IMG/VR virus record: IMGVR_UViG_3300044533_001376
Location: 1-27,211 of that record
Source of the DNA: a virus
Length of the DNA: 27,211 nt
Strand: one strand, 5' to 3'
Shown: piece after piece, positions 1 through 27,211 of the stretch
How positions within the stretch are numbered: position 1 is the first letter of the stretch
Layout: each line of letters starts with the position of its first letter
Notes under the pieces: generated by a model
The model's input: the letters and a program-made list of their open reading frames with translations, nothing else
What the model was told of the DNA's origin: nothing
Database searches by the model: none
Made by a program: the position numbers and the translations under genes

Positions 1-59
1 GCATGACCGACGATATCTTTTGGTCAGCTGTCCGTCGTAGCAAAAATGGAAGGACATAA
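1..59 (+). CDS. 3' end of an upstream gene (partial)
   Basis: An open frame enters from the left edge and stops at TAA 57-59, which shares its last A with the ATG of the portal gene (TAATG coupling). About 19 codons are visible, ending in ...RRSKNGRT. Upstream of a portal gene the usual neighbour is the large terminase subunit, so this could be its C-terminus, but nothing visible proves that. An ATG at position 3 is in frame but need not be the start. Confidence 0.45.
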   Translation, partial: MTDDIFWSAVRRSKNGRT

Positions 60-2230
60 TGGCAGAAAGACAGTCACTCTTTGGCCGCATCCTTGGCGGC
101 GTTGGCATTAGCTTTGGCACATCCGATAAGGCCATGAGCACAGTCCCGGAGTACGACGATGCCCCCTATGCCCGGGGCGTTGCTGGCGTTACTCACCATG
201 CAAAGCGCAGCACCCAGCAGCTCCGTCGCTGGTCGCGCACAAACCCTTGGATTCGCGCCGCTATCAACCTTCGCCGCACCCAGGTCAGCCGCGCCAAGTG
301 GGACATTGTTGCCATTGACTCCGACAGCCCAGTAAATCCAAGGAAAGTCCAAGAAATTAAAGACCTTTTCCGCACGCCAAATGCAAAGATGGAATCGTTC
401 CGTTCGCTCATGGAGCCAATCATTGAGGACATTCTTGTGCTTGACCAGGGAGCTATTGAGGTGGTCCCAACCAAGGGTGGTCGAATCGGCTCGGGAAACC
501 GGCCAATTGCCGGCCTCTACGGAAAAGACTCTGCAAAGATTGTGTTTGACTCCGCTTGGGACGGCACTGACCTGGAAAGGCCTCGCTACTACGAGTTTGA
601 CCCCGACGGCCGAGAGGTTGCGCGCTACCTTAATCACGAGCTGATTGTCATTATCTCTAACCCGGTGACCTACACCCCACTTGGCCTTTCGCCACTTGAG
701 GTTTTGTCAGAAACTATTGAGTCAGACCTTGCTGCTGCCGCATATAACGCTAAGGCAGTCATGGCCGCAGCGCCTCCAGGCGTCCTTCACCTTGGAGAAG
801 GCGTGCGCGCCGACCAGGTTGATGCGTTCCGCGCATACTGGGACGCAGAGATCGCCGGTCGAAGCCAGATTGCTATTACCGGCGGTGGGAAGGGCATTCA
901 GTGGATGCCACTTGCCTCTTCTAACCGCGACATGCAGTTCATGGAGTGGCAGGTCTACCTTGCCCGAAAGATCTGTGCTGTCTTTGGCGTTCAGCCACAG
1001 GACATCGGCATTGGGTTTGACGTTAACCGCAGCAGCTCGGAAACGGGCGCAGCATTTACGCAGGATGTCGGCATTGCGCCTCTCCTGGACCTTATCGCCG
1101 AGTACCTTACCCGAGAAATTGTTTGGCGCTACGACAAAAACCTTCGCTTTGCCTACACCGACATGGGGCGACAGAGCCAGGGCGAAATGTCCGCATACTA
1201 CAAGTCGGCACTCGCCGGCCTCCCGTGGCTTCGCCTCAACGACGCGCTTCGTGAGCGCGGTCAAGATGGCGTTGGCGAACAGGGCGAACAAATCTGGATT
1301 CCAACCCCGCAGGGCTATATGCCAATGGATCTTTACATGAAGTACCTAAACAACCTTGTCTCCGGAGGACAGCCTGCTCCGGACGGAGGCACTCCGCCGA
1401 GCGCCAACCAGCCGCAAGGCGTGCCAACCCCGCCACAAGGCTCGGACGTGACCCCAGACAACACGCCTCCAAATGCTCCGCAGTCCCAGACTGCAAAAGC
1501 AGAGCACAATCCAATTATCGTGTGTGACATTGACGGAACCTTGACAACTAGCGACGGAAGCAATGAGCCAAATGAATCTGTTGTTGCGTATTTGCAGGAG
1601 AAGTCTGATACCCATCGCATCTTCATCCTTAGCGCACGATCAGCCAAGCGTCTTGAGGAAACCCAAGAGTGGCTGGAAGAAAACGATGTGCCACACGATG
1701 CGTTGTATCTCTCAGACTTCCCAGCTGGAGCTGGCCTTCAGTTTAAGAAGTACAAGATTTCTAAGATCCTTGAAGAGAGTGGCAATGTTACTGAGGCTAT
1801 CGAAAACGATGCTGAGGCTCGCAGTGCCTACAAGTCTGCTGGTGTTCAGAATGTCCACGGACCAGAAGAGGTCTCAAGCAAGTATGCAGCTGCTGACTAT
1901 TCCGGAATTAACCTCAATGTTCCTTCGTCGGTTCAAGCAGAGGCTAAGCGCGGCCTGAAATGGCGAGAAGAGTTTGGCCGTGGCGGGATTGGGCCGGGCC
2001 AGACTACTGCTCGCATGCTTATTGGAAATAAGATGACGATTGCTCGCGTCCGAAAGATGCGTGCGTTCTTGGCCCGACACGAGGTAGATAAGCAGGGTGA
2101 AGGATTTAACCCAGGCCAGACTGGCTATCCATCTGCCGGCAGGATTGCATGGGCTCTCTGGGGCGGAGATCCTGGCCAGTCGTGGTCTAACAAGATCATG
2201 CGGCAGGTTGAGTCCCGCGAAAAGCGATAA
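59..2230 (+). CDS. Phage portal protein fused to HAD-type phosphatase and a C-terminal prohead-associated domain
   Basis: This 723-residue protein is much longer than a usual portal (about 400-550). Residues 1 to about 430 read as a phage portal of the HK97/SPP1-like fold, the dodecameric ring through which DNA enters the capsid. A proline/glutamine-rich linker (about 435-480) follows. Residues 484-600 form a HAD phosphatase-like domain: motif I is CDIDGT with D490 and D492, motif II is FILSARS at 522-528, and a late acidic IENDAEAR segment fits motif IV. The last ~95 residues (EFGRGGIGPG, FLARHEVDK, SAGRIAWALWGGDPG) match a conserved domain usually seen at the ends of phage prohead proteases and other head proteins. 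The ribosome site GGAAGGA lies just before the ATG, and the start overlaps the previous stop. The role of the phosphatase domain is unknown. Confidence 0.85.
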   Translation: MAERQSLFGRILGGVGISFGTSDKAMSTVPEYDDAPYARGVAGVTHHAKRSTQQLRRWSRTNPWIRAAINLRRTQVSRAKWDIVAIDSDSPVNPRKVQEIKDLFRTPNAKMESFRSLMEPIIEDILVLDQGAIEVVPTKGGRIGSGNRPIAGLYGKDSAKIVFDSAWDGTDLERPRYYEFDPDGREVARYLNHELIVIISNPVTYTPLGLSPLEVLSETIESDLAAAAYNAKAVMAAAPPGVLHLGEGVRADQVDAFRAYWDAEIAGRSQIAITGGGKGIQWMPLASSNRDMQFMEWQVYLARKICAVFGVQPQDIGIGFDVNRSSSETGAAFTQDVGIAPLLDLIAEYLTREIVWRYDKNLRFAYTDMGRQSQGEMSAYYKSALAGLPWLRLNDALRERGQDGVGEQGEQIWIPTPQGYMPMDLYMKYLNNLVSGGQPAPDGGTPPSANQPQGVPTPPQGSDVTPDNTPPNAPQSQTAKAEHNPIIVCDIDGTLTTSDGSNEPNESVVAYLQEKSDTHRIFILSARSAKRLEETQEWLEENDVPHDALYLSDFPAGAGLQFKKYKISKILEESGNVTEAIENDAEARSAYKSAGVQNVHGPEEVSSKYAAADYSGINLNVPSSVQAEAKRGLKWREEFGRGGIGPGQTTARMLIGNKMTIARVRKMRAFLARHEVDKQGEGFNPGQTGYPSAGRIAWALWGGDPGQSWSNKIMRQVESREKR

Positions 2231-2385
2231 TGGCTGAGAAGCTATACCATCAGCAGCCGTGCTTTTGCATCCCTTGTCGTGTAATTCGCAATCAGCCGAA
2301 ATCAAAGCAACCTGCGTCTGATACTATTGCTGATGATGAGACCCCTAACAAAAAGCCAAAGGGAAAGCGCGGCAAGAAAGCTTAG
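2230..2385 (+). CDS. Small lysine-rich protein with a cysteine triad
   Basis: This 51-codon frame starts on the last A of the portal stop (TAATG), the same coupling used elsewhere in this arm. The product starts MAEKLYHQQPCFCIPCRV and ends in a strongly basic GKRGKKA tail. The CxCxxC cluster could bind a metal, and the basic tail could bind nucleic acid, but the family is not recognised. Its 3' end overlaps the start of the methyltransferase gene in another frame. The coupling and composition support a real gene; the short length limits certainty. Confidence 0.5.
   Translation: MAEKLYHQQPCFCIPCRVIRNQPKSKQPASDTIADDETPNKKPKGKRGKKA
2319..2327 (+). promoter_or_regulatory. Extended -10 promoter of the methyltransferase (leaderless)
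   Basis: TG-A-TACTAT is an extended -10 element whose last base lies 5 bases before ATG 2333, so the predicted transcription start falls on or next to the start codon. The same layout precedes both HNH genes. No clear -35 box is visible, as expected for extended -10 promoters. Confidence 0.5.
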
Positions 2386-3475
2386 CCACTTCTCCACGTT
2401 TAGTGGGGTTGGCGGCATTGACCTCGGGCTTGAGTCCGCCGGTTGGCACACTGTCGCCTTCTGTGAAAATGCACCGTACCAATCGGCCATTCTTGCGCGT
2501 CAATGGCCGAACATCCCAAATTTCGGAGATATCACAACTATTAGCACGGATAAAACCGGCGAGCCATGGCAATCTGCTACGCTTTGGTCAGCAGGGTTTC
2601 CTTGCCAAGATTTGAGTAGCGCAGGAAAGCGAAAGGGGTTTAGCGGTGAGCGATCAGTCCTTGCCTTCAGCTTCCTCAACCTTGTCGAAGCGTTCTCGCC
2701 AGAATGGGTCCTCCTTGAAAACGTCCCCGGACTCCTCACCTCAAACGGCGGAAGAGACATGGGCCGGCTCGTCCAGGAAATGGATGAGCTCGGGTATGGC
2801 GTGGCGTGGCGAACTGTGGATGCATCGAGCTTCGGAAGCTGTCAACTGCATGGGGGAAGGCGCCCAGTGCCCCAGCCGCGCCGTCGAGTTTTCCTTCTCG
2901 GACATCGTGGAACCAGTCGTGCCGGCGAGGTTCTTCTTGACACCAGAGGAAGCAACGAATTACCTTGGGCGTTCGGTCACAACGTCAGCCAGTGGCACGA
3001 AAATAGGTTTTACGCCGGACCTCCACCAGATGATTCTGGACACTATCAACCAGCAGCGCTTGACTTTGCGAAGATTGACTACAGTAGAGATGGAGCGCCT
3101 GATGGGGTGGCCGGACGGGCACACGCTAGTCCCAGGATTCCGACGTCTGCACGTCAAAACCACCAGCTCGTAACAACACCCAACTCAGAGGACGGCCCTA
3201 TCCGGATGTTCCGCAAGAACGAGCGAAACCAGAAGTCCGGATTCTTTGAGGCATGGACAGAGGATGGCCGGTTCAGCACCCTGACAGCATTTGCCTCCTC
3301 GGGCGTCTTCGGGCAGCACCTTCTCACTGGCGGCGCCTCTATTGAGCACCCCCTGTTGGACCGGGCCAACGAGTCAACAAGAGCCGACGCCTGCGGCAAC
3401 GGCGTAGTCAGTCAAGTCGCGGAATGGATTGGGCTACGGATCGCAGAAAACATGCGCTTGCACGGAGAACTCTGA
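2333..3475 (+). CDS. C5-cytosine DNA methyltransferase
   Basis: Dcm-type methyltransferase of about 380 residues, transferring methyl from S-adenosylmethionine to cytosine C5 in DNA. Motif I is FSGVGGIDLGL, motif IV is GFPCQDLSSAGKRKGF with the catalytic Cys, motif VI is ENVPGLL, motif VIII is QPRRRVFLLG (bases 2873-2902), and motif X is ACGNGVVSQVAEWIG near the C-terminus. The motif IX region expected between VIII and X is missing from this frame: it is encoded in the overlapping +1 frame (next entry). ATG 2333 is preferred because the extended -10 lies just upstream; TTG 2327 and ATG 2336 are alternatives. There is no cognate restriction enzyme nearby, so it is probably an orphan enzyme protecting phage DNA. 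Activity of this frame alone is uncertain. Confidence 0.85.
   Translation: MMRPLTKSQRESAARKLSHFSTFSGVGGIDLGLESAGWHTVAFCENAPYQSAILARQWPNIPNFGDITTISTDKTGEPWQSATLWSAGFPCQDLSSAGKRKGFSGERSVLAFSFLNLVEAFSPEWVLLENVPGLLTSNGGRDMGRLVQEMDELGYGVAWRTVDASSFGSCQLHGGRRPVPQPRRRVFLLGHRGTSRAGEVLLDTRGSNELPWAFGHNVSQWHENRFYAGPPPDDSGHYQPAALDFAKIDYSRDGAPDGVAGRAHASPRIPTSARQNHQLVTTPNSEDGPIRMFRKNERNQKSGFFEAWTEDGRFSTLTAFASSGVFGQHLLTGGASIEHPLLDRANESTRADACGNGVVSQVAEWIGLRIAENMRLHGEL
2646..3173 (+). CDS. Overlapping +1-frame ORF carrying methyltransferase motif IX
   Basis: A 175-codon frame lies wholly inside the methyltransferase gene, one frame further on (GTG 2646, preceded by AAAGGGG). Its second half looks strongly protein-like: FSFSDIVEP, then PARFFLTPEEATNYLGR, then RRLTTVEMERLMGWPDGHT at 3069-3125. 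The last segment is the standard RRLTPxExxRLQGFPDGxT motif of C5-methyltransferases. In a normal enzyme it sits between motifs VIII and X of the same chain, whereas here those motifs are in the other frame. It may be a separately translated accessory protein, the product of +1 frameshifting, or the remnant of compensating indels or a sequencing error. The first half may be only the shadow of the main frame. Confidence 0.5.
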   Translation: MSDQSLPSASSTLSKRSRQNGSSLKTSPDSSPQTAEETWAGSSRKWMSSGMAWRGELWMHRASEAVNCMGEGAQCPSRAVEFSFSDIVEPVVPARFFLTPEEATNYLGRSVTTSASGTKIGFTPDLHQMILDTINQQRLTLRRLTTVEMERLMGWPDGHTLVPGFRRLHVKTTSS

Positions 3476-3477
3476 TA

Positions 3478-3486
3478 TGATACGCT
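3478..3486 (+). promoter_or_regulatory. Extended -10 promoter of HNH gene (leaderless)
   Basis: TG-A-TACGCT ends 6 bases before ATG 3493, so the predicted mRNA starts at the start codon. No Shine-Dalgarno sequence is present before this ATG, which agrees with leaderless translation. Confidence 0.5.
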
Positions 3487-3492
3487 TCTGGT

Positions 3493-3801
3493 ATGCCTCA
3501 TAAAGACCCGGTAACCCCGGAACTCCGTTACGCAGTCATGAAGCGCGACCACACTTGTGTGGGGGCGAAAATTGGCATGGGCGGAGCTTGTGGCAGCCAG
3601 TTTGGTCCCGGCGAAGGAATCATCTGGGAGCTGGATCACGTTGACAATGCCGGACTTGGGAAGCGAGGCCCAAGCACCATGGAGAACCTTGTCTTGCTTT
3701 GTGGGTATCACCACAGGGTAAAGACCGAGTCGACCAAGAAGTGGCGACCAGTACTAAGGGAGTACCTTGATGAAAAATCCAAACATGCAGTACCCAGGTG
3801 A
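3493..3801 (+). CDS. HNH endonuclease
   Basis: This 102-residue protein has the HNH core LDHVDNAGLGKRGPSTMENL followed by LLCGYHHRVKTE. It holds the metal-binding and catalytic histidines of the beta-beta-alpha-metal fold, with extra cysteines (TCVGAKIG..ACG) upstream. HNH proteins nick or cut DNA. In phages they act in homing or, when encoded near terminase and portal, in packaging. Either fits here because the gene lies just downstream of the portal and methyltransferase. It has its own extended -10 promoter and no ribosome site. Its 3' end overlaps the next gene by 32 bases. Confidence 0.85.
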   Translation: MPHKDPVTPELRYAVMKRDHTCVGAKIGMGGACGSQFGPGEGIIWELDHVDNAGLGKRGPSTMENLVLLCGYHHRVKTESTKKWRPVLREYLDEKSKHAVPR

Positions 3802-4015
3802 CCTTGGGTGCTCGTACGAGAATTGCCCGAATAAGCACGACATTCGCGTCAAGCGCGGCAACCTGATGCCCCTGGGGGAGATGCAATCGTTTGCCGCCGG
3901 AACGGTGGTACACAGGGCCTGTATGGAGCGAATCCTCCGCAGCGGTGGCGGGCCACTTGACAGTGCGGCAGAAATTTCAGATAATACGGAAGTAGCAGAG
4001 CAGGAGGGGCTATGA
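3770..4015 (+). CDS. Hypothetical protein
   Basis: An 81-residue protein. ATG 3770 is chosen because AAGGGAG lies 7 bases upstream; TTG 3767 is also in frame. It has cysteines at CSYENCPNKH and one more in RACMER, which could form a small zinc site, and a polar acidic C-terminus. The gene overlaps the HNH gene before it and shares an ATGA overlap with the next gene, so the three are translated as a coupled series. The family is not recognised. Confidence 0.65.
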   Translation: MKNPNMQYPGDLGCSYENCPNKHDIRVKRGNLMPLGEMQSFAAGTVVHRACMERILRSGGGPLDSAAEISDNTEVAEQEGL

Positions 4016-4299
4016 CAGAGCAGGTTAATTGGAATATCGACGATATGCGCATTGGCGTAGACGCTGTTGCTGCTGCGATCCCCGTGATGGCCCAGTCGAT
4101 TAATGGCCTTCAGGACCGCAACGCTATGGCACCATGGGTGTACCAGTCGGTATCAGCGGAACTGCGAAATGGCAGCTGCGCAGCAATGGAGCCAGAGCGC
4201 TGGTGGCAGGTTGCCGACGGAATTCAGATGGCAGTTGATTACTGGATTGATCACGGAACAACGTATTCATTTGACGGAGAATTGGAGACCAATGAGTAA
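4012..4299 (+). CDS. Hypothetical protein
   Basis: A 95-residue acidic protein with no recognised domain. It starts at ATG 4012, overlapping the preceding stop by four bases, and has GAGCAGGAGGGG just upstream as a strong ribosome site. Tryptophan-rich stretches (PWVYQSV, ERWWQVADGIQ) suggest a folded helical protein. It overlaps the following regulator gene by eight bases. The position between a nuclease and a regulator, ahead of the recombination genes, gives no firm clue to function. Confidence 0.65.
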   Translation: MTEQVNWNIDDMRIGVDAVAAAIPVMAQSINGLQDRNAMAPWVYQSVSAELRNGSCAAMEPERWWQVADGIQMAVDYWIDHGTTYSFDGELETNE

Positions 4300-4540
4300 G
4301 CAGAGCGGGGCAGAGCACAAGGAGCTGCGAGTAGAGCAGCGCCAGAAGAATGCCAAGGTGTGGCAGTTGATTAAGGAGTCCGGGGTGAAGCGACGATGGG
4401 TCGCCATGCATCTTGGTGTATCCTATGGGTATCTGAACCAGGTCCAGTATGGACATGCGCCGATGACGGCGGAGATGCGACGACGACTGTCGGAGTATCT
4501 TGGTCTTAGTGAAGCCGAGCTTTTTAGCTCGGAGAAGTGA
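4292..4540 (+). CDS. Cro/C1-type helix-turn-helix regulator
   Basis: This 82-residue protein starts at ATG 4292, inside the end of the previous gene. Its central part, VKRRWVAMHLGVSYGYLNQV followed by RRRLSEYLGLSEAELF, has the spacing and hydrophobic pattern of a Cro/C1 (XRE) DNA-binding domain: a recognition helix around SYGYLNQV and a final helix typical of the fold. The N-terminus is basic and polar. Phage proteins of this size usually repress promoters as dimers. No obvious operator pair is visible next to it. It lies just ahead of the recombination genes and could control them. Confidence 0.7.
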   Translation: MSKQSGAEHKELRVEQRQKNAKVWQLIKESGVKRRWVAMHLGVSYGYLNQVQYGHAPMTAEMRRRLSEYLGLSEAELFSSEK

Positions 4541-4548
4541 GGTTAGGA

Positions 4549-5148
4549 ATGGTATACGACAATGCACCGAAGAAGAAGTTTGCAGAGGATTACATCGATG
4601 TAGCGGAGCGTCTCCGCGCTTGGTACGAAGCGTACCCAAATGCCCGGATCGAAACGGAAATCGTTTCCCTGAGCGACAAGAACGTTGTCGTCAAGGCGTG
4701 GGCATATCGCGGCGAAGTTGCCGATGAGAAGCCAGCCGGAACGGGCCACGCATCTATGGCAATCCCGGGCAGCACGCCCTACACCCGTGGCTCAGAGCTT
4801 GAGAACACCGAAACGTCGGCAGTTGGCCGCGCACTTGTCATGGCCGGCCTTCCGTCCAAGAAGGTAGCGTCGGGCGACGAGATCCGTTCTAAGGCTGGCG
4901 CTGTTAAGCCTTCACCGGTGGTGCAGGAGAAGCAGAAGTCAGACGATGCAAAGATCCTTCTTGCAGCGCAAGATGCGTTTGGCGATGATCCCGCGCTGAT
5001 TGATTGGCGCGATTCCATCAACGGCTCCGTAACCGGTGCCGACCTTACCGCTGTCGCCCAGCAGATCGCCGCATCAAACCTTGACGCCGACAAGAAGCGC
5101 TGGCTTGGCCAGTACTACACTGCGCGCAAGGCCGAGCTCGGCGCCTAA
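4549..5148 (+). CDS. Putative single-strand annealing/recombination protein (ERF-like)
   Basis: A 199-residue protein. ATG 4549 is favoured over GTG 4537 because GAGG sits seven bases before it. The segment from about residue 85, ENTETSAVGRALVMAGL, resembles the ETSAVGRAL signature of phage proteins related to ERF/Rad52-like single-strand annealing proteins, and PGSTPYTRGSELEN before it is also typical. The C-terminal third is a variable linker plus a helical tail. A RecB-type exonuclease starts on its stop codon (TAATG), the normal partner arrangement of annealing protein plus exonuclease. Family assignment rests on motif memory and context, so the exact family is uncertain. Confidence 0.6.
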   Translation: MVYDNAPKKKFAEDYIDVAERLRAWYEAYPNARIETEIVSLSDKNVVVKAWAYRGEVADEKPAGTGHASMAIPGSTPYTRGSELENTETSAVGRALVMAGLPSKKVASGDEIRSKAGAVKPSPVVQEKQKSDDAKILLAAQDAFGDDPALIDWRDSINGSVTGADLTAVAQQIAASNLDADKKRWLGQYYTARKAELGA

Positions 5149-6008
5149 TGCGCGAACACGTCAGCATCAGCGAGATCCGCGAATTCCAGGCCTGCCCTCT
5201 TAGGTGGTGGTACCGCTACGAGAATGGCCTCTGGACCGAAAAGACGAGCTCGTTCTTCGCGCTCGGAACTGCGGTGCACGCAGGTCTCGCTAACTGGTAT
5301 GAGCCGCTCAACGGCGGCAAGAAGACCGGCGACCTTACCATGCCAATCAAGCTCTACCGTGCTGCGTTTGCAGACGAGTCAGAAAAGGTTAACTGGACTA
5401 ACGAGTCCGACAAGGACCCAATTAGCCAGAGCGCCTTGGGCGAAGAGATGTTGAAGGCCGCGATCTTTGAAGGCGACGATTGGACTGCTAAGGCAGTAGA
5501 GCGCACCTTTATGGCCGACATTGCACACAGCCGGTTGGGAAAGCTTCCAATCAAGCTGAAGTCCGTGTTGGACATGGTGACCAATACCAACGACGTCGTT
5601 GAACATAAGACCGCTACACGGAAGTGGGAAGAGGGCCGAGAGCATGGCGACATTCAGGCGACTGCCTATGTGTCTGTTGTGCGCCAGAACTACGACCACG
5701 ACCCGAAGGTGACGTTTAACATCGTTAGCAAGCACTCGAAGGGTCCAAACGTGGAGCGCCGCACTACCACCCGAACGCAAGACGATATCGACCGCCTGTA
5801 TATCACGGTCCGAGCGATGTTGGATGCGAAGGAGAAGGGTGCAATCTATCCAAACCCAACCGCGTTCGTGCATGCGACGTGTGAGTTCAGGAAGTTGTGT
5901 GACAAGTGGGAAGCTCATCCTCAACCGCTACCAGCAACAGCATCTGGGATGCTTACGGTGCTGCCATCCATCCGCCAGTCGTCGCTGACGAAGATTTACG
6001 GCGAGTGA
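5148..6008 (+). CDS. PD-(D/E)XK exonuclease, RecB/Cas4-like
   Basis: This 286-residue nuclease has the core of the RecB/Cas4 family: D142 in LKSVLDMV, the E152-H-K154 motif in VVEHKTATR, and the Q170-ATAY motif. A cysteine near the N-terminus (CPLRWWYRY, C16) and C245 and C251 near the C-terminus resemble the split cysteines that hold an iron-sulfur cluster in Cas4/AddB nucleases. Only three of the usual four are evident. Such enzymes resect DNA ends and supply single strands to the annealing protein encoded just upstream, to which this gene is coupled by TAATG. Its 3' end overlaps the next gene by about 100 bases. Confidence 0.82.
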   Translation: MREHVSISEIREFQACPLRWWYRYENGLWTEKTSSFFALGTAVHAGLANWYEPLNGGKKTGDLTMPIKLYRAAFADESEKVNWTNESDKDPISQSALGEEMLKAAIFEGDDWTAKAVERTFMADIAHSRLGKLPIKLKSVLDMVTNTNDVVEHKTATRKWEEGREHGDIQATAYVSVVRQNYDHDPKVTFNIVSKHSKGPNVERRTTTRTQDDIDRLYITVRAMLDAKEKGAIYPNPTAFVHATCEFRKLCDKWEAHPQPLPATASGMLTVLPSIRQSSLTKIYGE

Positions 6009-6313
6009 ACGATCTCGTTTGGTGGCGCAAGGAGATTGAATCGGCGCCAAACAAGCAGGGTCGCATGGGCGACTTCTATCAGGCGATGACCGGCAAGAAG
6101 CTTAAGCGCTCCGAGTACGGTCGAATCTTCAAGTTGATGCAATCGTTCCCGGGCGGCATCCCGGGGCTCATGTCGGCGATCTGTGAGGCGGCAATCCGCG
6201 ATTTGGACGGTGACCCGCTCGCCTACGTGAAAAAGCTCGCAGATAGTCCGCGCTGGAAGGCTCCGGTAGCGGGAAGGAAGAAGGAGAACTACGATGGGAT
6301 TATCCAAGATTGA
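5906..6313 (+). CDS. Possible replication organiser / helicase-loader partner
   Basis: A 135-residue frame starting at GTG 5906; the ribosome site AGGAAG is 11 bases upstream, so a later start is possible. It overlaps the exonuclease end. Helical segments (DLVWWRKEIES, DFYQAMTGKKLKRSEYGRIF, AICEAAIRDLDGDPLAYVKK) suggest a small all-helical protein. It directly precedes and overlaps a DnaC-type helicase loader, the position taken in many phages by a DnaD-like or O-like replication initiator. That is context only; there is no firm motif. Confidence 0.55.
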   Translation: MGSSSSTATSNSIWDAYGAAIHPPVVADEDLRRVNDLVWWRKEIESAPNKQGRMGDFYQAMTGKKLKRSEYGRIFKLMQSFPGGIPGLMSAICEAAIRDLDGDPLAYVKKLADSPRWKAPVAGRKKENYDGIIQD

Positions 6314-6965
6314 CCCAAACGTTGATTTTGCGTACATCATGACCCCAGAAGGGGCAGTGATGCGCCGCCAGGACGAGCCACCGACGTCAGATGTCGCTAA
6401 TGCGCGCATTGAGAAGGCTGGCGTGTCAAAGCGGTACATGAATGCGTCGTTTAGCGGCCTGAAGGAGCTCCCAGAGGCCAAGACGGCTGTGAAAGTCGCC
6501 AAGGATTGGGCAGAAGCGCCACTTACCGACCGTGGATTCTTTTTTGTCGGTACTCCGGGGGTCGGAAAGACCTATTTGGCGGTTGCAGCCCTTCGGCACA
6601 AGATTGAAAACGGGTTATTGAACGCTCGATTCATCAATGTGCCGCTGTTTTTGGATGCAGTGCGGTCAAGCTTCAAGTTTTCGGACGATTCGGTGCAGTC
6701 AGACTTCCAATTTATCTGCGACCGGGCCTCTGTTGTCGTTTTGGATGACTTTGGCAAGGAGCGTGCGACCGATTGGGCGACGGAACGGCTCTATGTGATC
6801 GTTGAGAGCCGCTATTCGTCGATGCTCCCAACGATTGTGACGTCAAATCGCACGCTGGACGAGCTGAATGACCTTGGATACGGTGCAACTGTGTCACGAT
6901 TGACCGAAATGTGCACTGTTGTCAAGGTTGGCGGGTCCGATTTGCGACCAAAGCTGCGTTCGTAA
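6294..6965 (+). CDS. DnaC/IstB-like helicase loader (AAA+ ATPase)
   Basis: A 223-residue AAA+ ATPase. The Walker A motif is GTPGVGKT (residues 86-93), Walker B is VVVLDDFGKE (D151, D152), sensor 1 is TIVTSNRT, and a late conserved arginine lies in TVSRLTEM. This is the DnaC/IstB group, which loads the replicative helicase on DNA. IstB partners of IS21 transposases look alike, but there is no transposase here and the neighbours are replication genes, so helicase loading is the better call. AAGGAG lies seven bases before ATG 6294. The stop overlaps the RusA start by one base. Confidence 0.88.
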   Translation: MGLSKIDPNVDFAYIMTPEGAVMRRQDEPPTSDVANARIEKAGVSKRYMNASFSGLKELPEAKTAVKVAKDWAEAPLTDRGFFFVGTPGVGKTYLAVAALRHKIENGLLNARFINVPLFLDAVRSSFKFSDDSVQSDFQFICDRASVVVLDDFGKERATDWATERLYVIVESRYSSMLPTIVTSNRTLDELNDLGYGATVSRLTEMCTVVKVGGSDLRPKLRS

Positions 6966-7339
6966 TGTCCGACGCGCTTGAAATTACGCTATACGGCCGG
7001 CCACCAAGCTGGAACTCAGCGTATCGGGCGCGAAAATCGTACATCTACATGACCAGGGAAGCAAAAGACTGGAAAAAGTCAACAACGACACTGACAAAAG
7101 TCGCGGTGCACGACCAGCAGTGGTCCTGCAAACCTGATACAATGCTTGTGGTTGACGTGTGGATCTACGTGAAGCGGACAATTGACGCGGACAACATCCT
7201 AAAACTGACGCTCGACGCGGTTGCCGGCGGTTTAGGAGTTAATGATGCAAGGTTCCTACCGAGAGTGTGGGAGCTTAAGAAGAAGTGCGACGAAGAAAAA
7301 GTCGTATTGAAGATTAGTGAGGTAGAAAGCAATGATTAA
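6965..7339 (+). CDS. rusA: RusA-family Holliday junction resolvase
   Basis: A 124-residue protein with the RusA signature: YGRPPSWN near the N-terminus, D74-A-D76-N followed by ILKLTLDAVAGGLGVND with D94. These acidic residues correspond to the catalytic metal-binding aspartates of RusA. The enzyme cuts four-way DNA junctions made during recombination or replication and so resolves branched phage DNA before packaging. It starts at ATG 6965 on the last base of the loader's stop and overlaps the SSB start by eight bases, inside one recombination/replication operon. Confidence 0.88.
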   Translation: MSDALEITLYGRPPSWNSAYRARKSYIYMTREAKDWKKSTTTLTKVAVHDQQWSCKPDTMLVVDVWIYVKRTIDADNILKLTLDAVAGGLGVNDARFLPRVWELKKKCDEEKVVLKISEVESND

Positions 7340-7715
7340 GGTACAGCTGATTGGGTATGTTGGCGCGAAGCCAACGGTACGAGCAACACAGAAGGGTCGC
7401 CAGGTAGCGAATTTCAATGTCGCTGTTCACGGCGCAAAGGATGCGAACGGCGAAGAGAAGTCGACGTGGTATCCAATTGCTTGCTGGGATGGCCGGGCAG
7501 AACTCGCCGACAAGGTTGTCCAGAAGGGCGATCTTATCTGGATCGAGGGAACACCGGAGATTTCGTCGTGGACCGACAAGAATGATGTCGAGCACACGGA
7601 AATTGCCATCACTGCAAAGTTCATTCAGGTGCTGAAGCGCTCCGGCAAGGGCAAGGAAGAGGGCGAGGCCCCACGTGCAGCAATGCAGGAGTCACTTGAA
7701 GAGCTTCCGTTCTAA
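7332..7715 (+). CDS. ssb: Single-stranded DNA-binding protein
   Basis: A 127-residue SSB: an OB-fold from the start to about residue 105 (IKVQLIGYVGAKPTVR, VANFNVAVHG, STWYPIACW, GDLIWIEGTPEISSW), a short disordered linker, and the acidic tail ESLEELPF, equivalent to the DDIPF tail through which SSB recruits partner proteins. It coats single-stranded DNA during replication and recombination. It is coupled to RusA before it (overlap) and to a small gene after it (TAATG). Confidence 0.9.
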   Translation: MIKVQLIGYVGAKPTVRATQKGRQVANFNVAVHGAKDANGEEKSTWYPIACWDGRAELADKVVQKGDLIWIEGTPEISSWTDKNDVEHTEIAITAKFIQVLKRSGKGKEEGEAPRAAMQESLEELPF

Positions 7716-7924
7716 TGGCACACACGTATGACCTTGTTCAGATCACCGAAGATCTTGAACGACTGAAGACGATGGACCATGGCAAGGAGCGCGAGGCGCT
7801 ACTTTATACACTTGTGCCAGTTCTTTGTGAACTGATCGGTGCTATGGCTAAGATTGCGGATAAGATCTCCGAGCCCGTGGAAAGCAGCAGTGAACGCAGG
7901 GTTGCGCGCAAGCCAATGAACTGA
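7715..7924 (+). CDS. Hypothetical small helical protein
   Basis: A 69-residue protein starting on the stop codon of ssb (TAATG). It is predicted to be helical (ITEDLERLKTMDHGKEREAL, then LVPVLCELIGAMAKIADKI) with a basic C-terminus. It has no recognised domain. Because it is the last gene of the recombination operon it may assist SSB or the replication proteins, but this is context only. Its stop codon forms part of the extended -10 element in front of the thioredoxin gene. Confidence 0.6.
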   Translation: MAHTYDLVQITEDLERLKTMDHGKEREALLYTLVPVLCELIGAMAKIADKISEPVESSSERRVARKPMN

Positions 7925-7930
7925 TACGCT
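7922..7930 (+). promoter_or_regulatory. Extended -10 promoter upstream of thioredoxin
   Basis: TG-A-TACGCT is identical to the element before the first HNH gene. Here the start codon is about 80 bases away, giving an mRNA with a leader that contains the hairpin at 7961-7986. Confidence 0.4.
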
Positions 7931-7960
7931 GGCCCACCGCAGACGCGGAGTCATCTAATT

Positions 7961-7986
7961 GAGGGGGTTGGGAAACCAGCCCCCTC
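7961..7986 (+). promoter_or_regulatory. 11-bp hairpin with GAAA tetraloop in the thioredoxin leader
   Basis: GAGGGGGTTGG pairs with CCAGCCCCCTC (one G-U pair) around GAAA. It follows the operon end and precedes GGAGG of the thioredoxin gene. It may end upstream transcription or structure the leader. The bases after it are pyrimidine-rich but not a clean T-run. Confidence 0.5.
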
Positions 7987-8009
7987 TCTCTATCCCTATT
8001 GGAGGCACC

Positions 8010-8312
8010 ATGGTTAAGCATACGTTCGCCCAAGTCGTTCTCGACGAGACTAAGAAAGGCCCCACCATCGTGGATTTCTGGGCCGAGTGGTGCCAGCCGT
8101 GCAAGCAGATCAGCAGAGAGCTTGATCGCCTCGCCAAAATGAAGCCGGTCAATATTTTGCGCGTCAATGTCGATGCACGCCCCGACGCAGCAAAAGAGTA
8201 CGCGATCAAATCGCTCCCGACGCTTCTTTTCTTCTCCAGTTTTGGTGCTACCCCCGTTCAACTTAATGGGTTTGTCAGTGCCGAAGAGATGATCCGTCGT
8301 TTTAGGCTCTAG
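8010..8312 (+). CDS. Thioredoxin
   Basis: A 100-residue protein with the thioredoxin fold: IVDFWAEWCQPCKQIS holding the redox pair C28 and C31 (WCQPC instead of the common WCGPC), and SLPTLLFF with the conserved cis-proline. It reduces disulfides and, in some phages, serves as a DNA polymerase processivity factor or an electron donor for ribonucleotide reductase. No such partner lies in this window. ATG 8010 is chosen because GGAGG is directly upstream and the protein then has the usual length. It has its own leader and promoter. Confidence 0.88.
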   Translation: MVKHTFAQVVLDETKKGPTIVDFWAEWCQPCKQISRELDRLAKMKPVNILRVNVDARPDAAKEYAIKSLPTLLFFSSFGATPVQLNGFVSAEEMIRRFRL

Positions 8313-8372
8313 GTAGGGCTGTCACACACTCCTACCCAAATACCGACACCAGATTGACGTGACCTACGCCTT

Positions 8373-8412
8373 TTGTTGCTATCTCCGTCTTGCAACAATC
8401 GGAAATTTTTTT
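8373..8412 (+). terminator. Possible terminator after thioredoxin
   Basis: TTGTTGC pairs with GCAACAA (7 bp, 12-base loop), and a run of seven T lies 7 bases further on. The stem is weak and the T-run is offset, so this is only a candidate. Confidence 0.3.
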
Positions 8413-8422
8413 ATATTTTGTA

Positions 8423-8474
8423 GGGGCTGTGCTGTTATCTCCTTCTCCCATCTGGACAGCCCAGAGGCAGCCCC
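8423..8474 (+). other. Folded element in the gap before tRNA-Ile
   Basis: GGGGCTG (8423-8429) pairs with CAGCCCC (8468-8474), and inside it GCTGT (8431-8435) pairs with ACAGC (8456-8460). The two stacked helices are perfect. The 233-base gap between thioredoxin and tRNA-Ile holds no gene. This could be part of the tRNA precursor leader or a small RNA. Confidence 0.35.
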
Positions 8475-8545
8475 TTACCGTTACAGTATGCTGACAGCAG
8501 TTACGGGGTAAACGAGGCTCTCCGTGGCTCCTACAGGGCTCCCAG

Positions 8546-8621
8546 GGGGGCGTAGCTCAATGGTTAGAGCACCGAGCTTATATCTCGGCGGTTCCTGGTT
8601 CGAATCCAGGCGCCCCTACCA
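8546..8621 (+). tRNA. tRNA-Ile (anticodon UAU)
   Basis: A complete cloverleaf: acceptor GGGGGCG with CGCCCCT (G-U at the first pair), D-stem GCTC/GAGC, anticodon stem CCGAG/CTCGG with loop CTTATAT, T-stem CCTGG/CCAGG with TTCGAAT, and an encoded CCA end. The anticodon TAT reads AUA. Most bacteria read AUA with a CAU anticodon modified to lysidine, so a UAU tRNA is unusual and would supply AUA decoding without that modification. Confidence 0.92.
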
Positions 8622-8627
8622 CCGATC

Positions 8628-8636
8628 TGCTATGCT
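8628..8636 (+). promoter_or_regulatory. Extended -10 promoter of the second HNH gene (leaderless)
   Basis: TG-C-TATGCT ends 6 bases before ATG 8643, the same geometry as at 3478-3486. It begins 7 bases after the CCA end of tRNA-Ile. Confidence 0.5.
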
Positions 8637-8642
8637 TTTGCC

Positions 8643-9038
8643 ATGACGAGCCTTGACAGATTCATGAAATATGTTACGACAAATCCAGCGACCCAATGCT
8701 GGGAGTGGACAGGCGCCCTTGAGCAGAGTGGGTATGGTGCATTCAAGGACCAGGGGAAGAAAATAAATTCGCACCGGTGGAGCTATCGCCACTATAAAGG
8801 TGAGATTCCGAAGGGGTTGGACGTCGATCACCTGTGTCGCGTCCGGAAGTGCGTGAATCCAGAGCACCTAGAGGCCGTGACCCGCAAAATTAACGTTCAG
8901 CGAGGTCTGTCTGCACAGGAACGAAAAACCCACTGCATTCATGGACACGCATATACGCCAGAGAATACGTATCGCTATCCTGATGGCGAACGTGAGTGTC
9001 GGACCTGCAAATATTACGGTGGACGCATTCCGGAGTAG
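8643..9038 (+). CDS. HNH endonuclease with C-terminal zinc motif, between two tRNA genes
   Basis: A 131-residue protein with CWEWTGALEQSGYGAF at the N-terminus, HRWSYRHYKGEIP, the HNH core LDVDHLCRVRKCVNPEHLE, and a C-terminal metal motif HCIHGHAYTPENT plus CRTC. This is the HNH_3-type architecture common in phage homing endonucleases. It has its own extended -10 and no ribosome site. Its last ten bases, including the TAG stop, are the first ten bases of tRNA-Asn, so the gene appears to have inserted precisely between tRNA-Ile and tRNA-Asn. A free-standing homing nuclease acting on the tRNA locus is a reasonable inference. Confidence 0.85.
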   Translation: MTSLDRFMKYVTTNPATQCWEWTGALEQSGYGAFKDQGKKINSHRWSYRHYKGEIPKGLDVDHLCRVRKCVNPEHLEAVTRKINVQRGLSAQERKTHCIHGHAYTPENTYRYPDGERECRTCKYYGGRIPE

Positions 9039-9103
9039 CTCAGTGGTAGAGCGGGCGACTGTTAATCGCCTGGTCGTAGGTTCGAGCCCTACCTCCGGAG
9101 CCA
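9029..9103 (+). tRNA. tRNA-Asn (anticodon GUU)
   Basis: A cloverleaf with acceptor TCCGGAG/CTCCGGA, D-stem GCTC/GAGC, anticodon stem GGCGA/TCGCC with loop CTGTTAA (anticodon GTT), T-stem GTAGG/CCTAC with TTCGAGC, discriminator G and an encoded CCA. Its 5' end overlaps the HNH stop codon. Confidence 0.93.
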
Positions 9104-9455
9104 TTTCAGGTATTTTAAAAAAATTCCCGGCCAGGCATTGCCCTTGGCTGTTGTTTTGCGCGAGAGGGGTTGAGGGGGATTGGTAAAATGTTGATTTGCG
9201 CGCAGTGAACGCGACGGGGGCGGGGTCATCTGTTCGCGGCGAGGGGTTGGGGCGTATGTCGAAGGGCGGGCAGCGGGTTCTGGTATTCCGACGACCAAGA
9301 CCGGCACACGGGCATCGTTCGCTGTTGTCGTGTCGGCCCCTTCTGCGGTCAGCCGTACCGGGGGCGGGTCACCCCCCTGCGTCGATGTTCGGGCAACGGC
9401 CAAAGGGGGGCAACGGGGGGGCGGGGGGTGAGAGCTATACACGGGCAACAAGAAA
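9104..9455 (+). other. Non-coding junction between the rightward and leftward arms
   Basis: No convincing gene. The stretch starts with an A/T-rich run after tRNA-Asn and becomes G-rich from about 9165, with several GGGG runs, densest at 9360-9430. It contains GTCGATGTTCGGGCAAC in the orientation opposite to the related TTGCCCGAACATCGAC at about 10246. It marks the convergent end of the rightward and leftward arms. Confidence 0.5.
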
Positions 9456-9477
9456 CCCCACCCCCGAAGGGGTGAGG
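9456..9477 (-). terminator. Intrinsic terminator, UUCG loop
   Basis: On the minus strand CCTCACCCC-TTCG-GGGGTGGGG (9 bp with one G-U) is followed by TTTCTTGTT. It ends the leftward gene 9504-9962. Confidence 0.8.
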
Positions 9478-9503
9478 CTCCTCGTTCCCGAAGGGTCAGC
9501 AGG

Positions 9504-9962
9504 TCAGCCGAGCGGCTGCTCCTCTCCCGCGATGACCCACTTGACCAAGCGGGTCAGGTTGATGGTGCGGTGCGAGTGGAAGGGGCGGCGGCTCTCGCAA
9601 GCCGAACCGACCTTCCCCGCGTAGGCGCACGCCGTCGTGTAGCCGTACTCGGTCGGAGCCATCACCACGACATCAACGCAAGGCTCACCCTTCTTGGTGA
9701 GGTACACCCCGCCCTCGTGGACATCGCGGTTCACCTGACCTGCCACGCGGAACTGAAAGACCTCACCCTTCTCGGTGTTGATGGACTCACCGCAGACCTT
9801 CACGCGACCAAGAGCGCGATGCTCGGCAAAGTTGGCGGCAGCCTTCTCCTCGCGCTTGATGAACTGCTTCTTGGTCGTGGGTGCTGACCACGCCTCAATG
9901 ACGACGATCATCCCGCCGCTCTTGGCTGCTGCGTTCAGCCCTGCCTGTAAGGTCATTGCCAT
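9504..9962 (-). CDS. Uncharacterised paralogue A1 (putative CX9CX6HXH protein)
   Basis: A 152-residue protein starting at ATG 9962 behind GGAGAG. It is a paralogue of the proteins at 13744-14211 and 15864-16319. The N-terminal half is lysine/alanine-rich and helical with AEHRALGRVK. The C-terminal third is nearly identical in all three: APTEYGYTTAC, then GSACESRRPFHSHRTINL, then LVKWVIAGEEQ. The shared C-X9-C-X6-H-X-H spacing suggests a metal site. No known family is recognised. It forms a one-gene cassette with its own promoter, 5' hairpin and terminator, and is the last gene of the array. Confidence 0.8.
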   Translation of the reverse strand: MAMTLQAGLNAAAKSGGMIVVIEAWSAPTTKKQFIKREEKAAANFAEHRALGRVKVCGESINTEKGEVFQFRVAGQVNRDVHEGGVYLTKKGEPCVDVVVMAPTEYGYTTACAYAGKVGSACESRRPFHSHRTINLTRLVKWVIAGEEQPLG

Positions 9963-9981
9963 TTGGCTCTCCCTGTCGGAG

Positions 9982-10049
9982 CGGAGCCGAGTGGCTCCGT
10001 CTGTGTTCCCCGACCTGTTGATTCTCGCAGGTCTGGCGGCGGAGCGCAA
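9982..10049 (-). promoter_or_regulatory. Promoter and leader hairpin of 9504-9962
   Basis: The -35 box is TTGCGC (10044-10049), spacer 17, -10 GAGAAT (10021-10026). The leader holds CGGAGCC-ACTC-GGCTCCG (9982-9999). Here the hairpin lies 21 bases after the -10, further than in the other units. Confidence 0.6.
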
Positions 10050-10115
10050 GACCCCGACCCATCAGGCGCAACGCGCTCAGTTGCCCACGCGCCGGTCGCG
10101 CCCCTTTCTTGGGTC

Positions 10116-10310
10116 TAAGGGGTAAGGGGTACAGGGGTGAATGAACTGACTGAACGAACTGACTGAACTGACTGATGAGTGAAGGCCGCAACGCTGCGAG
10201 CTGCGCGCTCATTGACCGCAAGCCGGACACGCTCGGCGCGGCGCGTTGCCCGAACATCGACAGAGAAGGGGGGAAGGGGGGAAAGGGGAGAAGGGGAGCA
10301 ATGATGACCG
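10116..10310 (+). repeat. G-rich / TGA-rich spacer 1
   Basis: GGGGTAAGGGGTA-type runs start at about 10118. They are followed by a TGAACTGAC-type tract to about 10186, a variable part with TTGCCCGAACATCGAC, and a second G-run block at 10264-10298. No gene is present. Confidence 0.8.
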
Positions 10311-10323
10311 ACTAACAAGAAAC

Positions 10324-10348
10324 CCCCCACCCCCGAAGGGGTGAGGGG
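10324..10348 (-). terminator. Intrinsic terminator, UUCG loop
   Basis: Minus strand CCCCTCACCCC-TTCG-GGGGTGGGGG followed by TTTCTTG, after the stop of 10376-10795. Confidence 0.8.
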
Positions 10349-10375
10349 CTCGTTGCCCGAAGACCGGGCGAGCGA

Positions 10376-10795
10376 CTAGCGGAACACCTCAACATAGGAG
10401 CACGGCGCGCAGCCGTCGCAGTCCTCGTTGCCGAGGCGAACCTGCCCAGCGTGGAGCATCTGGTCGCAGGTGTAGCCGCTATGAACGACCTCACACATAG
10501 ACAGCACCCCGCTCTTGGTGAACGACGACAGCGGCAGCGAGACCGCCACGAGACCGAGCCAGCGGTCAAGTCCGAGATGGTCGGCGTATGACTCAGCGAA
10601 GCCGTAGCAGATGGTCGCTGCCTGTGGCTCGACATTGACCCCATCGGTGGCAATGACGATGCGCTCATAGGTGTAGCGGAGCCCCTGCTCGTTGGTCTCG
10701 GTGATGGTTGCCCCTGTGCCGGTATTCGCCCACTTCGTCGTGGTGATGTCGGCGGCGAGGCTCTCGGTCTCTCCTGCCTTCCAGTTCTCTGCCAT
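10376..10795 (-). CDS. Hypothetical cysteine-containing protein
   Basis: A 139-residue protein starting at ATG 10795 behind AGAGAGGAG. The N-terminus is acidic and polar. The C-terminal part contains MCEVVHSGYTCDQM and CDGCAPC, so up to five cysteines could coordinate metal. There is no signal peptide or membrane segment and no recognised family. It forms a single-gene cassette with its own promoter (10843-10871), a weak leader hairpin and a strong terminator. Confidence 0.7.
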   Translation of the reverse strand: MAENWKAGETESLAADITTTKWANTGTGATITETNEQGLRYTYERIVIATDGVNVEPQAATICYGFAESYADHLGLDRWLGLVAVSLPLSSFTKSGVLSMCEVVHSGYTCDQMLHAGQVRLGNEDCDGCAPCSYVEVFR

Positions 10796-10818
10796 TTGTG
10801 AACTCCTCTCTGTGCTGC

Positions 10819-10871
10819 TCGGTCATCTGCCGAACTACCCAGAGTGTACCGGCACACAGGCAACGCCGCAA
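10819..10871 (-). promoter_or_regulatory. Promoter and leader hairpin of 10376-10795
   Basis: -35 TTGCGG (10866-10871), spacer 17, -10 TACACT (10843-10848). The leader starts with TCGG-CAGATGA-CCGA (10819-10833), a shorter stem than most others. Confidence 0.6.
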
Positions 10872-10939
10872 GCACCCGACGCACCAGACGCAACGCTGCC
10901 CATACATCGACAGGACGCACGGGTGCGTAGTTCCGGTGG

Positions 10940-11317
10940 GTCAAAGGGGTAAAGGGGTAAGGGGAGTAATGAGTAATGAATGAATAATGAACTGATGAAT
11001 GATGACTGCGCAGCTACACGGGTGATGACCGTTCATCGACAGACGACGACTACGCGTGGTTGCCCAATGCCGGTGCTGGCCAGTTAGGGCAAGGGGTCAA
11101 GGGGTAGAAGGGGTAGAAGGGGTAGAAGGGGTAAGGGGTGAACTGATGAACCCGACTGATGACTGACCAATGAGCAACCGTCGCAGCTCCGCGCTCATTG
11201 ACCGTTCATCGACAGGGAACAGATGACCGCAGCCGGAGCGGAACCGATGGGGTAGAAGGGGGATAGGGGAAAGGGGGAAGGGGAACGAATGATGAGTGAA
11301 TGACGAATGATGACCGC
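10940..11317 (+). repeat. Three tandem G-rich / TGA-rich spacer units without genes
   Basis: Units begin at about 10940, 11095 and 11249. Each is a block of GGGG runs (GGGGTAGAAGGGG-type) followed by a TGAATGATGA-type tract. Between them lie short common segments: CATCGACAG at 11034 and 11207 (CATCGACA at 11319), TTGCCCA...CCGG at about 11063 and 11341, and CGCAGCT. They look like cassettes that have lost their genes. Confidence 0.75.
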
Positions 11318-11387
11318 TCATCGACATAGAGCCGCGAAGGTTGCCCACTACCGGAGCCGAGCGATAGGGCCAACACAGGGCAACAAA

Positions 11388-11415
11388 AAACCCGCCCCCC
11401 GAAGGGAGCGGGTTT
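11388..11415 (-). terminator. Intrinsic terminator
   Basis: Minus strand AAACCCGCTCCC-TTCG-GGGGGGCGGG followed by TTTTTTG, the strongest T-run of the set, after the stop of 11440-11931. Confidence 0.88.
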
Positions 11416-11439
11416 CTGTTGCCCGATACTCGACGAAGG

Positions 11440-11931
11440 CTAGCCCGTGATGATGGCTCCCTTCCTGCGGTTCTCAATGCCCAGAGCCCACGCCAAATCC
11501 CCGTACGAAGCCCGAGCGTCGGCGAGGTCTTGCATGCGCCGCTGCTTCTGCTCCCAGAGCGCAACGATGACGCGCCGAGCCGACTCAGCCAGAGGCTCGT
11601 AGTCCTCACCGAAGCCCGTCGAGTAGTGGTCAGCGTCCGACACCAACTCACGGAAGCCCTCGTCATCCATCGCCAAGACGACATAGGAGCCGTCGTCGTA
11701 GTTGCCCCACTCCGCTCGTGATGACCGCACCTCGAATGTGGCGAAGTCAAGGTCGCGGCTGGTGTGGTCGTTCCAGAACGCCGCAGGTACGGCGACGAGG
11801 TGCTGACCGCCCCCGGACTCGGTGTTGTGCTGGGCGGCATCTCCGAACTCCTCAGCCGTCAGCGACTCCATCACCGCTGCGATTGCTGACCGCACCTCGA
11901 CGATGCGCTGCTGGTTCTGCTCAGTCCACAT
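11440..11931 (-). CDS. Hypothetical protein
   Basis: A 163-residue acidic protein starting at ATG 11931 with AAAGGAG upstream. It begins with a helical segment (IVEVRSAIAAVMESL). A mixed middle (VAVPAAFWNDH, YVVLAMDDEGFRELVSD) follows, then a helical C-terminus rich in arginine and glutamine (ALWEQKQRRMQDLADARAS). It has no cysteines, signal peptide or membrane segment. The family is not recognised. It is a single-gene cassette with a good promoter and the strongest terminator of the array. Confidence 0.72.
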   Translation of the reverse strand: MWTEQNQQRIVEVRSAIAAVMESLTAEEFGDAAQHNTESGGGQHLVAVPAAFWNDHTSRDLDFATFEVRSSRAEWGNYDDGSYVVLAMDDEGFRELVSDADHYSTGFGEDYEPLAESARRVIVALWEQKQRRMQDLADARASYGDLAWALGIENRRKGAIITG

Positions 11932-11982
11932 AGCGGACTCCTTTCGTCAGGGCGGGTCTGTGCCGACAACCCCAACACCGAG

Positions 11983-12011
11983 AGAGTACATCGACAGACG
12001 GGCAGCGTCAA
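11983..12011 (-). promoter_or_regulatory. Promoter of 11440-11931
   Basis: -35 TTGACG (12006-12011), spacer 17, -10 TACTCT (11983-11988). The spacer contains CTGTCGATG, a motif that also recurs in gene-free units. No clean leader hairpin is seen in this unit. Confidence 0.65.
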
Positions 12012-12059
12012 GCCCGACGCACCAGACGCAACGCCCGACCTATCCCATAGCCGCAGTAG

Positions 12060-12320
12060 TGGTGGGGTATAGGGGAAGGGGGTGTAGGGGTATGGGGTAA
12101 TGATGAATGAATGATGACTGAGTGAATGATGAATGATGCCCATGACCGGCCAATGATTCTCGGAGCTGCGACGAAAACAACCCCGTAGGAACGACGGAGA
12201 GGCGCGAAAGCACGGCAGCCCATACCAGAGCACCCGACAAGTTGGGGGGTAGGGGAAGGGGTAAGGGGTAAGGGGTATGGGGTAAGGGGTCATAGGGGAA
12301 TGAATGATGAATGATGACCA
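12060..12320 (+). repeat. Two G-rich / TGA-rich spacer units
   Basis: One unit lies at 12060-12146 and one at 12243-12320. Each is a GGGGTATGGGG-type tract followed by TGAATGATGA-type repeats. Between them is the common GGAGCTGCGAC motif and no gene. Confidence 0.8.
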
Positions 12321-12339
12321 GAACCAGCTGATAAACAAA

Positions 12340-12367
12340 CCACCCCCACCCCGAAGGGTGAGGGTGG
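12340..12367 (-). terminator. Intrinsic terminator, UUCG loop
   Basis: Minus strand CCACCCTCACCC-TTCG-GGGTGGGGGTGG (12 bp with a G-U) followed by TTTGTTTAT. Confidence 0.85.
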
Positions 12368-12391
12368 CAGTTGCCCGATACCGGCCAGAGG

Positions 12392-12727
12392 CTAGAAGGC
12401 GGGAGAGTCCTCTACGGCTGCGACGAAGGCGAACGGCTTCCCGTCTACCTCAACCCACGACCCAGCCACAGCGACCAAGTCCACAGGAGCCAACAGACCA
12501 GCGACCCAGGCAGGAGCCGCATCGTCGCCGTCGGACTCCGCGCCCCACTCGCCCACACCCGCGTCAATCTCAACGACGGCGTAGACCGCCTGAATCATTC
12601 CGCGCACGATGGACATCGGCTCATCAAACGAGACGGCCTCGGTGCGGTCAAACGACCAGCCCTCACCCAACGCCTCACGCTGACCGTCGCCGGCCTCACG
12701 CGCTACTGCTACCAAGAAACGCCACAT
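12392..12727 (-). CDS. Hypothetical acidic protein
   Basis: A 111-residue protein. ATG 12727 is chosen because AGAGAGGGGG lies just upstream and the predicted transcript start lies beyond it; a longer frame reaching 12802 would run into the promoter. It starts MWRFLVAVAREAG and is strongly acidic in the middle (EWGAESDGDDAAPAW), with a hydrophobic stretch (VAGLLAPVDLVAVAGSW) too broken to be a clear membrane helix. There is no known family. It is a single-gene cassette. Confidence 0.68.
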   Translation of the reverse strand: MWRFLVAVAREAGDGQREALGEGWSFDRTEAVSFDEPMSIVRGMIQAVYAVVEIDAGVGEWGAESDGDDAAPAWVAGLLAPVDLVAVAGSWVEVDGKPFAFVAAVEDSPAF

Positions 12728-12749
12728 AGCGTTCCCCCTCTCTGTGCTA

Positions 12750-12807
12750 CTCAGCGAAGCATTGCCGCCGAGGTCATCAGCGTAGCCGGTAGTGGGCAAC
12801 AACGCAA
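12750..12807 (-). promoter_or_regulatory. Promoter and leader of 12392-12727
   Basis: -35 TTGCGT (12802-12807), spacer 17, -10 TACGCT (12779-12784). The leader can pair CTCGGCG with CGCTGAG (12750-12772, one mismatch, 9-base loop), starting 6 bases after the -10. Confidence 0.55.
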
Positions 12808-12855
12808 GGGGTAGACGCTGCCCGTCGCATGCGAACGCCGACCGACGCCAAGAGT

Positions 12856-12930
12856 CTGGGGGCTAGGGGATAGGGGGGGGGAAGGGGTACGGGGTAATAG
12901 ATGAATGATGAATGAATGATGAGTGAATGA
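12856..12930 (+). repeat. G-rich / TGA-rich spacer
   Basis: CTGGGGGCTAGGGG and following G runs, then a TGAATGATGAATGA-type tract, then CAGCTCGGCG before the terminator. Confidence 0.8.
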
Positions 12931-12947
12931 GCAGCTCGGCGCAAGAA

Positions 12948-12983
12948 GAAGCCCCCACCCCCCACAGAAGGGGTGAGGGCTTC
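12948..12983 (-). terminator. Intrinsic terminator
   Basis: Minus strand GAAGCCCTCACCCC pairs with GGGGGTGGGGGCTTC around a short loop containing TTCTGTG, followed by TTCTTG. Confidence 0.8.
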
Positions 12984-13005
12984 GGTGGCCGGTAGCGGTC
13001 AGCGG

Positions 13006-13320
13006 CTAGTCGTCAAGGCTCTCCCCGAACTGATAGCCGCACGGCTCGCAATAGTCGCCTGACCAGCCAGCCATCGCGTCGCACTTAGGGCAGACTCCCG
13101 AAGTCGTCGTCTCGGTACAATCAACCCACGCCGAACGCTCATCGTCCAGCAGGAACTCCCGCGCGTCATCGGCGGTGTCGGCGTTGTACGCCCCCAAGGT
13201 CTCCGCCAAACCAATCAACGCGGTTGCGGCGTCCTGACCAGTAGCGTGCCAGGAACGGCGCGTCTCGCCTTCCCATACCACCTCAACCAGCCAAAGGCTC
13301 TTGGTCTCCGTTGCTGCCAT
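13006..13320 (-). CDS. Small zinc-ribbon-like protein
   Basis: A 104-residue protein starting at ATG 13320 with AGAGAGGAG upstream. The N-terminal 60 residues form a small domain (LWLVEVVWEGETRRSWHATG, then a helix ALIGLAETL). The C-terminal part carries CPKC and CEPC, 14 residues apart, a treble-clef or ribbon pattern that should bind one zinc. It could contact nucleic acid or protein. The exact family is not recognised. It is a single-gene cassette with promoter, 5' hairpin and terminator. Confidence 0.75.
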   Translation of the reverse strand: MAATETKSLWLVEVVWEGETRRSWHATGQDAATALIGLAETLGAYNADTADDAREFLLDDERSAWVDCTETTTSGVCPKCDAMAGWSGDYCEPCGYQFGESLDD

Positions 13321-13342
13321 CTTGGTTCTCCTCTCTGTGCTA

Positions 13343-13393
13343 CCGGAAGATTCCGGCTACGCCATCTTATAGGGCCGGTCGCGGTCAAGTCAA
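13343..13393 (-). promoter_or_regulatory. Promoter and 5' hairpin of 13006-13320
   Basis: -35 TTGACT (13388-13393), spacer 16, -10 TATAAG (13366-13371). The hairpin CCGGA-ATCT-TCCGG (13343-13356) starts 9 bases after the -10. It is followed by the shared AGCACAGAGAGGAG ribosome-site segment. Confidence 0.75.
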
Positions 13394-13451
13394 GCCCCCC
13401 CCCCATAGACCGTCTAGTCCAGCGAGCCAGCCAGCCAGCACTAGCAGTAGT

Positions 13452-13648
13452 AGTGGGGGGTAGGGGGGAGTGGGGTAGTGGGTGTGAATGATGAATGAAT
13501 GAATAATGAATGAATGATGAGTGAACGAGCGCGCAGCTGCGACGACTCCGGCGGCTAAGTCGAACGGCGCGCCGGTATCAGCCGGAGTGTCTGGGGGTGT
13601 GGGGGGTAGGGGGGAGTGGGGGGATAGGGGTGTGGGGTGAATAATGAA
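13452..13648 (+). repeat. Two G-rich / TGA-rich spacer units
   Basis: GGGGGGTAGGGGGG-type tracts at 13455 and 13590, each followed by a TGA-rich tract (TGAATGATGAATGA-type, then TGAATAATGA). CGCAGCTGCGACGAC lies between them. No gene. Confidence 0.8.
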
Positions 13649-13689
13649 CACCGGCGAAATGTTGCCCGCCTAAAGCTCTTGGAAATGGA

Positions 13690-13721
13690 GAGGCCGCCAC
13701 CCCCGAAGGAGCGACGGCCTC
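13690..13721 (-). terminator. Intrinsic terminator, UUCG loop
   Basis: Minus strand GAGGCCGTCGCTCC-TTCG-GGGGTGGCGGCCTC: 14 pairs including three G-U, followed by TCTCCATTTCC. Confidence 0.82.
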
Positions 13722-13743
13722 AGTACCGGCGGAGCGCAGCCGT

Positions 13744-14211
13744 CTAGCGGTTCTGCTCCTCGCCGGAATCCAACCACGACACGAGCCGTGAGAGGTTGAT
13801 AGTCCGGTGCGAGTGGAACGGCCTACGCTTCTCGCAAGCCGACCCCGGAACGCCGGCGTAATCGCACGCCGTCGTATACCCATACTCAGTTGGCGCGGAG
13901 ATGACGACATCAACGCAAGGCTCGCCGGCCTTGTTGAGATAGATGCCGCCTTCGTGTACATCGCGGTTGATGGAGCCGGCTACCTTGTAGACGAAGGAGA
14001 TACGCCCCTTCTCGTCTACCTTCTGCTCACCGGTCGTCTTGACGCGACCAATGGCGCGATGCTCGGCCTCACGCGCCGCTGCTGCGGCCTCACGACGAGC
14101 GAACTCCTTCGCGGTCGTTGGCGCGCTCCACGCCGTAAACACTCCGAACCGGCCACCGAGCCGGTCGGCTGCGGCCATCGCCGCCTCGTGCGTCATTCCT
14201 ACCTTGCTCAT
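13744..14211 (-). CDS. Uncharacterised paralogue A2 (putative CX9CX6HXH protein)
   Basis: A 155-residue paralogue of 9504-9962 and 15864-16319. It shares AWSAPTT, EHRAIGRVK, NRDVHEGG and EPCVDVV with the first, and the C-terminal block SAPTEYGYTTAC, GSACEKRRPFHSHRTINL and GEEQ. The Cys/Cys/His/His spacing is kept. The N-terminal half is alanine-rich and helical. Start ATG 14211 follows AGGAAGGGG. No known family is recognised. The strong conservation of the last third against a drifting N-terminus suggests that the metal-site region carries the function. Confidence 0.8.
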   Translation of the reverse strand: MSKVGMTHEAAMAAADRLGGRFGVFTAWSAPTTAKEFARREAAAAAREAEHRAIGRVKTTGEQKVDEKGRISFVYKVAGSINRDVHEGGIYLNKAGEPCVDVVISAPTEYGYTTACDYAGVPGSACEKRRPFHSHRTINLSRLVSWLDSGEEQNR

Positions 14212-14231
14212 TTGCTACCCCTTCCTGTGCT

Positions 14232-14285
14232 GCCGATTCATCAGACCGGCTGAGGCCAGTATACACACCCCACCGGAGAACGCAA
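14232..14285 (-). promoter_or_regulatory. Promoter and leader of 13744-14211
   Basis: -35 TTGCGT (14280-14285), spacer 16, -10 TATACT (14258-14263). The leader can pair GCCG with CGGC (14232-14250) around an 11-base loop, a degenerate version of the usual hairpin. Confidence 0.65.
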
Positions 14286-14332
14286 GCCCCCCCCTAGCGG
14301 GTAGGCCACCAGAGCCGGCGTGCCGGTGTAAG

Positions 14333-14395
14333 TGTCTGGGGGTCTGGGGGTGCGGGGGTATAGGGGCGTAGTGATAAGGCGTAGTAATGACGCGC
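14333..14395 (+). repeat. G-rich spacer
   Basis: CTGGGGGTCTGGGGGTGCGGGGG then a weak TGA-type tract. It is followed by GAAATGTTGCCCG, shared with about 13657. Confidence 0.72.
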
Positions 14396-14430
14396 CTGAA
14401 ATGTTGCCCGTGTGAAGCTCTACAAAGAGA

Positions 14431-14464
14431 GAGGCCACCCCCCGCACAGATGGGGAGTGGCCTC
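14431..14464 (-). terminator. Intrinsic terminator, AUCUGUGC loop
   Basis: Minus strand GAGGCCACTCCCC-ATCTGTGC-GGGGGGTGGCCTC followed by TCTCTTTGT. The same loop recurs at 15183 and 15809. Confidence 0.85.
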
Positions 14465-14483
14465 GTAGACGAACCGGAGAGGT

Positions 14484-14942
14484 CTAGCGGTAGTCGCTCG
14501 GCATCACCGGATTGTGGAGCGAGTCAATCCAAACCGCGCCAATCAGCGGCGTATCCAAGAGCGTAGACTCAACGGCCTCAAAGACCTCGGCACCGATAGC
14601 CGAAGTTTCGCCGCCCATAGCGTCTACGAAGTTGGCGAACTCGACCGGACTATCGGCAAAGGTAGCCGCCTGTGCCGGAGTCATAGTCTTCCAGTCGCTA
14701 CCCTCGTAGTACGCCCAGAAGGAGCCGCCGCGCTCGTCGTCAGCCCAACCAATCAGAACCGCAAGAGCGGTGCCGTAGGTAGGTACATAGGCGATAAGGT
14801 CGTCGCCGTCGCCGTAGCGGACATAGACGCGATAGGCCGCGTCAGCCGGAAGCGTCTGGCGGCAAGCCGGACAAGTTCCCTGCGACTGGTTGCCGATGTA
14901 CTTCCGTACCCACTTCTGCGCCGTAGTTGTGAGGTCTTCCAT
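14484..14942 (-). CDS. Hypothetical protein with N-terminal CxxC
   Basis: A 152-residue protein. ATG 14942 is used because AGGAAGGAAGG precedes it and the promoter lies just beyond; a longer frame to 15050 would cross the promoter. It begins with a basic helix (TTAQKWVRKYIG) and GTCPACRQTLP, which has half a zinc knuckle. A mixed domain (VYVRYGDGDDLIAYV, GTALAVLIGWADDE, SFWAYYEGSDWKTM) and an acidic helical C-terminus follow. There is no recognised family. It is a single-gene cassette. Confidence 0.72.
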   Translation of the reverse strand: MEDLTTTAQKWVRKYIGNQSQGTCPACRQTLPADAAYRVYVRYGDGDDLIAYVPTYGTALAVLIGWADDERGGSFWAYYEGSDWKTMTPAQAATFADSPVEFANFVDAMGGETSAIGAEVFEAVESTLLDTPLIGAVWIDSLHNPVMPSDYR

Positions 14943-14969
14943 CTGTTCCTTCCTTCCTGTGCCTGTGCC

Positions 14970-15019
14970 GTTGGCAAGTGCCAACACCAGAAAGGTAGCA
15001 GGTCTACTGGGGAAGTCAA
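14970..15019 (-). promoter_or_regulatory. Promoter and 5' hairpin of 14484-14942
   Basis: -35 TTGACT (15014-15019), spacer 16, -10 TACCTT (14992-14997). The hairpin GTTGGC-ACTT-GCCAAC (14970-14985) starts 6 bases after the -10. Confidence 0.8.
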
Positions 15020-15074
15020 GCCCCCCACCTAGCGAGCCAGTATCCGGCACGGCCGCAGGTATCCGGTAGAGGAT

Positions 15075-15138
15075 GGGGGTGTGGGGGGTCGGGGGTATAC
15101 AGGGGGAATAATGAATGAATAATGACTAACTAATAAGA
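15075..15138 (+). repeat. G-rich / TGA-rich spacer
   Basis: GGGGGTGTGGGGGGTCGGGGG then TGAATGAATAATGACTAA. It is followed at 15158-15178 by two CTTAAC direct repeats, 13 bases apart, before the terminator. Confidence 0.75.
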
Positions 15139-15182
15139 GCCGGAAAAACCGAGCTGGGCTCTTAACAATCCCTTAACAAAGA

Positions 15183-15216
15183 GAGGCCGCCCCCCGCACA
15201 GATGGGGAGCGGCCTC
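15183..15216 (-). terminator. Intrinsic terminator, AUCUGUGC loop
   Basis: Minus strand GAGGCCGCTCCCC-ATCTGTGC-GGGGGGCGGCCTC followed by TCTCTTTGTT. Confidence 0.85.
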
Positions 15217-15237
15217 GGAGAAAACCGGAGCGAGCGA

Positions 15238-15606
15238 CTACAGCGGGAAGCCGCCGCGCTCCAACGCCGAGATAATCCGCGCTACTTCGTTAGCCGTGAA
15301 GCCGCGCAGGTTCTCGTTGTGAACGAGTGAGCAGGTGCCGACCAAACCGCCGCCGTTGAGATAGGCCGGTGCGCTCTTGGTAGCAAGAGCCAGAACATCG
15401 CACGCGGTCAGGTTGATTTCAGGCTCGGCCTTCAGCAGCCCTTCCTCATCAGCGACCAACTGAACCTCAACGCCGCCAATCTTGCCGTAGCCGACAAGCT
15501 CCACCATTTCGCACTCGGTCGCAGCGTAGAGGCCATCCAAGCCTTCACCGCGCGCCGTAATGGTGATCTTGCCCGGAGCGATCCGGAGAGCGTAAATGTT
15601 TTCCAT
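15238..15606 (-). CDS. DUF3846-like phage protein
   Basis: A 122-residue protein starting at ATG 15606, with AGGAAGGAAGG upstream. The arrangement of EMVELVGYGKIGG, then VQLVADEEGLLKAEPEINL, then a glycine-rich LNGGGLVGTCSLVHNE and a C-terminal helix resembles the small DUF3846-type proteins common in actinobacterial phages and plasmids. Those proteins have a statement of remaining name length, a glycine-rich turn and an Ile/Val-Gly segment. Their function is unknown. The match is by pattern only. It is a single-gene cassette with a strong promoter, 5' hairpin and terminator. Confidence 0.6.
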   Translation of the reverse strand: MENIYALRIAPGKITITARGEGLDGLYAATECEMVELVGYGKIGGVEVQLVADEEGLLKAEPEINLTACDVLALATKSAPAYLNGGGLVGTCSLVHNENLRGFTANEVARIISALERGGFPL

Positions 15607-15630
15607 CGTTAGCCTTCCTTCCTGTGTCTA

Positions 15631-15679
15631 TCGGGAAGCCCCGACTCATAGAGAATACACGACCCACCGGAGAAGTCAA
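15631..15679 (-). promoter_or_regulatory. Promoter and 5' hairpin of 15238-15606
   Basis: -35 TTGACT (15674-15679), spacer 16, -10 TATTCT (15652-15657). The hairpin TCGGG-GCTT-CCCGA (15631-15644) starts 7 bases after the -10. Confidence 0.8.
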
Positions 15680-15726
15680 GCACCCCCCCTGGCCTATCGC
15701 CGCCCTATCCCGCAGCAGCTCAAAGT

Positions 15727-15790
15727 GTTGGGGTATGGGGTATGGGGTCGCGGGTACAGGTACGGCCTGAATAATGACTAACTGATAATC
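15727..15790 (+). repeat. G-rich / TGA-rich spacer
   Basis: GGGGTATGGGGTATGGGGT, then a TGAATAATGACTAACTGA tract, then GGAGCTGCGAC before the terminator. Confidence 0.75.
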
Positions 15791-15808
15791 GGAGCTGCGA
15801 CAAAGAGA

Positions 15809-15846
15809 GAGGCCGCCACTCCCGCACAGATGGGAGCGACGGCCTC
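15809..15846 (-). terminator. Intrinsic terminator
   Basis: Minus strand GAGGCCGTCGCTCCC pairs with GGGAGTGGCGGCCTC around ATCTGTGC, followed by TCTCTTTGT. Confidence 0.85.
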
Positions 15847-15863
15847 GGAGATAATGCGAGCCG

Positions 15864-16319
15864 CTAGCCCTCGACTTGTTCCTCACCCGCGATGACCCAC
15901 GACACGAGGCGCGTGAGGTTCACCGTTCGGTGCGCGTGGAACGGCTTCCGCTTCTCGCAAGCAGTACCGAGCTTTCCCGCGTTCGGACAGGCCGTAGTGT
16001 ATCCGTACTCCGTAGGTGCTCCAATGATGAGCGAGAGCGTAGGCTCGCCCTTCTTGTTCAGCACGATTCCGGTGGCCTCTTGCGTGCGGTCAAGCATACC
16101 GGAAGCCGTGAACAGGAACGCGACGCGCCCCTTCTCATCGTAGCGAGCTTCACCGGACACCTTCACCCGACCAATCGCGCGGTGCTCGGCCTGTCGCCCT
16201 GCTGCGCCTTCCTCACGACGCTCCAAAGTGCGCGGCGTTGTCCAATCGCTCCACGCGGTCAGAGTCGTAATCTTACCTGCGGCCTTCGCCGCTGCTGCTA
16301 GTGCTTGCTGTGTGTTCAT
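15864..16319 (-). CDS. Uncharacterised paralogue A3 (putative CX9CX6HXH protein)
   Basis: A 151-residue member of the same paralogue set as 9504-9962 and 13744-14211. It keeps AEHRAIGRVKVSGE, GAPTEYGYTTAC, GTACEKRKPFHAHRTVNL and LVSWVIAGEEQ, with the Cys/Cys/His/His positions intact. Its middle is the most diverged of the three: DRTQEATGIVL replaces NRDVHEGGVYL, and EPTLSLII replaces EPCVDVVV, so the extra cysteine there is not essential. ATG 16319 follows AGGAAGGAAGG. It is a single-gene cassette. Confidence 0.8.
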   Translation of the reverse strand: MNTQQALAAAAKAAGKITTLTAWSDWTTPRTLERREEGAAGRQAEHRAIGRVKVSGEARYDEKGRVAFLFTASGMLDRTQEATGIVLNKKGEPTLSLIIGAPTEYGYTTACPNAGKLGTACEKRKPFHAHRTVNLTRLVSWVIAGEEQVEG

Positions 16320-16341
16320 AGGTTCCTTCCTTCCTACTACG

Positions 16342-16391
16342 CCGGAAAGCTCCGGTGATTAGATACTACACCCAACCACAGCAGAGCGCAA
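16342..16391 (-). promoter_or_regulatory. Promoter and 5' hairpin of 15864-16319
   Basis: -35 TTGCGC (16386-16391), spacer 17, -10 TAGTAT (16363-16368). The hairpin CCGGA-GCTT-TCCGG (16342-16355) starts 7 bases after the -10. Confidence 0.82.
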
Positions 16392-16442
16392 GCCCCCATA
16401 GCGGGTAGGCCGCCAGCGTACCGGCGCGCGCTCCGGCGAGCT

Positions 16443-16500
16443 TCTGGGGTGCGGGGTATGGGGTGCGGGGTAGAGAGTGCGCGTGAATAATGAATAATAA
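16443..16500 (+). repeat. G-rich / TGA-rich spacer
   Basis: CTGGGGTGCGGGGTATGGGG and one more GGGG run, then TGAATAATGAATAATA running into the terminator. Confidence 0.75.
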
Positions 16501-16502
16501 AA

Positions 16503-16529
16503 ACCCCCAGAGGGATGAGCTCTGGGGGT
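16503..16529 (-). terminator. Intrinsic terminator
   Basis: Minus strand ACCCCCAGAG pairs with CTCTGGGGGT (10 bp, 7-base loop) followed by TTTTATTATT, after the stop of 16556-16825. Confidence 0.9.
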
Positions 16530-16555
16530 GTGATACCGGGGGAAGGTTTCCCGGC

Positions 16556-16825
16556 TTAGATAAAGGGCTCCTCGCCGCTCTCCATCAGGATAAAGCGTGC
16601 GACCATCTTGGCCGTGGTTTCGGTGCTGTCGTACTTGCCGAGCACGGGATACCCTGCCGTACAACCGGCGGAGTAGTCGTAGCCGTCATCGGCGCGCTTC
16701 CACAGCGTACCGCCAAAGTTCACGCCGTCGGTGCTCATCAAGGCCACCCACGCGTCATCCGCGAGGTCAATACGCAAGTATCCGGCCTCATCCATCTCGT
16801 AGGCCTCAGTTCCTTCTAATGCCAT
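16556..16825 (-). CDS. Hypothetical acidic protein
   Basis: An 89-residue acidic protein starting at ATG 16825 behind AGGAGAGGAGAGGA. It looks like a small beta-rich domain (EAGYLRIDLADDAWVALMST, GGTLWKRADDGYDY) with one cysteine and a short helical end. The family is not recognised. It is the first leftward cassette with a strong intrinsic terminator; further right the genes are in operons. Its promoter lies in the end of the next gene. Confidence 0.7.
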   Translation of the reverse strand: MALEGTEAYEMDEAGYLRIDLADDAWVALMSTDGVNFGGTLWKRADDGYDYSAGCTAGYPVLGKYDSTETTAKMVARFILMESGEEPFI

Positions 16826-16849
16826 TTGTCCTCTCCTCTCCTGCTATTG

Positions 16850-16907
16850 CCGAACGACAACGCGCTCGGTCTGAACTAGTCTAGCACCAAGAACGCAAAC
16901 ACCGCAA
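16850..16907 (-). promoter_or_regulatory. Promoter of 16556-16825
   Basis: -35 TTGCGG (16902-16907), spacer 18, -10 TAGACT (16878-16883), inside the C-terminal end of gene 16876-17070. The leader hairpin is weak (CCGA/TCGG with a 12-base loop, 16850-16869). Confidence 0.5.
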
Positions 16908-17070
16908 GCACTACCAGAGAAGCTACACGCCAAGTAATCTCCTCACGGCGACGGCGATGAACCCAATCCTCGGTGTCGCGCTGATACTGCGACTTCGTGA
17001 TAAGCGGGTGATAGGTTGGCTTGCGAAAATCTTGTACGCAAGAAGGGTAATCCCGATACGACTTACTCAT
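16876..17070 (-). CDS. Small tail-anchored membrane protein
   Basis: A 64-residue protein. The first two thirds are polar and basic (KSYRDYPS, VHRRRREEITWR). The last 16-17 residues, RVASLVVLAVFAFLVLD, form one hydrophobic helix at the very C-terminus. This is the layout of a tail-anchored inner-membrane protein with a basic cytoplasmic domain. AGGAGAG precedes ATG 17070, which overlaps the stop of the previous gene by eight bases. Some phages use such proteins for lysis control or host takeover, but no specific family is seen. Confidence 0.7.
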   Translation of the reverse strand: MSKSYRDYPSCVQDFRKPTYHPLITKSQYQRDTEDWVHRRRREEITWRVASLVVLAVFAFLVLD

Positions 17071-17302
17071 ACTCGCTCTCCTCTAATGGGTATCCGGCGT
17101 TCTCCAACACCTCAATCATACACGCACGCACGGCTTCCTTGTAATCACCAAAGGTCGCGCGCTCTCCGGGATAGAACCCCCGGAAGTCTACATCCGGCAG
17201 GTCGTCAGGGAGAAGGCCGCACTTGGCCTCAACCTTCCGCGCTACCGCGACATAGAACTTGCTGAACGGAACTTCTAGTACTTCGTTCTCATCCCTACTC
17301 AT
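17063..17302 (-). CDS. Hypothetical protein
   Basis: A 79-residue acidic protein starting at ATG 17302 after GGAAGGAG. It has a short helix (SKFYVAVARKVEAKCG), a proline/aspartate-rich turn (PDDLPDVDFRGFYPGE), and a C-terminal helix ending in EESEYE. The spacing resembles a small wrapped domain, but no family is recognised. It overlaps the membrane-protein gene that follows, so the two are translationally coupled. Confidence 0.68.
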   Translation of the reverse strand: MSRDENEVLEVPFSKFYVAVARKVEAKCGLLPDDLPDVDFRGFYPGERATFGDYKEAVRACMIEVLENAGYPLEESEYE

Positions 17303-17324
17303 CAGGTACTCCTTCCTACTACGC

Positions 17325-17374
17325 CGGCAAGTGCCGACTACTGAACACTACACCCACTATTGGGCTGTCGTCAA
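17325..17374 (-). promoter_or_regulatory. Promoter and 5' hairpin of 17063-17302
   Basis: -35 TTGACG (17369-17374), spacer 18, -10 TAGTGT (17345-17350). The hairpin CGGC-ACTT-GCCG (17325-17336) starts 8 bases after the -10. The -35 box lies in the coding end of gene 17357-17581. Confidence 0.8.
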
Positions 17375-17581
17375 GGCCTCAGTTGGGTCAAAGGATTCAG
17401 GGCGTTCGGCTGCCACCCAAGCGTCAAGCTCCACGCGCCACTTCCACGGACGCTCAATGAGGTCAATCACCAACTCGCACCGGTAATCCGACTCGGCAAA
17501 CTCGGCATAGCCGCCGCGAATCATTGCGCGAGCAAACGCCAACACATCGAGTTCGTCGTAAGGCCAATCAAATCGCCCCAT
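17357..17581 (-). CDS. Hypothetical protein
   Basis: A 74-residue protein starting at ATG 17581 with AGGAAGGA upstream (the longer frame would need a TTG). It is helical and rich in tryptophan and acidic residues (YDELDVLAFARAMIRGGYAE, RPWKWRVELDAWVAAERPE). It is the last gene of a five-gene operon running from 18528 and overlaps the gene before it. The function is unknown. Confidence 0.65.
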   Translation of the reverse strand: MGRFDWPYDELDVLAFARAMIRGGYAEFAESDYRCELVIDLIERPWKWRVELDAWVAAERPESFDPTEALTTAQ

Positions 17582-17867
17582 TATCTCGTCCTTCCTGTAC
17601 GCCAATCTCCTCTAAGGCCGATACCTGAGCGTCAGCAAAGCACTCCGCGCAAATGCGCGACTCGTACTGCTGCTCATCATCAACCTCACTCCCGCACCAA
17701 GAACAAGCGTTCCTGCTCACTTCCACACCTTCCTTCACTACTTCCGCACGGAACTTCCGTACGGCTTCTGAACGAGTGTATCCATAGTAGGTTCTGGTCG
17801 TCAAGTACCCACCTACGATGTCGCTGACCACCCACGCCCCAGAGGGGAAGCTCCGGTAGACGCTCAT
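17568..17867 (-). CDS. Zinc-binding small protein
   Basis: A 99-residue protein. ATG 17867 forms an ATGA overlap with the previous stop and has AGGAGAAGG upstream. An N-terminal beta-rich part (SVYRSFPSGAWVVSDIVGGY) and a helix (SEAVRKFRAEVVKEG) are followed by CSWCGSEVDDE and CAEC, a two-CxxC zinc knuckle about 20 residues apart. It then ends in a helix. It could bind nucleic acid or protein. There is no known family. Confidence 0.7.
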   Translation of the reverse strand: MSVYRSFPSGAWVVSDIVGGYLTTRTYYGYTRSEAVRKFRAEVVKEGVEVSRNACSWCGSEVDDEQQYESRICAECFADAQVSALEEIGVQEGRDNGAI

Positions 17868-18223
17868 ACCTTCTCCTGCCACTCGGCATACTTGGCGACA
17901 ATCCCTTCGGCGTACCTCTTGGCCTCATCAAGGCCAATAAAGACTTCGCCTTCCTCGTTGTCGTGATAGACGACCTCGAACCACGGATTATTGTGGAACT
18001 CAAGTGCGCCGGACTTCTCAGCGTCAGCGAGCTTCTCGTCAGTATCAAGCCCCTTCGCGTCAAGGTCGTTCGTATACCGGAGAACGCTCGTGCTGCCGTC
18101 TGGCTCGGTAAGGTGAATCCTCATCTCGCCGTTGCGGTAAATGACCACGCTCTTATCGTCGGAGAACCACACCGGTTCGCAATCGTGATACGGCGTAAAG
18201 AAGGCCGCGTCGTTCCTGCTCAT
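17864..18223 (-). CDS. Hypothetical protein
   Basis: A 119-residue acidic protein starting at ATG 18223 on the stop of the preceding gene (TAATG). The N-terminal two thirds are predicted beta strands (VWFSDDKSVVIYRNGEMRIHL, STSVLRYTNDLDAKG), then a Trp/His/Phe-rich stretch (FHNNPWFEVVYHDNEEGEVF) and a final helix (AKRYAEGIVAKYAEWQEKV). It has one cysteine, no motif and no known family. It is translationally coupled on both sides. Confidence 0.7.
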   Translation of the reverse strand: MSRNDAAFFTPYHDCEPVWFSDDKSVVIYRNGEMRIHLTEPDGSTSVLRYTNDLDAKGLDTDEKLADAEKSGALEFHNNPWFEVVYHDNEEGEVFIGLDEAKRYAEGIVAKYAEWQEKV

Positions 18224-18528
18224 TAGTTCCACCCAACTTCCTGCCACGCGACAAAGCACTCGTCGCACAAATCCACCGACTCCTCATAGGCGTTCTCATA
18301 GCCGTTCCACCCATAGCGGAAAGGCCGCGCCTTCACTCCTGCGTGCGACCACTCAGGCCACCGGTTCGCATTGTCGCAAGTGCGGAAATCATCAAGGCCG
18401 TTGTTGTTCTGGTGCGTACCCTCGCCGCAATCAACGCAAGTACCACCGGACAACGGAACCTCACAACCACAACGGCACGCGCAGGTGCTTTCTTGTGGCT
18501 CACCAACCGGAATCTCAAACAAGTCCAT
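18223..18528 (-). CDS. Cysteine-rich zinc-ribbon-like protein
   Basis: A 101-residue protein with eight cysteines: CACRCGC near the N-terminus, CVDC 9 residues later, and CDEC near the C-terminus. This suggests one or two zinc ribbons. The middle is polar and tryptophan/asparagine-rich (CDNANRWPEWSHAG). It is the first gene of the operon 18528 to 17357, behind GGAAGGAGAGGA. The exact family and role are unknown. Confidence 0.7.
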   Translation of the reverse strand: MDLFEIPVGEPQESTCACRCGCEVPLSGGTCVDCGEGTHQNNNGLDDFRTCDNANRWPEWSHAGVKARPFRYGWNGYENAYEESVDLCDECFVAWQEVGWN

Positions 18529-18549
18529 CTGTCCTCTCCTTCCTCTACG

Positions 18550-18600
18550 CCGGCAATCACCGGTACGACGAACACTACACCCAACGATTCACGCCGTCAA
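18550..18600 (-). promoter_or_regulatory. Promoter and 5' hairpin of the 18528-17357 operon
   Basis: -35 TTGACG (18595-18600), spacer 17, -10 TAGTGT (18572-18577). The hairpin CCGG-TGATTG-CCGG (18550-18563) starts 8 bases after the -10. Confidence 0.78.
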
Positions 18601-18607
18601 GTATGAA

Positions 18608-19150
18608 GGGGGGAGTCGCCTAGGGGAACCACTCCCAAGTTGCGACACCCCCCAAACCCTTTCGCGGTATTGACGCTTATCCCTGCCTTACCACTATGGA
18701 CAGCAGAGGCAACATCGGCTCTCGCCTAGTTGCTGCCACCGACACCCCTGTTGGTTAGACCCAAGCTCGGTGGCCTTATCGTCTCGGGCAGTTCGTCTAT
18801 CTGCCAACTATCCGGCCTCTACCCGGAACGGAATACAAGACTACAACATAAGAATAAGGGAGTCAAGCCCGAAGGCCTGACTCCCAGACCGGTAGCTCAC
18901 CGGCCTTATGTCCTGAAACCTTCAGGAGCCGTCGCCCCCAAAAGTTTCAGTAGACTATTCGCTTCCGCCGGTATTGGCCTAAACCTTCCGGCTTCCACTT
19001 ACAATCTTGCTCTCCCGCATTTACAGCAGCGATTAGAGCCCATCACTCGCCTGAACCACTTCGCATTTATTTGGCTGCGTGCTTTGTTCCTAACACTCTC
19101 ACCTAGTCGGTAGCTTCTCCTAGGATTGCTCCCGACACAAGGAGTTTCTC
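18608..19150 (-). ncRNA. Large structured non-coding RNA (GOLLD/ROOL-like candidate)
   Basis: No convincing gene fills this stretch, but its minus strand folds into many helices. From its 5' side these are: 19132-19136/19106-19110, 19076-19079/19062-19065, 19047-19050/19029-19032, and 18988-18992/18967-18971. Next come CTGAAAC/GTTTCAG (18944-18950/18913-18919) and a three-way junction closed by ACATAAG/CTTATGT (18905-18911/18846-18852) around CCGGT/ACCGG and the UUCG-capped 12-bp hairpin 18858-18885. Then follow 18823-18827/18811-18815, 18801-18805/18787-18791, CCACCGA/TCGGTGG (18767-18773/18736-18742) enclosing TTGG/CCAA, GCAAC/GTTGC enclosing GGC-GAGA-GCC (18709-18733), and a terminal 12-position stem (18642-18653/18608-18619). 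The UUCG and GAGA loops and a G-U pair exist only on the minus strand, which fixes the orientation. Size and phage context recall the ornate GOLLD and ROOL RNAs; a match is not shown. Confidence 0.65.
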
Positions 19151-19153
19151 ACA

Positions 19154-19163
19154 GGCGTATCAG
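19154..19163 (-). promoter_or_regulatory. Possible promoter of the structured RNA
   Basis: On the minus strand TG-A-TACGCC resembles the extended -10 elements TGATACGCT used on the other strand. It would start transcription at about 19147, just before the first helix. Confidence 0.35.
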
Positions 19164-19210
19164 CAAGTCAAGTAAGTTGCGGATAAGGTTTGTGTAAGGA
19201 ATCTTAACTA

Positions 19211-19264
19211 TTTTGGGGTGTGGGGTATGGGGTATGGGGGTCGCGTATGAATAGCGTGGCCTGA
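19211..19264 (+). repeat. Isolated G-rich / TGA-rich spacer
   Basis: TTTTGGGGTGTGGGGTATGGGG and more G runs, then a short TGATGATGT tract and GAGCTAC before the terminator. It is the only spacer copy outside the 9.3-16.5 kb array and lies between the RadC-like gene and the structured RNA. Confidence 0.7.
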
Positions 19265-19287
19265 TGATGTCGAGCTACAAAAAGAAT

Positions 19288-19314
19288 CCCCCGGCGGGAG
19301 GACTCCGCCGGGGG
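19288..19314 (-). terminator. Intrinsic terminator of the RadC operon
   Basis: Minus strand CCCCCGGCGG pairs with CCGCCGGGGG (10 bp, 7-base loop) followed by ATTCTTTTTG. Confidence 0.9.
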
Positions 19315-19357
19315 GATAGGACTCGCGGGAGGGAGGACACCCCCCTACAAGTCGTAG

Positions 19358-19855
19358 TTAGTTCAGGGTGCTGCTGTCCTCAAACATACTCGGCTTCTGT
19401 GAACGGATACTCGTGAACGCGCCGTTCGCCCCGACGACCAGATGGTCAAGGAACTGAACATCAAGCAGCGTTGCGGCCTTCGCCACATCAGCCGTGAGCC
19501 TGATGTCCTCATCGGAAGCGTCGCACTCACCAGAAGGGTGATTGTGAACGAGCGCGAAACCGACCGCCCCCATCATCAGCGCGGAGCGGAGCAGTTCACC
19601 AATCCGCACCGAAGTTCCGGTCGCAGTACCAGAGTAGATACGATGAATCCCAAGCAGGTTGTTGCGACCGCCAACGGCGACAACGAACAGAGCCTCAGAC
19701 ATCTCCGTATCCGCGAACTCGCGGAACAGCGCAACCAACTCGCGTGGCGAGGTGATGATGGCCGACTTGTTGCTCAACTTCTTGCGAACGACCGAATACT
19801 CATAGTCCGACCACATACCGGTTTCCGCGATGCTATTAGGCTTCCTCTTTGCCAT
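19358..19855 (-). CDS. radC: RadC-family JAB/MPN metalloprotein
   Basis: A 165-residue protein containing the RadC JAMM motif: E54 in EALFVVAVGG, then H104-N-H106-P-S-G, S114 and D117 (ECDASDED), and the typical ending VQFLDHLVVG. The E...HxH(x7)S(x2)D zinc-binding pattern is complete, as in JAB1/MPN+ metalloproteases. It lacks the N-terminal helix-hairpin-helix part of chromosomal RadC, as phage and plasmid versions do. The precise role of RadC proteins is unresolved; DNA repair or anti-restriction roles have been proposed. It is the last gene of the operon from 20432 and is followed by a strong terminator. Confidence 0.88.
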   Translation of the reverse strand: MAKRKPNSIAETGMWSDYEYSVVRKKLSNKSAIITSPRELVALFREFADTEMSEALFVVAVGGRNNLLGIHRIYSGTATGTSVRIGELLRSALMMGAVGFALVHNHPSGECDASDEDIRLTADVAKAATLLDVQFLDHLVVGANGAFTSIRSQKPSMFEDSSTLN

Positions 19856-19863
19856 AAACCCTC

Positions 19864-20217
19864 CTACTGAGCCTTGACGAGAATCTTAGTGTCCTCGTTC
19901 TCAGGCAACTCTACCACTAGTGCGTAGTAATCGCAATACTGCTTGATAAGGTCGAGTGCGCGCTGGCCTCCTGACCACCCCAGATGGCAATAGTCGGGAA
20001 GCTCATCGTTCTGGTCTGTAAGATTCTGGTCGTGATAAAAGAAATACATTGGGTCGCTAACATTATCCTCTTGCGCCATCAGGCTAATCTCCGCAGCTGA
20101 ACAAGTATTACAGCACCACCGGCCTACCTTCTCCGGCCCCATCACATAGGCCTCGGTATCGGTATGGAAGCGCAGCAAGATGTCGTCTAGTGAATCCCAG
20201 AACTCAATGTTGCTCAT
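19864..20217 (-). CDS. Hypothetical cysteine-containing protein
   Basis: A 117-residue acidic protein starting at ATG 20217, sharing one base with the previous stop (TAATG). It has RWCCNTCSAAE in the first third and cysteines further on (PDYCHLGW, KQYCDYY), a possible metal site. Aspartate- and tyrosine-rich segments (DPMYFFYHDQNLTDQND) suggest a compact beta/alpha domain. It lies between a cysteine-rich gene and the RadC-like gene in one operon. The family is not recognised. Confidence 0.7.
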   Translation of the reverse strand: MSNIEFWDSLDDILLRFHTDTEAYVMGPEKVGRWCCNTCSAAEISLMAQEDNVSDPMYFFYHDQNLTDQNDELPDYCHLGWSGGQRALDLIKQYCDYYALVVELPENEDTKILVKAQ

Positions 20218-20432
20218 TAGTACACCCCCGTTTCGCCGCAGCCGCAAATGCCATCCTCGCAAGTTGCGCCCTCGGCAAGCAGCATTGCGCAGCCATACTT
20301 CTCGGCACGCTTCTCCTCGCAGGTTTCGCAATAGCGCGATGCCACCCCTGACCAGTTGTTATCCGCCCAGTACGCCATCGGCTTATCGCAGAAGTCGCAC
20401 GATGCGGTAGCTACCAAATGCTCGTTGCTCAT
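20217..20432 (-). CDS. Small double zinc-finger protein
   Basis: A 71-residue protein with ten cysteines: CDFC and CETC some 20 residues apart, then single cysteines and a C-terminal CEDGICGCGETG. The first pair fits a rubredoxin-like or treble-clef zinc knuckle and the second half a further zinc site. ATG 20432 follows AAGGAGGACAAAG. It is the first gene of the RadC operon (20432-19358). It could be a nucleic-acid-binding adaptor; the family is unknown. Confidence 0.72.
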   Translation of the reverse strand: MSNEHLVATASCDFCDKPMAYWADNNWSGVASRYCETCEEKRAEKYGCAMLLAEGATCEDGICGCGETGVY

Positions 20433-20454
20433 CTTTGTCCTCCTTACTTCCTCA

Positions 20455-20502
20455 CCCAACTGGGCTACGCCTAACACTAATGGATAGGCGTAGCCAAGTC
20501 AA
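20455..20502 (-). promoter_or_regulatory. Promoter and 5' hairpin of the RadC operon
   Basis: -35 TTGACT (20497-20502), spacer 17, -10 TAGTGT (20474-20479). The hairpin CCC-AGTT-GGG (20455-20464, extendable by a G-U pair) starts 9 bases after the -10. Confidence 0.72.
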
Positions 20503-20505
20503 GTT

Positions 20506-21009
20506 TTACTTCTTGCCGAACGAGGCCTCAATGCGCTCCATCATCTCAACCTGCTCACGATGAAGCCCCGGCACGCTAACCTCGCGCTCCTCGCCATACT
20601 CACGAATCCCATTGCGCTGATACATCTTGCCCTCAACAAAAGTCCACTCCCAGAACGCGCCATCCTCGCCTGTCCACTCGTATTCGCCGTTCTCAATGAA
20701 CGGAGCGGCGGCGGCAAAGAACACTTCCTCCTGACCGGACTTATTGTCGTAGCAGGTAATCACGAGGTCGCCGTGGTGATCCATCGTCTCAAAACCCAAC
20801 TGCTCAAACACGGCCTTCGTGTCTGCGAGTTCACGAAGGTCGGCTGGCATCCACGAGAACCACGACGAGTGCTGCTTGCCGCCGCTGTACGACCCGCCGC
20901 GCTTTGCGCTGTCCGGTGCGTCGTTGAGTGCCATCAACGCTTCATAGGCCGCAGCAAGATTCTCCTTCTTGATGACCAGATGACCATTGCCACTTACATA
21001 GTATCCCAT
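20506..21009 (-). CDS. Hypothetical protein
   Basis: A 167-residue protein starting at ATG 21009 behind GGAAGGAGTAGGA. It begins MGYYVSGNGHLVIKKEN and contains a helix AAYEALMALND, a glycine/serine-rich loop (KRGGSYSGGKQHSS), and a beta-rich middle with FETMDHHGDLVITCYDNK. It ends with a charged helix (REQVEMMERIEASFGKK). Proteins beginning MGYYV or MGYDI are common in actinobacterial and other phages as hypothetical genes. No function is known. It stands alone between two hairpin-led units. Confidence 0.7.
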   Translation of the reverse strand: MGYYVSGNGHLVIKKENLAAAYEALMALNDAPDSAKRGGSYSGGKQHSSWFSWMPADLRELADTKAVFEQLGFETMDHHGDLVITCYDNKSGQEEVFFAAAAPFIENGEYEWTGEDGAFWEWTFVEGKMYQRNGIREYGEEREVSVPGLHREQVEMMERIEASFGKK

Positions 21010-21033
21010 TGTCCTACTCCTTCCTACATCATC

Positions 21034-21082
21034 ACGGCAAGTGCCGTAGAGCAATACTAAGCCAACGCGCTGTATCGGTCAA
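21034..21082 (-). promoter_or_regulatory. Promoter and 5' hairpin of 20506-21009
   Basis: -35 TTGACC (21077-21082), spacer 17, -10 TAGTAT (21054-21059). The hairpin ACGGC-ACTT-GCCGT (21034-21047) starts 6 bases after the -10. The promoter lies in the last codons of the upstream gene. Confidence 0.82.
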
Positions 21083-21326
21083 GTGCGCGAATCCAATGAT
21101 CGGCGTTGGTGTGCCGGTCAATCGTCGTGTACTTGATGCCAAGCTCGCCAAGAGAGCGGATGAGCAATGATGCGTCGGCATCCTCCTCCAAGAACAGGCG
21201 GTCGCCCTTCTGATACGAGTATGAGGTGATAAGCCCCTGAATCCCAAGCATCTCTACAAGCTCACGCTTCACTTCGAGCCAGCCGTGTGCCGGATCGTGG
21301 TGATAAGTGATAACCAAGTCCTCCAT
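21057..21326 (-). CDS. Hypothetical protein
   Basis: An 89-residue protein. ATG 21326 is chosen because GTAGGAGG lies 6 bases upstream. It opens with a beta strand and HHDPAHGW (MEDLVITYHHDPAHGWLEVK), then a helix (RELVEMLG), a tyrosine-rich strand (ITSYSYQKGDRLFLEED), and helical segments ending DRYSALA. This is a plausible small alpha/beta domain. No family is recognised. Its end contains the promoter of the next gene. Confidence 0.66.
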   Translation of the reverse strand: MEDLVITYHHDPAHGWLEVKRELVEMLGIQGLITSYSYQKGDRLFLEEDADASLLIRSLGELGIKYTTIDRHTNADHWIRALDRYSALA

Positions 21327-21338
21327 AGAACCTCCTAC

Positions 21339-21385
21339 CGGCTCGTAAGCCGCCATACATACAAGGTCAGAAGCCCGACCAACAA
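21339..21385 (-). promoter_or_regulatory. Leader hairpin (UACG loop) and weak promoter of 21057-21326
   Basis: CGGCT-TACG-AGCCG (21339-21352) is a perfect stem with a UACG (UNCG-type) tetraloop directly before the ribosome site. The promoter is weak: TTGTTG (21380-21385), spacer 18, TATGTA (21356-21361). Confidence 0.55.
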
Positions 21386-21399
21386 CCAGAATAGCACAA

Positions 21400-21843
21400 T
21401 CACAATACTTCGCAACCCTTCAAATCAGAGCAGATGTGAAGGTATTCCTGCCAATGGCGAACTTCCTCAATCCACCCCTGAACCTCACCATCCTTGTCGA
21501 TAAGGAACGAGGCGTGCGGGTCGCTAGACAAGGCCTCAATCACCGCAGCGCGAATCTCAAGGTCATCCTTCTTGGCAAGAATCTCCCAAGCATCAAAGCA
21601 CTCCCAATCACGGATGACCGTACCAGAGTTATCCCACAAGGCCTCATTGAGAAAGCCTACGCCAAGAAGCTCGTTGATCTTGCGAAGGATGCCCATACCG
21701 CCAATGTTCATCCGGTAATAGGCCGTGTTGCGCCAATAGTCAGGAGCTTCATCGCTGTCGCCAAAAATCCACGGCGTTGCCTTCTTAGCAAAGGCTAGCG
21801 ACTTCTCCCTGTCCTCTCGCATTGAGTAAATGTCGTATCCCAT
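21400..21843 (-). CDS. Hypothetical protein, MGYDIYS-type
   Basis: A 147-residue protein beginning MGYDIYSMREDREKSL, a start seen in many small phage proteins of unknown role. It contains a glycine-rich segment (RMNIGGMGILRKINELLGVG), an aspartate/tryptophan-rich middle (IRDWECFDAWEILAKKDD) and a helical C-terminus with two late cysteines. ATG 21843 follows GTAGGAGG. It has its own promoter and hairpin. No function is recognised. Confidence 0.72.
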   Translation of the reverse strand: MGYDIYSMREDREKSLAFAKKATPWIFGDSDEAPDYWRNTAYYRMNIGGMGILRKINELLGVGFLNEALWDNSGTVIRDWECFDAWEILAKKDDLEIRAAVIEALSSDPHASFLIDKDGEVQGWIEEVRHWQEYLHICSDLKGCEVL

Positions 21844-21864
21844 AATGCCTCCTACTACTTCCTA

Positions 21865-21915
21865 CCGAAAAAGTTCGGCAGGGCAAGCATAATGCCGCCC
21901 CGCCGGACTTGTCAA
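21865..21915 (-). promoter_or_regulatory. Promoter and 5' hairpin of 21400-21843
   Basis: -35 TTGACA (21910-21915), spacer 18, -10 TATGCT (21886-21891). The hairpin CCGAA-CTTT-TTCGG (21865-21878) starts 7 bases after the -10. Confidence 0.8.
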
Positions 21916-21926
21916 TACCCCATCTC

Positions 21927-21944
21927 GGTTAAGATTCCTTAACC
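21927..21944 (-). other. Inverted repeat GGTTAAG-GAAT-CTTAACC
   Basis: A perfect 7-bp palindrome overlapping the stop codon of gene 21939-22229. Its core AAGGAATCTTAAC is one of three identical 13-mers (also 19196-19208 and 27175-27187). No T-run follows, so it is more likely an operator or processing site than a terminator. Confidence 0.5.
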
Positions 21945-22229
21945 CTTTCGTGCCTTCCGTGGATGTCGACGATCATACTCCTCGGCAATAGCCTGAAGCT
22001 TCTCGACTGACCACGCCGGTAGCGGCTTGGCCGGCACAAACTCTCTACGCGCTTCCTGCTCAGCCCAATCAGCCCACCCGGTAAGTCGATACCACGAGTA
22101 CCACTTGTTCTGCCAAATGTACCGCGATACTGAGTTCCGGTAGGCGTTGTGCCGATACAAACCCTTCCTGAAAGCTGAGTACTGAAGAAACTCTTCTTCG
22201 GTGAACAGGCGATCAGTGGGTTCTGTCAT
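21939..22229 (-). CDS. Hypothetical basic protein
   Basis: A 96-residue protein starting at ATG 22229, directly adjoining the stop of 22230-22685. It is rich in aromatic and basic residues (RHNAYRNSVSRYIWQNKWYSWYRLTGWADW) and ends in a lysine/arginine tail (YDRRHPRKARKG), which suggests nucleic-acid binding or a DNA-associated function. There is no known domain. It shares the operon with a two-domain helix-turn-helix protein and may act with it. Confidence 0.68.
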   Translation of the reverse strand: MTEPTDRLFTEEEFLQYSAFRKGLYRHNAYRNSVSRYIWQNKWYSWYRLTGWADWAEQEARREFVPAKPLPAWSVEKLQAIAEEYDRRHPRKARKG

Positions 22230-22685
22230 TTACTTGCTCCTTCGACCGGCGATAGCTCCGTTGCGACGAAGCACGGTGTTGATGTACTGCGCGCTCGTCT
22301 CATAGGTCTCACCGATAAGGCGGAGCTTCTCACCGGCCTGATAGCGGCTAACAATGTCAGCAACTACGGCCGTGGTGAAACGAACCTTCTTGTTCGGCGT
22401 GACGCCCTGATTGTAGAGCGCGTTTGTCACGGTACTAATAGAGCACCCGAAAAATGAAGCTGCCGCCTGAACGGTCGCCTGATTCTCCTGAATGTGCTGC
22501 GCGATCTTAGCGTAATCAAACTTCCGGAGCTTCATCCCGCCGCTCATTCGCGGACGCTTTGGAAGGCCACTGGCCTTGATGATCTGCTGAACCCGCTGTC
22601 GGGTCACGCCGTACTTGTCGGCGACATCCTGAAGTGTCATACCACCGAAGTAGTCCTGATACATACTATCGTTCCTGTTTTCCAT
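22230..22685 (-). CDS. Two-domain helix-turn-helix protein
   Basis: A 151-residue protein with two or three helix-turn-helix units. An N-terminal one is MTLQDVADKYGVTRQRVQQI, a sigma70-region-4/MerR-like pattern. A second runs AAASFFGCSISTVTNALYNQ, and a third-like segment is LRLIGETYETSAQYINTVLR. Basic linkers (KRPRMSGGMKLRKFDYAK, KKVRF) lie between them. It resembles phage transcription regulators or small sigma-like factors that recruit RNA polymerase. It has its own promoter with a CCGAG/CTCGG leader hairpin. It is a candidate regulator of the hairpin-led leftward units. Confidence 0.72.
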   Translation of the reverse strand: MENRNDSMYQDYFGGMTLQDVADKYGVTRQRVQQIIKASGLPKRPRMSGGMKLRKFDYAKIAQHIQENQATVQAAASFFGCSISTVTNALYNQGVTPNKKVRFTTAVVADIVSRYQAGEKLRLIGETYETSAQYINTVLRRNGAIAGRRSK

Positions 22686-22705
22686 AGATTCTCCCTGTTC
22701 CGGTA

Positions 22706-22759
22706 CCGAGAGACGCTCGGCTCGTATGTCGATTGTATCGCACCTGTAGTGCTAAACAA
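22706..22759 (-). promoter_or_regulatory. Promoter and 5' hairpin of 22230-22685
   Basis: -35 TTGTTT (22754-22759), spacer 16, -10 TACAAT (22732-22737). The hairpin CCGAG-CGTCT-CTCGG (22706-22720) has a five-base loop and starts 11 bases after the -10. Confidence 0.65.
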
Positions 22760-22813
22760 CCGGTAGATTGTCGTCCTGTGGCGTTTGGCCTGTGCGTACG
22801 CCACTCTGAACGC

Positions 22814-23068
22814 ATGGATTACTTTGTAGTGTATCGCCCCGGCAACCCCGAGACTTGGCACATCACCTCGACTGCCGGGTTCTACGACATTGCCACGAAT
22901 CCTATCGAAGCTCTCCTGATGATTGGGGCAGATGTCAACCACACCGACCCTGACGCCTCAGGCGCAGAGTTCAGCGTGCGATGGATTAACACCCCGTTTG
23001 GATTTCGCTCTCCTGAGCCGGGGGATGTTCCGGAAATGGATGGGCAGGAAGCGGAGCCGGTTCAGTAG
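22814..23068 (+). CDS. Hypothetical protein on the opposite strand
   Basis: An 84-codon rightward frame in a region otherwise read leftward, divergent from the regulator at 22685. The product MDYFVVYRPGNPETWHITST...IEALLMIGADVNHTD looks like a real protein with an acidic end (MDGQEAEPVQ). No Shine-Dalgarno precedes ATG 22814; TACGCC at 22797-22802 could drive a near-leaderless transcript. Its last 80 bases overlap a small leftward membrane-protein frame. Translation is uncertain. Confidence 0.5.
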   Translation: MDYFVVYRPGNPETWHITSTAGFYDIATNPIEALLMIGADVNHTDPDASGAEFSVRWINTPFGFRSPEPGDVPEMDGQEAEPVQ

Positions 23069-23153
23069 CTTTATACCCAGAAAGCATAGTAAAGAAGCGA
23101 AGCACATAGCTGATAGAGCCAATCGCTACCAAGATGTCAAACATCAAGTCCAT
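22986..23153 (-). CDS. Small membrane protein with proline-rich tail
   Basis: A 55-codon frame starting at ATG 23153, 10 bases inside the preceding gene's end. It begins MDLMFDILVAIGSISYVLRF, one hydrophobic segment of about 18-20 residues, then a proline-rich polar tail. This is the pattern of a small bitopic inner-membrane protein. It has only weak ribosome-site support (GAGCG) but tight coupling to the upstream gene. It overlaps the end of the rightward frame 22814-23068, so both may be real or one may be spurious. Confidence 0.45.
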   Translation of the reverse strand: MDLMFDILVAIGSISYVLRFFTMLSGYKATEPAPLPAHPFPEHPPAQESEIQTGC

Positions 23154-23497
23154 GAGATTCGCTCGCGCTCTGCGCTCTCGCGGAGGTATTCCATGTATTC
23201 CTTCGCCGGCTCATCGTGGCTAAAGATGCTGACATTGCTGCCGCGCATTCCGTCAATCCACCCAAGAACGACCTGTCCGTGCCGCTCGTGGCTAATGAAC
23301 GGCGTGCCGTTGAGCATAATGGTCAGCTCCTCCTGAGCGAACCCTTCCGAAGCTCCGGCAAGAGCCTCATACAAGGCCGTCCTGCCAAAGACGCCTTCCA
23401 CCTGCGGATAGATGTCGGAGTAGACAAAGTCCTCTCCCGACTCCACGATTTCGTCAATCGTATTGCCGTCAATGTACGCGCTGTAAACCGCCTTCAT
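23144..23497 (-). CDS. Hypothetical protein
   Basis: A 117-residue acidic protein. ATG 23497 has GGAGG 6 bases upstream and lies just after the previous stop. It is predicted mixed alpha/beta (VYSAYIDGNTIDEIVESG, RTALYEALAGASEGFAQEEL, IMLNGTPFISHERHGQVVLGW) with a charged C-terminal helix. There is no cysteine site and no recognised family. It follows the Api92-like gene in one operon. Its function is unknown. Confidence 0.7.
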   Translation of the reverse strand: MKAVYSAYIDGNTIDEIVESGEDFVYSDIYPQVEGVFGRTALYEALAGASEGFAQEELTIMLNGTPFISHERHGQVVLGWIDGMRGSNVSIFSHDEPAKEYMEYLRESAERERISWT

Positions 23498-23499
23498 AC

Positions 23500-24300
23500 T
23501 CAACCTCCTACTACGCCGCCGAAGTGCTCATCACAGAACGACTCAAAGGCGGTCATTGGAACCTTATCATAGTTGCGTTCGTACCCGCGAGAGCCATCTC
23601 CTTCATCGAAGTAGGCGTCGTCTGGGAGATTATCGTTATCAGAGCTGTATTCGTCTCGTGAGACGAACGACCCGCGCTCATACACAACCTCACCCGCAAA
23701 GCCCATACCCGCCTCGCAATAGCGATGCGTAATGGTAAGCGTTGGAAACTGCTCGGCAAGAGCCTCAATGACCGGCTCGGCTGGCGACCACGCCGTATCA
23801 AAGTTGTACGATGTGCGACCCTGCTCGGTAATCTCCTCGGTCGTGCGGTCGTGCCACACCTCTCCGCAGTTCCACTTGGTTCCCCAGTTGGCAACATTCC
23901 AGTTGTACCACCAGTCTGGCTGCGATGAAATCTGTCCGACCTTATGGGTAGGACATACTTCCGAGCCGCCGAATCCGGCAGCTACAAAGTCCTTGATGGT
24001 TCCGTTGTTCAGCACTTCCTTGACGACAGGGAAGCCATCTACTACCCAGAGGCCTTCAGCCTTCTCGTAGCCTTCCTCGTTGTACAAGCCGACCTGCGCC
24101 TTCGTCTCGACCCAGACCTTCTTACAGCCACAGAGGAAATCGTTCTGGGTCTCTGCCGCAGAATAGATAGGGCTATCCGGTGTCGGCACAATCTTGGCAA
24201 AGTCAAACGCATCCTTATCGCCCTTCACCAACTCAATGAGCCGCGCGACATCTGCCTCGTCGCCCTTTACATCAACCTGATTTACGCACCAGTTTGGCAT
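23500..24300 (-). CDS. Api92-like protein with ferredoxin-like domain (DUF1281/YubB type)
   Basis: A 266-residue protein, the longest of the leftward arm. It begins MPNWCVNQVDVKGD, the hallmark start of the Api92/YubB family, and has the family's middle signature: DWWYNWNVANWGTKWN, then YNFDTAWSPAEPVIEAL. The region between carries extra cysteines (FLCGCKK, VCPTHK), probably a family-specific insertion. The C-terminus is acidic (DNLPDDAYFDEGDG). The family is widespread in phages and plasmids; its function is unknown. It is the first gene of an operon, behind GTAGGAGG and a 5' hairpin. Confidence 0.85.
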   Translation of the reverse strand: MPNWCVNQVDVKGDEADVARLIELVKGDKDAFDFAKIVPTPDSPIYSAAETQNDFLCGCKKVWVETKAQVGLYNEEGYEKAEGLWVVDGFPVVKEVLNNGTIKDFVAAGFGGSEVCPTHKVGQISSQPDWWYNWNVANWGTKWNCGEVWHDRTTEEITEQGRTSYNFDTAWSPAEPVIEALAEQFPTLTITHRYCEAGMGFAGEVVYERGSFVSRDEYSSDNDNLPDDAYFDEGDGSRGYERNYDKVPMTAFESFCDEHFGGVVGG

Positions 24301-24321
24301 ACTGCCTCCTACAACATCCTT

Positions 24322-24370
24322 ACTCCAAGTGGAGTGGTACTACCTTACAACCTAATGGCTTGCTCGTCAA
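24322..24370 (-). promoter_or_regulatory. Promoter and 5' hairpin of the 24300-22986 operon
   Basis: -35 TTGACG (24365-24370), spacer 17, -10 TAAGGT (24342-24347). The hairpin ACTCC-ACTT-GGAGT (24322-24335) starts 6 bases after the -10. The -35 overlaps the end of the upstream gene. Confidence 0.82.
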
Positions 24371-24651
24371 GCGTGCCGGTGCGCCTCTACGAAATCGCAG
24401 CTTGGCAAGAAGCACCACCCCGCATCACGAGCGGCCTTGTCCGACATAAATGGCGGATGAAACTCACACTCGCACGGCGCGCAGTCCAAGCAATAGACCT
24501 CATAGCCCTCAGGGATACCGGCCTCGTACTGGTCGAAGTCGAGCACATCGAAGCGCGTGTTCGGCTCGCCATTCCAAGTACCGATAACCTTCTCGTCGGC
24601 ATAAAAGACCATCGCCTTACAGCTCCGGCAACTATCCATCTGGCCGCTCAT
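24367..24651 (-). CDS. Zinc-finger-like small protein
   Basis: A 94-residue protein with CRSC near the start and CLDCAPCEC in the middle, followed by an H...H pair and CFLPSCDFVEAHRHA at the end. Two zinc sites are plausible. ATG 24651 shares an ATGA overlap with the preceding gene, so they are coupled. There is no recognised family. It could bind nucleic acid or a host protein. Confidence 0.7.
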   Translation of the reverse strand: MSGQMDSCRSCKAMVFYADEKVIGTWNGEPNTRFDVLDFDQYEAGIPEGYEVYCLDCAPCECEFHPPFMSDKAARDAGWCFLPSCDFVEAHRHA

Positions 24652-25214
24652 ACTGGCTCCCCCTGATAGTCCACGATGCCCTTCTTGTAGCGAATCATTG
24701 CGTCGGCCTCGGCTTCTGCTTGGTCGTAGCCAATGATGCCGCCCAACGACTCCACGACTTCCCAAGTGTTCTCGTGCGAGTGAACGCCGCAATCAACCGA
24801 CTTCTCCAAGATGACGCAATAGACCTCGCCACGAAGCACGGAGTCTACGACGCTAATCTCGGATTCGGCCTTCGCCGCAAGCTCCTCCTCGGTATACGAA
24901 TCACCGAGCCAGAACTTTGCCTGTTCCTTCTCAATGACATAGAAGCCAATCTGCGCGGAATCCCACTTGTCGGTGAACGGCGCAAGGCTGATGCTCATGC
25001 CGGAGTGCGAGTAGCCATAAAGCTTATGGACATACACCGCGTCTGCCGGTGGCGTGAAGGTCGCCGTATTCTCGTCATCGACCGGAAGCTTGACATCCCA
25101 CGGGAAGCCGTAGTTTGCGGCCTTCTCTCCGGTATAGAACTGACCTGCGCGGTCGCCAAGGACATCGTAGCCGTCGGCTGTGTCCTGCTCGATTCGTGTC
25201 CTATGCTTATCCAT
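24648..25214 (-). CDS. Hypothetical protein
   Basis: A 188-residue acidic protein starting at ATG 25214 with GTAGGAGG upstream. It has a beta-rich first half (WDVKLPVDDENTATFTPP, VYVHKLYGYSHSGMSISL, IGFYVIEKEQAKFWLGD) and a second half with a helix (TEEELAAKAESEISVVD), a VYCVILEK strand and a cysteine/histidine stretch (CGVHSHENTW). It resembles conserved phage hypothetical proteins without known function. It is the first of a two-gene operon with the zinc-finger-like gene. Confidence 0.72.
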   Translation of the reverse strand: MDKHRTRIEQDTADGYDVLGDRAGQFYTGEKAANYGFPWDVKLPVDDENTATFTPPADAVYVHKLYGYSHSGMSISLAPFTDKWDSAQIGFYVIEKEQAKFWLGDSYTEEELAAKAESEISVVDSVLRGEVYCVILEKSVDCGVHSHENTWEVVESLGGIIGYDQAEAEADAMIRYKKGIVDYQGEPV

Positions 25215-25232
25215 ACTGCCTCCTACAACAAT

Positions 25233-25282
25233 ACGGCAACTGCCGTGCTAACGATACTAGGGTATCGGTATTATCCTGTCAA
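25233..25282 (-). promoter_or_regulatory. Promoter and 5' hairpin of the 25214-24367 operon
   Basis: -35 TTGACA (25277-25282), spacer 17, -10 TAGTAT (25254-25259), a near-consensus promoter. The hairpin ACGGC-AGTT-GCCGT (25233-25246) starts 7 bases after the -10. Confidence 0.85.
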
Positions 25283-25552
25283 CTACCTATCGGCAACCTG
25301 AAAGATAAGACGACCGCCGCCGTTCATCTCGTCGTCTGCCGAGACAATCACCTCGAACTTGTCGCCGTGAATGTCCTCAATAATAAGAACCGGGAATGGG
25401 GGGAAATAATCGTCGCCTTCCTCAACCCGGCCACCAATAATCCGCGCGCCGCGCAGCGGCTCAAGCATCTCACTGATGATGTAATGAACTTCCCGATCCT
25501 CTGGCAGAAGCTTCTCGCGCTCCTTTACTAGCGCGTCATGATTGACTTCCAT
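25283..25552 (-). CDS. Hypothetical protein
   Basis: An 89-residue acidic protein starting at ATG 25552 behind GTAGGAGGA, 9 bases after the previous stop. It has an N-terminal helix (HDALVKEREKLLPEDREV), then a beta-rich part (RGARIIGGRVEEGDDYFPPF, VLIIEDIHGDKFEVIVS) and a short hydrophobic end. No family is recognised. It is the second gene of the operon from 25750. Its end adjoins the next promoter. Confidence 0.66.
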   Translation of the reverse strand: MEVNHDALVKEREKLLPEDREVHYIISEMLEPLRGARIIGGRVEEGDDYFPPFPVLIIEDIHGDKFEVIVSADDEMNGGGRLIFQVADR

Positions 25553-25561
25553 AACTTCCTC

Positions 25562-25750
25562 CTACTGCTGTGCTACCGGCACAACGATCTCGTCCTCGGG
25601 TGAGAACTGATCGACCGGAGCGAGTTCTGCGGTATACACCACCTCAACGCCATACGGCGTATCAAGCAGGGTATTCCAATCCCAGTTTGCCGGATGGTCT
25701 CCGCGCTCGTCTACCTCGATAGACAAGCTCACCAAGTATGTTCGCGCCAT
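25562..25750 (-). CDS. Small hypothetical protein
   Basis: A 62-residue acidic protein starting at ATG 25750 behind GTAGGAGG. It begins with a strand (ARTYLVSLSIEVDERG), then a tryptophan-rich turn (HPANWDWNTLLDTP) and further strands (VEVVYTAELAPVD), probably a small beta domain. No family is recognised. It is the first gene of a short operon with its own promoter and hairpin. Confidence 0.62.
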   Translation of the reverse strand: MARTYLVSLSIEVDERGDHPANWDWNTLLDTPYGVEVVYTAELAPVDQFSPEDEIVVPVAQQ

Positions 25751-25771
25751 AACTTCCTCCTACTACTTCCT

Positions 25772-25820
25772 ATCCCAAGCGGGATTTACTTAGTATCTGG
25801 GTTGTCTACCACCTTGTCAA
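25772..25820 (-). promoter_or_regulatory. Promoter and 5' hairpin of the 25750-25283 operon
   Basis: -35 TTGACA (25815-25820), spacer 17, -10 GATACT (25792-25797). The hairpin ATCCC-GCTT-GGGAT (25772-25785) starts 6 bases after the -10. It lies across the end of the upstream gene. Confidence 0.8.
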
Positions 25821-25983
25821 GTACGAACGCAAACCGGAATGGTGTCTTGCTCCTGGGCTTGTGGGCAGCTCGACAATCCTCGCAGACCCATGCTCCGTTC
25901 GGATCGGGAACAAGGCCGTGCCTAACATTGTTCGGACAGCGGGGTGCCGGAGCACCCTCCCATTCGCTAGTTCGACGCGCCAC
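25786..25983 (-). CDS. Small basic CxxC protein
   Basis: A 65-residue protein. GTG 25983 is favoured because GAGGGGAG lies just upstream, whereas the longer frame needs a TTG at 26010. It is basic (MARRTSEWEG, AAHKPRSKTPFRFAF), with RCPNN and CEDC spaced as a possible zinc knuckle. It overlaps the end of the preceding gene by 17 bases. It is the last gene of the operon running from 27090. Its function is unknown. Confidence 0.58.
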   Translation of the reverse strand: MARRTSEWEGAPAPRCPNNVRHGLVPDPNGAWVCEDCRAAHKPRSKTPFRFAFVLDKVVDNPDTK

Positions 25984-26194
25984 GATCTCCCCTCTCAATC
26001 TCCTTGACAATCTTATGGATCATGCTGTCGCCGGCTTCTCGAACCTCCGCAGCAATTTCCCGATACGAACTGTCAATGAAATGTTCGGCCTCATCTGGCG
26101 TCCAGTCTGGGTAGAGCCGGAGAATGTCCTCCACTCCCCATGACACCGTAATAGAGATGATCTGAAATTCCTGATCGACCTCATCGTCGCTCAT
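25967..26194 (-). CDS. Hypothetical acidic protein
   Basis: A 75-residue acidic protein starting at ATG 26194, one base after the previous stop, with GTGAGTGAG before it. It begins MSDDEVDQEF and is mostly helical (SWGVEDILRLYPDWTPDEAE, IDSSYREIAAEVREAG, IHKIVKEIERG). No family is recognised. It belongs to the tightly coupled right-hand operon. Confidence 0.64.
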   Translation of the reverse strand: MSDDEVDQEFQIISITVSWGVEDILRLYPDWTPDEAEHFIDSSYREIAAEVREAGDSMIHKIVKEIERGDRGASN

Positions 26195-26195
26195 C

Positions 26196-26465
26196 TCACT
26201 CACTTGGCACCACCAGTCGGCAGTTATCGAACCCCCGGGAACACATCCCCGGCTCGTGGGTATAGGCCTCACTGATCGCGGCACCACACGACAGACACCA
26301 CTCCCCGCAAGGGCAGAAGTCATCTGAGGCAAAGACCGGATAGGGAGCATTCCCCTCGGAGTCTAAGGCCGTGCTACTAAGCTCCGCGCCAAACCGGGAT
26401 TCGGCACACCCTTCGCAATGAATCCCACCTTCATAGGTATAGGCCTGAACAATCCACGCCATCAT
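26196..26465 (-). CDS. Multi-cysteine zinc protein
   Basis: An 89-residue protein. ATG 26465 is preferred because it sits on the stop of the 18-residue frame before it (TAATG); an upstream in-frame ATG at 26504 lies inside that frame and has no ribosome site. Seven cysteines occur as HCEGC, CPCGEWCLSC and MCSRGFDNC, spaced for two zinc sites, with two repeats of an AYTxEpG-type segment (AYTYEGG and AYTHEPG). The paired segments suggest an internal duplication. It could bind nucleic acid or protein. The family is unknown. Confidence 0.65.
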   Translation of the reverse strand: MMAWIVQAYTYEGGIHCEGCAESRFGAELSSTALDSEGNAPYPVFASDDFCPCGEWCLSCGAAISEAYTHEPGMCSRGFDNCRLVVPSE

Positions 26466-26521
26466 TACCAGAACCACCCTGCGACAAAGAACCAGAGAAG
26501 CCATAACAAATAGCGGCTCAT
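26465..26521 (-). CDS. 18-residue hydrophobic peptide
   Basis: ATG 26521 has GGAGG five bases upstream, one of the best ribosome sites nearby, and opens an 18-codon frame encoding MSRYLLWLLWFFVAGWFW. Its stop TAA shares its last base with the next ATG (TAATG). The peptide is essentially one short membrane helix with an Arg at the N-terminus. The strong ribosome site and coupling suggest it is translated, either as a functional micropeptide or as a leader that controls the next gene. Confidence 0.6.
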   Translation of the reverse strand: MSRYLLWLLWFFVAGWFW

Positions 26522-26530
26522 AAATACCTC

Positions 26531-26842
26531 CTACGGCTGAACGATTGTGGAGTCTGAGTATACCAGACCATACGATTCGGGATCGTGGCCAATGCGCGAC
26601 TCAAGCTTCAGGGCCGGCATACTGACCTTCCTAATGCTCTCACCACAGTCGTGGCAACGAATCTCGGTAATGTCTGGGTAGGTGTATTCCTCAGGGTTCG
26701 CCTGAATGCCAATCGCGGCCCGATCCCCTTCGCCGGTAATCGAGCAGACAACCTCAAGCATCCCATAGAAGTAGATACCATCCCACCACTCGCCTGACGC
26801 CCGGGTCTTCCCAGAGCAGCCCTTATGAAGATAGGCCTTCAT
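26531..26842 (-). CDS. Hypothetical cysteine-containing protein
   Basis: A 103-residue protein starting at ATG 26842, overlapping the previous stop (ATGA), with TTGGAG upstream. It has an N-terminal HKGCSGKTRASGEWWDG segment, a beta-rich core (IYFYGMLEVVCSITGEG) and CHDCGESIRKVSMPALK with one CxxC. Four cysteines could form one zinc site. The pattern recalls small phage Zn-ribbon proteins, but no family is recognised. Confidence 0.68.
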   Translation of the reverse strand: MKAYLHKGCSGKTRASGEWWDGIYFYGMLEVVCSITGEGDRAAIGIQANPEEYTYPDITEIRCHDCGESIRKVSMPALKLESRIGHDPESYGLVYSDSTIVQP

Positions 26843-27090
26843 GACTGCTTCTCCAAGGAGATCGCCTTATCCGCATAGTCCATACCTTCGGCGGTGAGCC
26901 TCCGTACTTCCTCGGAGTCTCCATCCTTCTCATAGGAGACCAAGGCCTCCTGATAGGCGACACCCGCACGGAGCCACTCCATTGCCGCCATAGGGTTCTC
27001 TGACTCCCTGCCATTCAGGAACGCGGTAGCTGCTCGGCTCCTCAGGAATCCATCGAGCAACCCGCTCTCATACTTCTGGCCATCTGCCAT
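26839..27090 (-). CDS. Hypothetical helical protein
   Basis: An 83-residue protein. ATG 27090 follows GTAGGAGG; the longer frame would extend into the leader hairpin. It is helical throughout (LLDGFLRSRAATAFLNGRES, AMEWLRAGVAYQEALVSYEK, VRRLTAEGMDYADKAISLEK), possibly a small helical bundle. It is the first gene of the operon 27090-25786. The family is unknown. Confidence 0.66.
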   Translation of the reverse strand: MADGQKYESGLLDGFLRSRAATAFLNGRESENPMAAMEWLRAGVAYQEALVSYEKDGDSEEVRRLTAEGMDYADKAISLEKQS

Positions 27091-27111
27091 ACCGGTACCT
27101 CCTACTACACA

Positions 27112-27160
27112 CCCCAAGTGGGGCATCCCTAATCCTACGGCCTGACTATCACGCTGTCAA
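27112..27160 (-). promoter_or_regulatory. Promoter and 5' hairpin of the 27090-25786 operon
   Basis: -35 TTGACA (27155-27160), spacer 17, -10 TAGGAT (27132-27137). The hairpin CCCC-ACTT-GGGG (27112-27123) starts 8 bases after the -10. Confidence 0.82.
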
Positions 27161-27174
27161 CCACCCAGCACGAT

Positions 27175-27187
27175 AAGGAATCTTAAC
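27175..27187 (+). other. 13-mer AAGGAATCTTAAC
   Basis: Identical to 19196-19208 (same orientation) and to 21928-21940 (opposite orientation, where it is extended into a 7-bp palindrome). It lies upstream of the promoter of the right-hand operon. Confidence 0.5.
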
Positions 27188-27211
27188 TTTCTATTCGTGC
27201 CCTGCGCTGCC

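Follow-up and report, generated by a model that had tools for sequence, protein, structure and literature searches.

Conserved extended -10 elements at leaderless-type spacing before methyltransferase and HNH genes of an uncultured phage

We analyzed a 27,211-nt stretch of DNA from an uncultured phage (IMG/VR record IMGVR_UViG_3300044533_001376, positions 1 to 27,211; hereafter the window), in which three plus-strand genes are each preceded at close range by a similar short element. The first gene encodes a C-5 cytosine DNA methyltransferase (2336–3475; Pfam PF00145, 2.3e-40), whose conserved start is the ATG at 2336, with 2333 also possible. The second, HNH1 (3493–3801), encodes a small HNH-like protein (PHROG 333 HNH, 6.1e-6; Pfam HNH, 0.022, below cut-off). 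The third, HNH2 (8643–9038), encodes a predicted HNH_3 endonuclease (PF13392, 6.4e-14) and follows tRNA-Ile(tat) (8546–8621, plus strand; ARAGORN, Rfam); its stop codon (9036–9038) is supplied by the 5′ part of tRNA-Asn(gtt) (9029–9103, plus strand; ARAGORN).

The three elements have the pattern TGNTANNNT in common. For the methyltransferase gene, the predicted extended -10 is TGATACTAT (2319–2327), which lies within the coding sequence of another ORF (2230–2385), with transcription predicted to start at ~2334. That of HNH1, TGATACGCT (3478–3486), is just 3′ of the methyltransferase stop codon (predicted start 3493), and that of HNH2, TGCTATGCT (8628–8636), begins 6 nt past the end of tRNA-Ile (predicted start 8643). 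A reading made from the sequence alone (the sequence-only reading) had proposed these elements, and they are indeed present at the claimed places, with spacings of 5, 6, and 6 nt to the ATGs at 2333, 3493, and 8643. Its proposal that the predicted transcription start falls on the ATG holds for both HNH genes but not for the methyltransferase gene. This is because the ATG at 2336 (spacing 8) was found in all 15 distinct upstream sequences compared, while that at 2333 was not conserved, and a spacing of 8 would give a leader of ~2 nt.

Pairing with the anti-Shine-Dalgarno (SD) sequence was weak upstream of the methyltransferase gene (-1.9 kcal/mol), HNH1 (-2.6 kcal/mol), and HNH2 (-0.5 kcal/mol), and strong in seven neighboring genes (-8.3 to -13.1 kcal/mol). 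The suggestion that the three genes differ in this from their neighbors is therefore only partly correct, as five other neighbors (ORF51, exo, the 6005 ORF, rusA, and the 7715 ORF) are also without an SD (-1.4 to -2.6 kcal/mol). The start codons of those five genes overlap the preceding stop codon. In some relatives, the 20 nt upstream had anti-SD energies of -4.7 to -6.2.

A search upstream of the homologous genes in relatives, which the sequence-only reading had proposed, revealed that the extended element (TGN directly 5′ of TANNNT) is under constraint. It was kept in 15/15 distinct upstream sequences for the methyltransferase gene, in 12/18 for HNH1 at spacing 6 (TANNNT in 13/18), and in 17/21 for close HNH2 homologues (at least 57% identity) at spacing 6. 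TANNNT was present in 19 of those 21, the two misses being L010 and L115. Identical repeated upstream sequences were removed before these counts. HNH2 matches shorter than ~75 residues were left out, as were places with <80 nt upstream and methyltransferase matches shorter than ~250 residues, which removed partial copies as well as the distant L010, L122, and L123; a methyltransferase homologue of 48% identity (G010), which has no element, was also left out here and is one of the 24 methyltransferase/HNH genes considered below. In the methyltransferase element, T, G, T, A, and T were invariant in all 15 sequences, and the residues that the overlapping ORF encodes at the kept element varied (SDTI, SAAI, SATL, or SAKL).

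The overall number of TGNTANNNT matches in the window is ordinary (20 vs 26.6 expected); what is enriched is their placement relative to start codons. A simple codon-usage gene caller failed to call the methyltransferase, HNH1, HNH2, and thioredoxin genes, and so a gene set was built by homology, comprising 761 homology-supported genes from eight related contigs and the window. In this set, TGNTANNNT occurred 18 times at spacing 6 and six times at spacing 8, every one of the latter before a methyltransferase gene. Spacings 4, 5, and 7 had 2, 2, and 1 cases, and the 21 control spacings (0–3 and 9–25) had 10 in total (0–2 per spacing). The TANNNT thus stands 6–8 nt 5′ of the start codon, as in leaderless-type promoters, with a peak at 6 (8 for the methyltransferase). 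It is scarcely credible that this pattern arose by chance through TGA stop codons followed by TA, which would yield TGNTANNNT near starts. The HNH1 and thioredoxin elements do adjoin or overlap TGA stop codons, and the unremarkable overall count would also suit such an origin. However, the spacing profile is sharply peaked, the invariant methyltransferase element lies in an open frame, and the HNH2 elements come after a tRNA or other DNA.

Our comparisons establish the motif and the weak SD pairing, and show that the motif keeps a fixed spacing and is retained amid changed flanks, spacer bases, and overlapping codons; they support that the elements act like promoters selected for leaderless spacing. 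Very probably, the three represent host-type extended -10 promoters that give leaderless mRNAs; an actinobacterial host, the actual start sites, and translation without a leader are inferred. A -35 box is generally taken to be dispensable where a promoter has the TG of TGNTANNNT. A host sigma-A family factor would read the extended -10 of all three genes, and transcription would start 7 nt past its last T, which is the A of the ATG for HNH1 and HNH2, and ~2 nt 5′ of ATG 2336 for the methyltransferase. The leaderless mRNA would then be translated from its 5′ AUG without an SD sequence. Such a layout would suit genes outside coupled operons, including HNH genes beside or inside tRNA genes, where neither an upstream ribosome nor a leader would be at hand.

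The sequence-only reading had linked the elements to likely mobile genes, an idea that is supported in part. In favor of this, the TGNTANNNT element was found before 17/24 methyltransferase/HNH genes vs 8/737 other genes, in contigs that are related and thus do not represent independent events; 7/24 methyltransferase/HNH genes had no element. TGN was present in 17 of the 18 methyltransferase/HNH genes having a leaderless-type -10. The median codon score of the 24 (-0.002, vs 0.100 for 678 others) indicates atypical codon use, which is consistent with, but does not prove, a foreign origin. The arrangement is not restricted to mobile genes, however. The extended element also precedes genes for a zinc protein and an HTH protein, and a plain TANNNT at spacing 6 precedes epimerase and glycosyltransferase-like genes; none of these four shows signs of being mobile.

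The -10 is also shared by an SD-led gene. The sequence-only reading had noted a near-identical element before the leader of the thioredoxin gene (8010–8312; PF00085, 4.2e-19 for the longer frame 7959–8312; anti-SD pairing -9.3 kcal/mol), and this element is real: TGATACGCT, the -10 type of HNH1, lies at 7922–7930, upstream of a leader hairpin (7961–7986; fold z -3.75 for 7930–8010). TGNTANNNT is kept there in relatives, as TGATACGCT, TGATATGTT, or TGATAGGTT in the four closest compared (L001, L002, L003, and L094) and as TGATAGGAT in L115. L004–L007 and L117 did not show it, but several of these rows were offset and perhaps fell short of the place. A like hairpin sequence was read by eye in 11/11 rows. 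A proposed minus-strand element before a structured RNA was rejected as a fourth case, as TGATACGCC (19154–19162) ends in C, which places it outside TGNTANNNT, and it recurs at 25656; Rfam had no match at gathering score in 18500–19400.

For HNH1 the mobile-gene reading is not supported. In L100–L104, which have no methyltransferase gene, HNH1 lies between the portal gene and the 4537 ORF, and rather than varying in location it occupied the same site wherever both flanks were present, except in the distant L105. Its start in L100–L103 overlaps or adjoins the preceding stop codon in place of the element. Such coupling where the methyltransferase is absent, the syntenic position, and the shared geometry of the zinc and HTH genes (and, with plain TANNNT, the epimerase and glycosyltransferase-like genes) would all be expected if the elements are real promoters unrelated to mobility, and simply this lineage's way to start genes that are neither SD-led nor stop–start coupled. 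We give this explanation a little less than an even chance. It does not readily account for the concentration on methyltransferase/HNH genes, or for the behavior of HNH2.

Our data supports that HNH2 behaves as a mobile gene, as judged from its changing neighborhoods. At 19 loci (L008–L009 and L011–L027) none of 18 other window proteins used as flank queries (one of them mis-framed) was found in the flanks, and the element stayed with the gene: TGNTANNNT-N6-ATG was present in 18 of the 19, the last having too short an upstream stretch. Between L002 and L003, HNH2 coding DNA is 98% identical and positions -60 to -16 only 24%, with TGCTATRCT-N6-ATG in both; between L004 and L005 the values are 94% and 7% (upstream), with TATACT-N6-ATG in both and no TG in L004. 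The overlap of the HNH2 stop codon with tRNA-Asn was found in 8/8 loci compared, including the window. An empty tRNA-Asn site was not found in the window group, and the only relatives with no HNH2 match despite enough DNA after the thioredoxin gene were L282 (3.3 kb) and L284 (2.2 kb). Between tRNA-Ile and HNH2, a ~100-nt multibranched fold was considered as an RNA gene (L002, L005, and L006), but none is claimed, because its z-scores were weak (-0.34 to -1.14) and the L005 region had no gathering-level Rfam match apart from the tRNAs. The same three loci have two elements 104–107 nt apart.

Among named phages, Streptomyces phage Persimmon has two HNH genes, gp159 and gp161, with TGNTANNNT-N6-ATG, as in the window. 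The gp159 element, TGGTATACT-N6-ATG, is located inside an insert (L216 17697–18073) that Bartholomune does not have, which again argues for mobility. That insert sits in tRNA-Lys and has empty-site relatives; for window HNH2, no such empty-site relatives were found. In Clavibacter phage CMP1, the HNH gene end2 has TGATACTAT-N6-ATG, the sole extended element at spacing 5–8 among the 44 CDS scored from annotated starts. The hosts of these phages are named; both were picked for the wider scan after the element had already been detected in them. Generality across actinobacterial HNH genes was not found in the 16 named phages and 30 actinobacterial loci scored, which goes against the mobile-gene reading and favors promoters unrelated to mobility. 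HNH relatives in named actinophages (16 distinct phages picked from the best 60 rows, out of 1399 records with a match) had an extended element in 1/16 and TANNNT in 3/16 at spacing 5–8 of any candidate start. The 30 actinobacterial loci with HNH2 homologues had no extended element at spacings 0–30, and TANNNT once at 6 and twice at 7.

As to the host, HNH2 homologues were found in 38/394 genomes from the class to which an Arthrobacter MAG belongs vs 6/385 from that of a Hyphomicrobiales MAG (centre genomes counted); five loci scored in the other class had one extended element, at spacing 5 to a TTG. The named relatives of the portal protein were mostly from Bacillus, Staphylococcus, Thermus, and others (Arthrobacter, 4/189). 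The host marker WhiB was found in none of 12 related contigs, which are possibly fragments. Megablast of window positions 1–9200 against named phages gave no match, an alignment search of genome contigs found no relative, and a single-protein scan found 10, too few for naming a host.

The leaderless signal itself is known in Actinobacteria, where leaderless genes are documented generally (PMC3160421), and has been predicted for some mycobacteriophage genes. In M. tuberculosis, both TANNNT centred 7–12 bp before start sites and leaderless genes are documented, and TGNTANNNT is the most active form (PMC3898074); of 37 toxin–antitoxin pairs for which there is a primary start site, 32 are reported as leaderless (PMC3898074, PMC3160421). 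The window genes resemble such promoters in having TANNNT close to the start codon, no SD, and a dominant -10, but differ in being phage genes and in the share with TGN, 17/18 of the methyltransferase/HNH genes with a leaderless-type -10 vs 7% of M. tuberculosis TANNNT promoters (PMC3898074, PMC3160421). Leaderless SigA-like promoters were predicted in Cluster O mycobacteriophages (PMC4351075), where they are divergent or serve the structural operon and, in the parts of that account dealing with them, are not tied to the cluster's HNH insertions, and for Adephagia gene 90, which adjoins toxin–antitoxin genes (PMC11373665). Unlike the present data, these accounts, in their passages on such promoters, give no conservation of spacing across lineages (PMC4351075, PMC11373665). 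The hidden HNH element of ShiLan, described for mycobacteriophage methylases, is likewise associated with a phage methylase gene, has no detectable RBS, and was proposed to initiate leaderlessly; it is an out-of-frame insert within the methylase with a GTG start 18 bp in, whereas in the window the genes are separate and each has a conserved extended -10 whose spacing is fixed, and the main text of that paper does not use the word “promoter” (PMC11855218).

In T4, some of the free-standing seg/mob homing endonuclease genes have specific promoters, placed immediately 5′ of the gene or within the 3′ end of the one before it, as here, and segB lies between tRNA-Arg and tRNA-Ile, a setting resembling that of HNH2 (PMC2988022). 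The T4 genes use phage middle or late promoters, in contrast to the host-type extended -10 without a leader predicted here; seven free-standing T4 endonuclease genes are apparently promoter-less, and RNA structure occludes the SD of T4 intron endonucleases and, similarly, of segB and Aeh1 mobE (PMC2988022). The late promoter of I-TevI is overlapped by an operator to which I-TevI itself binds (PMC2988022), and HNH2 adjoins tRNA genes in the window group, which could suggest that the encoded enzymes act on the motif, as their operator (autorepression) or target, and that it resembles a -10 by accident. We consider this very unlikely, as five identical bases stand at one and the same spacing before genes for unrelated proteins (the methyltransferase, HNH proteins of two types, a zinc protein, and an HTH protein), the motif fits the known promoter consensus, and no further consensus common to these genes was seen by eye.

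Returning to promoters for leaderless mRNAs, we tentatively suggest, at less than even probability, that mobile “HNH-tRNA cassettes” form a class in phages of leaderless-competent hosts, with a unit of extended -10 plus HNH frame and a stop codon taken from the target tRNA gene. In Persimmon, the unit would also bring a replacement tRNA 3′ half. As the HNH2 stop codon is inside tRNA-Asn, a transcript cut at the tRNA 5′ end would lose it, and, if the cassette reading is true, HNH translation and tRNA maturation would compete on each transcript. Deletions may also capture promoters, putting an existing transcription start exactly on an ATG.

How a selfish nuclease gene is expressed at each new landing site is a question in homing biology, to which the answer described for T4 is borrowed or phage-specific promoters (PMC2988022). 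The sequences here point to another, an 18-nt host-type signal predicted to serve both as promoter and as translation start, with exact 5′ ends that would be mappable. Phage tRNA arrays can be searched with TGNTANNNT-N6-ATG for short genes of the HNH type or of another autonomous kind, and the pattern may aid gene callers that depend on SD motifs.

The sequence-only reading had placed a promoter-like element in front of three genes, and our sequence check confirmed all three on the plus strand: TGATACTAT at 2319–2327 before the C-5 cytosine DNA methyltransferase gene, TGATACGCT at 3478–3486 before the HNH-like gene HNH1, and TGCTATGCT at 8628–8636 before HNH2. Over the entire window TGNTANNNT was not enriched (20 occurrences vs. 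26.6 expected), and the unusual property of this motif is its position, not its overall frequency. In a set of 761 genes with homology support, taken from the window and eight related contigs, it occurred 18 times at a spacing of 6 nt before ATG or GTG, six times at a spacing of 8 (all methyltransferases), and 10 times in total at 21 control spacings (0–3 and 9–25). Plain TANNNT likewise peaked at spacing 6, with 40 genes, and 3–19 at the other listed spacings; the genes for an epimerase and a glycosyltransferase-like protein have it at 6. The extended element (TGN directly before TANNNT) at spacing 6–8 preceded 17 of 24 methyltransferase, HNH1 and HNH2 genes in the related contigs and 8 of the 737 remaining genes (p = 1.5e-23 by Fisher's test, for contigs that are kin rather than independent, G001 being nearly the same as the window over 59–7924). 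Seven methyltransferase or HNH genes did not have it: one has TANNNT at spacing 6 and no TG, in two the start falls on a stop codon, three show Shine-Dalgarno (SD)-like pairing at a candidate start, and HNH2 of contig G008 fits none of these groups. Of the eight other genes with the element, five (one in each of five contigs) encode a conserved CxxC protein, one encodes an HTH protein, and two encode small unknown proteins. A CxxC-rich conserved protein of 140–166 aa (L125:8170–8592, minus strand) and its homologues were observed to have a leaderless-type -10. It had no match in Pfam for L125 or in PHROG for L125 or L160, and the L149 homologue matched endonuclease VII in PHROG at 0.036.

Conservation of the elements was assessed after identical upstreams and short matches were dropped. 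For the methyltransferase, TGNTANNNT lies 8 nt before a conserved ATG (window 2336) in 15 of 15 distinct upstreams. Because the first ATG, at 2333, is not conserved and that at 2336 is, a 2-nt leader is likelier than none; the earlier idea that transcription starts at the ATG is thus shifted by ~2 nt for this gene, and fits the HNH genes at their spacing of 6. The methyltransferase element sits within another ORF (2230–2385), whose residues across it vary (SDTI, SAAI, SATL or SAKL) while the element is unchanged, so that selection appears to act on the DNA. HNH1 has the extended element in 12 of 18 distinct upstreams, and L104 adds a TANNNT at 6. Neither form was present in the remaining five: L105, which is distant, and L100–L103, where the HNH1 start codon overlaps or immediately follows the stop of the ORF before it. 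Close HNH2 homologues (57% identity or more) have TANNNT at 6 in 19 of 21 cases and the TG extension in 17 of 21, with 10 and 5 of 55, respectively, for divergent homologues. These sequence comparisons give good support for the motif, for its placement and for the constraint on it.

The genes in the first 9 kb of the window sort into three start classes, o4291 being excluded since its listed coordinate is no start codon. Seven genes are SD-led (anti-SD pairing of -8.3 to -13.1 kcal/mol), in five the start overlaps the stop codon of the gene before (ORF51, exo, the 6005 ORF, rusA and the 7715 ORF), and the third class comprises the methyltransferase, HNH1 and HNH2. That these three lack an SD sequence, unlike their neighbors, therefore holds against the SD-led genes and not against the five using stop-start overlap. 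The similar element suggested before the thioredoxin leader is present, with the same -10, but there it is followed by a hairpin leader and SD. This hairpin (7961–7986, of the GAGGGGGUUGG-loop-CCAGCCCCCUC type), with like sequence in 11 of 11 printed rows, is possibly an attenuator or regulatory leader.

The window, a virus record of 27,211 nt, also encodes a portal, recombination and SSB proteins, thioredoxin, two tRNAs and numerous small minus-strand ORFs. Between the latter, at 9100–19,300, numerous short G-rich intergenic runs (ggggtagggg-like and ATGAATGA-like) were observed, and one protein family is present in at least three copies (9504, 13744, 15864). Megablast of the first 9.2 kb against 50,697 named phage records gave no match; close relatives are present in IMG/VR. 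HNH2 relatives were found in 38 of 394 genomes from the same class as an Arthrobacter MAG vs. 6 of 385 from that of a Hyphomicrobiales MAG. Portal relatives were taxonomically mixed, and WhiB was not found in any of 12 related contigs, which may be fragments. The extended element stood at a candidate start in 1 of 16 named actinophage HNH genes scored and in 0 of 30 HNH2 homologue loci scored in actinobacterial genomes (30 of the 38 matching genomes). Actinobacteria are known to use leaderless TANNNT promoters (PMC3160421, PMC3898074); for M. tuberculosis, TGNTANNNT is described as rare (7%) yet the strongest, and toxin-antitoxin pairs as mostly leaderless (PMC3898074). Earlier predictions of SigA-like leaderless promoters concern Cluster O mycobacteriophages (PMC4351075) and Adephagia gene 90 (PMC11373665), leaderless initiation has been proposed for a hidden HNH within mycobacteriophage methylases (PMC11855218), and in T4 some endonuclease genes are preceded by middle or late promoters of their own, segB lying between tRNA genes (PMC2988022). 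Our searches of an open PMC library brought up no paper that treats leaderless promoters of the extended -10 type as a conserved trait of phage HNH or methyltransferase genes. Overall, leaderless transcription from the predicted promoters is the best explanation of these patterns.

It had further been suggested that mobile genes benefit from carrying their own expression signal. The flanks examined at 19 loci of HNH2 homologues (L008–L009, L011–L027) gave no match to any of 18 further window proteins used as queries, and TGNTANNNT-N6-ATG was found in 18 of these loci, L018 having too little upstream DNA. HNH2 coding DNA of L002 and L003 is 98% identical vs. 24% from -60 to -16, with TGCTATRCT-N6-ATG in both; L004 and L005 share 94% and 7%, respectively, and the same geometry, L004 without TG. 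A second TGCTATGCT follows tRNA-Ile in L002, L005 and L006, 104–107 nt before the HNH2 element. In the window, L001 and L003, a deletion appears to have fused the first element to the HNH2 ATG at the same spacing, a direction we infer from sequence; contig L257 terminates within this spacer. Between tRNA-Ile and HNH2 lies a candidate multibranched fold of ~100 nt, closed by a long stem (L002:5866–6000, L005:4660–4796, L006:5867–6000), which contains its own TGCTATGCT and extends its 3' stem into the HNH2 -10. Its z-scores are weak, and in Rfam the L005 fold had no gathering-level match except tRNAs. The HNH2 stop codon lies within tRNA-Asn (window 9029–9038; same overlap in 8 of 8 printed group loci), so that tRNA 5'-end maturation would strip it from the transcript.

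Streptomyces phage Persimmon and Clavibacter phage CMP1 were picked for a wider scan since earlier scoring had found the element in both. In a 32-kb Persimmon region, TANNNT lies 5–8 nt before the annotated start in 3 of 6 HNH genes and 7 of 63 non-HNH CDS (TG-extended in two and four), and in CMP1 end2 is the sole CDS of 44 scored with the extended element. Persimmon HNH gp159 lies in an apparent insert in a tRNA-Lys gene (L216 ~17697–18073, junctions vs. Bartholomune) that is uninterrupted in the three empty-site phages compared, Bartholomune, Mildred21 and Warpy. Within the surveyed L216:17672–18320, the insert holds a new tRNA-Lys 3' half (upstream), TGGTATACT and the HNH frame, and thus the promoter-like element is part of the inserted DNA; the gp159 stop TAA falls in anticodon-loop sequence of the left-over tRNA-Lys. 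A link of the element to mobility is supported for HNH2 and for gp159. HNH1, which is syntenic in relatives, gives no such support, most of the actinobacterial HNH relatives scored lack the extended element, and the link is no general law. Upstreams of other HNH homologues (L067, L071–L075, L077–L079) have a TTCGTAYATTTRTGACTA-like block in common, possibly a Bacteroidetes-type promoter; if so, other phage groups may likewise keep host-type promoters by their HNH genes.
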